Virus record (IMG/VR): IMGVR_UViG_3300026097_000026 | Span: 1-57,321 of that record | Length of the DNA: 57,321 nucleotides | From: a virus | Strand: one strand, 5' to 3' | Shown: positions 1 to 57,321 of the stretch, piece by piece | Position numbering within the stretch: position 1 is the stretch's first letter | How the letters are laid out: every line of letters begins with the position of its first letter | Notes under the pieces: generated by a model | What the model saw: the letters and a program-made list of their open reading frames with translations, nothing else | Databases searched by the model: none | What the model was told of the DNA's origin: nothing | Translations under genes and position numbers: made by a program

Positions 1-245
1 GTGGATCAAAAAACCCACCTTTAACTGCTATTGATATATCTAGACTAACCGATTCGAAATCAGTTTGTGAAGCTAGAATAGAAAACACTGCATACTTTGA
101 CAATGGTCTTAATATAGGTAGTAATGCATACAGTGATAGTTCCGGTGAGGTATTATTAAAGGATGGGTATTACAATACTGAACAAGGTTTTGGTATACTA
201 ATCGAACGAGGTCAAATTAAAACTACAATAAGTTGCCGTCGTTAG
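1..245 (+). CDS. C-terminal fragment of a probable phage surface/structural protein (5' end outside window)
   Basis: An open frame runs in from the left edge (codons in phase with position 3) and stops with TAG at 243-245, giving about 80 residues of C-terminus. The fragment is rich in Asn, Ser, Gly, Thr and Tyr with alternating short hydrophobic segments, which is the composition of beta-rich tail-fibre or virion surface proteins; it ends in an unusual Cys-Arg-Arg tail. No catalytic motif is visible. Its position next to a small conserved gene and a sugar-modification block fits a distal tail or head-decoration gene, but this is inference from composition and context only. Most of the protein lies outside the window. 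Confidence 0.45.
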   Translation, partial: GSKNPPLTAIDISRLTDSKSVCEARIENTAYFDNGLNIGSNAYSDSSGEVLLKDGYYNTEQGFGILIERGQIKTTISCRR

Positions 246-294
246 TATTTATAAACAAATCAAAAATTAAATATATAATAAAAAATAATAGATC

Positions 295-618
295 ATGGAA
301 ACTATTTGGAATATAGCAAATATAAAAAGAATACCATCAACTGGATTAGTAATTGAGGTAACTTATATAATGAAATTTAAAAAGAAAGAAGTTAGTGATA
401 GAAAGGTTGGAATGGTTACATTAGAAGGTGATCCATCTTCTCAAGATTTTATACCATTTGATGAACTAACAGAAGAAATAGTTTTAGGCTGGGTTCAATC
501 TGCAGTAGGTACAGATTCAATTAACAAAATTAAACAAGACTTTGAGTCTAGGTTAGATGAAAAAATTCAGCGTATTGAAAATCCAGAATTTATTGATGGT
601 TTACCATGGTCTAGGTAA
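295..618 (+). CDS. Small conserved phage protein (DUF7936-like), function unknown
   Basis: The product has 107 residues. The layout is distinctive: a Trp-containing N-terminal segment (METIWNI), a central strand-rich part, an FIPFDELTEE segment, GWVQSAVG, a charged helix, and a C-terminal P-x-x-x-x-x-LPW ending. From memory this matches a small family found beside tail-fibre and structural genes of T4-like aquatic phages (DUF7936-like). I could not run a search to confirm it. The start is preceded by an A/T-only leader (AATATATAATAAAAAATAA) that contains a late-promoter-like ATATATAA, which suggests late expression with the structural gene upstream. No enzyme motif is seen. A chaperone or minor virion role is possible but unproven. 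Confidence 0.6.
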   Translation: METIWNIANIKRIPSTGLVIEVTYIMKFKKKEVSDRKVGMVTLEGDPSSQDFIPFDELTEEIVLGWVQSAVGTDSINKIKQDFESRLDEKIQRIENPEFIDGLPWSR

Positions 619-656
619 TGTATTATTAACTGTAGAACTGTAGTACTTAAAGATGT

Positions 657-1871
657 ATGGATAAAATATCATGTGGGATAGTAAGTATTATAATTGGTAG
701 AGAGTATTCTATTGATCCTCTTTTAAATTATTTTAAAAATTTAGAAATCCCTAATGAAATTAACGAATTAAATTTATATTTAATTTTAGGCTGTAATTCA
801 GATTTTATTAAATCACTAAAAAATAAGATACAAGGGTTAAATTTAAATAAAAAATATAATAAAATAATCTTTGTATCAGGTAACATGAAATGCCATTCTA
901 ATTTAAGTTGGGATGAATGGGAAACATTTACTAGAAATAAAGATACTCTACTAAAGCATAGGTCAGCTTTAAAAAATATAGATATAGGTTTAAATTCAGC
1001 TAAAAATGAAACTTATATTCATTTTGTTGATGATGATACTATTCCACCTATATACACACTAAATCATCTATATAAATCATATCATAAAATACATAATTGC
1101 GGTATAGCAAGTGGTATTTATTTTAATAAAAAATGGTTAGGACCTACTATAGTCACAGGTAATGAAGAACTAAAACGTAGAATAGTTTGTAGTATAAATA
1201 AAAAAATTTGGAAAGAAATATCAATCGATGATTTAACTACAACTAATTATAAAGATGTAGGATTTGTAGGTAATGGGTGTATGTTAGTTTTAGGTGCAGA
1301 TATTAAAAAGATTATACCTTTACATGACTATAGAGAACTGTACGATGATACCGCTGCCCCTGATTTTATATTATCTAGAAGAATTAGAGGCCTAGGTAAA
1401 AAAATATCAATAGTCCCTTCAGTTATTGCAAAACATTTAGATCAAAATGGAGATCCTGTAGGTCTTTCAGAGTCTTACTTAAACAATATTAAATCAGATA
1501 AAAACTTAACTAAAATTTTAGTTTTACATTATACTAAATATTTAAATTATCAAAAATTAAGTAGAATGTTTGATAAGATATTGGTTATATCTACTAAAGA
1601 AACAAATTTAAAATCTTTGGATAATCTAAAAACCATTGAAAATTTACAAGTTATAGAAAAAAGTATTAAATCTACATGTGAAAAATATTTAACTTATAGT
1701 AAATTAGATGGTCAATCAAGATTTTATTCTATCTTGGAAGAAATTTATAATTATATAAAAAACAAATCCAATTATAAATTATATAACTATAGACAAGCAT
1801 CAAATGACATTGTAGCATTACCATCGTTGAATAGCAGTAAATTAAAAACACTATTAAATACATCTCCATGA
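657..1871 (+). CDS. Glycosyltransferase, GT-A fold (GT2-like)
   Basis: The product has 404 residues. The first ~230 look like a GT-A nucleotide-sugar transferase: a strand/loop start (SCGIVSIIIG), a later hydrophobic strand, and an Asp-rich metal-binding motif VDDDT at residues 124-128 following IHF, with a following Gly-Asn-Gly segment (FVGNGCM) and an acidic acceptor-side segment (YDDTAAPDF). The C-terminal ~150 residues are Lys/Asn-rich and of unknown role. It opens a five-gene block (this gene, a small coiled protein, sulfotransferase, GT25-like, GT9-like) whose genes touch or overlap: its stop overlaps the next ATG as ATGA. Substrate and acceptor cannot be read from sequence; host surface glycan or virion protein are both possible. 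Confidence 0.7.
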   Translation: MDKISCGIVSIIIGREYSIDPLLNYFKNLEIPNEINELNLYLILGCNSDFIKSLKNKIQGLNLNKKYNKIIFVSGNMKCHSNLSWDEWETFTRNKDTLLKHRSALKNIDIGLNSAKNETYIHFVDDDTIPPIYTLNHLYKSYHKIHNCGIASGIYFNKKWLGPTIVTGNEELKRRIVCSINKKIWKEISIDDLTTTNYKDVGFVGNGCMLVLGADIKKIIPLHDYRELYDDTAAPDFILSRRIRGLGKKISIVPSVIAKHLDQNGDPVGLSESYLNNIKSDKNLTKILVLHYTKYLNYQKLSRMFDKILVISTKETNLKSLDNLKTIENLQVIEKSIKSTCEKYLTYSKLDGQSRFYSILEEIYNYIKNKSNYKLYNYRQASNDIVALPSLNSSKLKTLLNTSP

Positions 1872-2119
1872 ATAATCACATAAAATTAACAGAAGAAGAA
1901 ATAAAAATTAGTAATGAAATTTATAATAAAAAAATTGAACATTTAATTAAGTTAGGTGAAATTAAACTTTCTGAAATTAACAATGAAAAGAAAACGGAGG
2001 AATCTTATTTTAATTTAACAGAAATAAATACCAGGGAAACTCAATTTTTAAATGAATTAAATAAAAAATATGGTCCTGGTACTGTAGACATATCAACACA
2101 TCAGTATATACAAAAGTAA
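1868..2119 (+). CDS. Small coiled-coil protein in sugar block, function unknown
   Basis: The product has 83 residues and is mostly charged and helical (many Glu, Lys, Ile, Leu in heptad-like spacing), ending in a short non-helical tail with KKYGPGTVDIST. It overlaps the preceding glycosyltransferase stop by 4 nt (ATGA), and its TAA shares its last base with the next ATG (TAATG), so it is translationally coupled on both sides. The KYGxGxVD-type ending occurs in other small phage coiled-coil proteins I have seen, where it follows a long helix; no function is known to me. A structural or chaperone role for the adjacent enzymes is only a guess. Confidence 0.6.
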   Translation: MNNHIKLTEEEIKISNEIYNKKIEHLIKLGEIKLSEINNEKKTEESYFNLTEINTRETQFLNELNKKYGPGTVDISTHQYIQK

Positions 2120-2934
2120 TGAAACAAATATTTTTTCAGAGTTCTTTACCAAGATCTGGTAGTACTTTATTACAAAACATATTAGGACAAAATCCAGATT
2201 TTTATACAACGCCTACATCAGGATTATTGGAAATGCTATATAGATCTAAAAATGCCTTTTCAGAATCTCCTGAATTTAAAGCACAAGATAAAGATATAAT
2301 GAAAAGAGCTTTTATGGGTTACTGTAAAGGCGCTTTAGAAGGATATTTTTCTAATATAACCAATAAAAAATATATAGTTGATAAATCAAGAGCATGGGGT
2401 GTTAATTATGATTTTTTAAATAGCTTTTATACTGATCCTAAGATTATTTGTATGATTAGAGATCCTAGAGATATATTTGCATCTATGGAAAAAAATTATA
2501 GAAAAAATCCTCACATTAATTCTGGCATTATTAATAATCCTGAGTTAAAAGGAACTACGGTTGAAAAGAGAATAGATCATTTTGCGACTACTCCACCAGT
2601 TGGTTTAAGTTTTGATTGGTTAAGGGATATCATATCACAGGAAATTTATAAAAAAATACTATTCATTAAATATGAAAATTTAACTAAAGAACCTCATGTT
2701 GAACTAAATAAGATCTATAACTTTTTAGGTGTAAACCAGTATGAACATGACTTTTCAAATATTGAACAAGTAACACATGAAGATGATAAAATACATGGTA
2801 TCTTTGGTGATCATATTATTAGAAACGAAGTTAAACCACTTAAATCAGATGCTAACAAAATATTAGGAATAACTGGTAGTAATTGGATTAGAAATAACTA
2901 TGATTGGTTTTATCAACATTTTAATTATTATTAG
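2119..2934 (+). CDS. PAPS-dependent sulfotransferase
   Basis: The product has 271 residues. The 5'-phosphosulfate-binding loop is clear near the N-terminus (LPRSGSTLLQ, residues 10-19), following a beta strand IFFQ. The 3'-phosphate-binding motif appears at MIRDPRDIFASM (residues 112-123), with Arg114 and Ser122 in the expected places. A VDKSRAWG segment lies between them. Known members transfer sulfate from PAPS to sugars, peptides or small molecules. Placed between glycosyltransferase genes, this one probably sulfates a glycan made or extended by the block. PAPS would come from the host. Such genes occur sporadically in aquatic T4-like phages. Acceptor unknown. Confidence 0.85.
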   Translation: MKQIFFQSSLPRSGSTLLQNILGQNPDFYTTPTSGLLEMLYRSKNAFSESPEFKAQDKDIMKRAFMGYCKGALEGYFSNITNKKYIVDKSRAWGVNYDFLNSFYTDPKIICMIRDPRDIFASMEKNYRKNPHINSGIINNPELKGTTVEKRIDHFATTPPVGLSFDWLRDIISQEIYKKILFIKYENLTKEPHVELNKIYNFLGVNQYEHDFSNIEQVTHEDDKIHGIFGDHIIRNEVKPLKSDANKILGITGSNWIRNNYDWFYQHFNYY

Positions 2935-2935
2935 T

Positions 2936-3559
2936 ATGATTTATGATTTAAATAATTTTTTTGATAAAGTTTTTTATATTAACTTAGATAAGGACATTAA
3001 TAGAAATAAAAATATTCTTAGCCAATTTAAAAAATATAATATAACAAATTACGAAAGAATTCCTGGTGTAGTTTTTAATAGTATACCTGATAAATCATTT
3101 TGGCGTAATTTTAATAAATTTGATGAAAAATATATCTTAGGTAGTATGGGGTGTAGGGCATCTCATAAATTAGCAATAGATATAGCAATAGAAAGAAATT
3201 ATCAAAAAATATTAATTTTAGAGGATGATATTTATTTTACAGAAGATCCAAATAAAATATTAAATCAAAATTTAAATACTCTTAGTAATTGGGATATGTT
3301 ATACTTTGGTGGAACTGTAGAAAATCATTTTAATGGTCAAATAGTAGGAGCATATGCTTATGGTTTAAACCGCAAATTAATTGAAGAATCTTATTTTATG
3401 TTACCTACATCAGGTATGGAGGTTGATAATTTTTATGCTAAAATACTTTATCATATGAGTTATAATAATAGCCCTATAGGCAAATACTTAATTAAGAAAC
3501 TTGACCCTTTTAATACAGTAAAGGTTAATTTTAACTATAAATCAAATATAAGAAATTAA
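2936..3559 (+). CDS. Glycosyltransferase family 25-like protein
   Basis: I chose the ATG at 2936, two bases after the sulfotransferase stop. An in-frame ATG at 2900 would add twelve hydrophobic residues and overlap the upstream gene. The resulting 207 residues carry the GT25 signature: an N-terminal VFYINLDKDINRN block (residues 12-24) where the donor nucleotide binds, GCRASH at 72-77, and a metal-binding LEDDIYF at 95-101. Family members include LPS galactosyl- and glucosyltransferases. The protein is slightly shorter than bacterial members (about 250), ending soon after the conserved core. It probably adds a hexose to a surface glycan together with the neighbouring transferases. Confidence 0.85.
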   Translation: MIYDLNNFFDKVFYINLDKDINRNKNILSQFKKYNITNYERIPGVVFNSIPDKSFWRNFNKFDEKYILGSMGCRASHKLAIDIAIERNYQKILILEDDIYFTEDPNKILNQNLNTLSNWDMLYFGGTVENHFNGQIVGAYAYGLNRKLIEESYFMLPTSGMEVDNFYAKILYHMSYNNSPIGKYLIKKLDPFNTVKVNFNYKSNIRN

Positions 3560-3573
3560 AAATAAAAAAAGTT

Positions 3574-4452
3574 ATGCAAGTTATATTTCACATTGACGGA
3601 GGTTTAGGTAAACATATTATGGCAACCGCTATATTAAAGGTTATTAAAAAATATCATCCAACTGATAAGATTCATGTAGTTTGTGGTTACACTGATGTAT
3701 TTAAGAATAATCCTTTAGTGGATGAAATTCATCAAAATGGGCAACATGGTGCTTTTTATCAAAATCATATTAAAGGAAATGAATCTGATACTAAATTGTA
3801 TTTCACTGATCCATATACACACTCAGATTTTATTTTAGAAAAAGATCATTTATTTAATATTTGGTGTAAACAGTGGGGAATGGAATATAATGGTGAAACT
3901 CCACAATTATATTTAACACAATCTGAAATAGATTATTTTTCACCCTTTTACCAAACAGAAAAACCTATTTTGGTAATACAGCCAAATGGAGGTCCACAAA
4001 ACCAAGGATTTAATTATTCATGGACTAGAGATATCCCAGAGCCTACTATACTAAATGTAATCCAAAAATTTAAAGATAGTCATACTATCATTCATATTAA
4101 ACGAGAGGATCAAAAAATATATCCAGATACTTTACAAGCTTTAGATAATTATAGAAGTATAGCAATTTTATTAATGTTGTCTGATAAGAGATTACTAATA
4201 GATTCATTTTCACAACACTTAGCTGCTAGTCTAGGTTTAAAATCAACAGTGTGTTGGGTAACTACTAAACCAAAGATATTTGGGTATGATCTACATGATA
4301 ACATTACACCAAATAAATTTGACTTAAAGGTTGATTTTCCTACTAATTTATATCAACCGTTTGGACTTTCTCAAGATATTAGTTCATGCCCTTACAGTGA
4401 TTTAGGTAAAATATTTAATGACAGTGCTATTATTAAATCTTTAAAATCTTAA
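3574..4452 (+). CDS. Glycosyltransferase family 9 (heptosyltransferase)-like protein
   Basis: The product has 292 residues with a GT-B/ADP-heptose transferase look. The N-terminus HIDGGLGKHIMATAIL matches the Gly-rich first loop (G-G-L/I-G-D-x-L/I-x-x-T/S) of GT9, followed by the VVCGY strand. In the second half, a strand LVIQPNGGPQ corresponds to the nucleotide-binding entry, and a later DSFSQHLAASLG segment matches the D-x-x-x-x-H-x-A-x-x-x-G motif that closes the donor site in this family. It is shorter than typical GT9 enzymes (about 340). It ends the first sugar block; a spacer and a new leader element follow. Confidence 0.75.
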   Translation: MQVIFHIDGGLGKHIMATAILKVIKKYHPTDKIHVVCGYTDVFKNNPLVDEIHQNGQHGAFYQNHIKGNESDTKLYFTDPYTHSDFILEKDHLFNIWCKQWGMEYNGETPQLYLTQSEIDYFSPFYQTEKPILVIQPNGGPQNQGFNYSWTRDIPEPTILNVIQKFKDSHTIIHIKREDQKIYPDTLQALDNYRSIAILLMLSDKRLLIDSFSQHLAASLGLKSTVCWVTTKPKIFGYDLHDNITPNKFDLKVDFPTNLYQPFGLSQDISSCPYSDLGKIFNDSAIIKSLKS

Positions 4453-4485
4453 TAAGATTATAGTAAACTAAATTGTTATAATCAA

Positions 4486-4497
4486 TATAAAAATAAA
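4486..4497 (+). promoter_or_regulatory. TATAAAAATAAA leader element before dUTPase
   Basis: A 12-base element lies 5 bases before the dUTPase ATG. The identical 12-mer precedes five other genes in the window (clamp, polymerase C-half, uvsX, gp55, gp44), always 3-11 bases from the start codon. Either a phage promoter giving an almost leaderless mRNA or an A-rich ribosome-recruiting site would fit; no Shine-Dalgarno sequence is present. Confidence 0.45.
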
Positions 4498-4502
4498 AAT
4501 AT

Positions 4503-4997
4503 ATGGCTAATACTGATAATAAATGCAAGGATCTCGAAGTAAGAGATTATTTTACAGAAAACGGATATAGTAAATCTAAAAATTCATTAGAAGATTTATA
4601 TTCGCTACAAGCAGAAACTCAAAAAATGTATTTTAAGAAACAAGGTCGTAAACCTTTTTCTGAAATGAATATAGGTGATGTTATTGATTTTCTTATGGTA
4701 ACTAATCATGCAATTATAGATGAACTTCATGAAATGGTAGATGCAGTAGGAGGTATTGATGATGGTGTAGGTAATGCAGCATGGAAGCCATGGAAGTCTG
4801 CTAATAAAGATATTAGACAAAAATCACTATCTGATTTATCACCAGGAGATCTTAAGGAACTTAAGATGGAGTGGATTGATGTAATGCACTTTGTATTTAA
4901 TGCAGGTTTAGCATTAGGAATAACACCTAAAGAATTTTATAATTACTACCTAAGTAAGAACGAAGCGAATTGGGAAAGACAACGAAATAATTACTAA
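4503..4997 (+). CDS. Dimeric all-alpha dUTP diphosphatase (dUTPase)
   Basis: The product has 164 residues. It shows the all-alpha NTP pyrophosphatase pattern: a helix LQAETQKMYF (residues 35-44), then DELHEM with Glu74 and Glu77, the family-typical Trp pair WKPWK (94-98), and EWIDVMHF with Glu123 and Asp126. These two E-x-x-E/D pairs bind the Mg ions that activate water on dUTP. Dimeric dUTPases of this kind (Leishmania, Campylobacter, many phages) convert dUTP to dUMP, preventing uracil incorporation and feeding dTMP synthesis. It lies directly before the polymerase gene (11-base gap), so both are probably one transcription unit. It is unrelated to trimeric beta-barrel dUTPases. Confidence 0.85.
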   Translation: MANTDNKCKDLEVRDYFTENGYSKSKNSLEDLYSLQAETQKMYFKKQGRKPFSEMNIGDVIDFLMVTNHAIIDELHEMVDAVGGIDDGVGNAAWKPWKSANKDIRQKSLSDLSPGDLKELKMEWIDVMHFVFNAGLALGITPKEFYNYYLSKNEANWERQRNNY

Positions 4998-5008
4998 AAT
5001 AAAAATAT

Positions 5009-6412
5009 ATGCTATTAGACATAACTCAAGAAGATAGACAATTATGGGTATCTTATTATAACTTAAATGGTGAAACTAGATTTAAAATATATGACTTAAA
5101 ACCTGATGATATGTTTAATTGGGAAGTCTGCTCAGAAGGTGATCCTAAAGCAGATCCAAAAATAACTAATTGGGATGGTAGACCGGTTAAAAAAGCTAGG
5201 TCTAGGTATTTAAATAAGTATCGTCAAATAGAATATTTATATTCATTACCTGAATCCGACAAGAAATTAATATATGGGTACTATTATCCTAAGACTTATT
5301 TTGTTGATATTGAAGTTGAGGTTACTGATTCATTCCCAGAACCTTCTAAAGCAGAAAACCCAGTAACAGCAATATGTATTGTTACTCCATCTAAGGAATG
5401 TATTGTTTTGGCTACTAAAGATTTAAGTAGAGAAAAGCAAAATAAAATACAAAAACAAATTGATGAACATTTTTCTAATTTAAATGAAACTTTTAGTTTT
5501 CATTTTAAACATTTTAAGTCAGAATATGATATGATGTATACCTTTCTTAAATCATTTGTTAGAAAAATGCCAATGATGACAGGATGGAATTATATTAATT
5601 TTGACTGGAAGTATATAATTACTCGATCAAGAAAACTTGGTATAGATCCTTCAATAGCATCGCCCATCGATCGTCTCTTTGGTAGGGATGAATTCCCATG
5701 CCATGTAGGTATAACCGATTATTTAGATATCTATGCAAAATGGGATAGAACTGTTGATATTAAAGAAGATTTTAAGTTAGATACAGTAGGTGAAGCTGTT
5801 GTTGGGGTTAAAAAGGTTAAATATGATGGCACTATCCAAGATATGTACGAAAGGGAGTATCCTAAATATATTTTTTATAATGCAATTGATACTGCATTGG
5901 TATATTTAATTCATAAAAAAATTAAAACAATGGAAATTGCTTTAACTATTGCTCATATGAGTGAAATTAGTATATTTAAAGCAAGTTCACCTGTTGCAAT
6001 TACTGAATCTTTATTAGCAAGAGAATTTTTATCATCAAACAGAGTTATGGCAAAAGATCCTAAAGCACCACCAGTAAAAAGACAACAATATGAAGGTGCT
6101 TTTGTTAAAGAACCTAAAACAGGTAAACACTCTGCTGTTGCTGCATTTGATTTTGCTTCACTATATCCTTCAATTATGAGACAATTAAATGTATCACCTG
6201 AGAGCTTTATAAAAAAGGTTGATTCTAACAAAAGAAAACAAGAAGAATCTGATGATAAAATTGTTTCAGTTACAGGAGCAGTATATTCTACTGAAAAATC
6301 AATTCTTAAAACAATATTAACAAGACTCTATTCACAACGACGTGAGTATAAGAAAACATCTTTTGAATTACAACAAAAAGCATATGACATGGAAAAAGAG
6401 CTTAAAGTCTAA
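5009..6412 (+). CDS. 43A: DNA polymerase family B, N-terminal half (gp43A): exonuclease and palm motif A
   Basis: The product has 467 residues. Exonuclease motifs are intact: Exo I FVDIEVE (Asp100, Glu102), Exo II WNYINFD (residues 193-199), Exo III YNAID (290-294). Polymerase motif A is present as DFASLYPSI (381-389), and the fingers entry SQRREYKK follows at 442-449. The frame then stops after a charged helical stretch, before motif B. Motifs B and C occur in a separate gene at 21635-22777, and the two products total 847 residues, close to T4 gp43 (898). The gene is followed by its own terminator (6462-6490). No intein residues are seen at the break, so the halves presumably assemble non-covalently. 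Split gene 43 is known in some Aeromonas T4-like phages; the distance here is unusual. Confidence 0.95.
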   Translation: MLLDITQEDRQLWVSYYNLNGETRFKIYDLKPDDMFNWEVCSEGDPKADPKITNWDGRPVKKARSRYLNKYRQIEYLYSLPESDKKLIYGYYYPKTYFVDIEVEVTDSFPEPSKAENPVTAICIVTPSKECIVLATKDLSREKQNKIQKQIDEHFSNLNETFSFHFKHFKSEYDMMYTFLKSFVRKMPMMTGWNYINFDWKYIITRSRKLGIDPSIASPIDRLFGRDEFPCHVGITDYLDIYAKWDRTVDIKEDFKLDTVGEAVVGVKKVKYDGTIQDMYEREYPKYIFYNAIDTALVYLIHKKIKTMEIALTIAHMSEISIFKASSPVAITESLLAREFLSSNRVMAKDPKAPPVKRQQYEGAFVKEPKTGKHSAVAAFDFASLYPSIMRQLNVSPESFIKKVDSNKRKQEESDDKIVSVTGAVYSTEKSILKTILTRLYSQRREYKKTSFELQQKAYDMEKELKV

Positions 6413-6461
6413 AAATAATTATGATATTCTTTTTCATAGACTAATAAATAATATACCCAAC

Positions 6462-6490
6462 AAAATAAGGTTTACTGCCTTATTTTTTTT
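6462..6490 (+). terminator. Intrinsic terminator after polymerase N-half
   Basis: A 9-bp perfect stem (AAAATAAGG / CCTTATTTT) with a 7-base loop is followed by a run of eight Ts. It separates 43A from the nrd genes and so makes the polymerase half an independently ended transcript. Confidence 0.8.
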
Positions 6491-6511
6491 CTTAAAAATT
6501 AAATAATAAAC

Positions 6512-7492
6512 ATGGAAAACAACATTTTTGAACCTAGAGTTAACATTTTACCGTATCAATATCCTCAATTATTAGAGTATAAAGATGCCATTAGACATTC
6601 ATACTGGATAGATACTGAATTTAATTTTACTACTGATATTAATGACTTTAAAACAAAAGTTAATGATAGTGAACGTGAGGCTATTAAAAGAACAATGTTG
6701 GCTATCGCACAAATAGAGGTAAGTGTAAAAACTTTCTGGGCAGACATGTATAAAAGAATGCCAATTACAGAAATTGGTGATGTGGGTATGACTTTTGCCG
6801 AGTCTGAGGTTAGACATAAAGATGCTTATGCTAGATTAATCAGAATCTTAGGTTTAGAAGAAGAATTTAAAACTGTGGTGGAAATACCAGCAATTAAAGG
6901 TCGAATTAACTACTTAAAAAAATATTTAAACGGCACTCGTAGTCGAGATGATAAAATGTATACTAAATCAGTTTTATTGTTTTCACTATTTATAGAACAT
7001 GTAAGTTTATTTAGTCAATTTTTAATTATGATGAGCTTTAATAAAGACCGAAATATATTTAAAGGTATTTCAAATGTAGTTGAAGCTACTAGTAAGGAAG
7101 AAGACATACATGGTAATTTTGGTTCAGAAGTAATTAATATTATTAAAAAAGAAAACCCAGAATGGTTTGATGAAGAATTTAACCAATTAATTTATTCTGC
7201 TAGTAAAAAAGCATATAAAGCTGAATGTGATATATTAGACTGGATTTTTGAACATGGTGAATTAGACTTTTTACCAAAAGATACGGTTAAAGAATTTATC
7301 AAAAACCGTTTTAACAACTCTTTGAAACGAATTGATATGGAACCTATTTTTGAAATTGATATAAATAAACTAGAAACAACTACATGGTTTGATGTAGAAA
7401 TACTTTCAACTAAAGAGGGAGATTTTTTCTATAAGAAAAGTATTGATTATAATAAAAAGAGTAAGGCAATTACAGAAGACGATTTATTTTAA
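6512..7492 (+). CDS. nrdB: Class I ribonucleotide reductase, small (radical) subunit
   Basis: The product has 326 residues. Metal ligands are visible: Glu69 in AQIEVSVKTFW, Glu99 and His102 in ESEVRHKDAY, and a later E-D-I-H in KEEDIHGNFG. Tyr106, four residues after His102, sits where the radical-bearing Tyr122 of E. coli lies. The first ligand is Glu rather than the Asp84 of E. coli; the QIEVSVKTFW segment resembles flavobacterial NrdB, as I recall it. Some flavobacterial NrdB proteins carry an N-terminal ATP-cone, but this one does not: conserved sequence begins within 25 residues. It pairs with NrdA, 20 bases downstream, to make dNTPs for replication. Confidence 0.95.
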   Translation: MENNIFEPRVNILPYQYPQLLEYKDAIRHSYWIDTEFNFTTDINDFKTKVNDSEREAIKRTMLAIAQIEVSVKTFWADMYKRMPITEIGDVGMTFAESEVRHKDAYARLIRILGLEEEFKTVVEIPAIKGRINYLKKYLNGTRSRDDKMYTKSVLLFSLFIEHVSLFSQFLIMMSFNKDRNIFKGISNVVEATSKEEDIHGNFGSEVINIIKKENPEWFDEEFNQLIYSASKKAYKAECDILDWIFEHGELDFLPKDTVKEFIKNRFNNSLKRIDMEPIFEIDINKLETTTWFDVEILSTKEGDFFYKKSIDYNKKSKAITEDDLF

Positions 7493-7512
7493 TATTTAAA
7501 AACAAAAATTAC

Positions 7513-9138
7513 ATGAAATACGAAAGGAATTATTGGCTCAATGAAGATAGCCGTACATTTTTATCTAGGGGTTACATTGACGAAACACCAGAACAGAGAA
7601 TTAAAGATATTGCAAACACAGCTGAAAAGTATTTAAAAATTGAAGGCTTTGCTAAAAAGTTTGAAGGGTATATGGAAAGAGGTTTCTATAGTCTTTCCAC
7701 TCCAGTTTGGATTAACTTCGGTAAAGATAAAGGACTTCCAATCAGTTGTTATGGTAGTAATGTAGATGATACTTTAGATAGTATTCTTAATGCCGGTCGA
7801 GAAATAGGTATGATGAGTAAATATGGTGGTGGAACTTCTATCTACTTAGGTAATATTAGAGCTAGAGGTGAAAAGATTTCTACTGGTGGAACTGCCGATG
7901 GGCCGGTTCATTATGCTAGAATGTATGATACTACAGTTGATGTATGTAAACAATCCGAAGCCCGGAGAGGAGCCTGTGCTGTTTATTTACCGGTTGAACA
8001 TCCAGATATTTTAGAATTCTTAGAAATTGGTGGCGAAGGTAATCCGATTCAAAATTTACAATATGGAATTACAGTCACGGATGCTTGGATGGAAGAAATG
8101 AAAGCTGGTGATTCTAATAAACGTAAAATATGGGCTAAAATTATTCAACGTCGTAGTGAGTTTGGGTTTCCATATATTATGTTTAAAGACAATTCTAATA
8201 ATAATTCACCATATAAAGAGTTAGGTTTAGAAATTACAGCCTCAAATCTTTGTAGTGAAATTCAACTTCCAACTGATAGTTTTAATTCATTTGTATGCTG
8301 TTTAGGTAGTATTAATCTATTACACTGGGATGAAATTGAAAAAACCGATGCCATTGAAACTTATACCTTGTTTTTAAATGCAGTAATGGACGAATTTATT
8401 CAAAAGTCTTATAATATGCCAGGTATGAAAAGGGCTTGGAGATTTGCAGAGCAACATCGAGCGATTGGTTTAGGTGTTTTAGGCTATCATTCACTATTAC
8501 AATCTAAGCTCCTAGAATTTGAATCTTTGGCAGCCAAAGGATTAAATGCAAGAATATTCAAAACACTTAAAGAACGTTCTGAGGATGCATCTAAATGGTT
8601 ACATGATGAACGTGGGGTTAAATCTTTAAGAAAAGGTTTTGCTAATACAACTTTAATGGCAATTGCACCTACAAAATCTAGTTCTTTTATTTTAGGGCAA
8701 GTGAGTATGGGTATTGAACCAATTAAATCTAATTATTTTATTAAAGACCTAGCTAAAGTAAAACAAGTTTATAAAAATCCTTTCTTAAAGGCAGAACTAA
8801 AAAAATATGACTTAGATACACCAGAAGTTTGGGAAGGTATTTTAAAGAAAGATGGTAGTGTACAACATTTAGATTTTCCAACCAAAGAGGTTTTCAAATC
8901 TTTTGTAGAAATTACACCAAAAGAATTAGTTTTACAAGCAGCACAACGTCAACAATATATTGACCAATCACAAAGTTTAAACCTGATGATCCATCCAAGT
9001 GTACCTGCTAAAGATATTAATCAATTATATCTATATGCTTGGGAAGAAGGTGTTAAAACCCTATACTATCAATTTAGTCAAAGTTCAGCTCAGCAATTTA
9101 GCCGAAACATTTTGGAATGTGAAAGCTGTGAAGGGTAA
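7513..9138 (+). CDS. nrdA: Class I ribonucleotide reductase, large (catalytic) subunit, short form without ATP-cone
   Basis: The product has 541 residues against about 750 for T4 or E. coli NrdA. Catalytic residues are complete: Cys79 in PISCYGS, the N-L-C-S-E motif with Asn245, Cys247 (thiyl radical) and Glu249, Cys262/263 in FVCCLGS (partner of Cys79), and a C-terminal Cys536-x-x-Cys539 pair (CESCEG) that re-reduces the active site. The N-terminal ATP-cone, which switches the enzyme off with dATP, is absent: the catalytic domain begins almost at the first residue. With the NrdB also lacking a cone, the enzyme should escape dATP shut-off (inference). The gene is not interrupted, unlike many phage nrd genes. 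Confidence 0.95.
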   Translation: MKYERNYWLNEDSRTFLSRGYIDETPEQRIKDIANTAEKYLKIEGFAKKFEGYMERGFYSLSTPVWINFGKDKGLPISCYGSNVDDTLDSILNAGREIGMMSKYGGGTSIYLGNIRARGEKISTGGTADGPVHYARMYDTTVDVCKQSEARRGACAVYLPVEHPDILEFLEIGGEGNPIQNLQYGITVTDAWMEEMKAGDSNKRKIWAKIIQRRSEFGFPYIMFKDNSNNNSPYKELGLEITASNLCSEIQLPTDSFNSFVCCLGSINLLHWDEIEKTDAIETYTLFLNAVMDEFIQKSYNMPGMKRAWRFAEQHRAIGLGVLGYHSLLQSKLLEFESLAAKGLNARIFKTLKERSEDASKWLHDERGVKSLRKGFANTTLMAIAPTKSSSFILGQVSMGIEPIKSNYFIKDLAKVKQVYKNPFLKAELKKYDLDTPEVWEGILKKDGSVQHLDFPTKEVFKSFVEITPKELVLQAAQRQQYIDQSQSLNLMIHPSVPAKDINQLYLYAWEEGVKTLYYQFSQSSAQQFSRNILECESCEG

Positions 9139-9197
9139 TAAAGATTTGGTGGCTTGAAACATAGTCACATTTAGGACCGTTTTTGTTAACGGAAATT

Positions 9198-9227
9198 AAA
9201 GCAGGGGCTTCGCTACCCCCTGCTTTT
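9198..9227 (+). terminator. Intrinsic terminator after nrdA
   Basis: A strong GC-rich stem (AAAGCAGGGG / CCCCTGCTTT, 10 bp) with a TTCG-containing loop ends in TTTT. It is conspicuous in this AT-rich genome. The 60 bases between nrdA and this hairpin contain a weaker small stem (CCGTT...AACGG) and no recognisable tRNA. Confidence 0.8.
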
Positions 9228-9270
9228 AAACTTATTTACATTTATTGCATATAATATAAAAACAGATATA

Positions 9271-9711
9271 ATGAAAAAATATAATTTAGGATTTGTTGCA
9301 GGTAATTTTGATTTACTACACCCTGGGTATATTCATACTTTTGAAGAAGCAAAAAAGCATTGTGAAAGATTTATAGTATTTTTACAACGAGATCCATCTG
9401 AGCATAGAAAATCTAAATATAAACCTGTTATACCTGAATGGGATAGGTATAAAGCACTAATGTCTATCAGATATATTGATGAAGTATACATGTATCAAAC
9501 TGAAGAAGAATTGCTTGATTTAATAAAATATTGGAAACCTGATCTTAGGATTTTAGGAGAAGATTATATTGGCCAACCGTTCACTGGTGATGATTTACCT
9601 ATCAAAGTTATTTATACATCCAGGTCTCATAATTGGTCTACTACTAAATTAAAAGACTTAATTACTAAGCAGACTATAAAACAAAATCCTAGTATAATTA
9701 GTGAAGAATAA
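9271..9711 (+). CDS. Cytidylyltransferase-family nucleotidyltransferase
   Basis: The product has 146 residues, the usual size of glycerol-3-phosphate cytidylyltransferase-type enzymes. The nucleotide-binding signature G-x-F-D-x-x-H-x-G is present as GNFDLLHPGY (residues 11-20). The second signature, R/S-x-x-x-I/W-S-T-T, appears as SRSHNWSTTKLKDLI near the C-terminus. The family joins CTP (or ATP) to a small phosphorylated alcohol or sugar, for example glycerol-3-phosphate or heptose-1-phosphate. It is the first gene after the nrdA terminator and leads a sugar-nucleotide operon, so it probably activates a building block for a surface or virion glycan. Substrate is not determinable from sequence. 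Confidence 0.85.
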   Translation: MKKYNLGFVAGNFDLLHPGYIHTFEEAKKHCERFIVFLQRDPSEHRKSKYKPVIPEWDRYKALMSIRYIDEVYMYQTEEELLDLIKYWKPDLRILGEDYIGQPFTGDDLPIKVIYTSRSHNWSTTKLKDLITKQTIKQNPSIISEE

Positions 9712-9722
9712 AATAAATAACA

Positions 9723-10223
9723 ATGAAACAGAAAACATCAGCAGGTTTAGCAATTATATATGATAATAAAATCCTACTAGCTCATCCTACTAATCGAAGA
9801 TGGTATAATTCATACGGCATTCCTAAAGGGGGCGTAGATAAAGGCGAAACTTATCTAGAAGCTGCAATACGAGAAACTAAAGAAGAAGTTGGGATTACGG
9901 TTCCTAGGAAAATAATAGATAAAAAAGAAAATACATTTTTTGTTTCATCTTCATCAAAAAAGAAAAAGAGTTATAATAAAATAGTATATTACTACATAGT
10001 TAAAATAGATAGCTTATCTCAATTAGGTATCAATGATTTAAGAATTTCTAAAAACCAATTACAGCTTGATGAGGTTGATTGGGCTGGTTTTTTAGATTAT
10101 GAAGAAGTACAAAAAAGAATAACACCATCACAAATACCATTGATAAATAATTTAATATCAAAGGGTCTATTAGAATCAACTGTATTAAATTATGAAAAAT
10201 TTACTGAATCCAAAAAGTCTTAA
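9723..10223 (+). CDS. Nudix hydrolase
   Basis: The product has 166 residues with a perfect Nudix box G-x5-E-x7-R-E-U-x-E-E-x-G-U: it begins GGVDKGE around residue 38 and ends RETKEEVGI. The N-terminal strand (SAGLAIIYDNKILLAHP) is also typical. Nudix enzymes hydrolyse nucleoside diphosphates linked to another group; in this operon a sugar-nucleotide or a dinucleotide substrate is plausible, but other phage Nudix proteins act on dinucleoside polyphosphates or NAD-capped RNA. It lies 11 bases after the cytidylyltransferase and overlaps the start of the dehydratase gene by 32 bases in another frame, suggesting translational coupling. Confidence 0.9.
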   Translation: MKQKTSAGLAIIYDNKILLAHPTNRRWYNSYGIPKGGVDKGETYLEAAIRETKEEVGITVPRKIIDKKENTFFVSSSSKKKKSYNKIVYYYIVKIDSLSQLGINDLRISKNQLQLDEVDWAGFLDYEEVQKRITPSQIPLINNLISKGLLESTVLNYEKFTESKKS

Positions 10224-11268
10224 TTATAACGACTTATTAAATCGTGAACCTATTTTAACTAATAAAGATACAATCCTTTCTTATATTAAAGGGAAGAGAG
10301 TATTGGTCACTGGTGGTTGTGGGTCTATTGGTAGTGAAATCGTTAGACAATTAATAAAGTTTGAAGCAAGTTCTATTATTGTATATGATAATGCTGAAAC
10401 ACCTCTTTTTTATTTAGAACAAGAAATTTCTAAGTTTAATAAAAATATTCATATAAGATATGTAATTGGTGACGTTAGGGATAAAAATAGACTTAATGAA
10501 ATTTTTGAAAGCTTTATGCCTAATGTAGTTTTTCATGCAGCTGCATATAAACATGTTCCTATGATGGAGAGTAATCCAATAGAGGCAATAAAAACTAATG
10601 TATTAGGTACAAAAAATATATCAGATGTTTCGTATCACTATGGTATAGAAAAATTTGTAATGGTATCAACTGATAAGGCGGTTAATCCTACTAATATAAT
10701 GGGTGCTACAAAAAGAATTGCTGAAATTTATACCCAGTACTTAAATCAAAAATCAAATACACAGTTTATTACAACCAGATTTGGAAACGTTTTAGGAAGT
10801 CAAGGATCAGTAATTCCAACATTCATAGACCAAATTAACACAGGTGGTCCTGTTAGTGTTACACATAAAAACGTTATTAGGTATTTTATGACTATCCAGG
10901 AAGCTTGTCAACTTGTATTACAAGCTTCCTCAATCGGCAAAGGTGGTGAAATTTATTTATTTGATATGGGTGAACCTGTAAAAATATTTGATTTGGCTAA
11001 AAAACTTATTTCTTTAGCAGATGATGATGTTGGTATTGAAATTATTGGGTTAAGGCCTGGTGAAAAATTATATGAAGAACTTTTATGTAATGGTGAAAAC
11101 ACAATCCCAACAAAAGATCCTAATATTATGAAGCTTAATCATACTGAATTAAACTTTAAATCATTAATACCTGAAATAGAAAAATTAGCTGAAATTAAAA
11201 ATAATGATTTTTATAAAATAATATCAATAGTTAAAAATATAGTTTCAGAATTTAAAAGAGAATCTTAG
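10192..11268 (+). CDS. UDP-GlcNAc 4,6-dehydratase-type (PglF/PseB/FlaA1-like) enzyme
   Basis: The product has 358 residues. The NAD(P)-binding Rossmann loop is TGGCGSIG (residues 40-47). The family-specific active site is ST-DK (Thr160, Asp161, Lys162) followed by Met170-x-x-x-Lys174, where most short-chain dehydrogenases have Tyr-x-x-x-Lys. The AAAYKHVPMMESNP segment is also diagnostic of the CapD/FlaA1/PglF/PseB branch. This is the soluble form without membrane helices. It would turn UDP-GlcNAc into a 4-keto-6-deoxy sugar. Downstream aminotransferase and left-handed-helix acetyltransferase favour the bacillosamine-type route over pseudaminic acid. The only usable ATG lies inside the Nudix gene. 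Confidence 0.9.
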   Translation: MKNLLNPKSLNYNDLLNREPILTNKDTILSYIKGKRVLVTGGCGSIGSEIVRQLIKFEASSIIVYDNAETPLFYLEQEISKFNKNIHIRYVIGDVRDKNRLNEIFESFMPNVVFHAAAYKHVPMMESNPIEAIKTNVLGTKNISDVSYHYGIEKFVMVSTDKAVNPTNIMGATKRIAEIYTQYLNQKSNTQFITTRFGNVLGSQGSVIPTFIDQINTGGPVSVTHKNVIRYFMTIQEACQLVLQASSIGKGGEIYLFDMGEPVKIFDLAKKLISLADDDVGIEIIGLRPGEKLYEELLCNGENTIPTKDPNIMKLNHTELNFKSLIPEIEKLAEIKNNDFYKIISIVKNIVSEFKRES

Positions 11269-11269
11269 T

Positions 11270-11839
11270 ATGAGTGAAGTAAATATATTTGGTAAAGGTG
11301 GTCATGCAAAAGTTATAAAATCAATAATAGAACATAATATAGATGAGGAACTTGGTACTATTATGGATGATAAGGATTATTTAAAAATTGACACTGGCCA
11401 TTGGATAATAGGAATAGGCGATAATACAATTAGAAAGGAAAGAGCTTATGGTATATTAAAGAATGAATCTTTTTATACTTTAATTAGTAAATCTTGTATA
11501 CTACCAAAAGATAATAATATAGGTAAAGGTTCTGTCATATTTCATGGTGCGATTATACAAACAAATACTAAAATAGGAAATCATTGTATAATTAATACTA
11601 ATGCTAATGTAGATCACGACTGTGTTATTGGAGATTTTGTACATATTGCACCAGGTTGTACTTTATGTGGAAATGTTTCTATAGGTGAAGGGACTTTTAT
11701 AGGGGCTGGTACAACTATTATACCTGGAATTACTATAGGTAAGAATTGTATAATTGGTGCTGGTTCAACTGTAGTTAGAGACATTCCTGATAATACTAAA
11801 GCCTTTGGTAACCCTTGTACATTTAAAGAATTATTATGA
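11270..11839 (+). CDS. Left-handed beta-helix acetyltransferase (PglD/NeuD-like)
   Basis: The product has 189 residues. The N-terminal part (VNIFGKGGHAKVIKSII) is the Rossmann-like nucleotide-sugar domain of PglD/NeuD proteins; from about residue 80 the sequence becomes hexapeptide repeats ([I/V]-G-x-x-x-x), forming a left-handed beta helix that binds acetyl-CoA. The catalytic His of PglD corresponds to His116 in NVDHDCVIGD. Length and domain order fit PglD, which N-acetylates the 4-amino group of a UDP-amino sugar. The start is 1 base after the dehydratase stop, and its stop overlaps the aminotransferase ATG (ATGA), placing all three in one coupled operon. Confidence 0.9.
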   Translation: MSEVNIFGKGGHAKVIKSIIEHNIDEELGTIMDDKDYLKIDTGHWIIGIGDNTIRKERAYGILKNESFYTLISKSCILPKDNNIGKGSVIFHGAIIQTNTKIGNHCIINTNANVDHDCVIGDFVHIAPGCTLCGNVSIGEGTFIGAGTTIIPGITIGKNCIIGAGSTVVRDIPDNTKAFGNPCTFKELL

Positions 11840-12948
11840 AAAGGATATATTTATCACCTCCACATATGTCAGGCGATGAGCTTAATTATATCAAAGAAGC
11901 ATTTGATCAAAACTGGGTAGCTCCAATTGGACCACAACTTAATAAGTTTGAAGAGTTGGTTAAGACTTATGTAGGATCAAATCATGCAGTGGCAGTTAAT
12001 TCTGGTACAAGTGCAATTCATTTAGCTCTTAAAGTTTTAGGTATTAAAGAAAATGATACTGTTTTATGCTCTACTATGACATTCATAGGATCAGTTAATC
12101 CTATTTTATATGAAAGAGCAAATCCAGTTTTTATTGATTCAGAAAGTAATACATGGAACATGGATCCGTATTTATTAGAACAATCAATTATTGATTTAAT
12201 AAAGAAAAATAATAAACCAAAGGCGATACTTCTAGTTCATGTTTTTGGTATGCCTTCTAATTTAACTACTATTAAATCAATATCTGATTTTTATGGTATT
12301 CCCTTAATTGAGGATGCAGCTGAATCTCTAGGATCTACTTACAAAAATAAACATACCGGTACATGGGGTGATATTGGCATTTATTCATTTAATGGAAATA
12401 AGCTCTTATCTACATCAGGTGGTGGTATTTTAGTAACTGATAATAAAACTCTTGCAACTAAAGCAAGATTTTTATCAACACAAGCTAAAGAAGATAAGCC
12501 ATATTATTATCATAAAGAATTAGGTTATAATTATAGAATGAGTAATATTGTAGCATCAATAGGAATTGGTCAAATTAATGTAATTGAAGAAAGAATAAAA
12601 AGGACACGAGAAATTCATAAAATATATAAGAGTGAATTAGGAGACTGGTTTGATTGTATTTTAACTGAAGGTAATACTATTAGAAGTAACTATTGGCTTA
12701 CATGTGGCATTTCTAATGAGCGTTTTGAGCCAAATAAAATGATTAATCATTTAAATAATAAAAATATAGAAGCTAGGAGAGTGTGGTACCCGATGCATAG
12801 GCAGCCTATTTTATTTAACAGAACTAAATATATAAATGGAACTAGTGATAATCTATTTAAATGTGGTATATGTTTACCTTCAGGTTCTTCGATGTCAAAT
12901 GATGATTTAGGTAGAGTAATAGATTCTTTTAAAAAATATAAAAAATAA
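11836..12948 (+). CDS. PLP-dependent sugar aminotransferase (DegT/DnrJ/EryC1 family, PglE-like)
   Basis: The product has 370 residues. Family marks are clear: NSGTSAIHLAL (residues 55-65) for the PLP phosphate, EDAAESLGS (159-167) for the ring, and SFNGNKLLSTSGGG with Lys189 as the Schiff-base lysine. In the DegT family this lysine usually sits in S-F-[NFH]-x-x-K, as here. The enzyme would transfer an amino group from glutamate to the 4-keto sugar made by the upstream dehydratase. Together with the acetyltransferase this gives UDP-2,4-diacetamido-2,4,6-trideoxyhexose (bacillosamine or an epimer). The N-terminal IYLSPPHMSGDE start is typical of PglE-like members. Confidence 0.92.
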   Translation: MKRIYLSPPHMSGDELNYIKEAFDQNWVAPIGPQLNKFEELVKTYVGSNHAVAVNSGTSAIHLALKVLGIKENDTVLCSTMTFIGSVNPILYERANPVFIDSESNTWNMDPYLLEQSIIDLIKKNNKPKAILLVHVFGMPSNLTTIKSISDFYGIPLIEDAAESLGSTYKNKHTGTWGDIGIYSFNGNKLLSTSGGGILVTDNKTLATKARFLSTQAKEDKPYYYHKELGYNYRMSNIVASIGIGQINVIEERIKRTREIHKIYKSELGDWFDCILTEGNTIRSNYWLTCGISNERFEPNKMINHLNNKNIEARRVWYPMHRQPILFNRTKYINGTSDNLFKCGICLPSGSSMSNDDLGRVIDSFKKYKK

Positions 12949-12949
12949 T

Positions 12950-13846
12950 ATGATATTTTCATACGAAGACTTTCTATTAAATGAAAGCGTCAATGATTCC
13001 AACTTTAGCATCCTATTAGAAGCTAATCTTAATAATAAAATTAACAAAAATATTAAGTTTGGTATTGTAATTCCTACTCACAAAATATCAGATGGTGCTG
13101 CGCAAACTGGTCGTAAAAACTTTATGAATACTCCTGATTTACTTAAGGCTTCATTAGGTTCAATTAGAGACCAGAAATATGACAATTATGTAGTTTATTT
13201 AGTTGGCGATGCTTATGATGGTGATGAAGAAATTAAAACTGTTATTAGTGAAGTTATGCCTCAGGGCAAATGTAAATTTCATAATATGAAAACACCAGGA
13301 GAAAGAAATAAAGGATATACAAAACAACAATTTAGGTATACTGCAGGTGCTGGCGCAATGAACAAGGGTTTAGAACTAGCAAAAAATGATGGTATTGACT
13401 ATATAGTTAGATTAGACCATGATGATAAATGGAAACCTAATCACCTTGAATTATTAGCAAAAGCATATACACAGTATCCTGAATTAGCTTATGTTTTTAC
13501 TAGAAGCAGAAAAAAAGTTGATGCTAATAATTCCTCAAAAAAGTTTATGTATCAACCTAGTGAAGAAAGACATATGACAAAAATTGAACCTAATAATTTA
13601 GGTTATACTCATGGTGATGTAAGTCATTCAGCTATGTCATGGAGACCTTCAATGACAGGGGATTTAAGATACAGAAATCCTGATCAACAAAGTAAAACTA
13701 ATCCTAAAATACCTTTAACAAAAACTATACAAGCTGATGTTGATATGTTTAAGAGAATGATGGATTCAATTAAAAAAGCAGGTCATAAATATATGTATAT
13801 ACCTAAATTAACAAGCTTTTATAGAAACCGAAAGGGAAAGTTTTAA
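12950..13846 (+). CDS. GT2-like glycosyltransferase with a capsid-targeting-like N-terminus
   Basis: The product has 298 residues. The catalytic GT-A domain begins near residue 36 (KFGIVIPTHK) and has the metal motif RLDHDDKW with Asp156, Asp158 and Asp159. Before it lies a 35-residue extension beginning MIFSYEDFLLNES, which resembles the T4 capsid targeting sequence (MKTYQEFIAEA) and the N-termini of three head-region proteins in this window. The extension contains two candidate prohead-protease sites, L-N-E|S (residues 10-13) and L-L-E|A (22-25). The gene starts 1 base after the aminotransferase, so it probably uses the amino sugar made by the operon. Packaging into the head is my inference. 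Confidence 0.75.
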   Translation: MIFSYEDFLLNESVNDSNFSILLEANLNNKINKNIKFGIVIPTHKISDGAAQTGRKNFMNTPDLLKASLGSIRDQKYDNYVVYLVGDAYDGDEEIKTVISEVMPQGKCKFHNMKTPGERNKGYTKQQFRYTAGAGAMNKGLELAKNDGIDYIVRLDHDDKWKPNHLELLAKAYTQYPELAYVFTRSRKKVDANNSSKKFMYQPSEERHMTKIEPNNLGYTHGDVSHSAMSWRPSMTGDLRYRNPDQQSKTNPKIPLTKTIQADVDMFKRMMDSIKKAGHKYMYIPKLTSFYRNRKGKF

Positions 13847-13893
13847 ATTACTTATAAAAACAGAAATATATACATTAAATAAAAACATAAATC

Positions 13894-14070
13894 ATGGAAA
13901 CATTTAAAGAAATTAAATCATTAATAGAAAACACCGAGGAAGACATCGAAAAGTTTTATGTAAAGGGTAATAAGGCAGCTGCAGTAAGAATTCGTAAATC
14001 TATGCAAGAAATTAAAAACTTAGCTCAAAAACTTAGAGTACATGTACAAGAAACTAAAAATAATTTATAA
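13894..14070 (+). CDS. Bacteroidetes-type histone H1-like DNA-binding protein
   Basis: This short gene encodes 58 residues. The order METFKEIKSLIE, EKFYVKGNKAAAVRIRKSMQ and an ending KNLAQKLRVHVQETKNN matches the small histone H1-like proteins common in Bacteroidetes, whose hallmark is E-K-F/Y-x-K-G-N-K-A-A-x-x-R-x-R-K. Host homologues are nucleoid proteins; the phage copy could compact phage DNA, alter host chromatin or regulate transcription. It stands alone between two sugar operons, with its own A-rich leader (ATTAAATAAAAACATAAATC) and a strong terminator after it, so it is an independent cistron. It is the best single pointer to the host phylum. Confidence 0.85.
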   Translation: METFKEIKSLIENTEEDIEKFYVKGNKAAAVRIRKSMQEIKNLAQKLRVHVQETKNNL

Positions 14071-14118
14071 ACATTTTAATTAGTTCATCTCTCCCTATAA
14101 GGTATTCCCTTATAAACC

Positions 14119-14149
14119 AAAAGACCATTAATATTAATGGTCTTTTTTT
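14119..14149 (+). terminator. Intrinsic terminator after histone-like gene
   Basis: A perfect 28-base palindrome with arms beginning AAAAGACCATTAAT is followed by additional Ts, making a 12-14 bp stem with a T tract. Because it is palindromic with A-run on the other side it could act in both directions. Confidence 0.8.
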
Positions 14150-14212
14150 ATGCATAAATATTTTACTTAAACCATTTTCATTATTTATGTATAATATTTA
14201 AATAATATTAAA

Positions 14213-14764
14213 ATGGAAAAATGTTTAATCATTGATTTTGATGATACTTTAATTAAAACTATTGAAGTTCATGCAGAAGCATGGAGGAAATCATTAAATA
14301 AAACTTTAGATATTGACATACCAAAGGATGCTATTCTTAACGATATAAATTATGGTATTAATTTATTGCATGAAAAGTTTCAATTAACTAAAGATGAAAT
14401 TAAAAAATCCTCACAACTTAAAAAAGAATTTTTTAACCAAACTTTACATAATACTAAAGTTAATGAAGTTTTATTTTACTTAATAAAGAGTAAAATATTT
14501 GACCATGTAATAATTGCTTCAAATTCATCTAAAGAAAATTTAACTAGACTATTACATTATCATAATATAGATTTAAATTTATTTAGTTTAATATTAACAC
14601 GAGATGATGTAAAAAATAAAAAACCGTATCCTGATATGGGTAACATTATTTTTGATGAATTCTCTGACTATGATAGAAGTGATTTTATTATGATAGGTGA
14701 TTCTGATGTTGATAAAATATTTTCCACAAAAATAGATATAAGATGCATAATGGTAAACTTTTAA
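14213..14764 (+). CDS. HAD-superfamily phosphatase
   Basis: The product has 183 residues. All four HAD motifs are visible: motif I DFDDT (Asp8 nucleophile, Asp10 acid/base), motif II IASNSS (strand followed by Ser), motif III Lys in DVKNKKPYPD, and motif IV GDSDVD. A small alpha-helical cap fits between motifs I and II, as in phosphoglycolate phosphatase or beta-phosphoglucomutase relatives. The gene ends inside the start of the next gene (22-base overlap) and begins an operon with a kinase and a nucleotidyltransferase, so it probably dephosphorylates a sugar or polyol phosphate intermediate. It is preceded by its own AT-rich leader after the terminator. Exact substrate unknown. Confidence 0.85.
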   Translation: MEKCLIIDFDDTLIKTIEVHAEAWRKSLNKTLDIDIPKDAILNDINYGINLLHEKFQLTKDEIKKSSQLKKEFFNQTLHNTKVNEVLFYLIKSKIFDHVIIASNSSKENLTRLLHYHNIDLNLFSLILTRDDVKNKKPYPDMGNIIFDEFSDYDRSDFIMIGDSDVDKIFSTKIDIRCIMVNF

Positions 14765-15489
14765 TTGGAAACAGCGGTGATAAAGTATATGTTGATAAAA
14801 ACATAGTAATTAAAACTGCTGGTGTACATAAAGATAAATTTAAACAACAAGCTAACTTTTTATTAAATTGCGATCATCCTAATTTTATTAATATAAAGAA
14901 AATAAATGATGAGGAATATCACATGGATACTCATCCAACATTTTACAATTTTATATGTAATTCTGATTTAGGTGAATCGTTGTATAGATTAGAAGAATTA
15001 TTAGATATCATAGATGGTTTTAACTCGATTGGCGCCGATGTAAAAACAGAAACATATCTTAATAAATTAGAAAGCAGAACAGGATATAAGTACAGTGGTA
15101 AGTTTGATGCAGCATCTTCTTATGGTTTTGTACATGGGGATTTAACAATAAGTAATATCTTGTATGATGATCGCTTTATCTTTATTGACCCGAGAGGTAC
15201 TGAAGAACAAAACTATTATGATTATGGAAAACTTATGCAGTCGTTTGTTATGAACTATGAAGCCCATATATACAATGAATGGAATCCTAAATATTTAGAG
15301 TTTTGTAAAGAAGCTGAAAAAATAATGTATGAAAGATATGATGAATATCAACTTAAATTCTTTTTGGCTGTTCATTTATTGGGAGCAGTACCTTTTTTTG
15401 AATTAAACGAAAGGTATGAAATGGCTAAGTTATTTTTAGAAAAAGGTCATTCATTATTTAATGAATTAGGAATAAAATATAGTAAATGA
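14743..15489 (+). CDS. APH/choline-kinase-fold phosphotransferase
   Basis: The product has 248 residues. The kinase catalytic loop is plain: VHGDLTISNILYDD (H-G-D-x-x-x-x-N) followed by the metal-binding FIDPRGTEEQNYYDYGK. The N-lobe is reduced but keeps a KVYVDKNIVIKTAG strand with a plausible ATP-binding Lys. Such proteins phosphorylate small hydroxyl compounds (choline, sugars, aminoglycosides); several occur in capsule and LPS gene clusters. The gene overlaps the phosphatase upstream by 22 bases and the nucleotidyltransferase downstream by 4 (ATGA), so the three products are made together and presumably act in one pathway that activates a precursor. Confidence 0.8.
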   Translation: MHNGKLLIGNSGDKVYVDKNIVIKTAGVHKDKFKQQANFLLNCDHPNFINIKKINDEEYHMDTHPTFYNFICNSDLGESLYRLEELLDIIDGFNSIGADVKTETYLNKLESRTGYKYSGKFDAASSYGFVHGDLTISNILYDDRFIFIDPRGTEEQNYYDYGKLMQSFVMNYEAHIYNEWNPKYLEFCKEAEKIMYERYDEYQLKFFLAVHLLGAVPFFELNERYEMAKLFLEKGHSLFNELGIKYSK

Positions 15490-16196
15490 AAAATAAAGTA
15501 AAAAAAGCAATTATACTTGCTGCAGGTAAATCCAAAAGATATGGTTCAAATAAATTAACAGATCCTATTTTAGGAAAAACTACAGTACAATATGCTGTTG
15601 AATTTTGTATTGATAATGGTATAGATGATGTTTATATAACTATAAGTAAATCAGACTTCTTTTTTAAGAATTATAATACTAAATTGTCTCACCCAATTAT
15701 TGAAAGTTTATTATCATATAAAGATAAAATTAATATCTTTTATGAATTCCAAAAGGAAGATGAGTATGGTCCAGGCGCTGCTATTAAGGCATGGGAAGGT
15801 GCCTTTTATGAACCGTTTTTATGTTTATTTGGTGATAATTATTATGAAGGTAATATAGAGTTAGACAAACATAATCCTAATCAAACTATAATTACATATA
15901 AAGATTATGAAACTAGAGCTCGTAATTTACAATTGGCAACAATAATAGATGATGTTGTAGTTGAAAAACCCCATGGTGTAGTAAACGGTAGATATTTTTG
16001 TGGATATATGATATTTGCTAAAGAAGCATTTGATAATCTTAAAAATATTAAATTATCAGGTAGAAATGAATATGAAATTACACATCTCATAAACTCAATG
16101 AGCAATCCTCAATATAAAAAATTAAATATATGTTGGTACGATTTAACATATGAAGAAGATAAAAAAGTAATAGAAAGTATAATTAATAACAGTTAA
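15486..16196 (+). CDS. Sugar/alcohol-phosphate nucleotidyltransferase (GT-A-like NTP transferase)
   Basis: The product has 236 residues. The nucleotide-binding signature L-A-A-G-x-x-x-R is present as LAAGKSKRYGSNK (residues 11-23), and an Asp in CLFGDNYYEG matches the metal-binding Asp of this superfamily. YGPGAAIKAWEG is also typical of sugar-nucleotide pyrophosphorylases. It condenses an NTP with a phosphorylated substrate, probably the one produced by the upstream kinase and phosphatase. Similar triplets activate heptose or choline-like groups in bacterial surface polysaccharide loci; which one applies here cannot be told. The stop is followed after 1 base by the next gene. Confidence 0.8.
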   Translation: MKNKVKKAIILAAGKSKRYGSNKLTDPILGKTTVQYAVEFCIDNGIDDVYITISKSDFFFKNYNTKLSHPIIESLLSYKDKINIFYEFQKEDEYGPGAAIKAWEGAFYEPFLCLFGDNYYEGNIELDKHNPNQTIITYKDYETRARNLQLATIIDDVVVEKPHGVVNGRYFCGYMIFAKEAFDNLKNIKLSGRNEYEITHLINSMSNPQYKKLNICWYDLTYEEDKKVIESIINNS

Positions 16197-16197
16197 T

Positions 16198-17448
16198 ATG
16201 AAAGAAGTAAAACGCGTTGGGTTTTTCAAATTAGGAAAGGCTATAAAATTTAATGAAAAGAGCTGGAATGCTATTGGTGGTGATTGTGAACCTAAGCAGT
16301 TAATAACATCTATAGCAAAAAGAAATCCTAAAGTAGAATATTGGCTTCTTAGTCCAAATGATTTAGGTAAATTTAGAGCAAAGGAGACTCCAGTTAAAAG
16401 CCCTTTATTTGGTCCTTCTCCTGAAACAAGTTCTGTACCATCAAACATTAAAGAATTTCATTCACAAATGAAAGATCGCAAATCTATTGATGAAACTACT
16501 GATAAAATAAAATCATTAAACCTTGATTTTATTTTCTTTTATACTGGTCCTACTAGTACAGTTAATATTCCTAATTACATAAATAAAAAGGACGGTACCG
16601 GTATGGTTAAATCATTAGACTTTTTTAAATACTATGCAGCTCCTATTATTAAATCATTAAATGAAATTGAAAAAAGAATTCCTATAGTAGGTTTACTGGT
16701 TGATAATAGATTTACTATAAGCGCTAAAGATTTTCATGCTCATAATAGACCAACTTATTACCTAGCACAAAATAATTTTGAAAAAGAAGAACAATATTTT
16801 TCTAATCCTCCTAATAGAGATACTCTAACAATCAAATCTAAATTTGAATATTCAGGTATTGAAACTGTCTTTTTATTAGATAAGAAAAGATATGATATTG
16901 ATGAATTATTTGAAAAGAAAACAGAGTATTCTTTTGTAATGCTACAAAACCAAGGAAAGGGTTCGGGTGGTGGTATGGATAGATGGGATCCTGTTAGAGA
17001 TTATATTGTTGAAAATGACATAAAAACAGATATTTATGGAAAGTGGGATACTGAAATTAAAGAAAAATATCCTGAATGGTTTAAAGGTGAGCGTAGGATT
17101 GAATCTATGTCTGATGAATTAGTTAAAACTAAATATACTTTTTGTGTACCTATTAAAGAAGGGATGGTTACTTCAAAATATGCAGAAATGCTTCATTATG
17201 GAATTATACCATTTTTACATCCATCATACGACACTGAATACAATGTATTCCCTGAAGGTCATTTTATCAGATGTAAAAGCCCAGAAGATCTTAAAAAGAA
17301 AATTGAGTTTTTAGAAAGTAACCCTGATCACTATAAAAAATTATTTTATAATTTACAAAGTAAGTATATCAAGGATGAATACTATACTGGTGAACATGTA
17401 GATAATAAAATCTGGGATGCGTATAATAAAATAACAAATAACAACTAA
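16198..17448 (+). CDS. Putative GT-B-fold glycosyltransferase
   Basis: The product has 416 residues. It lacks GT-A Asp motifs. The C-terminal third has the features of a GT-B donor domain: strand SFVMLQNQ with a Gly-rich turn, DIYGKW, a KYTFCVPIKEG strand, then KYAEMLHYGIIPFLHP, in which an acidic residue and the small-residue turn before I-P recall the E-x-x-x-x-G-x-I-P element of GT-B enzymes, including T4 alpha-glucosyltransferase. The N-terminal half (VGFFKLG, FIFFYTGPTS) would be the acceptor domain. Because the operon also contains a DNA cytosine methyltransferase, a DNA-sugar role is conceivable, but a glycan role is equally likely. No close family recognised. Confidence 0.55.
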   Translation: MKEVKRVGFFKLGKAIKFNEKSWNAIGGDCEPKQLITSIAKRNPKVEYWLLSPNDLGKFRAKETPVKSPLFGPSPETSSVPSNIKEFHSQMKDRKSIDETTDKIKSLNLDFIFFYTGPTSTVNIPNYINKKDGTGMVKSLDFFKYYAAPIIKSLNEIEKRIPIVGLLVDNRFTISAKDFHAHNRPTYYLAQNNFEKEEQYFSNPPNRDTLTIKSKFEYSGIETVFLLDKKRYDIDELFEKKTEYSFVMLQNQGKGSGGGMDRWDPVRDYIVENDIKTDIYGKWDTEIKEKYPEWFKGERRIESMSDELVKTKYTFCVPIKEGMVTSKYAEMLHYGIIPFLHPSYDTEYNVFPEGHFIRCKSPEDLKKKIEFLESNPDHYKKLFYNLQSKYIKDEYYTGEHVDNKIWDAYNKITNNN

Positions 17449-17458
17449 ATTAATAAAA

Positions 17459-18481
17459 ATGTATAACAAAAATACAAAAATTTTAATAACCGGCGGTGCT
17501 GGTTTTATTGGTACTAACTTAATTAATGATTTACTTAAAAAAGGTCATAATCCTGACAGTATAGCAGTAATTGACAACCTATCACATGGTACTTTTTTAG
17601 ATGAAGTACATGGTAAATTAAAATATTTTTATAATGAAGATATCAGAAACCAATATGTAGAAAAAATTATATCAGATTTTAAACCTGAGTACATATTTCA
17701 TTTTGCTGGGTTAGTATCAATTTATGACTGTAATAGCAACCCATATGAAGCTGTTGATATTAACGTTTTAGGTAGTATTAACATTCTTAATGCAGCAGTT
17801 GAAAATAATGTTAATAGGGTCATTTTTAGTGAAACTTCAGCAGTTTACGAAAATTGTGAAATGGGATCTAATGGATATAATGAAAATCAATCTGATCCTA
17901 CCACCATATATTCAACTACGAAAGCATCATTGGCATTATTAGCAGAGTCATATGCTAGAACAAAAGGTTTAAAATATACTGCGCTAAGATATTTTAATGT
18001 AGCTGGACCTTTACAAGATTATGAAAGAACGGTACCTCCTGTGTTTGCTGGTTTTATTTTAAGAATTATGGGAGGGCATAAACCAATCATCTTTGGCGAT
18101 CCTATGAAGTCACGTGATTATATTGATGTTGATGATGTTAATGATTTTCATATTTTATGTATGAAAGATCAAAGAACAGAGAATCGTACATTTAATTTAG
18201 GTACTGGTAAAGATACAAACCTTTTAGAATTAAAGGATATTATAGGTGAATGCATGAATGTTAGTAATGTTCAGTATAATTCATATGATGCAATTGCAGG
18301 TGAGGCTGTAAATATTAAAGCTGATATATCAGCAGCCACTGAATTAGGATGGGTACCTAAGAACGATATTAAAGATACTATTAATAAAACAATAGATTAT
18401 CTTAAAAAAGAAGTAAAGGTAGGTAATATTAATCCTAAAACCTTTATGGAAAATATAGAAATAAAAAAGGTAAAAATATGA
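17459..18481 (+). CDS. NAD-dependent sugar epimerase/dehydratase (GalE-like)
   Basis: The product has 340 residues, the usual size of UDP-glucose 4-epimerase. Motifs: TGGAGFIG (residues 11-18) for NAD, FHFAGLVS (80-87), SETSAVY with Ser127, and Tyr151-x-x-x-Lys155 (YSTTK). A conserved RYFNVAGP segment and SRDYIDVDDV follow, as in GalE and related extended SDRs. The probable reaction is C4 epimerisation of a UDP-hexose or hexosamine, which would supply a donor for the flanking glycosyltransferases. Its stop overlaps the methyltransferase ATG (ATGA). Related epimerases acting on other NDP-sugars cannot be excluded. Confidence 0.85.
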   Translation: MYNKNTKILITGGAGFIGTNLINDLLKKGHNPDSIAVIDNLSHGTFLDEVHGKLKYFYNEDIRNQYVEKIISDFKPEYIFHFAGLVSIYDCNSNPYEAVDINVLGSINILNAAVENNVNRVIFSETSAVYENCEMGSNGYNENQSDPTTIYSTTKASLALLAESYARTKGLKYTALRYFNVAGPLQDYERTVPPVFAGFILRIMGGHKPIIFGDPMKSRDYIDVDDVNDFHILCMKDQRTENRTFNLGTGKDTNLLELKDIIGECMNVSNVQYNSYDAIAGEAVNIKADISAATELGWVPKNDIKDTINKTIDYLKKEVKVGNINPKTFMENIEIKKVKI

Positions 18482-19743
18482 GCAAAGAAAATATAAAATT
18501 TGGTACTATAATTCCATTAATTGGAGGTAGTGCAATAGGTTGTTCACAGTCGGCTGGTGTTAAGCCTACGTTTCATTTAAGTTATGATGCATTTGCAGCA
18601 AATGAAAGCCATCTAGAAAAATATTGGGATGATGTACCTATGTACAGATTAGATCAACCTGACTTAGAAATACCAAAAAATACATTCGAAAATGTAGACT
18701 ATATAAATAGTGTTTGCCCATGCGCTGGTCTTAGTTTATTAAACTCAGCAAGTGGAAGCTCTGCATCACGAGGTTCAGATGCAGTTCAAAATAAATGGAT
18801 GTATGATTCGTCAAATTATATTTTAGAAAATGTTAAACCTAAAGTACTGTGGGGTGAAAATGCTCCAGGATTATTTACTAAAATGGGAGAAGGTGTAGTA
18901 AAGAGATTAAGGGAAATTGGTGAACAGCATGGGTATAGTTTTTCATTAATAAAAACCAATACTGAATTGCATGGTATCCCACAAAGAAGAATGAGAACTT
19001 TTTACTTTTTTTGGAATACTCCAACTGTACCTATGTTAAACTGGAAATTTAGAGAAAAAAGTAGTTTATTGGACTATTTAAATAAAATACCAGAGTCTGC
19101 TACACTTCAAGATATGTTTATGGTTAATGGTAATGTAACCGAGCACTTTAGGCCTTATGAATTTGTTTTAGAAAAAGAAGGTTTAACTCATTTTGAATTT
19201 TCTAAAAAAATTAAAAAAGGTACAATTTCACAATATTTGGAAAAAAATAAATTGGTTGATGAATGTATAGAGTGGTTAAAGGAAAAATATCCTAATGAAG
19301 GGTTTTCTAATAAAAAGAGTACAAAAACATTTATTGATATGTTGGAGCATCAGAAAGCAAAAGTTGCTGACGGTAAAGGGTATTGGGATGCATCTCCTCA
19401 CTTTTTTCATGATTCTTTTTCTGCGTTAATTGGTCGTAATATGTTTAATGGTGTTCACCCGGTTGAAGATCGTTATTTAAATGTAAGAGAAATGCTTCAT
19501 TTAATGGGAATGCCGCATGATTTTGAAATCAGTGATCCTAGGCATGTTAATCATATTGCACAAAATGTACCAGTAAGAACGGCACAAGATATGGCAGATG
19601 AAGTTAAGAATTTTTGTTTAGGCAATGCTAAGATGACTAATTATTCTTTTATGAAACAGGATAATACTAAACAAAAAATAATCTACTCTGAAGAATATAA
19701 TAGCACTCCTAAGAAAAAATATAGAGCTCAAAAAATAATTTAA
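18478..19743 (+). CDS. DNA (cytosine-5) methyltransferase
   Basis: The product has 421 residues. C5-methyltransferase motifs can be followed in order: motif I-like IIPLIGGSAIGCSQSAG for SAM, motif IV CPC with catalytic Cys82, motif VI WGENAPG, motif VIII IPQRRMRTFYFF, motif IX region RYLNVREMLHLMGMP, and motif X QNVPVRTAQDMA. A variable target-recognition part of about 150 residues lies between VIII and IX. Motif I is slightly unusual (G-G-S-A-I-G). The enzyme methylates cytosine in DNA; in a phage this usually protects against restriction. Its location inside a sugar operon, coupled to a GalE-like gene, raises the possibility of a further modified base. No dioxygenase is present in the window. 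Confidence 0.9.
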   Translation: MSKENIKFGTIIPLIGGSAIGCSQSAGVKPTFHLSYDAFAANESHLEKYWDDVPMYRLDQPDLEIPKNTFENVDYINSVCPCAGLSLLNSASGSSASRGSDAVQNKWMYDSSNYILENVKPKVLWGENAPGLFTKMGEGVVKRLREIGEQHGYSFSLIKTNTELHGIPQRRMRTFYFFWNTPTVPMLNWKFREKSSLLDYLNKIPESATLQDMFMVNGNVTEHFRPYEFVLEKEGLTHFEFSKKIKKGTISQYLEKNKLVDECIEWLKEKYPNEGFSNKKSTKTFIDMLEHQKAKVADGKGYWDASPHFFHDSFSALIGRNMFNGVHPVEDRYLNVREMLHLMGMPHDFEISDPRHVNHIAQNVPVRTAQDMADEVKNFCLGNAKMTNYSFMKQDNTKQKIIYSEEYNSTPKKKYRAQKII

Positions 19744-19750
19744 ATTTATA

Positions 19751-20746
19751 ATGAAAGATAATGTATTAGCCATAGGTGTATCACATAGGGATCATTTTAG
19801 TATAATGATGGCATATTACCCTAAAGGTATACATGAAAATTTTGACATTGTACTATTTGTTGATAATCGTAATGATATTTTACAAGATATAAAAGATCTT
19901 ATTGATCATTATAATATTCCTGCATTTAAAAATGCAAAAATAGTTATTAATACTAAAATGATGGATGAATATTCATCAAAGTTTAGTCTTAGTGAAAGAG
20001 GTCATAAATTTTTATTTGAATATTCTGCTTGCTTTAAGTTACTTGTTCCCATTTACTTAAGAGAACATTTTAATACTAAAAAGACTTTTGCTATAGATGA
20101 TGATATTTTTATTTTAAGAGACTTAAGTCCATTATTTAATAAATATCAAGGTTGGGTATTTAAAAAGGAAAATTTATTTGATTTTAAAAATAAAAATAAA
20201 CATAGAGTACTTAAAGAATTTAATTCTGTTTTTAACTCTAATTTTACTCTTTCACAAATGGATTCTTTGTCATTAAATAGTGGAACTATTATATATGATA
20301 ATTATGATGATAAGTATCCAGAGTATGTGAAAAAATTTATTGAAAATGATTATATCCAATCAATGTTTTTTGACCATACTGGTTATAGTGCATGGACAGT
20401 AGAGCAAAGATTTCAGCATTTTAATATGCATAGACTAATGAAAGAAAGAAATGATACAAAACTGTTTGAAGGTAAGGAGGTTAGACTTATTACGAGTCTA
20501 GGAAAGGAAAAGGAAGGTGATAAATTTCTTAAGATAGTGGTACCATATTTAATTCATTATACCGTTGGTGTTAAAAAACCTCTATGGCTTAGAAAATTTA
20601 TTCCTGGGATTGCTTGGAGATTTAATAATTATCAGTTTACTCCTAAATTTGAACTTAAAGATATTCTCTATAATAAACATTGGGAGCCTACACGGTTTAA
20701 ATTAATACATAAGAAAAAGAAAGAAAAAGTTAAATCTTTATTCTAA
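19751..20746 (+). CDS. GT-A/GT8-like glycosyltransferase
   Basis: The product has 331 residues. The N-terminal strand (VLAIGVSHRDH), a second strand IVLFVDNR and the triple Asp in FAIDDDIFIL (Asp116-118) give the GT-A pattern with a D-x-D metal site. A later SLNSGTIIYDN segment resembles the conserved N-x-G acceptor loop of GT8-like enzymes. The C-terminal ~70 residues are basic and aromatic (KKPLWLRKFIPGIAWRF), which could associate with membrane or lipid-linked acceptors. It is the last gene of the second sugar block, 7 bases after the methyltransferase. Acceptor unknown. Confidence 0.65.
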   Translation: MKDNVLAIGVSHRDHFSIMMAYYPKGIHENFDIVLFVDNRNDILQDIKDLIDHYNIPAFKNAKIVINTKMMDEYSSKFSLSERGHKFLFEYSACFKLLVPIYLREHFNTKKTFAIDDDIFILRDLSPLFNKYQGWVFKKENLFDFKNKNKHRVLKEFNSVFNSNFTLSQMDSLSLNSGTIIYDNYDDKYPEYVKKFIENDYIQSMFFDHTGYSAWTVEQRFQHFNMHRLMKERNDTKLFEGKEVRLITSLGKEKEGDKFLKIVVPYLIHYTVGVKKPLWLRKFIPGIAWRFNNYQFTPKFELKDILYNKHWEPTRFKLIHKKKKEKVKSLF

Positions 20747-20772
20747 TCTTAAAACCATTAAAATAATAACTA

Positions 20773-20784
20773 TATAAAAATAAA
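20773..20784 (+). promoter_or_regulatory. TATAAAAATAAA leader element before sliding clamp
   Basis: The same 12-mer found upstream of dUTPase and four other genes lies 10 bases before the gp45 start. It marks the change from the sugar block to the replication block, so it is a good place for a promoter. Confidence 0.5.
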
Positions 20785-20794
20785 ATTAAATAAA

Positions 20795-21544
20795 ATGAAG
20801 ACAACTATTGAAAAAATTGACGGGTATGAATTAAGCTCGTTTATTAAGAAACTTCTTCCTATTGACAAATTTATCTTTTTAAAGATAGGTCCTACTGGAA
20901 CAGTTTCTTCTGTTTATTTCCCAGAAAGGGATGCAGTTAAACTTGTTAATGTTAGTACTGAAGATTTATTAACAGCTGAAATAGAAAAGCCTATTAAGGT
21001 AAGCTTTTATAATGGATCAAAGGTAGTTGAAGCATTAACTCATTTTAACGGAGGAATCAAGGGAAGTATTAATTATTCTGAATTGGACGGAGAATTAATG
21101 GCTAGTGATTTTATTATTAGTGATGATGATTTAGAAATTAAATTGGCATGTGCTGACCCATCGCTTTCATTTATGGAAATGAGTAAAGATGAAATGGAAA
21201 GAGCATTTGGAACTGAAGGTTCTATGTTTGAATTTGACTTACTTACTACTCATGTTGATAGAATGAAATCTCTATTTAATCTTGAAAAAGAAGAAGATAC
21301 ATTTACTCTCTATGTAAGTGATAAGGGTATTGGTATAAAAGGTGCTTCTTATGATGCTGATATTGTTCACTCATATGAAGGTGATGCAGAAAAAGGCTCT
21401 CATGTAGTAATTTACAAAAAATACCTTAATTTATTAGACAAAGAAAATTATCGTGTTGTGGTATGTGAAAATAAAGTAGTATTTAAATCTCTTGATACTG
21501 ATACTCATTTAACTGTTGCGGTTGCAATGGTTGATGAAGAATAA
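20795..21544 (+). CDS. 45: DNA polymerase sliding clamp (gp45-like)
   Basis: The product has 249 residues (T4 gp45: 228). It has no catalytic motif, but the pattern fits a phage clamp: an N-terminal strand/helix unit, two similar halves with beta-strand-rich segments, acidic surface loops, and C-terminal strands TDTHLTVAVAMVDEE that close the ring. Context supports it strongly: it immediately precedes the polymerase C-terminal half, and clamp-loader and helicase genes follow in the window. T4 gp45 is a trimeric ring that tethers polymerase and also activates late transcription with gp55. A terminator after it separates it from 43B. Confidence 0.8.
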   Translation: MKTTIEKIDGYELSSFIKKLLPIDKFIFLKIGPTGTVSSVYFPERDAVKLVNVSTEDLLTAEIEKPIKVSFYNGSKVVEALTHFNGGIKGSINYSELDGELMASDFIISDDDLEIKLACADPSLSFMEMSKDEMERAFGTEGSMFEFDLLTTHVDRMKSLFNLEKEEDTFTLYVSDKGIGIKGASYDADIVHSYEGDAEKGSHVVIYKKYLNLLDKENYRVVVCENKVVFKSLDTDTHLTVAVAMVDEE

Positions 21545-21553
21545 AAATAAAAT

Positions 21554-21592
21554 AAATAAGACCTGGTTATAAGATAGCTAGGTCTTATTTTA
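21554..21592 (+). terminator. Terminator-like hairpin between clamp and polymerase C-half
   Basis: An 11-bp perfect stem (AAATAAGACCT / AGGTCTTATTT) encloses a 15-base loop and is followed by a T-rich end. It uncouples 43B from the clamp gene. Confidence 0.7.
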
Positions 21593-21619
21593 TGTACTAA
21601 ACTAAATTATCTTTTTACG

Positions 21620-21631
21620 TATAAAAATAAA
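21620..21631 (+). promoter_or_regulatory. TATAAAAATAAA leader element before polymerase C-half
   Basis: This copy is only 3 bases from the 43B ATG, the tightest spacing of the six. If it is a -10-type promoter the transcript would be leaderless; if it is a ribosome-recruiting site the A-rich run is in the expected place. Confidence 0.45.
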
Positions 21632-21634
21632 AAA

Positions 21635-22777
21635 ATGACTGATAAGGAAAAGCAATTAAAAATTCAAGAAATAGAGGAAACTAAATACCAAGCTTCCCTT
21701 TTTATGAATAAAGAACAAGCTGTAAAATTAATGTTAAATAGTATTTACGGTGCATTTGGTAATCCTTATTTTTATTTCTTTAATGTAGATATTGCTGAAA
21801 CAATTACATTACAAGGTAAAGATGCAATATTATATACTGAAAAACTTCTTAATAAGTATTTCACTGAATTCTGGCATAAAGATTTAGATTTACATAAGAA
21901 GCTAGGAATAACCGTAACAGGTAGAATTGAAAATCCTGTGGGTATTTACATTGATACTGATTCCGTCTATGTTAAGTTTGAAGAAGTAATTAAAAAATCT
22001 GAAGGTTGGTCTGGTGATGAAAAGCAATTTATATTAAAGTTGTATGAATTAAGATTAAGAGATTATATTGAAAAAATCATGCAAAAATATGCTGATGATA
22101 ATAATGCTGAAAACTTCTTAAGCTTTGAATTAGAAAGTATTGCAAAAAATGCAATTTGGTTAGCCAAGAAAAAATATATGCAAAATATAGTTTGGAAGGA
22201 TCCTGACATTCACTATGATGATTTATCAAAAATTAGTGCAAAAGGATTTGAAATTATTCAATCATCAACCCCACTATTTGCAAGAGAAAAACTTAAAGAT
22301 TTATTAACATACATTTTTTCTGTTGAAAAATTAGATATGAAAGAGTTTTCTGCTCTTCTTAAAAAAATCAAAAGAGAATTTAGGTTAGCTAATGTTGATC
22401 AAATAAGTTTTTCAAAAAAGGTAAATAATTATCAAAAATATATTGTTAGTGATTATGATGCTTTTGAAATTGCATCTAGGTGCCCTATTGGTGTTAGGTC
22501 AGCGGGCTATCATAATTACCTTTTAAATAATTCAGGGCTCAAGGGTAAATATCAACCGCTAGGTAACGGTGAAAAACTTAAAATGTATTTTTCTGAGGAT
22601 ACTACTTGTGATGTATTTGCATATAGCCCTGGTGATCATCCTTACGAATTTGCACCTTCTGTTGATTATGATAGGCAGTTTGAAAAAACTATTTTGGATC
22701 CTATTAATAGAGTAATTGTTGCAATGGGATTTAAAGGCTTTAATCGTAATCTTATTTATACAACAAGTCTTTTTTAA
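21635..22777 (+). CDS. 43B: DNA polymerase family B, C-terminal half (gp43B): motifs B and C, thumb
   Basis: The product has 380 residues. It starts with a charged helix (MTDKEKQLKIQEIEE) and reaches motif B at KLMLNSIYGAFGN (residues 31-43) and motif C at YIDTDSVYV (105-113; Asp107 and Asp109 bind metal). The rest is the palm and thumb, ending in KTILDPINRVIVAMGF and a short Ser-Leu-Phe tail that resembles a clamp-binding peptide at the polymerase C-terminus. It complements 43A, which stops between motifs A and B. The gene has its own leader element and lies behind a terminator, so it is expressed separately from 43A. There is no intein sequence at its N-terminus. Confidence 0.95.
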   Translation: MTDKEKQLKIQEIEETKYQASLFMNKEQAVKLMLNSIYGAFGNPYFYFFNVDIAETITLQGKDAILYTEKLLNKYFTEFWHKDLDLHKKLGITVTGRIENPVGIYIDTDSVYVKFEEVIKKSEGWSGDEKQFILKLYELRLRDYIEKIMQKYADDNNAENFLSFELESIAKNAIWLAKKKYMQNIVWKDPDIHYDDLSKISAKGFEIIQSSTPLFAREKLKDLLTYIFSVEKLDMKEFSALLKKIKREFRLANVDQISFSKKVNNYQKYIVSDYDAFEIASRCPIGVRSAGYHNYLLNNSGLKGKYQPLGNGEKLKMYFSEDTTCDVFAYSPGDHPYEFAPSVDYDRQFEKTILDPINRVIVAMGFKGFNRNLIYTTSLF

Positions 22778-22800
22778 TAAACAAACTAACAAAAATACAA

Positions 22801-22812
22801 TATAAAAATAAA
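22801..22812 (+). promoter_or_regulatory. TATAAAAATAAA leader element before uvsX
   Basis: Identical 12-mer, 8 bases before the uvsX ATG and after a 23-base gap from the polymerase stop. Confidence 0.45.
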
Positions 22813-22820
22813 ACAATAAT

Positions 22821-24014
22821 ATGGCTAAAGAATTTTCATTCAGTGATTTAAATAAAGAAATGAAAAAGAATTCAACGTATGGTGATACGTTAGATAAATC
22901 TACTATTTCTGAAATTGATCACTTTATACCAACTGGTAATTTTCATTTAAATGCATGTTTAACAGGTTCACTAAAAGGTGGGTTTCCTAACAACAGAGCA
23001 GTGGCATTAGCAGGACCAAGTGGAACTGGTAAAACTTATCTTTTACTCAATGCAATTAAACAAGCACAAGATTTAGGTTATAGTATTATATTTTATGATT
23101 CTGAAAATGCAGTAGATAAAGAACTTGTTGAAAAATTTGGTATTGATGCATCAAAATTTAGATATGAACCATGTAACACTGTACAAGATTTTAGATCATC
23201 AGTTACTGCGGTTACTGACCTCTTAATTGAACAAAAAAATAAAGGTGCAGAATTACCTAAAGTTTTAATTGCATTAGACTCTGCAGGTAACTTGGCAACA
23301 CAAAAAGAAATTGATGATGCTAAAAGTGGAAGTAGTAAAGCAGATATGACTCGTGCTAAACTTTTAAAATCAACATTTCGTATTCTTATGACCAAATTAG
23401 GAATATGTAAAATTCCATTTTTATTTACTAATCATACTTATCAAACACAAGATTTGTTTTCTAAACAAGTTGGAGGTGGAGGAACAGGTCCTGAGTATGC
23501 CGCTTCTATAATTTTATTTTTAGGAAAAGCTAAGCTTAAGGATGGTACTGAACAAACTGGTATTATTGTTACAGCACGACCTAATAAAAATAGATTTGCA
23601 AAACCACTACCTATTAAGTTTCATATATCTTTTAGTAAAGGTATGAATCCGTATGTTGGTTTAGAGGAATATATAAGCTGGGATACTTGTGGTATTGAAA
23701 GAGGTAGGTTTTTAAATGCAAATGCTTTTAAGAAACTTAATGAACCTGGTCAAGCTGAATGTAGAGAGCATACTTTTATGAAAGGTGAAAAGGAAGTAAC
23801 TGTTTATTTTCAACCTGCTGCAACTGCTCGTAAGTTATGTGTAAAACATCTAAATGATACTGTTGATCTTAATCAATTATTTACACCTGATGTTATGACA
23901 GCTGAGGTATTAGAACAAATAGAACCTATAGTTAATGAAAAATTCTCTTATGGTGATGATGTTTTAACTGGTGAAGATTTAACTAATATGCTAACTACCG
24001 AGGATGAAGATTAA
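22821..24014 (+). CDS. uvsX: UvsX-like RecA-family recombinase
   Basis: The product has 397 residues (T4 UvsX about 390). Walker A is AGPSGTGKT (residues 64-72), Walker B lies at KVLIALDSAG, and a Gly-rich loop with VGGGGTGP corresponds to the DNA-binding L2 region. The acidic C-terminus (LTTEDED) is typical of RecA/UvsX. It forms filaments on single-stranded DNA and catalyses strand exchange for recombination-dependent replication. It overlaps the next small gene by 11 bases and leads the transcription unit that continues into gp41. Confidence 0.95.
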   Translation: MAKEFSFSDLNKEMKKNSTYGDTLDKSTISEIDHFIPTGNFHLNACLTGSLKGGFPNNRAVALAGPSGTGKTYLLLNAIKQAQDLGYSIIFYDSENAVDKELVEKFGIDASKFRYEPCNTVQDFRSSVTAVTDLLIEQKNKGAELPKVLIALDSAGNLATQKEIDDAKSGSSKADMTRAKLLKSTFRILMTKLGICKIPFLFTNHTYQTQDLFSKQVGGGGTGPEYAASIILFLGKAKLKDGTEQTGIIVTARPNKNRFAKPLPIKFHISFSKGMNPYVGLEEYISWDTCGIERGRFLNANAFKKLNEPGQAECREHTFMKGEKEVTVYFQPAATARKLCVKHLNDTVDLNQLFTPDVMTAEVLEQIEPIVNEKFSYGDDVLTGEDLTNMLTTEDED

Positions 24015-24306
24015 AAAGTCTATTAATACTGGAAAATTAAAGGTAAAGTATATACTTGGTATACATTCATCTTTACCTTCATATCCAGATGCTGAGGATA
24101 TATTATATGAATTAATCAGAGATTACTGTGGCAGAGTTGCTACTGAGCTTAAATTTACTGATGTTTCGTTACAGAAAAAATATAGCTTATCAGATAAACA
24201 GTTAAATAATACTATTGAATGGTTGACTAATAAAAAAATTCTTAAGGCTGTAAATAATAATCCTAATTACACTACTTATGAAATAATAAAAAACCCATAT
24301 GAATAA
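24004..24306 (+). CDS. Small possible winged-helix protein between uvsX and helicase
   Basis: The product has 100 residues. The sequence SLQKKYSLSDKQLNNTIEWLTNKKILKAV followed by a short beta-hairpin (YTTYEIIKN) looks like a winged-helix DNA-binding unit: helix, recognition helix, then wing. The N-terminal half has a GIHSSLPSYPDAEDILYEL helix. It overlaps uvsX by 11 bases and precedes the gp41 helicase, so it belongs to the recombination/replication operon; T4 has gene 40 at this place, but I see no clear similarity. Role as a replication accessory or regulator is inference from position and fold impression. Confidence 0.5.
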   Translation: MKIKKSINTGKLKVKYILGIHSSLPSYPDAEDILYELIRDYCGRVATELKFTDVSLQKKYSLSDKQLNNTIEWLTNKKILKAVNNNPNYTTYEIIKNPYE

Positions 24307-24325
24307 ATCCATATAATAATAAAAC

Positions 24326-25612
24326 ATGAATACTAATAATGACCACGAAAAAATATTCTTTAATTATTTCTTAGCAAAACCTCATTATCTTAAAAGTGTT
24401 AGGCCTGGATTTTTCTCAAATTCTGATTTAGATCTTATTGCAAAACTATCAAAGAATTTTTATTTAAAGTTTTCTGAGAGTCCATCTAAAGATCAAATGA
24501 AAGCATTAGTTAGTGACGATCCTTCTGATGTTTCATCTGATATAGTAGAATCAATTTATAATATTAACCTTGCTGAATATGATCAAGACTGGTTACAAAG
24601 AACAGGTGAAGCTTGGGTAAAATGGAAACATTTTAATAAACAATTGGTTAAAACTATTGAATTTGTTAAGACACAAGATGTATCACCTGAAAATGTAGAA
24701 GATGTTGTACAAAGAGGTATTGGTATGTTATCAACTGACGGTAATCTTCATTTTGATACTGATATTGGTTTAGACTTTTTTAACCCTGAGGATCACATAC
24801 AAAGAAGTTCTAAAAAAATTGAAACAGGATGGAGTTTTGTTGATCATGTTTCAGGTGGCGGTTATGATGCTAAATCGCTTGTGGTTTATGCAGGTGAGCA
24901 GAATATAGGTAAATCGATTTGGTTAGCAAATGATGCATCTAACTTCGTTAGAATGGGTCATAACGTAGTATTTATTACTGCTGAAATGTCAGCACAAAAA
25001 GTATTAAAAAGAATAGGTTCTAATCTTCTTGATATTAAAATGATGGAGTATGACCAAAAATCTGCTAATAGAGATTTTCTAAAGAGAAGATTAGAGAGAG
25101 TATCAAAGGGTCTTTTACCTCCAGGCAAATTATTTATTAAAGAATTTCCAACATCACAAGCAACAGTTTTAGACATAGAATCATATCTCAAAGATTTAGA
25201 AGAAGCACAAGATCATAAAGTAAGTGTACTCGTTGTGGATTATATTAATATTTTAGCAAACTATCGTAATCCTAATACTGAAAATACTTATATGAAAATA
25301 AAACAAATTGCCGAAGATTTAAGAGCATTGGCGGTTAAAAGAAATATGTTAGTTATTTCAGCTACACAAATTAATAGAGGTGCATGGGATGCAACTGAGG
25401 TTAAAATGGAAAATATAGCAGAATCTGCAGGACTTGCTCATACTGTTGATGTAATGTATGCTCTTATTCAAGATAGCATGATGCATGCTAATAGAGAATA
25501 TTGGTTAAAGGTTTTAAAGATTAGGGATGGCCAAGGTAAAGGGAGTAGATGTCGATTTGAAATTGACTATGACTATATGAGATTAACTGAGACTGATGAT
25601 ATAACAGCATAA
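24326..25612 (+). CDS. 41: Replicative DNA helicase (gp41/DnaB-like)
   Basis: The product has 428 residues (T4 gp41: 475). The RecA-fold ATPase domain begins near residue 165: Walker A GEQNIGKS (190-197), MSAQKVL, Walker B VLVVDYINIL, and an ISATQINRGAWD segment as the H3 sensor with Gln. An N-terminal helical domain of ~150 residues fits DnaB-type collars. The hexameric helicase unwinds the fork 5'-3' and interacts with primase. Gene order uvsX - small gene - 41 matches T4. No intein is present, although gp41 is a known split-intein site in related phages. Confidence 0.92.
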   Translation: MNTNNDHEKIFFNYFLAKPHYLKSVRPGFFSNSDLDLIAKLSKNFYLKFSESPSKDQMKALVSDDPSDVSSDIVESIYNINLAEYDQDWLQRTGEAWVKWKHFNKQLVKTIEFVKTQDVSPENVEDVVQRGIGMLSTDGNLHFDTDIGLDFFNPEDHIQRSSKKIETGWSFVDHVSGGGYDAKSLVVYAGEQNIGKSIWLANDASNFVRMGHNVVFITAEMSAQKVLKRIGSNLLDIKMMEYDQKSANRDFLKRRLERVSKGLLPPGKLFIKEFPTSQATVLDIESYLKDLEEAQDHKVSVLVVDYINILANYRNPNTENTYMKIKQIAEDLRALAVKRNMLVISATQINRGAWDATEVKMENIAESAGLAHTVDVMYALIQDSMMHANREYWLKVLKIRDGQGKGSRCRFEIDYDYMRLTETDDITA

Positions 25613-25625
25613 AAACAAAAAATAT

Positions 25626-26126
25626 ATGTGGGGAAAAAAGAAAAAGCCTAAACTAGATAAAGATGGAAATCCAATAAAAAAATCTTCATACGAAGAAAAG
25701 GATAAAATTTTTAATAATACTTATGGTGAGCAAGACTTATCAGGACAACCTATTTCATTTAAAGTATCACCTAGATGTGAATTAAATTTGGATCCAGATG
25801 AGCAGATGCATTATGATTTGTTATTTGAAAAAATAGATGGACTTATTAAAGGTAGTGAATTTGAACATTTAAATGAAGTTACTGAAAAAGGAATAGCCAA
25901 AAAACTAAATAAAGTTCAAATTAATAAAGTATTTTTTTATATTATTGATTGTGTTGGTGATGATTATTCAAGAGTAGATTTATTTAGTGTTATTTCAGAT
26001 TATTTTGATGTATTTCCAAATAAATTTTACAATTCGTTATCGAATAAATTTAAAGATGAGCTTATTAAAGAATTAGATGATAAGTATGGTATCTTAAAGA
26101 AAAAAAGAATAAACAAATTATTTTAA
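25626..26126 (+). CDS. Hypothetical protein between helicase and gp47
   Basis: The product has 166 residues. The N-terminal 35 are very basic and polar (MWGKKKKPKLDKDGNPIKK), probably disordered. A helical acidic core follows (residues 60-155) with hydrophobic periodicity and no catalytic motif, ending in another basic stretch (KKKRINKLF). It sits 13 bases after the helicase stop and 1 base before gp47, so it is co-expressed with replication and recombination genes. A small accessory of the helicase or exonuclease is plausible; I do not recognise the family. Confidence 0.55.
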   Translation: MWGKKKKPKLDKDGNPIKKSSYEEKDKIFNNTYGEQDLSGQPISFKVSPRCELNLDPDEQMHYDLLFEKIDGLIKGSEFEHLNEVTEKGIAKKLNKVQINKVFFYIIDCVGDDYSRVDLFSVISDYFDVFPNKFYNSLSNKFKDELIKELDDKYGILKKKRINKLF

Positions 26127-26127
26127 T

Positions 26128-27216
26128 ATGACTAAAAGAATTTGGATGGTATCGGATAGCCACCTAGGCTGCCGTGCTAACTCTGTATTGTGGTTAGATA
26201 TTATTGAAGATTACTTTTTTAATTTTTTTATACCTTTAGCAAAAAAGGAATATAAAAAAGGAGATGTACTTTTTCATTTAGGTGATGTATTTGATAATAG
26301 ACAAAGTCTTAACTTAGCTGCACAAAACTTAGGTATTCGTATTTTTGAAGAATTATCAAAAATATTTCCGGATATTCATATCATAGTAGGAAATCATGAT
26401 ATTATGAGAAAAAATTCTAATGATATTTCTTCTGTTGATTGTTTAAAATATATTCCTAATGTATCAGTTCATAAAAATCCTAAGATAATTGATTATGATG
26501 GTACTAAATGTTTATTAATGCCATGGAGGAGAAATAGTGAACATGAGAAAGAAACTCTTGATCAAATTAAAGAAAACATAGATTATATGTTTTGTCATAC
26601 TGAAACACAAGGTGTTCAAATTAGCCCTAGTAAAAAATATTTACATGAAGGTGGAAATTTACCTTCAGTATTTAAAAGATTTAAAAGAGTTTATTCAGGT
26701 CATATTCATTATAGACAAGAATTAGATAATTTTATTTTAGTAGGTAATCCTTATCAAATGACAAGGTCTGACAGGGATAATCAAAAAGGGATATACATAT
26801 TAGATTTAAAAACAGGAGATCATAGTTTTACACCTAATAAGAGATCTCCTGAGTTTAAACGGTATTATATTAATGATATATTAGAGAGGCGTATGGGTGA
26901 AATTTCTGACGAAATTAAAGGTAATTTTGTTGATGTTTTTATTCCATCTAATGTACTAGGGAAATATAACATTAATGGGTTTATGGATTATCTTGACGGT
27001 AAAGCTTATAAACTTGAACCAAGAATATTTGATGAAAACAGTCAACATGAACTTGATGACACATCAGTATCAGATTTTAATGGACAAATTGATTTATTAA
27101 AAATTTCAAAGGATTATATAAATTCTTTAGATTATGATGATGATCTTAAAGAAAAATTAATTAAGTCTGTAACTGATTTGTATAAACAAACTTTAACACC
27201 ATCTTATGAGAATTAA
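26128..27216 (+). CDS. 47: Recombination endonuclease subunit (gp47/Mre11/SbcD-like)
   Basis: The product has 362 residues (T4 gp47: 339). Metallophosphoesterase motifs are complete: D-x-H as SDSHLG (Asp10, His12), GDVFDNR, GNHD, a His in FCHTETQG, and the final G-H-x-H as SGHIHYR. With gp46 it forms the phage Mre11-Rad50 complex that resects DNA ends for recombination-dependent replication. Its stop overlaps the gp46 start by 11 bases. The C-terminal region (SDFNGQIDLLKISKDYINSLDYDDD) is helical and probably contacts gp46. Confidence 0.93.
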   Translation: MTKRIWMVSDSHLGCRANSVLWLDIIEDYFFNFFIPLAKKEYKKGDVLFHLGDVFDNRQSLNLAAQNLGIRIFEELSKIFPDIHIIVGNHDIMRKNSNDISSVDCLKYIPNVSVHKNPKIIDYDGTKCLLMPWRRNSEHEKETLDQIKENIDYMFCHTETQGVQISPSKKYLHEGGNLPSVFKRFKRVYSGHIHYRQELDNFILVGNPYQMTRSDRDNQKGIYILDLKTGDHSFTPNKRSPEFKRYYINDILERRMGEISDEIKGNFVDVFIPSNVLGKYNINGFMDYLDGKAYKLEPRIFDENSQHELDDTSVSDFNGQIDLLKISKDYINSLDYDDDLKEKLIKSVTDLYKQTLTPSYEN

Positions 27217-28873
27217 AAATCTACAGTATAAGAATTTTGCAAGCTATGGTAACAGGCTTCAGTATATGGAATTTGAAAAGGATAGTAGTGATCTATATTT
27301 AGTTTTAGGTAATAATGGGAGTGGGAAAAGTACGCTTGCAAAAGTAATTACATATTTATGTTACGGTAAAGTGGAAGGTGCAAACTTAAGAGATTTACCT
27401 AATAGGGTCAATAAAGAACTTTGGGGTAAAATTGAATTAGAAAGTAAAGGTAATACTATTATTATTGAAAGAGGAATTAATCCTAATGTATTTAATGTAG
27501 AAATTAATGGTGAGGAATATGATGTTGCTGGTAAAACTAATCTTCAGGATTTTTTAGAAACTGAAATGTATGAAATACCTTATCATGTATTTAAGAATGT
27601 AATAATTCTTTCTGTTAATGATTTTAAGTCATTTATTACCATGTCACCTTATGATAAAAAAATGATTATTGATAGAATATTTGGGTTTTCTGTAATTAAT
27701 GAAATGAGAGAACTTGTTAAAATAAAAAGGAGAACGGTATCAGAACAAATAAAAACACTAGATGATGAAATAAGAACTATTGATGATTCAATTAAATCTA
27801 TTCTTACAAAAATAGATGAAATTGAAAAAATAAGTGAAGAGAAGAGTTCTGAAAAAATGATTAACTTAAAACAGAAATTAGTTAAGTTAAATGAAGACCG
27901 AAAAAAATTATTAGAAGCCAATAAAAAAGCAAAAGAAAAGGTTTCCGAATATGATAAAATTACTAAAGATTCAAATAGACAAGAAACTGAAATTAATAAT
28001 GATATTAAGTATACTAAAAGGTGGATAAAGCTTTATGAAAATAAAACTTGCCCAACATGCCATTCACCATTAGACTCAGATTTTCATCAAAATATTAAAA
28101 AAGAAAAAGAAGAACATTTACAAAGTCTTAATGAAAAGTGGAGAATTGTAAAAAAATCTGTGCATGAAGCAGAACAGAAGTTAACTGATATCAGAAATAA
28201 AGGTAGAGAAATTTCAATTAAAGTAGGACAACTAGAAACTCAAATGAATTCATTAAAAAATGAATTAATTAAAATATCGGAAAATGAATCAGAAGACTCT
28301 GATTATTTTAAGCAATTAATACAAGAGTTTAAAGAAAAGAAAGAAAATAAAGGTGAAAATAAAAATACCGTTGAAAGTGAAGATTATTATTTAAATGTCT
28401 TAGAAAATTTAATGGGTGAGGACGGTATTAAAAACTTAGCAATAAGATCAATTTTACCTTCATTTAATGATCATATAGATATTATGGCAAAAGAAATGGG
28501 AATTCCTTTTGGTATAAAATTTGATGATAAGTTCAACTGTTCAATATATCATTTAGGTGAAGAGGTCAGTCCTAAAACATTAAGTACAGGTGAAAGAAAG
28601 AAGGCTGACTTTGTAATTATTATGGCAATGATTAAAATGATAAAGGTTAGATTCCCATCTCTTAATCTTTTATTTTTAGATGAAATATTTTCATCAATTG
28701 ATTCATCAGGTGTTCATCATATTATTTCAATCTTACATGAAACTATTAGAGATATAGGCTTAAATACATTTGTGATTAATCATACAGTTTTACCATCTGA
28801 ATATTTTGATAAAAAAATTGAAATAACTAAAGATGCAGGCTTTAGTGAATTTTTAATAGAATCTATTGGATAA
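27206..28873 (+). CDS. 46: Recombination endonuclease ATPase (gp46/Rad50/SbcC-like)
   Basis: The product has 555 residues (T4 gp46: 560). Walker A GNNGSGKST lies at 35-43. A long coiled coil (about 165-400) is broken by a zinc hook C-P-T-C at residues 282-285. The ABC signature STGERKKADF and Walker B LLFLDEIFSS, followed by a His in the switch position (FVINHT), lie near the C-terminus. It is the ATPase partner of gp47. The zinc hook joins two complexes, as in Rad50. Overlap with gp47 ensures stoichiometric translation. Confidence 0.95.
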   Translation: MRIKNLQYKNFASYGNRLQYMEFEKDSSDLYLVLGNNGSGKSTLAKVITYLCYGKVEGANLRDLPNRVNKELWGKIELESKGNTIIIERGINPNVFNVEINGEEYDVAGKTNLQDFLETEMYEIPYHVFKNVIILSVNDFKSFITMSPYDKKMIIDRIFGFSVINEMRELVKIKRRTVSEQIKTLDDEIRTIDDSIKSILTKIDEIEKISEEKSSEKMINLKQKLVKLNEDRKKLLEANKKAKEKVSEYDKITKDSNRQETEINNDIKYTKRWIKLYENKTCPTCHSPLDSDFHQNIKKEKEEHLQSLNEKWRIVKKSVHEAEQKLTDIRNKGREISIKVGQLETQMNSLKNELIKISENESEDSDYFKQLIQEFKEKKENKGENKNTVESEDYYLNVLENLMGEDGIKNLAIRSILPSFNDHIDIMAKEMGIPFGIKFDDKFNCSIYHLGEEVSPKTLSTGERKKADFVIIMAMIKMIKVRFPSLNLLFLDEIFSSIDSSGVHHIISILHETIRDIGLNTFVINHTVLPSEYFDKKIEITKDAGFSEFLIESIG

Positions 28874-28908
28874 ATATAAAACAATGAATTCTAAACATAA
28901 ATTAAAAA

Positions 28909-29799
28909 ATGTCATTATATAACCAGGAATACAATAAAGATAATGTTATTTTAAGATACGTTCTTGTAGCTTTATTAGCAGATCTTAAAGATAAGGTATA
29001 TTTTTATAATCGTATAGATGAAGATAATTATAAAAAAATAGATATTCCTTTTTATTATTCTTTAACAGGCAATGAAAGATTTCTAGCTGATAAATTTTTA
29101 TATGATCCAGAATCTCAAGGAAAAGCTATAGGTGATTATGAAGTTGTTCCTAGAGGAGTTTTACAAATGTCAAGTATGGCTATTGACAGTGGTAGTATGA
29201 CAAATAAATATATTAGAGCTGAATTAGTAAAGGAAATTGATGGTGAGCTTAAGACTCTTAACTTTGAAACAAACTTTCTTCCTATTAGTATATCATTTGA
29301 TACAACTATAGTATGCTCAAATAATCTTGAAATGTTAAAAGCAACAGAATCTGTTATTTCAAAACTATATAAATCTACGTTATACCAAGTAGATTTAGGA
29401 ATGTTTAGGATTGAAGCTTCATACCAAGTACCTGAAGACTATGCACAAGATAAACTTTTTGAATTTACAGTTGATGATAAAAAGGAATTTAAAGTTACAT
29501 TTCCTATTGAAGTACAATCATTTATACCTGTTTTTGAATCAGGTATACTTTTAAGTGAAATTGATAGTATTTATAAAAATGGTGATATGAAATTTAAAGG
29601 AATATTTAATGAATTTGATACTTCAATTAATGATATATCTATAGCGCCTAAAGGATCTATTGACTCTAATTCACCAGGATCTGTTAATAATTTAAGTAAA
29701 ACCGGAAAGATTTATTTGACTGATGAATTGGTACCTAATAATTCTGATAATGAACCAAGCGAAAGCAAGACTTGGAGAAACGGTAATAGTGATGAATAG
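28909..29799 (+). CDS. Probable tail sheath stabiliser/completion protein (gp15-like)
   Basis: The product has 296 residues (T4 gp15: 272). The order of features agrees with gp15: an N-terminal segment with Arg-Tyr near a helix (LRYVLVALLADL), an IPF-Y strand, a conserved strand PISISFDTTIVCSNNLEMLKATESVISKLYK reminiscent of the T4 segment where a strand precedes a long helix, and a last strand KVTFPIEVQSFIPVF near residue 205. The C-terminal ~60 residues are polar and Ser/Asn-rich, probably disordered. It is the first late-type gene after the recombination block. Because I rely on pattern memory rather than an alignment, the assignment is moderate. Confidence 0.5.
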   Translation: MSLYNQEYNKDNVILRYVLVALLADLKDKVYFYNRIDEDNYKKIDIPFYYSLTGNERFLADKFLYDPESQGKAIGDYEVVPRGVLQMSSMAIDSGSMTNKYIRAELVKEIDGELKTLNFETNFLPISISFDTTIVCSNNLEMLKATESVISKLYKSTLYQVDLGMFRIEASYQVPEDYAQDKLFEFTVDDKKEFKVTFPIEVQSFIPVFESGILLSEIDSIYKNGDMKFKGIFNEFDTSINDISIAPKGSIDSNSPGSVNNLSKTGKIYLTDELVPNNSDNEPSESKTWRNGNSDE

Positions 29800-29826
29800 A
29801 ATATAATATTGTCTTTCTATTCTTAG

Positions 29827-29845
29827 AATATATAAAACAAATAAA
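29827..29845 (+). promoter_or_regulatory. Late-type leader AATATATAAAACAAATAAA
   Basis: This 19-mer is identical to the one at 35043-35061 and lies 9 bases before the next ATG, as that one lies 8 bases before the protease-scaffold start. The shared sequence before two head-associated genes suggests a late promoter or late leader; it contains ATATATAA, close to T4 late TATAAATA. Confidence 0.5.
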
Positions 29846-29854
29846 AGAGTAAAC

Positions 29855-31852
29855 ATGAATAAAATTAATGAAGGTCAAACTCAAGTTTACATGGACGGTC
29901 ATATAGATCATCAAGCTGGTGTAAATACAGCTGATCCCTATCTTAACCGACCACCAAAACAATTATTAGACATAACAACAGAGTTTATGAAAAGCGGTAA
30001 AAGCCAAGCACAGGTTTTGGCTATATTAGTAGGAATGGGTATACCTCAGCAATTAGCAAAATCATCAATACAGACATGCGATTATGCAATGTCAAATAAT
30101 TTAGGAGAAAGTAAACAACAAAAAAATAATACAAAAATGAATTTTACATTAACACAGTTATATGAGAACATTAATTCTTCGTTAACTAAGCTAAATTACA
30201 TATCATCCGATTCAACCAGAGTTTCTTACTCTGCTAAAAAGGCAATTTCAGTTTTAGAACATTCATTAGATTTATTCCCTGGTATTAATGTTACAGAAAG
30301 CAAGGTTAAACAATTAGAGGAAAAGCTAAGATCTGAAGAAGAAGCTGAGCAAAAAGCTATCAATGAAAAAAACTATGAATTAGCATCTGAGAGTAGGGAT
30401 AAGTGCAATGAATTAAAAAATCAGATTATAGCAGAAAACCAAAAAACAAATTCAGATTTATCATCTGATGAATTGTCTGATGCTTTTAATGAATCGTCTC
30501 ATCCTACATTAAAATATAAAATTGCTAAATCAGTATATAATAATACAAGTGAATATGAATGGTTAAATCCTATAAATGAACTTAAATCTTATCTTGATAA
30601 AGTTTATGAAGATAATAAATGGTCATTTAAAATAGTAGAAGCAGTTGGTTCTCTATCATCTAGATCTAATCCTTTACACCAAAGATTAGAAAAAGATCTT
30701 TTGGGAATTGTTAATGAATCTGACGTTAAGTCAAAATTTATAAAAATTGCAAAAAATAACCCATGGTCAACTCAATGTTCTTTTATTGTTAATGAAATGA
30801 ACGTTGAAGATAAAAAATCTGTTAACCAAAAAGGTGCTTCGGTTAATCGTATCTTTTCTCCAGTACTAAATGAAAATGGTGGATATCACTTTCATTTAAA
30901 CGGTTATAATTACTTTATGAAAGATAATAAAATACAAGAAAGTAATATAACTGATGCAAGATTTAATAATATCATAGATGTTCTTAATTTTTCTAAAATA
31001 TCTGAAGATGCAATAACAATATACGGACAAAAGGATAAGTTTTTACAGTTTAATATATCAGAAGGTACTCTTAAGTTAGGTTCTATGGATTTAACAGAGT
31101 CAAGCATTCAACAGTTAAGAAATGCATTATTAACAAATCAATTATTTCATTTTACAGAGTCAAATAAAGTAGACAAAGTTTGTATGATGTTTGAAAATAT
31201 TGATATGTTAAATGAAATGGATCATCTTTTAAACCTTTCATCAAATGAATTTTTAAACGTTCATTTAACACTTATTGCAGTTGAAGAAGGTGTTTGGGTT
31301 AATAAAATTAACCCAGGAATGAAAATAAATGAAATGAGTTTTTATAAGTTAGCAGAAGAAGCATTAACTGAAACCAAAAATTTTATTGGTTATGATGCAT
31401 CTTCTTATCTTTCTGAAAAATTACTTACTGAAGGATACAAAAAGGCTATTTATGAAAACAAAAGATCTAAAATCAATAATACAATTTCAATACTAGAAGA
31501 CAAAAAATCTGAAATAGAATCTGTAGTAAAGAAAATTGGATTAAACGAAGAGTTAAAAGAAGCATTAAAAATAGTTAATTCTGAAATTGAAAAAGCAGAA
31601 AAGGAATTACAGGAAACTTATATCTCAGAAAAAAAATTATCAAAATCTGAAATTGAAGAATATGCAAATGATGGGTATGTAGAAGCAAAGCTTAGCAAAA
31701 CTATAGGACCTAATTTTAAAAAAGGCCAAGATATTATGGTAAACGCTGAAGAATTTGCATCTTTAGGTAAAGGTGATTTACTTAAAATAGTTAATCCTAG
31801 TAACAGTGAAACAAAATTAGTAGATAAAGGTGATCTTAAAATAGATCTATAA
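29855..31852 (+). CDS. Large internal/prohead-core-type protein with UVR-like coiled coil
   Basis: The product has 665 residues. Residues ~45-80 form a small helical domain. At 150-191 a helix pair ending NYELASESRDKCNELKNQI resembles the UVR motif of UvrB-type proteins (E-x-A-x-x-R-D-x-I/C-x-x-L). Other parts are Lys/Glu/Ser-rich helices with a final coiled coil (~510-570) and a small beta domain. Motifs of the form [LI]-[NT]-E-[GSA] recur (KINEGQ at 4-9, DLTESS, LLTEGY), matching candidate prohead-protease sites in other head proteins here. With the shared late leader this favours a packaged or scaffold-associated protein. Not a recognised family. Confidence 0.55.
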   Translation: MNKINEGQTQVYMDGHIDHQAGVNTADPYLNRPPKQLLDITTEFMKSGKSQAQVLAILVGMGIPQQLAKSSIQTCDYAMSNNLGESKQQKNNTKMNFTLTQLYENINSSLTKLNYISSDSTRVSYSAKKAISVLEHSLDLFPGINVTESKVKQLEEKLRSEEEAEQKAINEKNYELASESRDKCNELKNQIIAENQKTNSDLSSDELSDAFNESSHPTLKYKIAKSVYNNTSEYEWLNPINELKSYLDKVYEDNKWSFKIVEAVGSLSSRSNPLHQRLEKDLLGIVNESDVKSKFIKIAKNNPWSTQCSFIVNEMNVEDKKSVNQKGASVNRIFSPVLNENGGYHFHLNGYNYFMKDNKIQESNITDARFNNIIDVLNFSKISEDAITIYGQKDKFLQFNISEGTLKLGSMDLTESSIQQLRNALLTNQLFHFTESNKVDKVCMMFENIDMLNEMDHLLNLSSNEFLNVHLTLIAVEEGVWVNKINPGMKINEMSFYKLAEEALTETKNFIGYDASSYLSEKLLTEGYKKAIYENKRSKINNTISILEDKKSEIESVVKKIGLNEELKEALKIVNSEIEKAEKELQETYISEKKLSKSEIEEYANDGYVEAKLSKTIGPNFKKGQDIMVNAEEFASLGKGDLLKIVNPSNSETKLVDKGDLKIDL

Positions 31853-31872
31853 TTACCAATATCATTTTAATG

Positions 31873-31903
31873 AAGGCTGGACTTAAACAATCCAGCCTTT
31901 TTT
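31873..31903 (+). terminator. Intrinsic terminator before late sigma gene
   Basis: A 9-bp stem (AAGGCTGGA / TCCAGCCTT) with a 9-base loop ends in a run of six Ts. It isolates the gp55 gene from the preceding late gene. Confidence 0.85.
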
Positions 31904-31905
31904 CA

Positions 31906-31917
31906 TATAAAAATAAA
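31906..31917 (+). promoter_or_regulatory. TATAAAAATAAA leader element before gp55
   Basis: Identical 12-mer, starting 2 bases after the terminator T-run and 10 bases before the gp55 ATG. A terminator directly followed by this element strengthens the promoter reading. Confidence 0.55.
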
Positions 31918-31927
31918 TAAAAATGAT

Positions 31928-32293
31928 ATGCCAAGAAAAAGAAAATATTTAAATAACCGAGATTTATTAGAAGAAATTCAAAAGTCACAACAGCAAGATG
32001 AACTTACTCCTAAAGCTTTGAAAATGCTTATGATGTTAGCTGATAGAAGTTCAAATAAATTATCATATAGAGATTCTGATGACAAGAGAGACTGTATTGC
32101 ATTTGCATATATGGATCTTTATAAGTATTGGAGAAACTTTAATCCTGAAAAAAGTACAAATGCCTTTGCGTATTTCACTGAAATTGCAAAAAGAGGTTTC
32201 GCAAAAGGGTGGAATAAATTACATCCTAAAAAGTACACAGGAACTATTTCAATTAATGGTAGTGAAGATGGCGACGGAATTTATTCAATCTAA
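31928..32293 (+). CDS. 55: Late-transcription sigma factor (gp55-like)
   Basis: The product has 121 residues against 185 in T4. The N-terminus KYLNNRDLLEEI matches the Y-x-N-N-K-E-L-L start of T4 gp55, and the middle part (DCIAFAYMDLYKYWRNFNPEKSTNAFAYFTEIAKRGF) follows the sigma region 2 pattern with an aromatic-rich helix and the N-P-x-A-Y/F motif of T4 gp55 (K-N-P-H-A-Y). The protein ends soon after a basic HPKK segment, so the C-terminal clamp-binding tail is shorter or replaced. The ATG at 31928 is chosen; ATG at 31923 is out of frame. It would recognise the -10-like late boxes in this genome. Confidence 0.8.
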   Translation: MPRKRKYLNNRDLLEEIQKSQQQDELTPKALKMLMMLADRSSNKLSYRDSDDKRDCIAFAYMDLYKYWRNFNPEKSTNAFAYFTEIAKRGFAKGWNKLHPKKYTGTISINGSEDGDGIYSI

Positions 32294-32787
32294 TGAGTAT
32301 TAAAAAAGTTAAACCTACAGCAAAGAGTGGATATAAACAGGGTTACTATAAACCTAAAAATATGTCTAAATATAATGGACCTTTGCCTATAATATATAGA
32401 AGTAGTTGGGAAAGAAAATTTTGTCATTGGTGTGATAATAATGAAAATGTAGTATCATGGATGTCAGAGCCTTTTTCTATAAAATATTTTAATATATTAG
32501 ACAATAAGTTTCATAATTATTATCCTGATTTTTACTTTAGGATTAAAAGAGGTTTAACTGAAAATGGTGATGATATTATTGAAAGCTATGTTGTTGAAAT
32601 TAAACCTAAATCACAATTAATTAAACCTAAAGAACCTAAACGAAAAACAACTAAAGCTTTAAAAAATTATAAAGAAGGTTATGAAACTTATGTAAGAAAC
32701 CTTTGTAAAACTGATGCACTACGAAAAGCTGCAAAAACCAGAAATTTTAAGGTAATGCTATTAACAGAAGATTCAAAATTATTTTAA
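32293..32787 (+). CDS. 4: Head completion protein (gp4-like)
   Basis: The product has 164 residues (T4 gp4: 150). The similarity to T4 gp4 is visible by eye: PKNMSKYNGPLPIIYRSSWERKFCHWCDNN corresponds to the T4 start, where K-N-I-S-K-Y and Y-R-S-N-W-E-K are followed by W-x-D. Later YYPDFYF and VVEIKPKSQ match the acidic D...E-x-K nuclease-like core, and NFKVMLLTED matches its ending. T4 gp4 completes heads after packaging and before tail joining. The gene starts at the last base of the gp55 stop (TAATG). Confidence 0.88.
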   Translation: MSIKKVKPTAKSGYKQGYYKPKNMSKYNGPLPIIYRSSWERKFCHWCDNNENVVSWMSEPFSIKYFNILDNKFHNYYPDFYFRIKRGLTENGDDIIESYVVEIKPKSQLIKPKEPKRKTTKALKNYKEGYETYVRNLCKTDALRKAAKTRNFKVMLLTEDSKLF

Positions 32788-32789
32788 TT

Positions 32790-33359
32790 ATGATTGTTGG
32801 TGATTTTAATGTTGACTTGGAACAATACATACAAGAAAATAATGGGCGAGTATCTGCATCTAAAAAATCTTCAATAGATATTGAAAATACTGGTGAATCC
32901 GTAAGAGGTTTTTTTGAAACTGGTAAGATGTATACTTATCGTTATTTTACACCAAATGAACTTAAATACGATACTAATCCTATTATACTTTCATTAGGAT
33001 TAAATGAATCTAAAAATCTTATTGGTATTAATTTACACTATATTCCTTATGATGATAGATTAAACCTTATTAATAATGTTATTAGGTCATATGAGTCAAT
33101 TATTTCAAAAGAATTAAATGATTTAAATCCACCTAGATATCAAAAGTCATTAGATTCTTTTATCTGGGAAAACGTTAATAATGCTTACGGTAGAAAATAT
33201 AATTTAAAATACGCAGTAAGACAGTATAGATTTGATAGAATAAGAAAACCGAAAGTATTAGGTTATGAAAACTGGTACTTAGGTGCTGTTAACGATGAGA
33301 ATTATTTTTTTGGTACAAATATAAACGAAGCACAGTCATTATATTACACGAATATATAA
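32790..33359 (+). CDS. Conserved T4-like phage protein with LHYIP motif, function unknown
   Basis: The product has 189 residues. The central part has YRYFTPNELKYDTNPIILSLG, then NLIGINLHYIPYDDRLNLINNVI. I know this combination (a Y-D-x-x-P strand followed about 20 residues later by G-x-N-L-H-Y-x-P and an R-x-x-L/I helix) from T4-like aquatic phages, where it is carried near head and tail genes with no agreed function. The C-terminal half has RYQKSLDSFIWENVNNAYG and a final YFFGTNINEA. It lies between gp4 and portal genes, so a virion assembly role is likely. DNA-end protection or wedge function cannot be supported. Confidence 0.5.
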   Translation: MIVGDFNVDLEQYIQENNGRVSASKKSSIDIENTGESVRGFFETGKMYTYRYFTPNELKYDTNPIILSLGLNESKNLIGINLHYIPYDDRLNLINNVIRSYESIISKELNDLNPPRYQKSLDSFIWENVNNAYGRKYNLKYAVRQYRFDRIRKPKVLGYENWYLGAVNDENYFFGTNINEAQSLYYTNI

Positions 33360-33378
33360 ATTAATAAAATAAAAATAA

Positions 33379-35025
33379 ATGGCAGGATTTACAAATAGAA
33401 AAGGACCGTTATCAGATGGAAATCCAGTTAGAAAAGTTTTAAAAGATCTTTCCAATCTAGGGATGGCTTATGATGATATGATTCTTCGTAACTCTAGAGC
33501 AGTTGGTTTTACTGAAAATGAAATGGGTTATTCAATGAATCCTATGGGTTCAGACTCTGATGATATTTATTCTGCGTTTGCATCGCTATCTCTTACTGAT
33601 ACTACTCTTAAGAAAAACATATCAATTTTTGATAAAGATTACACTAAAAAAAGAGATCAGTTAAGAGCTTACGCTGTACAAGATGAAGTAGAGGAAATAT
33701 TAGATGTTATCACAGATGAAGCTATAGTCTTTGATAAGTCAAATTATGCTGCATATGCTGATTTTCATGGTGAAATTTCAGCAGGTGTTGAAGAAGAAAT
33801 AGATGATATTTATAATAACATTTATAATTATTTTGGCTTTAATGATGCTTTATCAATCTGGAATTATTTTAGGAAGTGGTTAGTAGATGGTTTTCTTTCT
33901 TTTGAAATAGTTTACAATGATAAACAAACTGAAATAATAGGATTTAAAGAATTAGATCCTACTTCGTTAATGCCAGGTGTTGATTCAACTACAGGTAAAA
34001 AAATGTGGATCCAATATAAAGGCGGTGGTCCTAAAGAAAGAAAACTTTGGGATTCTCAAATAATTTACATATCATATTCACAGGTTAATTCACCACAGAG
34101 AGTATCTTATGTTGAGAGATTAATTCGTTCTTTTAATCTCTTAAGAATTATGGAACATACTAGAGTTATATGGGCAGTCACAAACTCATCATTTAAAACT
34201 CAATTTATTATACCTGTTGGTGGTAAATCTAAAACTCGTGCAAAACAGTCTCTTGCACAGTTAATGAATTCATATCGAGAAGTTGTAGACTTTGATTATG
34301 AAAGCGGTGAAATACAGTCAAATGGAAAACCTATGATGCCGTTTAATAAAGAATATTGGTTACCTAGTAAAGATGGTGAATCTCCTGAAATAAGTACAAT
34401 AGGCGGTGATGGTCCAGATTTAGGTGATACAGAATCTTTGAAATATTTTTCAGATAAATTAAAAGTTGCTTCAAAAATACCTTTTTCTCGTTTTGATAGA
34501 GATGGTGGTAGTACATATGATATTGAAGCAAGTGGAATGTTAAGAGATGAAATTAAATTTTCAAAGTTTATTGATAGGTTAAGATCAATATTTCAGGAAA
34601 TATTAATTAAACCAGTGTACCTTCAGATGTGTATAAATAATCCAGAACTTAAAAATGATATATCATTTAAAGCAGGATTAGGGCTTAATTTTGTTAAAGA
34701 TAATGTATTTGAAGAAATTAAGGAAATGGAATTACAATCAAGAAGAGTTGATTTTATTGGCAATCTTAAAACACAATTAAGTACAATGGATGCTGAAATG
34801 AATGAGATACCTTTCTTTGACTTAGGCTGGTTAATAAAAAGGTACGGCGGATTTACTAGAGAAGATTTAAAAGCTAACGAAAGAGCTAAGATGAGAACTT
34901 CATTAGAAGAAAAAGGATATAGTGAAGAGGATATTGAAAAAATACTATTAGGAGCACCTGAATCAGATTTTAAACCTGAAGGGGGTAGTGACGACGTAGA
35001 AGAAGACCCATTAGCAGGGTTATAA
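33379..35025 (+). CDS. 20: Portal vertex protein (gp20-like)
   Basis: The product has 548 residues (T4 gp20: 524). T4 gp20-like features are KRDQLRAYAVQDEVEEILDVITDEAI, a crown-domain-rich acidic central part, EYWLPSKDGESPEISTIGG (the conserved F/Y-W-x-P-x-x-x-G loop), and a KVASKIPFSRFDRDG segment. The C-terminus is acidic (DDVEEDPLAGL). As in T4, the portal dodecamer starts head assembly, is the packaging channel and contacts the terminase. It is followed by the protease-scaffold and capsid genes in T4 order 20-21-22-23. Confidence 0.93.
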   Translation: MAGFTNRKGPLSDGNPVRKVLKDLSNLGMAYDDMILRNSRAVGFTENEMGYSMNPMGSDSDDIYSAFASLSLTDTTLKKNISIFDKDYTKKRDQLRAYAVQDEVEEILDVITDEAIVFDKSNYAAYADFHGEISAGVEEEIDDIYNNIYNYFGFNDALSIWNYFRKWLVDGFLSFEIVYNDKQTEIIGFKELDPTSLMPGVDSTTGKKMWIQYKGGGPKERKLWDSQIIYISYSQVNSPQRVSYVERLIRSFNLLRIMEHTRVIWAVTNSSFKTQFIIPVGGKSKTRAKQSLAQLMNSYREVVDFDYESGEIQSNGKPMMPFNKEYWLPSKDGESPEISTIGGDGPDLGDTESLKYFSDKLKVASKIPFSRFDRDGGSTYDIEASGMLRDEIKFSKFIDRLRSIFQEILIKPVYLQMCINNPELKNDISFKAGLGLNFVKDNVFEEIKEMELQSRRVDFIGNLKTQLSTMDAEMNEIPFFDLGWLIKRYGGFTREDLKANERAKMRTSLEEKGYSEEDIEKILLGAPESDFKPEGGSDDVEEDPLAGL

Positions 35026-35042
35026 AAACTTGAATGATCTAT

Positions 35043-35061
35043 AATATATAAAACAAATAAA
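35043..35061 (+). promoter_or_regulatory. Late-type leader AATATATAAAACAAATAAA, second copy
   Basis: Exact copy of the 19-mer at 29827-29845, 8 bases before the protease-scaffold gene start. Confidence 0.5.
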
Positions 35062-35069
35062 GATACAAC

Positions 35070-36839
35070 ATGTCATCAAACAAATTATTAATACTTGAAA
35101 GATCAAGTTCCGTTCTTGACAAAACAGTAGATTCTGATGGTAGTGTAGTCCTAGAAGGAGTATTTACTGAAATTGGAGTAAAAAACAAAAACAATAGAGT
35201 TTACGAAGAAAAGGAAGTGTTACCTCATATTAATGAGTTACAGAAAAAAGTCAAGACTTCAAAATTATTAGGTGAATTAGACCACCCAAAAGATTTTGAC
35301 ATTAGCCTTTCAAACGTTTCTCACGTTATTGAAGATTTATCATATGACCCAAGCACTAAACAAGTTATGGGTAGGATTAGACTATTAAATACTGATAAAG
35401 GTAAACAAGCAAAAGCTTTAGTTGAAGATGGAATACCTCTTCATATTTCAAGTAGAGCTGCAGGTAATGTTGACGAAAATGGTAATGTAAAGATTAAAAA
35501 ATTCTTTACTTATGATTTAGTAGCAGATCCTGGTTTTGAAAATGCTGAGCTTAGCAGGGTTAATGAATCATTTGGATATGAATCATCTGATTCTTTATTT
35601 ATTTATGAAATGAAAGACACAAAGGATAAAAAAGAAAATACATCAAAGATGGAAGAAAACAACAAATTTGTAACAGCTGAAGATTTTAATAAGTACACTG
35701 AATATCTTGCTAATGAAATGAAGTCAGTTAAAGAAGCTGCTAATTCATCAGAAAAAGAAACGGTTGAAAAGCTTGTTAATTATACTGAACATATAGCAGA
35801 AAAAGTTAATCAACTTACTGATTATACTGAATACTTATCAGAAAACTTAGATAAAAGTATTGCTCATACTGATTATGTAGTTGAAAACGTTAACCAAATC
35901 AAAAGCTATGCTAAATACTTAGCAGAAGAGTTAGATAATAGTATTAAATATACCGAACATGTTGCAGAAAAGGCTGATAAAGGAATTCAATATACTGAAC
36001 ACGTTGCAGAAAAGGCAGATCAAGGAATTGCTTATTCTGAACATTTAGCAGAAAAACTTAACCAAACAATTGGATATGCTGAGCATATTGCAGAAAAAGC
36101 TGACCAAGGAATTAGTTATACAGAACATGTTGCAGAAAAGGCAGATCAAGGAATTGCTTATTCTGAACATTTAGCAGAAAAACTTAACCAAAGTATTTCT
36201 TATTCTGAATACTTAAAAGAAGGTTTAGAAAAAGGTATATCATATACAGAATATGTAGCGGAAAAAATAAATGAAAGTACTTTTAATCCACTAACAGAAT
36301 CACAAGCCAACCCAGAATTGGATAAAATTAATTCATTATTAGAATCAGCTAAATCTAAATCAATTAAACCAAAAGGTGATATGCATTTTATGAATTTTTT
36401 AACTGAGTCTAAAAAGTCTGAATTTTCTTCTCTATCAGAAGAAAAGCAAAACCTAATTAAAGAAAAGATGAATAGTACTAGTGTAATGAGTACTATCCAA
36501 GCTGAGAATATTTGGGAATCTGCGTTTAAACCGCAAAGAACAAAATTAAACTTTATTGAGGATATGCCTGAAAAGTTTAAAGCTAAATGGGATAACCTTA
36601 CAGAATCAAAACAATCTCAAATTGTTGCAGAGTCTAAATTTTACCCATTAAACACACAATACCAAATTAATAACTTTTGGCAAACTAGAGATCTTAGACC
36701 ATCTAGTGTTGAATTAGAAAAAATTAACGAAAGTAAATCTGCAGGTGAATCAGCAAATAAATTAAATGAGTCTTCAATTAGTGAAGAGAGAAGATCCGAA
36801 ATTGTAAATCGTGTCAAGTTTAATTTAGGCAGGAAATAA
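35070..36839 (+). CDS. Prohead protease-scaffold fusion (gp21 + gp22-like)
   Basis: The product has 589 residues. Residues ~1-170 are a gp21-type prohead protease: LLGELDHP with His72, HISSRAAG with Ser127 or Ser128 as nucleophile, and VADPGFENAE at 151-160. T4 makes gp21 (about 212 residues) and scaffold gp22 from separate genes. Here residues ~200-589 form a long Glu/Lys-rich helical region like gp22. It includes twelve 14-residue repeats (238-405) with Tyr or His at the first position. After this come several candidate self-cleavage motifs (PLTESQ, FLTESK, NLTESK, KINESK, KLNESS). Fusing protease to scaffold guarantees one protease per scaffold chain. No stop codon or frameshift separates the parts. 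Confidence 0.85.
   Translation: MSSNKLLILERSSSVLDKTVDSDGSVVLEGVFTEIGVKNKNNRVYEEKEVLPHINELQKKVKTSKLLGELDHPKDFDISLSNVSHVIEDLSYDPSTKQVMGRIRLLNTDKGKQAKALVEDGIPLHISSRAAGNVDENGNVKIKKFFTYDLVADPGFENAELSRVNESFGYESSDSLFIYEMKDTKDKKENTSKMEENNKFVTAEDFNKYTEYLANEMKSVKEAANSSEKETVEKLVNYTEHIAEKVNQLTDYTEYLSENLDKSIAHTDYVVENVNQIKSYAKYLAEELDNSIKYTEHVAEKADKGIQYTEHVAEKADQGIAYSEHLAEKLNQTIGYAEHIAEKADQGISYTEHVAEKADQGIAYSEHLAEKLNQSISYSEYLKEGLEKGISYTEYVAEKINESTFNPLTESQANPELDKINSLLESAKSKSIKPKGDMHFMNFLTESKKSEFSSLSEEKQNLIKEKMNSTSVMSTIQAENIWESAFKPQRTKLNFIEDMPEKFKAKWDNLTESKQSQIVAESKFYPLNTQYQINNFWQTRDLRPSSVELEKINESKSAGESANKLNESSISEERRSEIVNRVKFNLGRK
35781..36284 (+). repeat. Twelve in-frame 42-bp repeats (14 residues each) in the scaffold part
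   Basis: Aromatic or His residues occur exactly every 14 positions (238, 252, 266 ... 392). A higher-order unit of 126 bp is visible: 64 bases at 36003-36066 recur identically at 36129-36192. Consensus unit begins Y-T/S-E-H-V/L-A-E-K. Fourteen residues are two coiled-coil heptads, so the array predicts a straight helical rod of about 25 nm (168 residues at 0.15 nm). Confidence 0.9.
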
Positions 36840-36873
36840 TTAAAAATTAAAATAAATAAAAAAAAGAAGAAAA

Positions 36874-37299
36874 ATGAAGTATGTAAAATTATTTGAGCAA
36901 TTCATATTAGAAGAAAGCTCTTTAGAAGAAAAAGCTAATGGTAAATCTATTAAGGAAGGGTTAGACTTTACCTTTGCTGATTTAGATGCTTTTGCCACCG
37001 AAATAAAATCTGACTTTAAAACCTTAGGAAAGTATATGAAATACATAGGTGCAAGAATACCTGCTGATGCATACCTTGCTGGAACAGAGCGTGATTTAAG
37101 AGATGCTGGATTTACGTTTATAGAAAGTGGAAAACCTGAACGTGTAAACGTAGAAGTTAATGCAGGAATGACTGGTACTGAAGTTGAAATGGGAACTCTT
37201 AATGGTGAAAAGGCCTTTGGTATAAATGATGGTCAAGATGTATTTATATATGTTGGACCTAAATCAAAAGACAAATTTAATCCATTAGAAGAATATTAA
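36874..37299 (+). CDS. Head-region protein with capsid-targeting-like N-terminus
   Basis: The product has 141 residues. The first 20 (beginning MKYVKLFEQFILEES) resemble the T4 internal-protein targeting sequence MKTYQEFIAEA and contain a possible protease site at L-E-E or I-L-E. The rest has an amphipathic helix and a beta-rich C-terminal half (ERVNVEVNAGMTG, EKAFGINDGQDVFIYVG). The position between scaffold and major capsid genes fits a minor core or internal protein. T4 has gp67/68 near this place but I see no direct similarity. The gene is followed by a terminator with a UUCG loop. Confidence 0.6.
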   Translation: MKYVKLFEQFILEESSLEEKANGKSIKEGLDFTFADLDAFATEIKSDFKTLGKYMKYIGARIPADAYLAGTERDLRDAGFTFIESGKPERVNVEVNAGMTGTEVEMGTLNGEKAFGINDGQDVFIYVGPKSKDKFNPLEEY

Positions 37300-37325
37300 T
37301 AATACTAATAATTAACTTTATTTTT

Positions 37326-37354
37326 AAAAAGATCTGCTTCGGCGGATCTTTTTT
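37326..37354 (+). terminator. Intrinsic terminator with TTCG loop before major capsid gene
   Basis: The stem is AAAAAGATCTGC / GCGGATCTTTTT (one T-G pair) closed by a TTCG tetraloop and followed by more Ts. Confidence 0.85.
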
Positions 37355-37485
37355 GTCTAAAATATAATATTTTTAAATATTTTTAAAAAAGACAAACATT
37401 GAGTTGATATATAATAAGTAATCAAAGGCTAAGAAGCAAAAGGCCACGATTTATTAAAAACGAATAAACAAAAAAAGAAAACAGA
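37355..37485 (+). promoter_or_regulatory. Long leader and candidate late promoter of major capsid gene
   Basis: This 131-base stretch is the longest leader in the structural region. TATATAATAA at 37408-37417 is a candidate late promoter, leaving about 70 untranslated bases that are A-rich with a purine-rich segment (AAAGGCTAAGAAGCAAAAGG). The very high expression expected of gp23 would explain a longer, structured or stabilising 5' end. No riboswitch recognised. Confidence 0.45.
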
Positions 37486-39213
37486 ATGTATTCTAATCAA
37501 TTAATTAATGAGGCTGAGGTTCGCCAAACATGGGCACCTATCATTGAGGAAGCAACTGGTGTAAAAGAAAATGAAAAGCTTTCTTGGATGTCAAAATATT
37601 GTCATTACCATAACCTTAATGAAAGTGTATATAATACGGTACACCTTAACCCTAACATGAACGTACAAGGTATGGGAGCAACTTCGTTCCCAGGAGATCC
37701 TGGTTCAATGAACAATTTTTCTAGCCAAACGGCTGGATCTGGTGATAAACCAATGTCACTTTTACCACTTGCTATGCAAGTTGCAGCTCAAACAGTAGGT
37801 TTAGATTTAGTACCTGTTGTACCAATGAGTGGTCCTATGGGAGTTTTAACTTACCTAGACTTTGTATATGGTGGTGGTCGTGATAGCAATGCTGGTGGAA
37901 AAGTTACAAAGAGCGCCCCTCTTTTAATTAAAGCCAATGTTGAATTAAGCGCAACTGGTGATGAATTTGCTGCTAACGAAGTATTCTTCGTAGGTACTGG
38001 TGATTATGGAGCATATGAGTTAACTTACGTAGGTAAGTCTCGTATTGATGGTTACCCAATCTTCCGTGTAAGAGGTAAATCAACAGATGTTGCACAAGGT
38101 GCTAATGCTTATGCACAAGGCGAAGAAGGTTATGAAGCAATCTATGAAGCAATTGTTGCTGATGGAAGTGCTACTGATCTTTACTCTGATGATGCACTTA
38201 ACACTTCAGTAGGTACATTTACTACTGCTGCTGAATATGTTAAAGCATTAGAAGATCATATTCCAGGTTTCTCAGGAAATGCGTTTGAATCAAACAACCC
38301 AACTACTGGTGCTTTAACTGCATCTGGTATTGATAGTACTGATCCATACGAAAGAGGAACAGGTGAATCAACACCAGATAACCTATTAGGTTTATCTTTA
38401 TTCAACAAATCAGTATCTGCTAAAACTTATCAAGTTGCTGCAGCAGTTACTCGTGAGCAAGTACAAGACCTTAAACAATTTGGTATTGACGCAGTTGCTC
38501 AAGTAGAGGCGGTATTAGTTAATGAATTAACACAAGACATTAACAAACTTATTCTTGATCGTATTTTCCGTAATGGTGCTACTAATGCTAACAACGTAAA
38601 TACTGTAGATGGAATTAATCTTTCTGCATATTTTGTTACTTCTGCAGGTAATACTACAGTTGATTTAGGTCCAGGTAATGATAGTAATGCTAATATTACT
38701 TTACCAGTTAATGGAACACTAGTTAACACAGGTGGAGAAACACAAGGATCGTTACAGCGTAGAATTCTTACTAAAATTCTTGCTGCGACTAACTTAATCT
38801 CTACTCGTGGTCGTAGAGGGCCAGCTACATTCGCAGTATGCTCTGGTCAAATCGGTACAGCATTACAAGATATCGCAGGATTTGTACCTTACCCATTAGC
38901 AAATACAGTTAATCAAGCAGGTGGATCATTATTCCCAATTGGTTCTGTTGCAGGTGTAACGGTTTATGTTGATCCTAACATGTCATGGAATGACTTAAGA
39001 GTTGCTATTGGTCGTAAAGGTGATGGTAATTCTCCTGGATTAGTATTTATGCCTTACTTAATGGCTGAATCTGTTGAAACAATCGCTGAAGGAACTATGG
39101 CTCCTAAAATCGCGGTTAAATCAAGATTTGCATTAGTAGACGCTGGATTCCATCCAGAAACAATGTACTACACTCTTGCATTTAAATTAGGTACTGGTGT
39201 AAACCTTATCTAA
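37486..39213 (+). CDS. 23: Major capsid protein (gp23-like)
   Basis: The product has 575 residues (T4 gp23: 521). T4-like signposts: an N-terminal targeting-like region (MYSNQLINEAEVRQTWAPIIEEATG), PLAMQVAAQTVGLDLVPVVPMSGPMG (the conserved gp23 segment), VAAAVTREQVQDLKQFGIDAVAQVEAVLVNELTQDINK, GRRGPATFAVCSGQIGTALQDI, and a C-terminal GFHPETMYYTLAFKLGTGVNL. An I-N-E|A site at residues 8-10 and later Glu sites are candidates for prohead-protease trimming. It uses more C-ending and Arg CGT codons than neighbours, as expected for a highly expressed gene. Confidence 0.97.
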   Translation: MYSNQLINEAEVRQTWAPIIEEATGVKENEKLSWMSKYCHYHNLNESVYNTVHLNPNMNVQGMGATSFPGDPGSMNNFSSQTAGSGDKPMSLLPLAMQVAAQTVGLDLVPVVPMSGPMGVLTYLDFVYGGGRDSNAGGKVTKSAPLLIKANVELSATGDEFAANEVFFVGTGDYGAYELTYVGKSRIDGYPIFRVRGKSTDVAQGANAYAQGEEGYEAIYEAIVADGSATDLYSDDALNTSVGTFTTAAEYVKALEDHIPGFSGNAFESNNPTTGALTASGIDSTDPYERGTGESTPDNLLGLSLFNKSVSAKTYQVAAAVTREQVQDLKQFGIDAVAQVEAVLVNELTQDINKLILDRIFRNGATNANNVNTVDGINLSAYFVTSAGNTTVDLGPGNDSNANITLPVNGTLVNTGGETQGSLQRRILTKILAATNLISTRGRRGPATFAVCSGQIGTALQDIAGFVPYPLANTVNQAGGSLFPIGSVAGVTVYVDPNMSWNDLRVAIGRKGDGNSPGLVFMPYLMAESVETIAEGTMAPKIAVKSRFALVDAGFHPETMYYTLAFKLGTGVNLI

Positions 39214-39237
39214 TCTAACCAAGTTAGTATAAATATT

Positions 39238-39267
39238 AAAAGAGGCTCATTACTGGGCCTCTTTTTT
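39238..39267 (+). terminator. Intrinsic terminator after major capsid gene
   Basis: The stem is AAAAGAGGC / GCCTCTTTT, with a 10-base loop and a T-run. Confidence 0.85.
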
Positions 39268-39312
39268 GTTTTAAATTTTCTAATATATAAACTATAAAAA
39301 AAATATAAAAGC

Positions 39313-39855
39313 ATGAATTTATTATCTTATGAATCTTATACTACTCTAAATGAATCAATCAATTCTTTTGATTCTGAAATTGAAAAAGTATTAACTGAAA
39401 GCATAGGTGCTGCTTTAGGTAGTCCTGTAAAATTTACTAAAATTAAAAATAACCTTAAAAAATATCAAAAATCTTTAGTAAACCAATCTATTAATGATCT
39501 GGACTTAGAAAAGAAAAAGTCAGCTGGTAATTTAGACCCAGATAAAAAAGCTACTCTTGCGGCTGCAAATAAACAAAAAAATCAAGCACTTAAGGATCAA
39601 GCCGATGCAATAAGTGCTAGGATTGATCAATTAGCTACATCTGATGGATTAAAAAAGGTTGCTGCTGTAGGTAAAAATCGTGCAAAATTAGCAGCAGCAG
39701 AAACTGCAGCAAAAACTGCTGATGGTGAAGAAGCTAAAGCATTAAACTTAAAAATACAAAAACTAAACTCCAAAATATCTAAAGATGAAAAAGAGCTTAA
39801 AGATTATGCTAAAGCTAACTCAGATGAAAAACCTAAAGAACAAAAAGTAGACTAA
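39313..39855 (+). CDS. Candidate internal head protein with capsid-targeting-like N-terminus
   Basis: The product has 180 residues. The start MNLLSYESYTTLNES resembles T4 capsid targeting sequences; candidate protease sites L-N-E|S and L-T-E|S occur in the first 32 residues. The remainder is an Ala/Lys/Asp-rich helical, low-complexity protein (KKSAGNLDPDKKATLAAAN, AKLAAAETAAKTADGEE), basic overall and predicted to be extended. This is the composition of T4 internal proteins or DNA-condensing peptides that enter the cell with DNA. The leader is late-like (AATATATAAACTATAAA). It follows the capsid gene after a terminator, so it is a separate late transcript. Confidence 0.6.
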   Translation: MNLLSYESYTTLNESINSFDSEIEKVLTESIGAALGSPVKFTKIKNNLKKYQKSLVNQSINDLDLEKKKSAGNLDPDKKATLAAANKQKNQALKDQADAISARIDQLATSDGLKKVAAVGKNRAKLAAAETAAKTADGEEAKALNLKIQKLNSKISKDEKELKDYAKANSDEKPKEQKVD

Positions 39856-39871
39856 ATAAAAAAATAATAAT

Positions 39872-40192
39872 ATGAAGCATTTACAAACATTTAATGAATC
39901 AGTTGAATCACAAATCAATGAAGCAAAAGGTGATATCATTGTTAAAAAATTAAATAATAAAATATTAGATACTATATTTGATAAGAGTCAAAATGTAAAA
40001 GCAGGGTATGATCCATCTGAAAAGGCAATAGAAATTTCAATGGATAATGATTTTATATTGACAATAGATGAATTAAAGAAATTAAATCAATTTGGGTTAT
40101 TGTATGAAACTGAGCAATTAGATATAGATTATGAAGATGAAGGCCCTGATGATATTAAATATATGAACATTTATTATTTTAAAATAAATTAA
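39872..40192 (+). CDS. Small protein with capsid-targeting-like N-terminus
   Basis: The product has 106 residues. The first 20 (MKHLQTFNESVESQINEAK) contain the motif N-E-S and a candidate protease site I-N-E|A. The mature part would be a small alpha/beta domain ending in acidic residues (DIDYEDEGPDDIKYMNIYYF). It lies 16 bases after the previous gene and touches the next start (TAA directly followed by ATG). I propose an internal head protein by resemblance and context; no family is recognised. Confidence 0.5.
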   Translation: MKHLQTFNESVESQINEAKGDIIVKKLNNKILDTIFDKSQNVKAGYDPSEKAIEISMDNDFILTIDELKKLNQFGLLYETEQLDIDYEDEGPDDIKYMNIYYFKIN

Positions 40193-40684
40193 ATGTACAA
40201 GGTTAGAAAAATCAATTTTGGGTGGTACAGAAGGCGGCATGGTATTCTTTTAGAAAACTTGCCGCCTTTAAAGAAAAAGTTACTCATAGATCATGATCAT
40301 ATGAAATGGTTAAATTCCGATGTTCAGGCATTTGAGGTTATTTTTAAAGTTGAAGATCACAACGACCATGAAAGAAAAACTCGTAAGGTTTTTTGGAATC
40401 CTTTTAGAGAAACTTTTACAAAAATTAAACAAATAGAAAAAGATTCAAATCTAGTAGATTGGAACTGTGCAATATGTAAAGAACCAATTAAGTCAAGAAT
40501 GAGCTTTAAAAAGATTGAAAACTTTGTTTGTAATAAATGTAGAGAATCTCATAATTCAAAAAATAAACAAATTGACCAAAGAATTATAGATTCTACTAAT
40601 AAGTTTATGAAACATTGTAAAGGTCTATTAAGAAGGGAGCAACGTGAATTTATAAATTATGCAAAAAAATCATCAAAGAGATAA
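40193..40684 (+). CDS. Zinc-finger protein, function unknown
   Basis: The product has 163 residues. A C-x-x-C ... C-x-x-C pair (Cys92, Cys95, Cys113, Cys116; CAIC and CNKC) forms a treble-clef-like zinc site. The N-terminal part has RKINFGWYRRRHG and HDHMKWL, rich in aromatic and basic residues; the C-terminus is basic and helical (GLLRREQREFINYAKKSSKR). DNA or RNA binding is plausible. The gene starts on the base after the previous stop. Its 3' end overlaps the 3' end of the only minus-strand gene by 12 bases, so the two genes converge without a visible terminator between them. Confidence 0.6.
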   Translation: MYKVRKINFGWYRRRHGILLENLPPLKKKLLIDHDHMKWLNSDVQAFEVIFKVEDHNDHERKTRKVFWNPFRETFTKIKQIEKDSNLVDWNCAICKEPIKSRMSFKKIENFVCNKCRESHNSKNKQIDQRIIDSTNKFMKHCKGLLRREQREFINYAKKSSKR

Positions 40685-41458
40685 ACATTTTTCTAATGAT
40701 ATTTTAGTAAAACATGTAAGAGTACTTCTTTCTGATGCATTATATACTTTAATACCTTTCTTTTTTAATTCTTCTGCAATATGTGGAAATGAAACAACAA
40801 ACCTTTTTTCATAAATATGTTTGCTAGTAGGATTAACTGGGTATCCATCATGAAAATGTGTTTTATTTCCATTTCCTCCCATATCAAAACCTAACAAGAC
40901 TATTCTAGTTGCTCCTAGGTGGTATGCTAAATTTATTGCTGCATATCCACTATTATCACCATGTGCTAATGATCTATTATCAGTTTCCAAACCGTGTCTA
41001 ATACCTTTTTTTAATAGTCTTACGTCATTAGTATAAGGTGCACCTGAATTAATTGTATATTTTACTGCATTTGATGCATCAATATCTTTTTTATACCATC
41101 TATAAAACCTAGCATCAGTCCAATATATTACTTGTGCAGTTGGTATTGACATAAATGACTTATTGATTGCTATTACTGATTTATTGGATAATGAATTCCA
41201 ATTAAAACCTTGTAATGATGGACCTCCACCTATTACATATACAGTTTTTCCTTTAAATATTGGAATAACAGAAGAGTATGTTAAGTTAGATGGGTTTCTA
41301 CGAGGCCTATTCCTCTTTAAATTATTAGGTGATATAACTGTTGGTGTTTTAGTAGTTTTTCTTTTAGCCTTCTCTAAACTTCTTATTCCTCGTCTCCTTA
41401 CTCTTGATTTTGGAATCTTTTTAGGATTAGTCATTATTTTTTTTATTGTGTTTGCCAT
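40673..41458 (-). CDS. DUF115/MptE-like Rossmann protein (only minus-strand gene)
   Basis: The product has 261 residues. After a ~55-residue very basic, Pro-containing N-terminal tail (KSRVRRRGIRSLEKAKRK) it has KTVYVIGGGPSLQGFNW, SVIAINKSFMSIP and QVIYWTDARFYRWY, then TRIVLLGFDMGG. This G-G-G-P-S-L Rossmann-like pattern is shared by DUF115/MptE-like proteins and by a group of phage proteins of unclear role, often near sugar-modification genes. It is transcribed opposite to everything else, diverging from gp44 (64-base intergenic region) and converging on the zinc-finger gene, which suggests acquisition and independent control. The basic tail may bind nucleic acid. Confidence 0.7.
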   Translation of the reverse strand: MANTIKKIMTNPKKIPKSRVRRRGIRSLEKAKRKTTKTPTVISPNNLKRNRPRRNPSNLTYSSVIPIFKGKTVYVIGGGPSLQGFNWNSLSNKSVIAINKSFMSIPTAQVIYWTDARFYRWYKKDIDASNAVKYTINSGAPYTNDVRLLKKGIRHGLETDNRSLAHGDNSGYAAINLAYHLGATRIVLLGFDMGGNGNKTHFHDGYPVNPTSKHIYEKRFVVSFPHIAEELKKKGIKVYNASERSTLTCFTKISLEKCLSL

Positions 41459-41499
41459 ATAGTTTATTTATTAACATAAACCAAATAGAGTTTTGTCCA

Positions 41500-41511
41500 T
41501 ATAAAAATAAA
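41500..41511 (+). promoter_or_regulatory. TATAAAAATAAA leader element before gp44
   Basis: Identical 12-mer, 11 bases before the gp44 ATG within the divergent 64-base region that must also start the minus-strand gene. The opposite strand near 41460-41480 carries an AT-rich TTAATAAATAAAC element close to the minus-strand ATG. Confidence 0.5.
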
Positions 41512-41522
41512 AATATAGATAA

Positions 41523-42482
41523 ATGAAAAATATTCAAAATTTTCTTCTTACTGAAAAATACAGACCTAAAAATTTAGATGATCTTATTACTCCTAATAGA
41601 GTAAAAAGTAAATTAGAAAAAGGTGTATACCAGCATTTATTATTGTATGGTAGTCCTGGTACTGGTAAAACATCTGCGGCTAAGGCATTAGTAAAACATT
41701 TTAATCACCCATTTCTTTATATTAATGCATCAACAGATACATCAGTTGATATTGTTAGAAATCGTATTACTGATTTTTGTGCAAATCGTTCTATTATGGA
41801 TGAACCAGGTAAAATGAAAGTTATTATTCTTGATGAAATTGATGGAGTATCTGATCAATTTTTTAAAGCACTTCGTGCAACAATGGATCAATTTTCAGTG
41901 AATGCTAGGTTTGTTGCTACATGTAATTATATTAATAAAGTACCAGATCCAATACAATCAAGATTTGAAATGATTGATTTTGATTTTTCTAAAGAAGAAG
42001 AATCTGAAATCATGAAAGGGTACATCATGAGAATTCTTAGTATATGTAAAGAAGAAGATTTAAAAATTGATAAGTTTGCAGCTGTTGAATTAGTAAAAAG
42101 AAAGTTTCCTGATTTAAGAAATATGTTAAATACCATACAAGGATTTAAATCACAAGGGAAAGATGAGGTTACTGTTAATGACATTAAGAAGTTTAATTCA
42201 GTTTATAAAGATGTGTATGAATTAATAATGGATAATACTGACCCTGTTCAAAATTATAAACACATGGTTTCAAATTATTCAAATAGAGTAGATGAAGTTT
42301 TACAATCATTAGGTGCTGAATTTATTGAATACATTAAACAAGAAAGACCCGCTAGTATATCTCTTATACCCCAAATAGTTGTATGTGTTGCAAAGTATCA
42401 GTCACAAAGACATATTGTAATTGACCCTGTAGTTTGTATGCTTGCATGCTGCTATGAAATTCAAACTATTGTTAACTCTTAA
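41523..42482 (+). CDS. 44: Clamp-loader large subunit ATPase (gp44/RFC-like)
   Basis: The product has 319 residues, identical in length to T4 gp44. Motifs: EKYRPKNLDDLI (RFC box II), Walker A GSPGTGKT (43-50), Walker B VIILDEIDG, SRF (arginine finger) in IQSRFEM. With its small partner it loads the gp45 clamp using ATP. The loader ATPase lies far from the clamp and polymerase, unlike the tight T4 45-44-62-43 cluster. A small unknown gene and the RNase H-like nuclease follow on the same strand. Confidence 0.95.
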   Translation: MKNIQNFLLTEKYRPKNLDDLITPNRVKSKLEKGVYQHLLLYGSPGTGKTSAAKALVKHFNHPFLYINASTDTSVDIVRNRITDFCANRSIMDEPGKMKVIILDEIDGVSDQFFKALRATMDQFSVNARFVATCNYINKVPDPIQSRFEMIDFDFSKEEESEIMKGYIMRILSICKEEDLKIDKFAAVELVKRKFPDLRNMLNTIQGFKSQGKDEVTVNDIKKFNSVYKDVYELIMDNTDPVQNYKHMVSNYSNRVDEVLQSLGAEFIEYIKQERPASISLIPQIVVCVAKYQSQRHIVIDPVVCMLACCYEIQTIVNS

Positions 42483-42491
42483 AAATATATT

Positions 42492-42665
42492 ATGAGAAAT
42501 GAATTTTTAAATGCATTAATATCTAAATACCCAAATTCATTAGAATTAGGACAAGCAGTCCAGCACTGGGTACACTTTAAAAAGGATAAAATTAATATAG
42601 GAATAACTGATGAATCTGAAATTGAGAGAATTTTTTTAGAGAAAAATTTTCAATTCAGACCTTAA
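42492..42665 (+). CDS. Small conserved-looking protein (57 residues), function unknown
   Basis: A short gene begins 9 bases after gp44 with an A-rich leader. The 57 residues begin MRNEFLNALISKYPNSLELG and contain QAVQHWVHF and a final LEKNFQFRP. It has no catalytic motif. Its clean start and stop, sensible composition and position between gp44 and the nuclease support it as real. It may be a small replication accessory. Confidence 0.5.
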   Translation: MRNEFLNALISKYPNSLELGQAVQHWVHFKKDKINIGITDESEIERIFLEKNFQFRP

Positions 42666-42695
42666 TTTGTTATATTTATATAAAATAAACATACT

Positions 42696-43940
42696 ATGAG
42701 AAAAAACGGAAGGCATACACTAGTAATAGACGGTAATTATTTCTTATTTAGAACTTTACACGTATTACCTAAACCTGCTAAAGGTAAAGATATCTTAGGA
42801 ACTAAAAAAGATATGAGTGTTTATATTCGTAAGCTATCAACTGATCTTTCATATCAAATCAGATTATTTGAGGGTTTAATTGATAATGTCGTCTGGACTT
42901 TAGATTCCAGGTCATGGCGTAAAGATTTTTACCCAGATGCAGATTATAAAGGAAATCGTGAACCTAATAATAAAATTAATTGGAATAATTTTTCTAATGT
43001 AACCGAAGAATTTAAACAAATACTTGCTCGTAAAGGCGTTATTATTAGTAAGGTTGATGGTGCTGAAGGTGATGATCTTATGTATGCATGGAATACCGAA
43101 TGTATATCACAAGAAAAATCAGTTATACTATTTACAGGAGATCGTGATCTTATTCAATTGGTTAATTATAATCAATTAAATGGTTGCCATACTATTTTAT
43201 TTTCACCAGTTAACAAAAAATTATATACATATCAAGGATTTTCTAATTGGTTAAACTCAACAGAAGAAACTGAAAAAGATAATATAGATTTATTTGATTC
43301 TTTAAAAACCCAAATATCACCAGAAAATAGAGTTAAAAAATTATTAAATCAATTTATTAGTCGTAAAAAGATTACTGTTGATGAAATTGATATAAAAGAA
43401 TTTAGTTTTTGTAAAGTTTTAACAGGTGACTCTGGTGATAATGTACCATCTGCATATTGGTACAAGAAAACTTCAAAAGATGGTAAGAGTCGTACTTATA
43501 GAATCAGTGAAAAAAAGGCACAAGCTATTGTAACTGAATTTAAGAAGAAACATAATGACCTTAATATACTTTACTTATTTAATGAAGATTGTTTAATAGA
43601 CCTTAGAAATATCTTAGTAAAAGTTATGAAAGCTACTCATATGAGCCCAGAACAAATTTTGGTTAATATCAAAAATAATATAAGCTTAATGATCTTAAAT
43701 TCTAAAACTATACCAGAAAGTATATTAGATGAAATGTTTAAAACAATTGAAACTAAAATGAATTATGATTTAGTTGATCTCAAGGGTATATCTACTATGG
43801 ATAAACTATTAGAAAATACAGAACATGCTAAATCACCTATTGATATGTCAGCCAAAATATTAAATGAAGATGATGATGATGATAATGATGATTCATGGTC
43901 ATTTATTAAAGATAAAAAATCAAAAGGCAAAATATTTTAA
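42696..43940 (+). CDS. rnh: 5'-3' exonuclease of the FEN/T4 RNase H family
   Basis: The product has 414 residues, larger than T4 RNase H (305). Metal-binding acidic motifs are in family order: VIDGNYF (Asp12), VDGAEGDDLMYAW, FTGDRDLIQL, LTGDSGDNVPS. An inserted helical segment (~190-230) lies before the last motif, and an acidic low-complexity tail (DDDDDNDD) is near the C-terminus, a pattern seen in proteins that bind single-strand-binding protein or clamp. It removes RNA primers and flaps on the lagging strand. The gene is followed by a terminator. Confidence 0.88.
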   Translation: MRKNGRHTLVIDGNYFLFRTLHVLPKPAKGKDILGTKKDMSVYIRKLSTDLSYQIRLFEGLIDNVVWTLDSRSWRKDFYPDADYKGNREPNNKINWNNFSNVTEEFKQILARKGVIISKVDGAEGDDLMYAWNTECISQEKSVILFTGDRDLIQLVNYNQLNGCHTILFSPVNKKLYTYQGFSNWLNSTEETEKDNIDLFDSLKTQISPENRVKKLLNQFISRKKITVDEIDIKEFSFCKVLTGDSGDNVPSAYWYKKTSKDGKSRTYRISEKKAQAIVTEFKKKHNDLNILYLFNEDCLIDLRNILVKVMKATHMSPEQILVNIKNNISLMILNSKTIPESILDEMFKTIETKMNYDLVDLKGISTMDKLLENTEHAKSPIDMSAKILNEDDDDDNDDSWSFIKDKKSKGKIF

Positions 43941-43962
43941 AAATTAAAAAAATATATTAAAC

Positions 43963-43991
43963 AAGCGATAGTATTAATGCTGTCGCTTTTT
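43963..43991 (+). terminator. Intrinsic terminator after RNase H-like gene
   Basis: The stem is AAGCGATAG / CTGTCGCTT (one T-G pair) with an 8-base loop and a T-run. Confidence 0.8.
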
Positions 43992-44019
43992 GTTTTTAAA
44001 CTAAACAATATTCATAACA

Positions 44020-44027
44020 TATAAATA
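44020..44027 (+). promoter_or_regulatory. T4 late promoter consensus TATAAATA before clamp-loader small subunit
   Basis: The exact 8-base T4 late promoter box lies 8 bases before the ATG. Because a replication gene would usually be early or middle, chance in this AT-rich sequence cannot be excluded. Confidence 0.4.
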
Positions 44028-44035
44028 TAAAAACA

Positions 44036-44446
44036 ATGAAATTATTTGATTATATAAAGGTACTCTTTGGTACTGATGCACAATGGGACAAATTAACAAA
44101 TTATGATAAATCTAAAAACGAGTTTATGATTAGAAGATTTATGAGCATTAAATTCCCAACGCAAGCAAGTCTATTTAATATAATGAAAACTGACCCAGTA
44201 GGTCAAGCTGAATGTTGGAGAATGATAGGTTCTAAATTTAATAGAGTACCTGGTTTTATTTACACTAAAGTAAAAAAAGTACCTAAGAGTACCGAGTGGA
44301 AACCTAATCAAACTGTTGTTAATGAATATCTTAGAATTAATCAAATAGGTAAGAGAGAGTTTGAAGAAGCTTTACGGTTTTTTCCTACTGAAACTAAAAA
44401 ATCTATAAAAACATTAGAAAAACAAATGGGTAATGATGATAACTGA
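44036..44446 (+). CDS. Probable clamp-loader small subunit (gp62-like)
   Basis: The product has 136 residues (T4 gp62: 187). The pattern KLFDYIKVLFGTDAQWDKL, NEFMIRRFMSIKFP and FIYTKVKK, ending with EYLRINQIGKREFEEALRFF, is that of clamp-loader small subunits of large phages (K-x-x-D-x-x-x-x-I ... Y/F-M-I-N/R-R-x-x-S ... Y/F-x-K-x-x-K-K), which are very divergent from T4 gp62. It would form a complex with the gp44 ATPase. The assignment is by pattern recognition. It overlaps the following gene by 14 bases. Confidence 0.6.
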   Translation: MKLFDYIKVLFGTDAQWDKLTNYDKSKNEFMIRRFMSIKFPTQASLFNIMKTDPVGQAECWRMIGSKFNRVPGFIYTKVKKVPKSTEWKPNQTVVNEYLRINQIGKREFEEALRFFPTETKKSIKTLEKQMGNDDN

Positions 44447-45095
44447 AAAATTTCAATTAACTATACCTACACACATTAGCTTTACATTATATAAATATGA
44501 TTATATTGATAGTGTTATAATTTCCAGAGTATTAAAAGAATGTAAAAACTATTCTTCTACATCTGATACTTATAAAATAAAAAAGGAAGACTTTATAAAT
44601 TCTATTAAATCATCATCTAGATTAAGAGCAGAAATTAAAAGAATTAAAAACCAAGAAGGTAATCCTAACTTTAAACCTAACTCAATTTATTTTTTATTTA
44701 ATATTATAGAAAGCTTAGTTAATTTAGACTGGGTATCTTTTAACATTTCACATGATAAAGAGTACTCTAGGTTATCAAAGTTTAATAAACAAGAAGTTTT
44801 AAACTTTTACTATAAAATAAAAGAAGGGTATGTTGATTTACCTAGTTTATTAGGAAGAGAAAAATTAGACTTATTTAATATGATGCTTATTAGTTTAAGT
44901 ATAATTGATAATAATTTTTTAAATAGATCTTCTTATTTTTATATAAAAGCATCCGATTTTATTGATATATTAACATCCAGTGTTTTTAATCCTTCATTAG
45001 TTTCTATTTCTGATGATATTCTTAGCATGATTGATCATAAAATAGATGAAGATAATCCTGTACTCTTAATTAAAACTGACTATACTATCTACTAA
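44433..45095 (+). CDS. Hypothetical protein coupled to clamp-loader subunit
   Basis: The product has 220 residues. It overlaps the preceding gene by 14 bases and begins with two Met codons; either may be used. The sequence is helical with clear hydrophobic periodicity (TLYKYDYIDSVIISRVLKEC, LFNIIESLVNLDWVSF, LFNMMLISLSIIDNNFL), which could indicate a compact all-alpha protein; no motif is recognised. The neighbour is a replication protein, the next gene a membrane protein with a late box, so this is the end of the early-type unit. Confidence 0.5.
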   Translation: MMITEKFQLTIPTHISFTLYKYDYIDSVIISRVLKECKNYSSTSDTYKIKKEDFINSIKSSSRLRAEIKRIKNQEGNPNFKPNSIYFLFNIIESLVNLDWVSFNISHDKEYSRLSKFNKQEVLNFYYKIKEGYVDLPSLLGREKLDLFNMMLISLSIIDNNFLNRSSYFYIKASDFIDILTSSVFNPSLVSISDDILSMIDHKIDEDNPVLLIKTDYTIY

Positions 45096-45101
45096 AGAAT
45101 A

Positions 45102-45109
45102 TATAAATA
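45102..45109 (+). promoter_or_regulatory. T4 late promoter consensus TATAAATA before membrane protein
   Basis: Exact match to the T4 late -10 box, 12 bases before the ATG, inside the longer AATATATAAATAAA. It begins the late structural run 45122-57321. Confidence 0.5.
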
Positions 45110-45121
45110 AAAAGTAGAGTT

Positions 45122-45553
45122 ATGTCAAATTTTTTAAATAAGTATTTCAATTCAAAACGAGAGTCTATGACTTATATTGTTATTTTACTTTGGGTAGGAA
45201 TGGGAATATTTGCATCTTATTACGGAACTAACTTTAAAGATTTAGCTGCATATTTTATTTCACTTACTGGTTTTATTGCTGCTTATATCTTTGGTGAAAC
45301 TAAAAGAAAAAGTACCAGTTCTTCAATACTTAAAAAAGGATCAAATAGCAAAAGAGAATTATTAACTTATTTAGTTATTCTTATATGGGCAACTGTAGGT
45401 GGTTGGGTTATATACAATAGTGGAGATTTAAAAGGTTCTAGTGCTTATTTTGCTGCATTAACTCCCTTTGTAGGATCGTATATTATAGGTGAAACTTTTA
45501 GAGAAAATAAATCATCTATAGAAAAAGAATCTTACACTCAAATTAATTCATAA
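45122..45553 (+). CDS. Small membrane protein with internal duplication (holin candidate)
   Basis: The product has 143 residues. Two similar halves (about 10-62 and 75-128) each run N-S-K-R-E-x-x-T-Y-x-V-I-L-x-W ... D-L-x-x-x-x-A-Y-F-x-x-L-T-x-F ... Y-I-x-G-E-T-x-R. Each half has two hydrophobic segments, giving four predicted membrane helices joined by a Ser/Lys linker. A duplicated four-helix protein of this size and a late promoter fit a holin or another late membrane protein, but no endolysin gene adjoins it in the window, so the function is open. It lies 5 bases before the next gene. Confidence 0.6.
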   Translation: MSNFLNKYFNSKRESMTYIVILLWVGMGIFASYYGTNFKDLAAYFISLTGFIAAYIFGETKRKSTSSSILKKGSNSKRELLTYLVILIWATVGGWVIYNSGDLKGSSAYFAALTPFVGSYIIGETFRENKSSIEKESYTQINS

Positions 45554-45558
45554 ATTTA

Positions 45559-47511
45559 ATGGCTGTAAACGGATCTAATACAACAGAAAACGGAGATGCA
45601 TTACTTATAAGTCTCAATGAACCTTATAATAATATAGTAGAGATCATTAGTTATGAAGATTCTATAAGAGGAGAAACAACTGATCTTTATTTTAATAAGC
45701 TGTTTAGGTGGGGTATCGATGGTGTATCATATTCTGACTGGATTAGTTTAACAGATGCTCATTTAAAAGCTTTATCATTAGATCCAAATAATCCTTTTTG
45801 GATTGAATATAAGTATGAACAGGTGGGCGATGGTGATTTAGAATTTAATTCTATTTCGCTAGAAATTGTTACAGATTCTGGTAAAATTTCACAAATACCA
45901 CAAATAAGTTGCTGTGATAGTCAAAATCTTACAGGTTCACAAAATTTAGCAATAAGCTGTTGTGAAGAACCTTGGAATCCTTATGATTTAAGTAGGGCAA
46001 GCCAAGCATATAAACAATTATCATCAACCGTCAATAGCATTTTTGGCTTTTGTGTTAAATATTTCAAAACGGAAGCAGACCAAAGAAGTAAAGATGTCAT
46101 ATTAAAAGAATATTCATTATTTAATGTTATTAAAAGCAATGATATTAAAATACTAGTACCTGATAATGAATTACCTACTAGGGCAATTCAATTTAATCCT
46201 CTTATGATGGATTACCCAACACAATTTGAAATTCATATTGTAAAAAGTGAATTTGAAAAAATATTTGGTATTGGTTCAAGGCCACAAATGAGAGACTATT
46301 TATATTTTGAACAGTATCTTAATAAAATGTATGAAATCGACGCAGTAGCTGAATCTGATGATTTTTTATATGAAGGTGCTTACTGGAGAGTTAGTCTTGT
46401 TGCATACCAACAAAGAACTGCTGTACAATATCCTGATAAACATATTGAGGAAGAAAAAGATGAAATAGTTACCAGTCTTGATATTTTTGAAAAAGAAAGA
46501 AATACGGAATTTGAAGATACAAGAAAACCTAATCAATATAATACGATAGGTACTCTTAATAATGATTATGTTAGAAGAATCCTTGATAAAAACTTAATTA
46601 TTAAAGAAGAAAAGGTTTATAATCAATGGACTGTTATTTCAAAGTATCATTATGATTTATCATCTATGAATATTGGTGATGAAAGTGTAGTATATAGATA
46701 TACTGAAGGGTGGAGTTCAGATGATTCAAGATCTTTTACTTCATGGATTAGGCCTAAATATAATAATCCGATAGGTAGTAATATATTAATTTCAAATATT
46801 ACTGATTCAGGTGACGGTGTCATATTTGAAACTCCAGGGTTGCCTACTAACACTAACAAAAAAATAAAAGTAAATGATTGGGTTTCTGTAAAAGGTACTA
46901 AATCATATAATGGAATTCATCAGGTAAAATCTATAAATGAAAATAGTATTACTCTTAATGTTCCATATATTGATAATTTAACATTAGGTACACCTAGATT
47001 TAATAAAGAATCTCATAATACATTTATTAAATATGAAGATAATACAACGAATCCTAATATTTATTTTAGTATTACATACACACCAAATTGGGTTATAATT
47101 CATATAGGAAATAAATCTTACAAGTTTAATGTATCTAAAAACTCAGAATCATTAAATAAAGATAACTGGTATTCTTTTGTTATTAATATAAATAATTTGG
47201 CAAAACAATTAAGTTTATTTGTTTATAAAATAAATGTACCTACTAACAATAGTAAAAGAGATGGAGGTATAGTTAAAACCTATTCTCATACAATTACACC
47301 ATCTGATATGACGGTACCACAAGGGTTAGAATGGAAGCTTATTGCAAGTAATACTGATTTAACAAATATAAGATTATGGAAATCTCCTATTGAAGAAGAG
47401 GAACATAAAAATATATTAAGCCAATATGTTGTTAATGATACCAGTCTTACTCTAATTTTAGATAATGCTACACCACAGCTGAGATTAGAAAGAGTAGAAA
47501 ACCCAAGGTAA
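45559..47511 (+). CDS. Structural protein, possible neck/tail (gp14-like part) with C-terminal beta domain
   Basis: The product has 650 residues. The region ~200-290 (DYPTQFEIHIVKSEFEKIFG, RPQMRDYLYFEQYLNKMYEIDAV, YWRVSLVAYQQR) resembles the neck-protein pattern in which a D-x-L/I-Y-F segment precedes a Y/F-E-I strand. The C-terminal ~200 residues (WVIIHIGNKSYKFN, LWKSPIEEEEHKNILSQY) look like a LamG/concanavalin-type beta sandwich. A pair of I-S-C-C segments lies at ~116 and ~131. The position right before small terminase agrees with T4 order 13-14-15-16. Neck assignment is moderate. Confidence 0.45.
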   Translation: MAVNGSNTTENGDALLISLNEPYNNIVEIISYEDSIRGETTDLYFNKLFRWGIDGVSYSDWISLTDAHLKALSLDPNNPFWIEYKYEQVGDGDLEFNSISLEIVTDSGKISQIPQISCCDSQNLTGSQNLAISCCEEPWNPYDLSRASQAYKQLSSTVNSIFGFCVKYFKTEADQRSKDVILKEYSLFNVIKSNDIKILVPDNELPTRAIQFNPLMMDYPTQFEIHIVKSEFEKIFGIGSRPQMRDYLYFEQYLNKMYEIDAVAESDDFLYEGAYWRVSLVAYQQRTAVQYPDKHIEEEKDEIVTSLDIFEKERNTEFEDTRKPNQYNTIGTLNNDYVRRILDKNLIIKEEKVYNQWTVISKYHYDLSSMNIGDESVVYRYTEGWSSDDSRSFTSWIRPKYNNPIGSNILISNITDSGDGVIFETPGLPTNTNKKIKVNDWVSVKGTKSYNGIHQVKSINENSITLNVPYIDNLTLGTPRFNKESHNTFIKYEDNTTNPNIYFSITYTPNWVIIHIGNKSYKFNVSKNSESLNKDNWYSFVININNLAKQLSLFVYKINVPTNNSKRDGGIVKTYSHTITPSDMTVPQGLEWKLIASNTDLTNIRLWKSPIEEEEHKNILSQYVVNDTSLTLILDNATPQLRLERVENPR

Positions 47512-47528
47512 TATAAAATAATTCAGCA

Positions 47529-47542
47529 AATAGATATCTATT
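47529..47542. promoter_or_regulatory. Palindrome AATAGATATCTATT upstream of small terminase
   Basis: A perfect 14-base inverted repeat lies in the gap before gp16. A nearby AAAAGCTTTT is also palindromic. It could be an operator or a weak hairpin. A candidate late-type ATATATAA follows closely. Chance is possible in AT-rich DNA. Confidence 0.3.
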
Positions 47543-47596
47543 CTAGCCGTAAAAGCTTTTTTATATATGTAATATATAATCTAAATAACTTACATA

Positions 47597-48208
47597 ATGA
47601 AAGAAGAATCTAAAGAAGAATTAAGATCATCACTTGACGACTTAATTGGGTATGACTTACCTAATGAAGTTGAAGGGTTAAATGAGACTCATGAATTAGA
47701 TAAAGTAAAGGCAGAAACAACGCAATTTGTAGGTATTCAAAAAGCAAAAAAGAAAGCCACAAAAGTAATGGGAAGTCTTCTTAAATTTTATTTAAGTGAA
47801 GAAATTATTGAAGAGCATGAGTATATAAAGGCTAAACAAAAAATAGATACCACGGCCTTAAGTATGTTAATTAGGCAAATGGAAAATAGTGAACATGCAA
47901 TTACTATATTAATGGACACTATAAATGAAGGGGATGTTGCACCTAGGATGTTTGAAGTTTTAAGTGACTTACAAAGAACATTGTTAGATATTATTAAAAG
48001 TCAAACTATGTATATGGTGGCAGTTGAAGAAAATGCTAAAAAAATGTCTAGAGACTTGGATGTTTATCAAAATCAGTCATCAAGCTCTAATAAGTCTAAA
48101 GGTAATGGTGCAAAGTCTAGAGGAACCAAAGATTTAATGAAAGCTTTACAAAGTAGTATAAAAAATGAAAACATACAAGATGTTGATTCAAGTGAAGATG
48201 TTGAATAA
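47597..48208 (+). CDS. 16: Terminase small subunit (gp16-like)
   Basis: The product has 203 residues (T4 gp16: 164). The middle has a long coiled coil (TTALSMLIRQMENSEHAITILMDTINEGDVAPRMFEVLSDLQRTLLDIIKSQTMYM). The G-x-x-x-P-R-x-F-E-V-x-x-x-L segment is what I recognise from gp16-like small terminases. The C-terminus is Ser/Lys/Asn-rich and acidic at the end. It would form a ring that regulates TerL and recognises DNA. The gene is just upstream of the terminase large-subunit genes, with a GroES-like gene between them. Confidence 0.7.
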   Translation: MKEESKEELRSSLDDLIGYDLPNEVEGLNETHELDKVKAETTQFVGIQKAKKKATKVMGSLLKFYLSEEIIEEHEYIKAKQKIDTTALSMLIRQMENSEHAITILMDTINEGDVAPRMFEVLSDLQRTLLDIIKSQTMYMVAVEENAKKMSRDLDVYQNQSSSSNKSKGNGAKSRGTKDLMKALQSSIKNENIQDVDSSEDVE

Positions 48209-48452
48209 TTATATTCTTGTTAAAGATTTTAAACAAGAAGAAAAGGTTACTAAAGGTGGTATCATTATACCAAAAAGCGAAAAATGGAATCGCATGGCAA
48301 CTGTTTTGGCTTGCGGAGAATGTGACCAAGTAAAAAAAGGAGACGTTATAATGAAAAATTTAGGAAAAGGAACACCGATGATTCTTAATGATGTTGAAAT
48401 GGAAATGATTCATATAAATAATATTATGTGTATTGTTGAAAGTAATGAATAA
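48198..48452 (+). CDS. GroES-like co-chaperonin (functional analogue of T4 gp31)
   Basis: The preferred start is the ATG at 48198, giving 84 residues beginning MLNNYILVKDF. An upstream in-frame ATG at 48165 adds 11 residues that do not fit the family. GroES landmarks follow: V-K at 8-9, a mobile-loop region KQEEKVTKGGIIIPKSEK with the G-G-I/L-I/V-I-P motif, RMATVLACGE, VKKGDVIM and a final MCIVESNE strand pair. It presumably replaces or alters host GroES so that GroEL can fold a phage protein such as gp23, as T4 gp31 does. The start overlaps the gp16 end by 11 bases. Confidence 0.85.
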   Translation: MLNNYILVKDFKQEEKVTKGGIIIPKSEKWNRMATVLACGECDQVKKGDVIMKNLGKGTPMILNDVEMEMIHINNIMCIVESNE

Positions 48453-48455
48453 TAA

Positions 48456-49022
48456 ATGCAAAAACCACAAGCAAATAGTGCAGGATTTGAGCTAACAATT
48501 AAAAAAGGAGCTGAATCTTTTTCATGGTCTTCTAAAAAAGTAGAGCAGTTAATGGCTGCAATAGAAGATGGGTATAAACCAAAATCTACTCCGTTTTATG
48601 AAGGTAATACAAATTTACGAAAAGGAAATATAGTTTTTGAGTATACTGACCATGAATTAAGAGAAATACAAAAATGTGCAAGGGATATAGTTTACTTTGC
48701 AAATAATTATTGTACTGTTATGACTGATGAGGGGTTGCAGACAATAACCCTTAGGCCTTATCAAGAGGATATGTTAAGACAGTTTCAAGATGAGAGATTT
48801 AATATTTGTCTAGCTAGTAGGCAGGTTGGAAAATGTCTTACATTTTCCACCGAGATTATAGTTTTAAAGAACGGTAAAGGAATTAAAACTACAATAGGAA
48901 ATTTATATTTTGAAACACTTAAACTACAAAGACCACTTACTTTAATTGAAAAAATTAAATGGTCTTTATGGAAAGCTTATACTTGGTTAGATTCATTTGA
49001 CAGAAAGCAAGAAGAGTCTTAA
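48456..49022 (+). CDS. 17: Terminase large subunit N-terminal part fused to N-intein
   Basis: The product has 188 residues. Residues 1-126 are the N-terminus of a gp17-type TerL; the ATPase Walker A begins at LASRQVGK (119-126) and stops at the catalytic Lys. Cys127 then starts an intein N-fragment (CLTFSTEIIVLKNGKGIK), with the block A pattern C-L-x-x-x-T. About 30 further residues (KLQRPLTLIEKIKWSLWKAYTWLDSFDRK) are amphipathic and could dock with the C-fragment. The frame then ends with TAA. Without splicing this polypeptide has no Walker B and no nuclease and cannot package DNA. The C-half is encoded at 50115-51992. Confidence 0.95.
   Translation: MQKPQANSAGFELTIKKGAESFSWSSKKVEQLMAAIEDGYKPKSTPFYEGNTNLRKGNIVFEYTDHELREIQKCARDIVYFANNYCTVMTDEGLQTITLRPYQEDMLRQFQDERFNICLASRQVGKCLTFSTEIIVLKNGKGIKTTIGNLYFETLKLQRPLTLIEKIKWSLWKAYTWLDSFDRKQEES
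48834..49019 (+). other. N-intein (62 residues, split from C-intein by a homing endonuclease gene)
   Basis: Runs from Cys127 to the stop. Only intein block A lies here; block B is found in the C-fragment, so this is an atypically early split. It starts exactly after the Walker A lysine. Confidence 0.9.
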
Positions 49023-49045
49023 ATATATAATAAAATAAAGATTAT

Positions 49046-50122
49046 ATGGAAAAGATTTGTAAACAGTGCCAAGAAAAATATCAAGCTAAAAATAATAGAT
49101 CAACTTATTGTAGTACTAAATGTAAAAATAATGCATCTTTTATTAGAAACCAAGAAAAACTTAAACAAGGTATCGAAGGTGATGACTATGTAATTGATAA
49201 GTGGAATGGTTATGCAACACCAAGAATTTACGGAGCATGGATGAGATCTATGCACCCAGGTAAAACTACACAAGATTATCTTAATGAATTTCCAGGTGCT
49301 CAACTTGCATGTAAAAAAGATAAACAAGCCACTTCTAAAAATTCAGGTATTCATATGAAGGATCCTAAATACAGAAAAATGGCTAGTAATGCAATTAAAG
49401 GCAAAAGAAATCCTAATCATAAATCAAAAACTACATTACAAGAAAGACAAAAAAGAAGTCCATTTTCAGAAAATTTTAAAAACCATAAAAACTTAAATGA
49501 TCGTGATACTTTTTTAGAATCTATCGATTGGTCAAAAAGAATAACAAGTACACAATTGGAATGGTGGTTAAACAAAGGTTATTCTAAAGAAGATGCTAGA
49601 GAAAAATTAAAAGAAAGACAAACTACCTTTACATTAGAAAAATGTATACAAAAATGGGGTAAAGAAAAAGGTATTCAAAAATTTAAGGAAAGACAAGAAA
49701 GGTGGAAAAAATCTTTATACGAAACTTTTGAAAGGGAAGGTGATGGTCGTAGCCCTAGTAGTAAGTTTGCAAATTCAATTATAAAAGAACTTTGTGAATA
49801 TTTAAAAATAGAAATACCACAAAAAGAAAAATGGATTAAAAATAAGGAAACACAAAAAGCATATTCATATGATTTTACATATAATAAAAAGATCATAGAA
49901 TTTAATGGCGACTATTGGCATTGTAACCCTAAACTATATGAGGCAGATTATTTTAACAAAAATAAAAGTTTAACTGCTACTGAGATTTGGGAATATGATA
50001 AAGAAAAAGTTAAAACTGCTGAAATGTATGGATATCAAGTCTTAATTGTTTGGGAGCATGATTGGTTAAATAATCATGAAAGAGTCTTAGACAATTGTAA
50101 AAAATTTATAGATAATGATTAA
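49046..50122 (+). CDS. EDxHD/Vsr-like homing endonuclease between terminase halves
   Basis: The product has 358 residues. It begins with a zinc site (Cys5-x-x-Cys8 ... Cys22-x-x-x-Cys26, CKQCQEKY and YCSTKC), then basic DNA-binding regions (SPFSENFKNHKN), and ends with a Vsr-like nuclease: Asp276 in YSYDFTYN, Glu285 in KIIEFNGDYWH (His292), TATEIWEYDKEK, YGYQVLIVWEHDW. The E-x-N-G-x-x-W-H and W-E-x-D pattern is that of the EDxHD homing endonucleases found between halves of fractured, split-intein genes in marine phage DNA. It lies 23 bases after the N-half and overlaps the C-half by 8. It is expected to cut intein-less terminase genes and spread the insertion. Confidence 0.88.
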   Translation: MEKICKQCQEKYQAKNNRSTYCSTKCKNNASFIRNQEKLKQGIEGDDYVIDKWNGYATPRIYGAWMRSMHPGKTTQDYLNEFPGAQLACKKDKQATSKNSGIHMKDPKYRKMASNAIKGKRNPNHKSKTTLQERQKRSPFSENFKNHKNLNDRDTFLESIDWSKRITSTQLEWWLNKGYSKEDAREKLKERQTTFTLEKCIQKWGKEKGIQKFKERQERWKKSLYETFEREGDGRSPSSKFANSIIKELCEYLKIEIPQKEKWIKNKETQKAYSYDFTYNKKIIEFNGDYWHCNPKLYEADYFNKNKSLTATEIWEYDKEKVKTAEMYGYQVLIVWEHDWLNNHERVLDNCKKFIDND

Positions 50123-50552
50123 TTTACTAAAAGGTATAATTCTGATACTCATTGGATTTATAGAAACTATTGAATATCGTTCAGTTGATTTAGATCAAAA
50201 TGATATTAATAAAAAGATTATGAATACAATTAATATTTATGATGTTAGAATTGATACTGATACCGGTTGGGAAAGAATTACACATGTTCATAAAACACAA
50301 CCTTATGATATTTGGAAAGTTAAGCTTAATAATGGCATGTATCTTGAAGGGGCTGATAATCATATCTTATTTACTGAAAAATTAAATGAAGTATTTATAC
50401 GAGATTTAATTGTTGGTGATTATATTATGACCCGAGAAGGGCCTGTTGAAGTTACACAATTAATTAAATATAAGCAAAGTGTTTCTATGTTTGATGTAAC
50501 TGTGGATAACCCTAATCATAGATACTGGAGCAATGATATACTTTCACATAAC
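50115..50552 (+). other. C-intein (146 residues) with blocks B, F and G
   Basis: Ends with Asn146 before extein Thr147. Hydrophobic N-terminal stretch (MINLLKGIILILIGFIE) may pair with the amphipathic tail of the N-intein rather than form a membrane segment. Confidence 0.9.
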
Positions 50553-51992
50553 ACGATAGGATCTTCTATTTTTATTGCATGGTATTCTCTTTTTAATTTT
50601 GATAAAAATTCTTTAATACTGTCAAATAAAGGTAGTACAACATCTGAAATTATTGATAAGGGTAAAACAATATTAGAACATTTACCTTTCTTTTTAAAGC
50701 CTGGTATTTTAAAATGGGATGTATTTAACACTAAATTTGATAATGGTTGTAGGATCATTGGACAAACCACAACAAAGAAAGCTGCAATTGGTTTTACTAT
50801 TCACCTATTGTTTATGGATGAGTTTGCCCATATACCAAATAATTTTGTTAACACTTTTTACGAAAACGTATATCCTACTGTTTCTGCTTCTAAAAACTCA
50901 AAAGTAATTATAACCAGTACACCAAATGGTTTTAATAAATTTTATGATATCTATTCTGCTGCTGAAGCAGGTAGGAGTGAATATGTACCTTTTAAAATTG
51001 ATTGGTGGGATGTGCCTGGACGAGATGAAGAGTGGATGAAAAATGAAGTTGCTAATTTAGGTGATGAAGAAGCATTTAATAGACAATATGGTAATCAGTT
51101 TATAGCAAGTTCTTCTCTATTATTAAGTGCTGATAGTTTAAAGAAGTTAGCAATAAACCAAAAGGAATTTATTTTTTATGACATACCAGAATTAGAAGAC
51201 ATTGGTTTAGATTATAGTGGTTTAAAATGGGATCCTAATTTTGATGTTGAAAATGATCCTGCTGATGACTCAAACTATTGGGTATTTTCAGTTGATTTAG
51301 CAGAAGGAAATGGTGGGGATTATTCTATCATTAATATGTTTAAAATTGAGGTAATGGATTCATCTGATTTTAAAAAAATAATTACACCAGGTGCTTTTGT
51401 TGACTTTTTTAGAATAAGACAAATAGGTGTTTTTAGAAGTAATCAGCACACTATTGAGGATTTTGCAAAAATACTCTATACAATAGGATTTGATATGTTT
51501 TATTCTGAAAATTTAAAACTTATTATAGAATGGAATATGTTTGGATCTGAATTAATAAAAAGATTAGAAACTGTATTTCCTAGAAGAAATAATTTTGATG
51601 AAGAAACTATTGTTAAATTTAAGCATCGTGTTGATGCAAGATCTAAAGATTTTGGCTTAAAGGTAAAGAAAGATAATAAACCTATATTTTGCCAAAATTT
51701 TAAAAAATATGTATCACAAAATAAAATAATACTAAACGAAAAGAAAACTGTTAAAGAAGCAGGTACATTTGGAAAATTACCAAATGGATCATATGCAGGG
51801 CAGTTAGGTCATGATGATCTTATTATGACAAGTATAAATTCATCTGAATTTTTTACCACTACCGACTTTTCTGAATTTGTTGAAGAATTATATGATTTAA
51901 TTGATCCGGATATACAATTTAAAATTGATGAAATTCTTGAAAGGGATTCAAAGGGTGGGGATCTCAATTATGATATATACGATTTGGTATAA
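50115..51992 (+). CDS. 17: C-intein fused to terminase large subunit C-terminal part
   Basis: The product has 625 residues. Residues 1-146 are the intein C-fragment: block B at GADNHILF (79-86), strands through GDYIMTREGPVEV, block F VSMFDVTVDNPNHRYW (123-138), and block G ending ILSHN with His145-Asn146. Thr147 is the +1 residue. Extein then continues TIGSSIFIAWYSLFNF, so splicing gives ...RQVGKTIGSS..., a complete Walker A. Walker B is LLFMDEFAHI, coupling motif TSTPNG, nuclease motif I VFSVDLAEGNGGDYS, and a late DLIMTS. The 479 residues plus 126 from the N-half make about 605 (T4 gp17: 610). The start overlaps the endonuclease gene. Confidence 0.95.
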   Translation: MINLLKGIILILIGFIETIEYRSVDLDQNDINKKIMNTINIYDVRIDTDTGWERITHVHKTQPYDIWKVKLNNGMYLEGADNHILFTEKLNEVFIRDLIVGDYIMTREGPVEVTQLIKYKQSVSMFDVTVDNPNHRYWSNDILSHNTIGSSIFIAWYSLFNFDKNSLILSNKGSTTSEIIDKGKTILEHLPFFLKPGILKWDVFNTKFDNGCRIIGQTTTKKAAIGFTIHLLFMDEFAHIPNNFVNTFYENVYPTVSASKNSKVIITSTPNGFNKFYDIYSAAEAGRSEYVPFKIDWWDVPGRDEEWMKNEVANLGDEEAFNRQYGNQFIASSSLLLSADSLKKLAINQKEFIFYDIPELEDIGLDYSGLKWDPNFDVENDPADDSNYWVFSVDLAEGNGGDYSIINMFKIEVMDSSDFKKIITPGAFVDFFRIRQIGVFRSNQHTIEDFAKILYTIGFDMFYSENLKLIIEWNMFGSELIKRLETVFPRRNNFDEETIVKFKHRVDARSKDFGLKVKKDNKPIFCQNFKKYVSQNKIILNEKKTVKEAGTFGKLPNGSYAGQLGHDDLIMTSINSSEFFTTTDFSEFVEELYDLIDPDIQFKIDEILERDSKGGDLNYDIYDLV

Positions 51993-52043
51993 ATTATCTT
52001 AATGTGGTAGATATATAAAAAAACTAAAAAAATATAATATAAG

Positions 52044-55000
52044 ATGGCACTAGATCCACAAATAGCTTCAATAAAAGCATCAGGGACATACAGGTTTGAA
52101 TTCGATAAGAGCCAAGTAGTAGGAGTTCCAGCGAATCAAACGAGATTAGTTGTCGGTTTTTCTAAAAAAGGACCTTTTAATACACCTGTTTTTATTCCAG
52201 ATTCTTCATTCTTTAAACAAATATTTGGAGAAATTGATAGAAACTTAGAAAAAAAGGATTCTTACTTTCATAGGAGTTGTTTATCAGCTTTAGAAAGAGG
52301 TCCAATATTGGCACTTAATCTTCTATCTCTTGATTCAGATGATAAGAGCCAGTATATGAAAATGGCAACTGCAGCTACACCTGATGCACAATCTAATATA
52401 GCTTCAATTGCTGAATATTCTAAATTTTATAATCAAGACAAGTTTTGGTTTCCAGACTCTGAAGCATTTTTAAATAACGTTACACCAGCAGTTAATAGAG
52501 ATTCAATTAACTCTACAACTACTAATGACCTTTTAGATTTTACTAATTTAGGTAAAAATCCAATATCTGTTATTGTTAAAAAGGCTGCGCCACAAAATGT
52601 AGGAGGATTTAATGTTACTGTTGATGAATGGTACGGTTCTGCAAATGTACCAGGCTTTTTAAATAAAGATAGTTTGGTATCTGACTTTATGGTTGATGTT
52701 TTTGTAATTGAAGGAAACTTTGGTGGTGATTTTACACAATCTCAACCTTATGATAGATTTTCAGCAGATCCAATATTTCAAGATTATTTTGATCCGACAA
52801 AAGGTTTACAGAGAAGAAAATTTTCATCAGATGAAACTGATACACAATTAGCAGAATTTTTTAATTTAGGAGAGGTTAATTTAATTGCTTCTTATACTGC
52901 ATCTCTTTTACCTGACTTTGTTGATTTAGTTGGTAATAATTTATTTATTGAAAAAGTAATAAATGCAGACTCTGCAACTACAGGGTTATTCTGTGCAGTT
53001 AATGAAGATTTATTTAGCGGTGACTTTTTAATTGATGGTGTTGCTGGTGGTATTGATTTAGTTGGTCATAATATTGAGTATACACAATCAACATCATTCC
53101 AAGGAGATGTTAATTTCTTATCATATCATGAAACTATAGTTTCTGATATTGAGGAATGTAGAAATACAGCAACTGTTAATACCCAAACATTAAGCGGAGC
53201 TGATTCAATTTCAGTTACTACACTGTCAAACGGTAACATTCAAATACAAGTACAAGATATTACTGGTAGCACTCTTTATGATGTATTAGCTGATATGACA
53301 TCTAATACTGCTACGACAGTAGGTACTTATTTATATGATACTGTAAATAATGTATATGTTCCAGTTATTAATGTTAATGTAACACCTACTGTTGCTACTA
53401 TTACATTATCTGGAGTTGGTACTTCTGCTAGCAGTTTTCCAACAGCACCAGGTACAGTACTTTCATATATTAATGAATCTGACTTTAGTATTATAGCACA
53501 AGAATGGAACGGTACTGCACCAACATCAAATATTATAGGATCTTATGGTAGTGATCTTTATACTAATTTTACTAATGGTATTCTTACTGATGGTGATGAG
53601 GCAGTATATGAAGTAGGTGGTCAACAATATACATCATATTTAGTATTTAATGAAATTGCATATAATTATATTCATATAGCATCACCTACAGGATCTGCTA
53701 ATGCAATTGCAATATCAGATTCAAATTATAATTTACCTTCGGTTAAAATTACACCGTACGAAGAAGACTCATTTACAAACGTAACACCAATTACCCAATT
53801 TAATATCGATGGTGCTGGTTTATTTCTTAATACTTTAGGTAACACTGTATCTGCAAATTGTTTAAACATACAAACACTGAAAGGTTCTTTAAATACAACT
53901 ATAGATATTATATCAGATTATACAACTGATACTAAACTTAAACCTAACCAAGTTCTTATTAATTCTAATTCACCAGAAGCTGCAGATTTAGATGTAGGTA
54001 ATTATATGGTACATGATGAAGGTGGTTCTACTGGACATTCAAGATTAACAAGAATTAATCAAACTTCTGGTGGTTTAACATCGGCACAATATTCTTCAAT
54101 ACCAGGAGGACAAACCGCTATCTTAGTTACATGCCAATCAGAAATTTCAGTTGACACTGTGAATAATATTAAAAAGGTAGAATTATATTATCCTATTGAT
54201 CGTTGGGTTGATTACTTAAATGTATTTACATTTGATGGTTTTAAATTAGATGCAACAAAACATGTACCTGATGGATCAAATGATCGTCAAAATGAAATAT
54301 TAAATGGTACACTTAATGGTACTAATTTATTTAAAGCTCTTACTGATAGAGAAGTAATTAATTTTAGATATGTAGTTGATACATTTGGAAATGGAATTGA
54401 AAGTGGATCTAAATCATTATTTACAAATTTATGTCAAACTAGAAAAAACGCATTTGCAATATTAAATGCTCCTTCTGCAAAAGACTTTAAAAATAATACA
54501 GACCCTTCATTTACTGATTCAACTGGTGCATTATCAACTAAGTTTATATCAGAAGGTGGAGATTTAAGTAGAAACCCATCAGTTAGATATTCATTGCCTT
54601 CACCTACACAAGGTGCAAGTTGGGGATCATTTTATTTTCCTAATATTACAGTAAGAGATTTAGGTAAAAATATAAATGTACCACCTGCTGCTTATGTTTC
54701 AAATAACTTTATTGCAAAATATGCAAATGCGCTACCGTGGTCATTAGTTGCAGGTGTTCGTAGAGGTGTCGTTGGTGGAACTGGTGTTGTTGGGTTAGAA
54801 ATTAATCTAGATAAAGAAGATCGTGAATTTTTAGAACCGTTTGGTTTAAACCCAATTGTGTTTCAAACTGGAACTGGTCCTACAATTTTTGCTAATAAAA
54901 CTGCACAGCAAACAACAAGATCTGCATTAAGTTCAATTAATGTTAGAGAGGTTGTAATTTATATCCAAGATGGTATCGAAGCAATTTTAAGAAACTATTT

Positions 55001-55256
55001 GTTTGAATTTAATACACCTCAAACAAGATTGGAAATTAAGACACTTGCTGATAACTTCCTTACAACAGTACAAAATGATGATGGTGTATTTGATTTTAGA
55101 AATGTTATGGATGAAACAAATAACACGCCTGAAGTAATTGATCAAAACATTGGTATTCTGGATACTTTTATTGAACCTGTTAGAGGAATGGAGGTATTAG
55201 TACAAAGAACCACTATTTTAAGAACTGGGGCAATTAGTACAGGAAACTTTCAATAA
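52044..55256 (+). CDS. 18: Tail sheath protein (gp18-like), enlarged
   Basis: The product has 1070 residues against 659 in T4. The N-terminus PANQTRLVVGFSKKGPFNTPVF and the C-terminal region (GIEAILRNYLFEFNTPQTRLEI, GMEVLVQRTTIL) match gp18-type sheath; PWSLVAGVRRGVVGG and NIRDLGKNINVPPAA lie in the conserved C-terminal core. The middle (~330-650) is Thr/Ser/Asn-rich and beta-like, without motifs, and probably forms protruding domains on the outside of the sheath, where insertions are tolerated. The contracting sheath drives the tube through the envelope. A late leader (ATATATAAAAAAACT) precedes it. Confidence 0.92.
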   Translation: MALDPQIASIKASGTYRFEFDKSQVVGVPANQTRLVVGFSKKGPFNTPVFIPDSSFFKQIFGEIDRNLEKKDSYFHRSCLSALERGPILALNLLSLDSDDKSQYMKMATAATPDAQSNIASIAEYSKFYNQDKFWFPDSEAFLNNVTPAVNRDSINSTTTNDLLDFTNLGKNPISVIVKKAAPQNVGGFNVTVDEWYGSANVPGFLNKDSLVSDFMVDVFVIEGNFGGDFTQSQPYDRFSADPIFQDYFDPTKGLQRRKFSSDETDTQLAEFFNLGEVNLIASYTASLLPDFVDLVGNNLFIEKVINADSATTGLFCAVNEDLFSGDFLIDGVAGGIDLVGHNIEYTQSTSFQGDVNFLSYHETIVSDIEECRNTATVNTQTLSGADSISVTTLSNGNIQIQVQDITGSTLYDVLADMTSNTATTVGTYLYDTVNNVYVPVINVNVTPTVATITLSGVGTSASSFPTAPGTVLSYINESDFSIIAQEWNGTAPTSNIIGSYGSDLYTNFTNGILTDGDEAVYEVGGQQYTSYLVFNEIAYNYIHIASPTGSANAIAISDSNYNLPSVKITPYEEDSFTNVTPITQFNIDGAGLFLNTLGNTVSANCLNIQTLKGSLNTTIDIISDYTTDTKLKPNQVLINSNSPEAADLDVGNYMVHDEGGSTGHSRLTRINQTSGGLTSAQYSSIPGGQTAILVTCQSEISVDTVNNIKKVELYYPIDRWVDYLNVFTFDGFKLDATKHVPDGSNDRQNEILNGTLNGTNLFKALTDREVINFRYVVDTFGNGIESGSKSLFTNLCQTRKNAFAILNAPSAKDFKNNTDPSFTDSTGALSTKFISEGGDLSRNPSVRYSLPSPTQGASWGSFYFPNITVRDLGKNINVPPAAYVSNNFIAKYANALPWSLVAGVRRGVVGGTGVVGLEINLDKEDREFLEPFGLNPIVFQTGTGPTIFANKTAQQTTRSALSSINVREVVIYIQDGIEAILRNYLFEFNTPQTRLEIKTLADNFLTTVQNDDGVFDFRNVMDETNNTPEVIDQNIGILDTFIEPVRGMEVLVQRTTILRTGAISTGNFQ

Positions 55257-55266
55257 TAAATAAAAA

Positions 55267-55292
55267 ACAAAGGTCTGTAATATGACCTTTGT
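55267..55292 (+). terminator. Terminator-like hairpin between sheath and tube genes
   Basis: The 9-bp perfect stem (ACAAAGGTC / GACCTTTGT) has an 8-base loop but a weak T tract, so it may reduce rather than stop transcription. Confidence 0.5.
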
Positions 55293-55342
55293 TAAATTAA
55301 ATCATTAACCAATAATAAATAAATAAAAAAATAAAATAAGAT

Positions 55343-55900
55343 ATGCCATTACCACATTATACACAAGCAAGGGCAAGCAGTCAACGATTTGAACCAGTAC
55401 AACCTAATTTATTTGAGGTTACTATATTTACTCCTAACGGGGATGACACTGGTCTTTTATTAGAGCATGTTAAAACTATAGGAGGTTTAAACAATTTAAA
55501 TCCTGCAGTTGATGCAATTGCACAAAAATATAAATTTGCTGATCGTTCATATGCAGGTATGCCAGGACAAACATTTGCTGATTTAACTCTTAATTTTACT
55601 CTTAACTTAAATGAAGCAAATGAAAACTATATTTATAACCAAATGAGAAACTGGTATAAATTAACATATGATCCTTTAACTGGTGAAATGGGACTTAAGA
55701 GAGATTATGTTGGTAGTATGATTGTTGTTCAGTATAATAGAGCAGGTGATATTTATAGAAGAATTACTCTTAAGGATGTATTTCCAACAGGGCAACCTGA
55801 TTTTGTAGATGAACTAAACTATGAAACACCAGATCCTGCTGAATTAACTATGACTTATCGTTGTGATCATTGGGTTGAAGAAAATGTAGGAGGAAATTAG
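55343..55900 (+). CDS. 19: Tail tube protein (gp19-like)
   Basis: The product has 185 residues (T4 gp19: 163). The beginning MPLPHYTQARASSQRFEPVQPNLFEVTIF, then DLTLNFTLNLNEANENYIYNQMRNWYKLTYDPLTGEMG and LKDVFPTGQPDFVDELNY are the recognisable gp19 landmarks. In T4 this forms the inner tube through which DNA leaves. Followed by a strong terminator. The tube gene is directly after the sheath, as in T4. Confidence 0.93.
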   Translation: MPLPHYTQARASSQRFEPVQPNLFEVTIFTPNGDDTGLLLEHVKTIGGLNNLNPAVDAIAQKYKFADRSYAGMPGQTFADLTLNFTLNLNEANENYIYNQMRNWYKLTYDPLTGEMGLKRDYVGSMIVVQYNRAGDIYRRITLKDVFPTGQPDFVDELNYETPDPAELTMTYRCDHWVEENVGGN

Positions 55901-55945
55901 ATTATAATTTAGAACATCATTAAAAGTAAAATTATAAAATAATTT

Positions 55946-55972
55946 AAACCAGCTTTATGCTGGTTTTTTTTT
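55946..55972 (+). terminator. Intrinsic terminator after tail tube gene
   Basis: The stem is AAACCAGC / GCTGGTTT with a 5-base loop, followed by eight Ts. Confidence 0.85.
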
Positions 55973-56015
55973 GTCTTTAAACTTTGATATATTAATATAA
56001 ATTATAGATTATAAA

Positions 56016-56492
56016 ATGATACTATTTAAAACTGAAAATAATAAAGATGGGAAGATATTTATTGGGATGTCTGAGAATGATAATCCTCATAATTTAGGAA
56101 CGGGTAAATATATAAAGCAAGCAATTAAAAAATTTGGTACAAATTCATTTACTAAAGAAGTTCTTGAAACTTTTGATAGAAAAACACCATTAAGTGAAAT
56201 AATGGATCGTGTTGAATTTTGGATTAAGGAATTTAAATCAGATAATCCTAAATATGGATATAATGAAAGTATTAAGGAAACTATACCTCAGAAAAGAAGG
56301 CTAACAAGAAAAGTACAAGTATTGATAACGCCTGATGATGAAGATTCTTTAAATAGTATTATTATTCAAAAATCAATGGAAAGTAATACCAAACCACAAT
56401 CAGTATCTAAATATGTTAGGCAATTAATAGTAGAACATATAATCGAGGAAACATCAACTGATAAAATAATTACAAATAAAAGAATTAAATAA
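56016..56492 (+). CDS. Degenerate GIY-YIG-like domain plus possible ribbon-helix-helix
   Basis: The product has 158 residues. The first ~85 resemble a GIY-YIG nuclease domain: DGKIFIGMS (residues 11-19) stands for the Y-I-G strand, TGKYIKQAIKKFGTNSFTKEVLETF for the conserved helix, and VEFWIKEF holds the Glu. However, the first GIY strand reads ILF and the helix with the catalytic Arg is missing because of a short deletion (MSENDNPHNLGTGKY). The C-terminal ~60 residues (RKVQVLITPDDEDSLNSII ... VSKYVRQLIVEHIIEE) look like a ribbon-helix-helix or similar DNA-binding unit. Probably nuclease-dead and possibly a regulator. Its stop overlaps the next ATG. Confidence 0.6.
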   Translation: MILFKTENNKDGKIFIGMSENDNPHNLGTGKYIKQAIKKFGTNSFTKEVLETFDRKTPLSEIMDRVEFWIKEFKSDNPKYGYNESIKETIPQKRRLTRKVQVLITPDDEDSLNSIIIQKSMESNTKPQSVSKYVRQLIVEHIIEETSTDKIITNKRIK

Positions 56493-57321
56493 TGGATAAC
56501 CACGAAGAAAACATTAAAAAGGAATTTGCAGCAGCAGAAGGAATTAATCAACAAGAAGCTCAGCAGCCTGAAGAAAAAATTACCAACTTAGGTAAAGTTG
56601 ACATTAACAAAGGATCAGGTGTAATAGGTCCTGACGATCCTGAGATACAAAGAATTCAAAATGCAGCTGGGTATATATCACTTGAGCTCACCGATTTACC
56701 ATCTAAAGGTAGGTTTTATCGTAAAGATTTAAATCTAACTATTAGAGCTGCTAGAGTAGGCGAAATAAGAGATTTTTCAACTATTGATGAGAATAATATT
56801 AGAGATGTTGATGAAAAACTAAATACTATATTAGTATCATGTACTAGAGTAATGTTTGGTAATACTAAAGGTTCATATAAGGACATTCTTGAAGAAGATC
56901 GCGTTTATGTTATTCTTAAAATAAAGGAACTTACATTTAAAGATGGTGAAAATAAATTAATGATGCCAGTCAAGGAAAAAAAATGTACTACAGGTAGTTG
57001 TGAAGCTCAAGAATCTGTTGAATTGGTCACACAAAATTTACAGTTTCATAAAGAAGATGAATTAATTGCTAAGTATTATGATGAAGAATCTAGAGCATAT
57101 GTTATAGCTACAAAAAATCACGGTGAAATTATTATGGCTCCACCTACTATCGGTGTTATGAGATCAATTACTGATTATATCAGAGAAAGAGAAGAAGAAG
57201 GTCAAAAATGGGATAAATCTTCATTACAAATACTTCCTTATTTACATAGAGAATGGAGAGGTTTTTCTAAAGAGCAAATCTTTTCAGAAATAACAAATTT
57301 CCAGGGTTGGTCAACATCAAA
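56492..57321 (+). CDS. N-terminal part of a T4-type baseplate hub protein (gp26/51-like), truncated by window
   Basis: The start ATG overlaps the upstream stop (TAATG). The visible 276 residues begin with a disordered acidic part (MDNHEENIKKEFAAAEG), then LTDLPSKGRFYRKDLNLTIRAARVGEIRDFSTID, a P-S-K/G-G segment followed by strands, then helical VSCTRVMFG and ILKIKELTF. This LPSKGR-x-Y opening followed by R-x-x-x-V-x-E-I/E is what I associate with T4-type baseplate (gp26/gp51-like) proteins of aquatic phages. A C-x-T-x-x-C pair (KKCTTGSCEAQ) may bind metal. The C-terminus lies outside. Confidence 0.5.
   Translation, partial: MDNHEENIKKEFAAAEGINQQEAQQPEEKITNLGKVDINKGSGVIGPDDPEIQRIQNAAGYISLELTDLPSKGRFYRKDLNLTIRAARVGEIRDFSTIDENNIRDVDEKLNTILVSCTRVMFGNTKGSYKDILEEDRVYVILKIKELTFKDGENKLMMPVKEKKCTTGSCEAQESVELVTQNLQFHKEDELIAKYYDEESRAYVIATKNHGEIIMAPPTIGVMRSITDYIREREEEGQKWDKSSLQILPYLHREWRGFSKEQIFSEITNFQGWSTS

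Follow-up and report, generated by a model that had tools for sequence, protein, structure and literature searches.

A T4-like phage glycosyltransferase with a capsid-targeting-like leader: a candidate enzyme of the phage head

Is a phage glycosyltransferase whose N-terminus resembles the capsid-targeting sequences (CTS) of T4 internal proteins carried inside the phage head? The question is raised by an ORF of 298 aa (12950-13846, plus strand; start MIFSYEDFLLNESVNDSNFSILLEANLNNKINKNIKFGIVIPTHK) in a viral record of 57,321 bp and 61 genes, which was analyzed in full and is called the window here. The coordinates and N-terminus given in the initial annotation, which had proposed a possible packaged enzyme, proved correct. 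In a profile search, PF00535 (Glycos_transf_2) covered residues 60-228 (E 5.6e-12; 46.4 bits compared to a cut-off of 23.3). The structure model was predicted to adopt a GT-A fold, with SpsA as the nearest structure in a fold search. An alignment of homologues showed that D156 and D159 of the DxD-like motif DHDD are conserved and that H157 and D158 are nearly so. As judged from sequence and model, the product is a GT2-family glycosyltransferase of GT-A fold (hereafter GT), and catalysis on a nucleotide sugar is predicted. A scan of viral contigs for GT homologues returned 36 loci.

Residues 1-35 of GT (12950-13054, plus strand) form a CTS-like leader, with a candidate cleavage point after E12 (base 12985) and a weaker one after E24 (base 13021). 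All close relatives of GT carry a leader of about 35 residues that ends at the onset of the first beta-strand. The leader is absent from four divergent relatives (L035-L038), whose start coincides with that strand. The leader is a separable extension of GT. No gp23 or scaffold gene was seen on the contigs with leaderless enzymes (G011-G014), which are fragments. Within the ORF, there is no second in-frame ATG upstream of the GT domain. The pN and pS of the leader were 0.26 and 0.62 (107 homologue pairs, with synonymous sites near saturation), a constraint similar to that of the GT domain. Given this purifying selection and the lack of a later start, the leader is translated. Confidence in the structure model is low over the leader (block means of 44-62), which has helices at residues 5-13 and 17-23, and exceeds 85 for most of the GT domain.

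In T4, residues 4 and 7 of the CTS MKTYQEFIAE are the main determinants of targeting, and those of processing are residues 8 and 10 (PMC9026906). A loose N-terminal regex was rejected as the main test, as it also matched a family of 58-aa histone H1-like proteins, and was replaced by a T4-rule motif whose spacer of 0-4 was picked after inspection. The T4-rule motif leaves out the H1-like family and matches 3 of the 61 window genes (GT, 36874 and 39313), compared to 0.4 expected (P=0.009). The pattern aromatic-x-x-aromatic...[LIV]xE, including the aromatic positions equivalent to T4 residues 4 and 7, is retained in 24/24 leadered homologues, which are orthologues and not independent observations. 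The residue that follows [LIV]xE in these homologues is S, K, N or A, a P1' spectrum much like that of fam8, the putative core protein encoded at 39313-39855.

Two profiles were used to assess the resemblance. Profile A was trained only on the N-termini of 34 fam8 orthologues, with GT left out. It ranked GT first among the N-termini of approximately 320 other families and scored the window GT at 13.2 bits, a score higher than that of any of nearly 5,000 internal windows; in T4 it placed ipIII first and ipII third of 67 proteins. In the reciprocal search, a GT-leader profile found fam8 as the best other family and retrieved the T4 internal proteins poorly. Profile B was built from 48 CTS-like N-termini of G002, G003 and LR756500, without T4, fam8 or GT. 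Of the 67 T4 proteins, its three best-scoring were ipII, ipIII and ipI in that order, and in the window it placed 36874 first, 39872 second and GT third (10.6 bits). GT homologues with the short start MISFDEY or MITFEEY scored approximately zero with profile B, and the resemblance of the leader to CTS is therefore uneven. The initial annotation had drawn its T4 likeness from MKTYQEFIAEA; the general likeness is borne out for the window GT by the motif and both profiles, but that peptide is the N-terminus of IPII and IPIII and does not fit IPI, which starts MKTFKEFTSTTT. Its likeness to three other N-termini of the window holds by motif for 36874 and 39313, whereas 39872 is recovered by profile B and lacks the aromatic pair. 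Of the interpretation in the initial annotation, the sequence-level part, a CTS-like GT N-terminus that includes a candidate site for the prohead protease, thus has good support; processing, packaging and injection of the enzyme, or its action on the capsid, are predictions.

The head genes of the window provide a local context for the leader. A gp23-type major capsid protein (37486-39213, plus strand; PF07068) and an S77 prohead protease fused to a scaffold (35070-36839, plus strand; PF03420, E 2.8e-14; phrog_207, E 3.4e-40) are both encoded, from which it follows that a T4-type head is present. Residues 209-405 of the protease-scaffold protein (35694-36284, plus strand) hold about thirteen 14-residue repeats with CTS-like units such as YTEHVAEKADQGIA and YSEYLKEGLEKGIS. 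The repeat pattern in this clade is Y[ST]E[YH][LVI]AE[NK]..., for which the T4 CTS counterpart is YQEFIAE. There were 11 matches to [FY]xx[FYH][LVI]xE in the window repeats, and shuffled versions of this region gave 0.08 on average. The consensus of 409 repeat units from 42 relatives, Y-[SA]-E-Y-L-A-E-N, is near the T4 sequence Y-Q-E-F-I-A-E, and T4 gp22 has two near-matches with one extra residue. With profile B, 31 of the 32 internal windows that scored at least as high as GT fell in the protease-scaffold family. A small protein with the CTS-like start MKYVKLFEQFILEE (36874-37299, plus strand), which has the top profile-B score in the window, is encoded between the scaffold and capsid genes. 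Just downstream of the capsid gene lies fam8 (plus strand; leader SYESYTTLNES), called a putative prohead core or internal protein from its position and tag, and then a small protein starting MKHLQTFNESVESQINEA (39872-40192, plus strand), which is CTS-like by profile B. A sialyltransferase-like protein with an Arg/Lys-rich N-terminus (40673-41458, minus strand; phrog_4603, E 1.4e-41) is encoded on the opposite strand just past the head genes. The large terminase (48456-51992) appears by eye as two ORFs resembling N- and C-terminal intein halves (SRQVGK/C ... HN/T), and a nuclease-like ORF (49046-50122) sits between them, an arrangement that resembles a split-intein fractured gene. The DNA polymerase also seems to be split over two distant ORFs (5009-6412 and 21635-22777).

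The candidate cleavage sites in the leader can be compared to the capsid protein of the same clade. The likely capsid cleavage site, after E46 in the window protein, reads YCHYHNLNE|S in 47/49 proteins and YCHFHNLSE|S in the other 2; the known cleavage point of T4 gp23, at residue 65, reads FGSFLTE|A (PMC9958956). LNE|S at E12 of GT is identical to this invariant site of the clade. As had been noted from the window alone, LNE|S and LLE|A (E24) both precede the catalytic domain, and they are the sole [LI]xE[AGS] sites in the 298 aa. As candidate prohead-protease sites the two fared unequally: LNE|S is supported as a candidate, but homologues mostly read LLE|K at the second position, so conservation there is limited to LxE and the second site is weak.

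Similar N-termini recur across the clade. By the T4-rule motif, CTS-like starts were found in 14/192 genes of G002, 11/162 of G003 and 27/665 of LR756500, where approximately 1.1, 1.2 and 3.9 would be expected. Six genomes together had 59/1272, compared to 0/186 in three non-T4 Bacteroidetes phages, and the 70-79 kb contigs had only 2-3 each. No CTS matches were seen in the regions examined of the isolates PTm1 and MaF61. In the larger relatives, the tag bearers are mostly unrelated to each other; their matches, several of them weak, include ATP-grasp ligases, an AAA ATPase, a DUF2201 metallopeptidase/VWA protein and a Dps-like DUF5856 protein. CTS-like starts on proteins resembling ATP-grasp ligases were seen in three genomes (L126:5153-6103, L169:16154-17632 and L171:2704-3702). 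In G002 (L127:2324-8219) and G003 (L134:1939-7234), about seven neighboring and mostly unrelated genes carry tags of the MKHIKLFEEFLNEA type. These runs include AAA, Dps-like and DUF5824 proteins and are possibly a packaged-protein island. The GT homologue of LR756500 has only a degenerate leader, although LR756500 uses the tag widely. Among the best capsid-protein matches in the phage collection were LR756500 (59%), Prevotella Lak phages and Tenacibaculum phages, an indication that the window virus infects Bacteroidetes. No fam8 homologue was found in that collection. The clade is known from metagenomic contigs, and no isolate or virion proteome of it was found.

The surroundings of the GT gene bear on what else the leader might be. 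The GT start lies 2 bases past the last stop of three sugar-nucleotide genes (10192-12948, plus strand) for a dehydratase, a NeuD-type acetyltransferase and a DegT aminotransferase, possibly a phage UDP-diamino-sugar (bacillosamine-type) pathway. Coupling to an amino-sugar pathway was rejected as an explanation because these genes are not linked to GT in some relatives. In nearly all relatives, GT is followed by a gene for a 58-aa histone H1-like protein (13894-14070 in the window; HctA family, weak match). Like the internal-protein genes of T4, the GT gene is located away from the head cluster, and the T4-style late promoter TATAAATA showed no enrichment (24 observed compared to 22.9 expected).

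This setting would suit a leader that belongs to the enzyme and takes no part in head assembly, as a two-helix extension for oligomerization or for contact with a membrane or a partner in the infected cell. Placement in a sugar-nucleotide operon, the nearly constant H1-like neighbor as a possible partner, and the better conservation of the second half of the leader (NFEILLEKNL..EID) compared to the first are consistent with such an extension. However, the leader is not confidently packed on the GT domain in the model, and its pattern is common to fam8, the scaffold repeats and the capsid cleavage site of the same genomes; this explanation is considered unlikely. Slightly less probable still is that the leader targets the prohead for access to a substrate, so that GT would glycosylate capsid or core proteins during assembly and delivery to the host would be unnecessary. 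The sugar-nucleotide genes immediately upstream would fit this role, and capsid glycosylation of another phage has been inferred from its encoded glycosyltransferases in a phage announcement (PMC11256854). However, these genes are not beside GT in several relatives, and because many unrelated proteins share the tag, a role as cargo fits better than one substrate. It is quite improbable that GT is an ordinary enzyme for surface or DNA/sugar modification with a chance N-terminal resemblance, a reading compatible with its gene neighborhood and with the weak matches that a loose regex does yield, since the strict motif excludes the H1-like family, the window GT comes out near the top with each of two independent profiles, and the motif is kept in every leadered homologue.

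The favored explanation is that GT, a GT-A glycosyltransferase with a CTS-type leader, is an enzyme of the head interior similar to T4 Alt, and the combined motif, profile and repeat evidence makes this probable. Counting against it are the near-zero profile-B scores of the short-start homologues, the poor retrieval of T4 internal proteins by the GT-leader profile, LLE|K at the second site in most relatives, the degenerate leader in LR756500, the position of the gene in a sugar-nucleotide operon, and the spacer picked after inspection. Because the leader resembles a unit of the scaffold repeat encoded by the same phage, GT would be expected to enter the prohead core. By imitating one such unit, the leader would bring the enzyme into the core during head assembly, and this recruitment is the most strongly indicated part of the scheme. 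The S77 prohead protease would then trim GT at LNE|S, for which the chances appear only a little better than even, and the trimmed enzyme would remain in the head among the packaged DNA. The likeliest later role, for which the packaged T4 ADP-ribosyltransferase Alt and the internal proteins are the model, would be ejection with the DNA, after which GT would modify a host target with sugar or counter a host defense. Action in the new host is proposed tentatively, and action on the capsid is thought unlikely.

More broadly, CTS may work by imitating the scaffold repeat and being cut like one, an idea for which no statement was found in the literature searched (most subscription journals were not covered). 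Under a speculative extension of this idea, the CTS of the clade would be a detached copy of the scaffold repeat, borne by internal proteins and enzymes (GT, ATP-grasp, AAA/VWA and Dps-like) that are loaded and injected as cargo, with GT as the first glycosyltransferase to be so packaged; such mimicry would also account for the way in which the T4 CTS finds the prohead core. In agreement with the initial annotation, the searchable literature yielded no account of a glycosyltransferase packaged by a phage. If true, such a protein would add a new kind of enzyme to those delivered by virions, of which T4 Alt is one. The resemblance to the scaffold repeat offers a concrete mechanism for CTS recruitment that is open to testing, and by means of the tag, candidate head-packaged proteins of uncultivated T4-like phages could be catalogued from sequence.

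Packaging by means of a CTS has long been known, as has a packaged enzyme, T4 Alt (PMC9026906), and what is new here is GT as cargo, and possibly mechanistic insight, for a targeting system already described. As in T4 IPI, IPII and IPIII, an N-terminal aromatic-x-x-aromatic precedes [LI]xE at a prohead-protease-type site, and the tag is common to otherwise unrelated proteins, with profile B finding the internal proteins first in T4. Unlike the T4 proteins, the GT leader has approximately 35 residues rather than 10-19 and a spacer of one residue before LxE, and the cargo is an enzyme domain whose packaging is predicted. In the giant phages SPN3US and phiKZ, ejection proteins carry N-terminal propeptides that a gp21-like protease removes by cutting after xxE (PMC5694885). 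These are head proteins that lose a propeptide after xxE, as GT would, but their propeptides are mostly longer than 100 residues and the cleavage motif is AxE or SxE. GT shares its GT-A fold and DxD-like DHDD motif with SpsA-type GT2 enzymes, from which it differs in having only 15% identity and an N-terminal leader. In the case of T4 Alt, an ADP-ribosyltransferase, the fold and chemistry differ from those of GT; like Alt, GT would be a head-packaged enzyme that moves a group derived from a sugar nucleotide (PMC9026906).

Follow-up and report, generated by a model that had tools for sequence, protein, structure and literature searches.

The segment 48,834–50,552 of the window (the whole 57,321-nt stretch of viral DNA analysed, IMG/VR record IMGVR_UViG_3300026097_000026) is best read, with a probability of about 0.9, as a homing cassette that separates the Walker-A lysine and threonine codons of the terminase large subunit (TerL) gene in a large T4-like phage. 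Judged from sequence, the two TerL halves would be joined by protein trans-splicing, and the endonuclease encoded between them would spread the cassette. The cassette belongs to a family that is widespread in large T4-like phages, always at GK/T or GK/S.

Structure of the interrupted TerL locus

Three consecutive ORFs make up the locus, as a preliminary description had claimed: 48,456–49,022 (188 aa), 49,046–50,122 (358 aa) and 50,115–51,992 (625 aa) (Table 1). The endonuclease stop codon and the IntC ATG share 8 nt (ATGATTAA). The earlier account of the junctions is borne out as well: TerL residues 1–126, ending in RQVGK, are followed by a Cys-initiated intein N-fragment (IntN, 62 aa), and a C-fragment (IntC, 146 aa) ending in His-Asn precedes the Thr at which TerL resumes. 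The exteins, put there at about 605 residues with an intact Walker A, join to 126 + 479 = 605 aa (69.7 kDa); the joint reads ...SRQVGK-TIGSS... and restores GK-T. The insert lies in frame between the two codons. The PHROG 5989 (TerL) profile matches the first ORF up to position 172 and the third from position 172, so TerL has lost no residue. A second contig (L002, 98–99% identical to the window), which begins inside the endonuclease, has the same arrangement from there on.

Table 1. Features of the interrupted TerL locus (positions in the window)
Feature	Position	Strand	Comparative evidence
TerL N-extein, residues 1–126, last residue the Walker-A lysine (SRQVGK)	48456..48833	+	Contiguous with C-extein in 78 relatives
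Entire mobile cassette (IntN, endonuclease, IntC), 1719 bp	48834..50552	+	Not in 78 relatives; same edges in L088/L137 and L228/L240 comparisons
IntN, 62 aa, Cys1, block A, stop codon included	48834..49022	+	GK^C in 44/45 non-redundant loci with readable IntN
IntN tail helix LTLIEKIKWSLWKAYTWLD, proposed docking helix	48936..48992	+	Kept in 8/8 aligned split loci; helix 37–49 in AlphaFold model of unsplit homologue
EDxHD/Vsr-like putative homing endonuclease, 358 aa, N-terminal region Cys-rich	49046..50122	+	D276, E285, G288, H292 invariant in 25/25 homologues
IntC, 146 aa, blocks B, F, G, C-terminal SHN	50115..50552	+	
IntC leader helix MINLLKGIILILIGFIETIEY, proposed docking helix	50115..50177	+	Helix 54–68 in AlphaFold model; outside CatC match; not in Ackermannviridae cis-inteins
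TerL C-extein, 479 aa, first residue the Walker-A Thr (+1), Walker B and nuclease domain	50553..51992	+	

Empty sites and mobility

Intein-free relatives confirm both the TerL identity and the break point. In 78 IMG/VR relatives, 76–81% identical to the window's TerL, the exteins abut without a gap at K126/T, which marks 48,834–50,552 as an insert and, together with the like arrangement of L002, excludes a chance arrangement. The same edges appear in closely related pairs. An occupied locus (L088) and an empty one (L137) have flanks 91–93% identical and differ by a clean 3.3-kb insert at GK/T. Two occupied loci (L228 and L240) carry cassettes 99.1% identical within flanks only 74.7–76.7% identical, with abrupt edges at the intein ends; L226 shows the same contrast of cassette and flank, more weakly. 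The near-identity of the L228 and L240 cassettes inside diverged flanks reads as a homing signature; there is a slight chance of chimeric assembly, which would need breaks exactly at the cassette edges.

A tree of 106 TerL C-exteins contains at least 13 changes between occupied and empty sites, and well supported branches require no fewer than 10 of these. The window clusters there with three TerLs, two of them empty and one with a cis-intein. No recent donor of its cassette is present in this set, and whenever the window is one of a pair, the cassette is less similar than the flanks.

The split intein

The preliminary description's split intein is recognised both by PDB profile matches to solved inteins and by the fold of an unsplit homologue. 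A profile led by that homologue, with IntC rows from split loci added, matches VidaL (1.8e-10), gp41-1 (1.3e-9) and CatC (2.3e-9), and also NrdJ-1. The AlphaFold model of the unsplit homologue (L181, 194 aa; pLDDT 89) has inteins as its top Foldseek matches (4e-10), so that the homology of IntN and IntC and this fold both point to a Hint domain. Pfam and NCBIfam alone barely detect the intein or the endonuclease; custom profiles are needed.

The residues of a class 1 intein are present in the window: C1, block-B H83, D127, H135, HN and T+1. In alignments of eight homologous loci for each half, Cys1, the block-B His, the block-F Asp and His and the terminal His-Asn are kept, with single-locus exceptions. 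Of 66 non-redundant TerLs that carry an intein, 62 have HN^T or HN^S at the C-junction, and in the same set the N-junction is GK^C at all but one of the loci with a readable IntN. A few relatives have non-canonical intein ends (SSQ, HQ, NLN), so not every member of the family need splice well. Both intein halves are under purifying selection: dN/dS is below 0.4 for each in every estimable pair, synonymous sites being near saturation in the distant ones. Class-1 protein trans-splicing is predicted to join the TerL halves, with strong support from sequence.

Split site and proposed docking helices

The preliminary description likened the locus to the fractured genes of gp41-1, NrdJ-1 and IMPDH-1. 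The likeness holds for intein homology and fails for the split site, which is not the canonical one: it is "S2"-like, near the intein N-terminus, after the first intein helix and before block B, so that block B (GADNH) belongs to IntC. The CatC match on IntC begins only at residue ~30–34.

Helix-forming segments at the C-terminus of IntN and the N-terminus of IntC flank the break, and both are conserved across split TerL loci. Both are missing from CatC and from the cis-inteins of phages Magnus, Kuja and VAP7, which occupy the same insertion site. In two unsplit inteins (L181 and L222) both segments lie within one chain; in the L181 model they form helices 37–49 and 54–68, linked by a four-residue turn, and the other loci are broken at that turn. 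These unsplit, hairpin-bearing forms could be ancestral or re-fused. The survey behind the helix comparison covers the best 80 matches and may favour full-length ones, and the structure-model alignment leaves out loci from the phage collection. Hydrophobic moments of the single helices only modestly exceed those of shuffled sequences (p 0.01–0.19), so amphipathicity is supported mainly by conservation. From this conservation and the single-chain model of the unsplit homologue, it is possible that amphipathic helices flanking the break dock the two halves. The fractured helicase and SbcC-like genes of L082 (see below) are without the helix pair; the helices are therefore not required by every split intein of the group.

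Endonuclease and content of the break

The endonuclease, previously described as EDxHD/Vsr-like, retains that assignment. The best fold match of its model is the EDxHD homing endonuclease I-Bth0305I (3R3P; Foldseek probability 0.99, E 0.06), followed by Vsr; the E-values are weak (0.06–0.09), and the Vsr/I-Bth0305I-related fold is accompanied by conserved D, E and H residues (D276, E285 and H292, invariant among the homologues compared, as is G288). A PDB search with the single endonuclease sequence gives no match; an alignment and a fold are needed. The window's endonuclease shares 74% identity with its counterpart in the SbcC-like gene of L082, over residues 166–357 only, which indicates that the nuclease and its N-terminal region are swapped as modules; the N-terminal part may set the target. 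In Caulobacter phage Cr30, a relative of the endonuclease adjoins an uninterrupted TerL.

What lies between the TerL halves varies widely. A full EDxHD-type endonuclease is found in the window, L087, the L158–L165 set, LR756500 and many more. It is reduced or broken in L174, L176, L182 and L202, only its last 32 residues are left in L198/L199, and it is absent from L089 (where stop and start overlap, TAATG), L207, L221, L241 and L253. Other contents are a GIY-YIG-like endonuclease (L157), a larger homing endonuclease (L186, PHROG 3339) and an endonuclease with two further ORFs (L088). In the 735-kb phage LR756501, the halves stand 12.4 kb apart, and the interval holds a methyltransferase and genes on either strand. 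L175 and L178, ~87% identical around the locus, have the endonuclease in one and not in the other. Since breaks hold a full, a decayed or no nuclease, and this pair differs by its presence, the split outlives the nuclease. Two huge-phage loci considered as further split cases (L172 and L173) turned out to be uninterrupted TerLs.

Splicing and the alternatives to it

Three proteins would be made from the locus: TerL(1–126)-IntN, the endonuclease and IntC-TerL(127–605). IntN and IntC would meet, probably aided by pairing of the amphipathic helices at the IntN end and the IntC start, and fold into a Hint domain. As the conserved residues suggest, class-1 splicing would then proceed through a Cys1 thioester, transfer to Thr+1 and Asn cyclisation, and would yield a 605-aa TerL with an intact GKT P-loop. 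The Vsr/EDxHD-type endonuclease is predicted to cut the P-loop codons of intein-free TerL in co-infecting phages, and repair would copy the entire cassette into the cut gene, a step whose expected DNA footprint is present in relatives. Neither TerL half carries a complete P-loop, and DNA packaging, as proposed earlier, may depend on trans-splicing, provided that the phage, represented by a 57-kb fragment, has no intact TerL elsewhere.

Three other readings have been weighed. The one that survives best is still very unlikely: the halves (the ATPase N-lobe and the rest) would assemble unspliced, like split DNA polymerases, with the intein as a relic. PolB of the same phage is in fact encoded by two genes without intein remnants, and the non-canonical intein ends of some relatives also fit. 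The cut, however, falls within the P-loop and separates the two residues, Lys and Thr, that bind Mg and the phosphates of the nucleotide; moreover, purifying selection acts on both intein halves, and nearly all members retain Cys1, the block-B His and His-Asn.

Slightly less probable is a broken allele that makes no TerL, the phage relying instead on helper phages or on a second, intact gene in another part of its genome. Against this, none of the three ORFs is disrupted and the arrangement recurs in contig L002. The 57-kb window contains no second TerL, but its small size leaves room for this reading, as does a second TerL-like gene in two huge relatives. Among the larger relatives searched (131–735 kb), only these two, LR756500 and LR756501, have other TerL-like genes, and both copies are truncated, without a nuclease domain and with the P-loop Lys changed to Ile (RQMGI); the 131–217-kb contigs searched contain no further TerL.

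Least probable of all is joining at the RNA level, with the interval a self-splicing intron carrying an endonuclease gene, as reported for phage ICP1, where TerL is spliced as RNA and a homing endonuclease gene lies alongside (PMC10448857). No Rfam intron model matches 48,300–52,100 even at E ≤ 1, and so no group I or II intron structure is recognised there; conserved intein sequence, in frame with the neighbouring extein, is encoded at either end of the interval; cis-inteins occupy the same site; and opposite-strand genes lie between the distant halves of LR756501.

Relation to known systems

Fractured genes, EDxHD endonucleases and split TerL inteins are already known. Dassa et al. reportedly described, in 2009, fractured genes with split inteins and EDxHD endonucleases. 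The present locus shares with that type an essential gene broken by a split intein and a free-standing Vsr/EDxHD-type endonuclease gene between the halves: TerL is in two parts, each with an intein half, and intact orthologues exist. It differs in the gene (TerL), the break in the P-loop, the split near the intein N-terminus and the extra helices; relatives here also include empty, cis, endonuclease-less and widely separated forms.

Naturally split TerL inteins with an S2 split are shared with AceL-TerL, GOS-TerL and the consensus intein Cat, whose match to the window's IntC is noted above. AceL-TerL and GOS-TerL have IntN/IntC of 25/104 and 37/115 aa, and Cat belongs with them (IntN 25–37 aa, IntC 104–115 aa) (PMC11766414); both are split at the S2 position, after the first helix (PMC13014065). 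The window's halves fall outside these sizes, at 62 and 146 aa, and the extra length is the paired helices, which AceL-TerL and Cat lack. The +1 residue is Thr here and Cys there, giving Cys1/Thr+1 chemistry, and so the insertion site is probably a different one. The TerL cis-inteins of Ackermannviridae (Klebsiella phage Magnus, Vibrio phages Kuja and VAP7) share the GK/T site and a homologous Hint sequence, but are contiguous, ~160–180 aa long and without an endonuclease, with a short linker replacing the helix pair. The AceL NrdHF split intein is likewise in a fractured phage gene with an endonuclease (GIY-YIG) between the halves; it differs in being class 3, in its canonical split site and in the gene (PMC7891396).

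A possible family directed at P-loops

Related cassettes break other P-loop genes in the same way. L082 has a DnaB-like helicase and an SbcC-like ATPase, each broken at GK/S; in the window both genes are intact, with uninterrupted P-loops, and represent the empty sites of the two L082 insertions. The balance leans modestly towards a broader reading, in which the P-loop GK/T or GK/S codons of phage ATPases (TerL, DnaB-like helicase, SbcC-like ATPase) are the special target of one family of homing cassettes. In the TerL branch, the intein's helical hairpin would have been cut at its turn to give a dedicated pair of docking helices, and docking would let the halves persist as separate genes after loss of the endonuclease, even far apart; in this way an essential gene could become stably split, step by step, in nature. 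The open-access literature searched yielded no account of this P-loop family, of such helices paired at an intein split or of halves lying kilobases apart.

These phages, it appears, assemble their packaging motor by welding two gene products together, after translation, at the catalytic site. Present-day phages show every stage of the homing cycle: empty, unsplit, fractured with a nuclease, with the nuclease decaying, with it gone, and with the halves 12 kb apart. The origin and fate of a split intein are therefore directly testable in this family. Evolution may also have supplied, in the paired helices, an association module that could be tried as a new design element in split-intein engineering.

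Endonucleases and further fractured genes

A homing endonuclease (PHROG 314) lies directly 3' of the fractured TerL of L087, and in Caulobacter phage Cr30 (L086) a free-standing relative of the window endonuclease adjoins an uninterrupted TerL; the latter arrangement possibly represents a collaborative-homing state. One further contig, L082, carries DnaB-like helicase and SbcC-like ATPase genes, each fractured at its P-loop and associated with related endonucleases. Within the fractured TerL of L088, a pair of paralogous ORFs follows the endonuclease; one member of the pair shows a weak PARP-like match.

Other genes of the window

DNA polymerase B is split over two genes 15.2 kb apart, which match profile positions 16-137 and 141-388, respectively; no intein sequence was found at this break. 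The GroES-like co-chaperonin gene directly 5' of TerL overlaps the preceding ORF and is also found in L087. Sugar-nucleotide and glycosyltransferase genes are present, together with a sialyltransferase-like gene.

Coordinates of the features described
Feature	Locus	Position
Homing endonuclease	L087	7889-8629
Free-standing endonuclease	L086	3492-4514
Fractured helicase and ATPase genes	L082	2-2561 and 4157-7502
Paralogous ORFs	L088	1906-3503
Polymerase B genes	window	5009-6412 and 21635-22777
GroES-like gene	window	48165-48452
Sugar-related genes	window	10192-18481 and 40673-41458
TerL-like paralogue, 270 aa	L084 (LR756500.1)	about 193330-194150
TerL-like paralogue, 390 aa	L261 (LR756501.1)	about 699850-701030
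TerL C-half with second insertion	L163	7304-10651

TerL-like paralogues and a second intein-like insertion

Two huge phages with a fractured TerL (L084, L261) also encode short TerL-like paralogues, in which the P-loop Lys is replaced by Ile (RQMGI) and the nuclease domain is absent; a role as regulatory subunit or decoy is possible. In the relative L163, the C-half of the fractured TerL contains a second, contiguous intein-like insertion (junctions DD|C...VVHN|C), so its maturation would require both trans- and cis-splicing.

What the first reader, a model, noticed from the sequence alone, without database searches (positions are those of the whole stretch)
48834..50552. The intein split is atypical: block A alone on a short N-fragment, blocks B, F and G on a 146-residue C-fragment
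The N-intein has only 62 residues, of which about 25 are conserved, while the block B His motif (GADNH) is on the C-fragment. Most natural split inteins break near the endonuclease site after block B. Both ends at the break are unusually hydrophobic or amphipathic (LIEKIKWSLWKAY and INLLKGIILILIGF), which could form a docking helix pair. Early-split TerL inteins such as AceL-TerL have a similarly short N-part, so this may be a further member with an extra assembly module and a Thr at +1.
Basis: partly seen in the sequence, partly recalled or inferred. Interest (0 to 1): 0.82.

Follow-up and report, generated by a model that had tools for sequence, protein, structure and literature searches.

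The report
Split intein with hairpin at break
A phage DNA-packaging motor gene is broken in two by a self-splicing intein whose halves each carry one helix of a conserved helical hairpin, so they probably clip together before stitching the motor protein back into one chain; dozens of related phages share the design.

Summary
The T4-type large terminase gene is broken inside Walker A (SRQVGK|T). A 62-residue N-intein (block A) sits on one ORF; a 146-residue C-intein (blocks B, F, G) sits on another; a homing-endonuclease-like ORF lies between. This is an N-terminally (atypically) split class 1-type intein in a 'fractured gene' arrangement, both known kinds. What looks new is the module at the break. 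Across about 60 non-redundant relatives the N half ends in one helix and the C half starts with another. dN/dS there (0.27, 0.30) equals that of catalytic block A (0.29). Three relatives, each nested among split ones, are contiguous and join the helices into one hairpin; AlphaFold2 predicts that hairpin for one of them (pLDDT 94.6). The window's two halves, separated by 364 nonsense residues, still fold as one Hint domain with both helix regions largely confident. Split relatives without the hairpin exist, so it is an added module, not a requirement. Atu_ph07, a cultured phage, carries a Ser1/Thr+1 version.

The parts
48456..48833 (+). N-extein: TerL (gp17-like) N-terminal 126 aa, ending in Walker A SRQVGK
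   Evidence: phrog_5989 terminase large subunit E 5e-27
48834..48923 (+). N-intein residues 1-30: block A (Cys1) and following short helix
   Evidence: sequence; AF2 pLDDT ~97
48942..49016 (+). helix 1 of the hairpin (N-intein residues 37-61)
   Evidence: AF2 helix 37-61; conserved LTFLEKIKxxLYK in N halves; dN/dS 0.27
49046..50122 (+). interstitial homing-endonuclease-like ORF (Cys-rich N-terminus, REase-like C-terminus IIEFNGDYWH...WEHDW); its stop overlaps the ATG of the C half
   Evidence: phrog_22677 E 2.8e-17, phrog_3339 homing endonuclease E 5e-7; Pfam MTES_1575/DUF559 below cut-off
50115..50174 (+). helix 2 of the hairpin (C-intein residues 1-20)
   Evidence: AF2 helix to C residue 20; conserved ILKxIILxLIxLIE
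50190..50219 (+). conserved connector LDQNDINKKI between hairpin and Hint core
   Evidence: Lys33, Lys34 invariant; part of it was also a scan pattern (bias)
50349..50363 (+). block B GADNH (His83)
   Evidence: A80, D81, H83 invariant in 43 C halves
50484..50504 (+). block F SMFDVTV (Asp127)
   Evidence: M125, D127 invariant
50532..50552 (+). block G NDILSHN (penultimate His, terminal Asn146)
50553..51992 (+). C-extein: TerL residues from Thr+1 (rest of ATPase, nuclease domain), 479 aa
   Evidence: Pfam Terminase_6N E 5.3e-13; phrog_36964 E 1.9e-30

Best explanation
A natural, N-terminally split class 1-type intein broken in a fractured TerL gene. The break lies at the tip of a conserved helical hairpin inserted between the block A helix and the block B strands. 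Helix 1 ends the N half and helix 2 starts the C half. The halves are made as separate proteins; the hydrophobic helices pair as an antiparallel hairpin, which seats block A in the large C half and completes the Hint fold. Cys1 then starts splicing, Thr+1 takes over the ester, Asn146 cyclises, and TerL is rejoined across its Walker A loop. Shown here: the anatomy, the conservation and purifying selection on both helices, the hairpin in contiguous relatives, and the predicted reconstitution. Inferred: helix docking, the order of assembly, and splicing itself.
For: Blocks and junctions. 61 of 89 non-redundant relatives are split with the hairpin. N halves are 42-73 aa (median 54) in 52 split hairpin loci. 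dN/dS over close pairs: helix 1 region 0.27, C extension 0.30, block A region 0.29, C core 0.18. Three contiguous relatives (L051, L075, L106) keep both helices; each has a split nearest neighbour at 96-98% support. AF2 of L051: pLDDT 94.6, pTM 0.87, helices 32-44 and 50-64. AF2 of the window's N half + 364 nonsense residues + C half: residues 1-50 at ~97, 51-60 at 84; C half ~85-98; assembled domain matches VidaL at Z 18.0, 1.7 A over 135 residues. In LR756501 the halves are separate genes about 12.4 kb apart. The two strongest inter-half covariation pairs are N49-C6 and N49-C10, as an antiparallel pair would give.
Against: Covariation is weak overall (6 helix-helix pairs in the top 60 against 3.1 expected; mean not raised). 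Split relatives without a hairpin exist, so docking helices are not indispensable. The contiguous relatives keep the helices although they need no docking, so the hairpin may have another structural role. AF2 coordinates and PAE were not available; both models put the halves on one chain, and in the window model a filler helix runs into helix 2. A few C halves lack a standard HN end (SQ or LN).
Confidence: 0.72

Rival explanations
1. The hairpin is a fixed structural or nucleic-acid/partner-binding part of this intein lineage (for example a platform for the endonuclease or DNA); the break merely falls in its exposed loop, and the helices add little to recognition between halves.
For: Contiguous relatives keep the hairpin; helix 1 tails are mostly basic (net +1 to +7 in nearly all relatives, 0 in the window); hairpin-free splits assemble without it.
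Against: 15 hairpin-bearing split loci have no full endonuclease gene between the halves; both helices are rich in hydrophobic residues and modelled with high confidence in the Hint domain.
Confidence: 0.17
2. The halves no longer splice: a decaying intein and a broken terminase.
For: No splicing data; some relatives have odd C-terminal residues.
Against: dN/dS well under 1 in all four regions; catalytic residues nearly invariant; both TerL pieces keep terminase domains.
Confidence: 0.04
3. The intervening stretch is an intron, so the intein is contiguous at the RNA level.
For: terL genes of Jug phages are split by group I introns (PMC12363816).
Against: No intron family in 48400-52100 even at E 5; the endonuclease stop overlaps the C-half ATG, leaving no intron 3' end; halves 12 kb apart in LR756501.
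Confidence: 0.02
4. The hydrophobic helices are membrane anchors that bring the halves together on the membrane.
For: The C-half start is strongly hydrophobic (LLKGIILILIGFI).
Against: Helices are short, interrupted by conserved Lys/Glu, and modelled in the soluble Hint fold.
Confidence: 0.03

Closest known systems
AceL-TerL / GOS-TerL / Cat split inteins (atypical, N-terminal split)
   Same: TerL host gene; break after block A and before block B; short N half, long C half
   Different: N halves 25, 37 (reducible to 27) and 30 aa, and GOS-TerL uses Ser1/Cys+1 (PMC11766414); the profile aligns to CatC (6dsl) only from C residue 30, so no helix 2. Here 62 aa, Cys1/Thr+1, hairpin
VidaL intein (6vgv)
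   Same: best solved relative by sequence (E 1.4e-8) and by Foldseek
   Different: sequence match starts at C residue 42; 134-135 residues align structurally, so the hairpin is not matched as a whole
Fractured genes with split inteins and free endonucleases (Dassa et al. 2009; from memory, paper not held)
   Same: enzyme gene broken by a split intein with an endonuclease-like gene between the halves
   Different: break inside a helical hairpin not described there to my knowledge
Contiguous TerL inteins of Ackermannviridae (CBA120, KpS110, VP-1, Kuja)
   Same: same Walker A site GK|T, Cys1/Thr+1, related Hint core
   Different: contiguous; only a short, less hydrophobic stretch where the hairpin sits
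PolB16 OarG split intein
   Same: N-terminal split, natural (PMC10189870)
   Different: 15-aa N half, Ser1/Ser+1, DNA polymerase host, no hairpin described

Membership tests
Class 1 intein | Cys/Ser at position 1, block B His, block F Asp, C-terminal His-Asn, +1 Cys/Ser/Thr | tested here: met
   Cys1, His83, Asp127, His145-Asn146, Thr+1
Class 1 intein | Hint (horseshoe) fold | tested here: met
   VIA-align Z 18.0 to 6vgv, 1.7 A over 135 residues, for the two-half model
Class 1 intein | splicing activity | not testable with these tools
   needs protein experiment
Atypically (N-terminal) split intein | break between block A and block B | tested here: met
Atypically (N-terminal) split intein | N half of about 15-25 aa as described so far (PMC11923092); GOS-TerL 37 aa | tested here: not met
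   62 aa here; 42-73 aa in 52 hairpin-bearing split loci
AceL/GOS/Cat-TerL lineage | Cys at +1 (reported for GOS-TerL) | tested here: not met
   Thr+1
AceL/GOS/Cat-TerL lineage | C half begins just before the block B strands, no helix 2 | tested here: not met
   profile aligns to CatC only from residue 30
Fractured gene with split intein | enzyme gene broken by split intein with a separate endonuclease gene between | tested here: met
   32 of 52 relatives have an ORF of 250+ aa between the halves
Fractured gene with split intein | endonuclease of the Vsr-like (EDxHD) family | tested here: inconclusive
   homing endonuclease PHROG E 5e-7; REase-like Pfam hits below cut-off; no solved relative

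The most novel reading that the evidence does not exclude
A helical hairpin that evolved as a detachable clip: inserted once into TerL inteins, broken at its tip by an endonuclease gene, it lets the halves find each other and lets the gene be split and re-fused repeatedly without loss of splicing. Lineages could carry mutually orthogonal clips.
Probability: 0.3. Interest if true: 0.75.

Novelty: new variant of a known kind. Interest (0 to 1): 0.6.

Why it matters
Early-split inteins are used for protein labelling, but their short disordered N halves can bind weakly. A large natural family that adds a helix pair exactly at the break offers a natural assembly handle. Three natural re-fusions allow direct cis/trans comparison, and a cultured phage (Atu_ph07) carries a Ser1/Thr+1 member. 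It also shows how a gene can stay broken after its endonuclease is lost, and how the break can later close.

Tried and rejected
Intron instead of split intein: no Rfam intron. Block B hidden in the N half: none seen. Chance hydrophobicity: rejected by conservation and dN/dS. Thr+1 as special: shared with contiguous inteins at the site. Several MAFFT alignments mixing N-only and C-only rows misaligned the halves and were not used for folding; in-frame read-through rows fixed this. Solved-structure search with N halves gave nothing. Covariation test gave only weak support. VIA-align lists archaeal inteins with 142-149 aligned residues against about 127 for mini-inteins; whether part of the hairpin matches something in them was not resolved. 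Dassa 2009, Stevens 2018 and Bachmann 2015 are not held.

Full report
OBSERVATION. ORF 48456-49022 carries the first 126 residues of a T4-type large terminase (TerL) up to Walker A (SRQVGK), then Cys1 of an N-intein of 62 residues (codon at 48834). ORF 50115-51992 begins with a 146-residue C-intein that ends ILSHN at 50552; TerL resumes with Thr. Terminase families match both sides. Between them is a 358-aa ORF (49046-50122) matching homing-endonuclease PHROGs; its stop overlaps the C-half ATG. Block B (GADNH), F (MFDVTV) and G (ILSHN) are all on the C half.

RELATIVES. A profile scan of viral contigs found 52 loci, and a second scan using only the Hint core, so without bias toward the extensions, kept the best 80 loci. 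Break, hairpin and contiguity were scored on the nucleotide sequence. On a non-redundant set of 89, 61 are split with the hairpin, 3 contiguous with it, 20 split without it, 5 contiguous without it; two labels were set by hand (L051, L122), and two 'hairpin-free' rows (L104, L142) lie at contig ends, so their N halves were not seen. In 52 loci where both hairpin-bearing halves were found, N halves are 42-73 aa; 32 have an ORF of at least 250 aa between the halves, 15 have at most 300 nt, 5 are neither.

THE MODULE. N halves end in LTFLEKIKxxLYKxYxxL and C halves begin ILKxIILxLIxLIEKxEYRxLxLDxNDIxKKI. Column entropy of C residues 1-21, 22-42 and 43-146 is 1.62, 1.45 and 1.52 bits, so the extension is as conserved as the core (part of this segment was a scan pattern). 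Pooled dN/dS over close pairs is 0.29 for block A, 0.27 for helix 1, 0.30 for the C extension, 0.18 for the core. Hairpin-free split relatives (for example L089, L105, L130) break at the same place with N halves of about 37-42 aa, so the hairpin is an addition at the break.

FUSIONS. L051, L075 and L106 are single ORFs in which helix 1 runs into helix 2. Each pairs with a split relative at 96-98% support (L041, L017, L032). The simplest reading is three separate re-fusions of a split ancestor; with 104 columns the deeper tree is unresolved.

STRUCTURE. AF2 of the L051 intein: pLDDT 94.6, pTM 0.87, helices 32-44 and 50-64 separated by five residues, which is most simply a hairpin. For the window, the DNA from 48834 to 50552 was read through its stops to give N half + 364 nonsense residues + C half. 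The halves came out confident (1-50 at ~97, 51-60 at 84; C half ~85-98) with the filler mostly under 70, and together matched VidaL at Z 18.0, 1.7 A over 135 residues. Coordinates were not provided, so helix contact itself was not measured. A filler helix runs into helix 2 in this model, a weakness.

TRANS. In the 735-kb phage LR756501 the N half gene lies about 12.4 kb upstream of the C half, and a second record also has its N half well away from the C half. Two separate proteins must therefore meet.

LITERATURE. Natural split inteins mostly break at the endonuclease site; atypical ones have N halves of 15-25 aa (PMC11923092). AceL-TerL has 25, GOS-TerL 37, Cat 30, and atypical halves bind through clustered hydrophobic residues (PMC11766414). 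No paper found describes a helical hairpin at the break, but the library lacks most subscription journals.

CULTURED MEMBER. Agrobacterium phage Atu_ph07 has TerL in two adjacent genes, gp110 and gp109, broken at the same site, with Ser1 and Thr+1 and helix-like ends. A search of its genome paper for 'intein' found no occurrence.

VERDICT. Known kind (early-split intein in a fractured gene), new variant (break at the tip of a conserved hairpin). Docking by the helices is the likeliest role, about 0.7 for the whole account.

Noticed in passing
L068 (Agrobacterium phage Atu_ph07) 3633-5824: TerL split in two adjacent genes by a split intein with Ser1 and Thr+1; the word intein does not occur in the genome paper.
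   Followed up: partly
L007 and L064 (LR756501.1); L061 and L143: N and C halves of the split TerL lie about 12 kb apart with other genes between.
   Followed up: partly
L006 4913-5728; L065: Intein-free TerL-like paralogues with a degenerate Walker A (SRQMGI[ST]), which would lack the intein target.
   Followed up: no
L093, L096 and similar: Hairpin-free early-split inteins at a P-loop GK|S site of an SbcC/gp46-like ATPase gene, with endonuclease-like ORFs between.
   Followed up: no
L006/L062; L007, L059, L060: C-inteins ending in SSQ or LN instead of HN before Thr+1.
   Followed up: no
L008 (Vibrio phage VP-1) 2488-4704: TerL CDS runs into a GIY-YIG-like stretch after its contiguous intein, so the gene has a second interruption.
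   Followed up: no
window 56016-56492: A further homing-endonuclease-like ORF (phrog_314, E 1e-12) near the TerL locus.
   Followed up: no
L010 (Salicola phage SCTP-2) 2950-3843: TerL piece starts with a hairpin-free C-intein and ends in what looks like another N-intein, i.e. broken at two sites.
   Followed up: no
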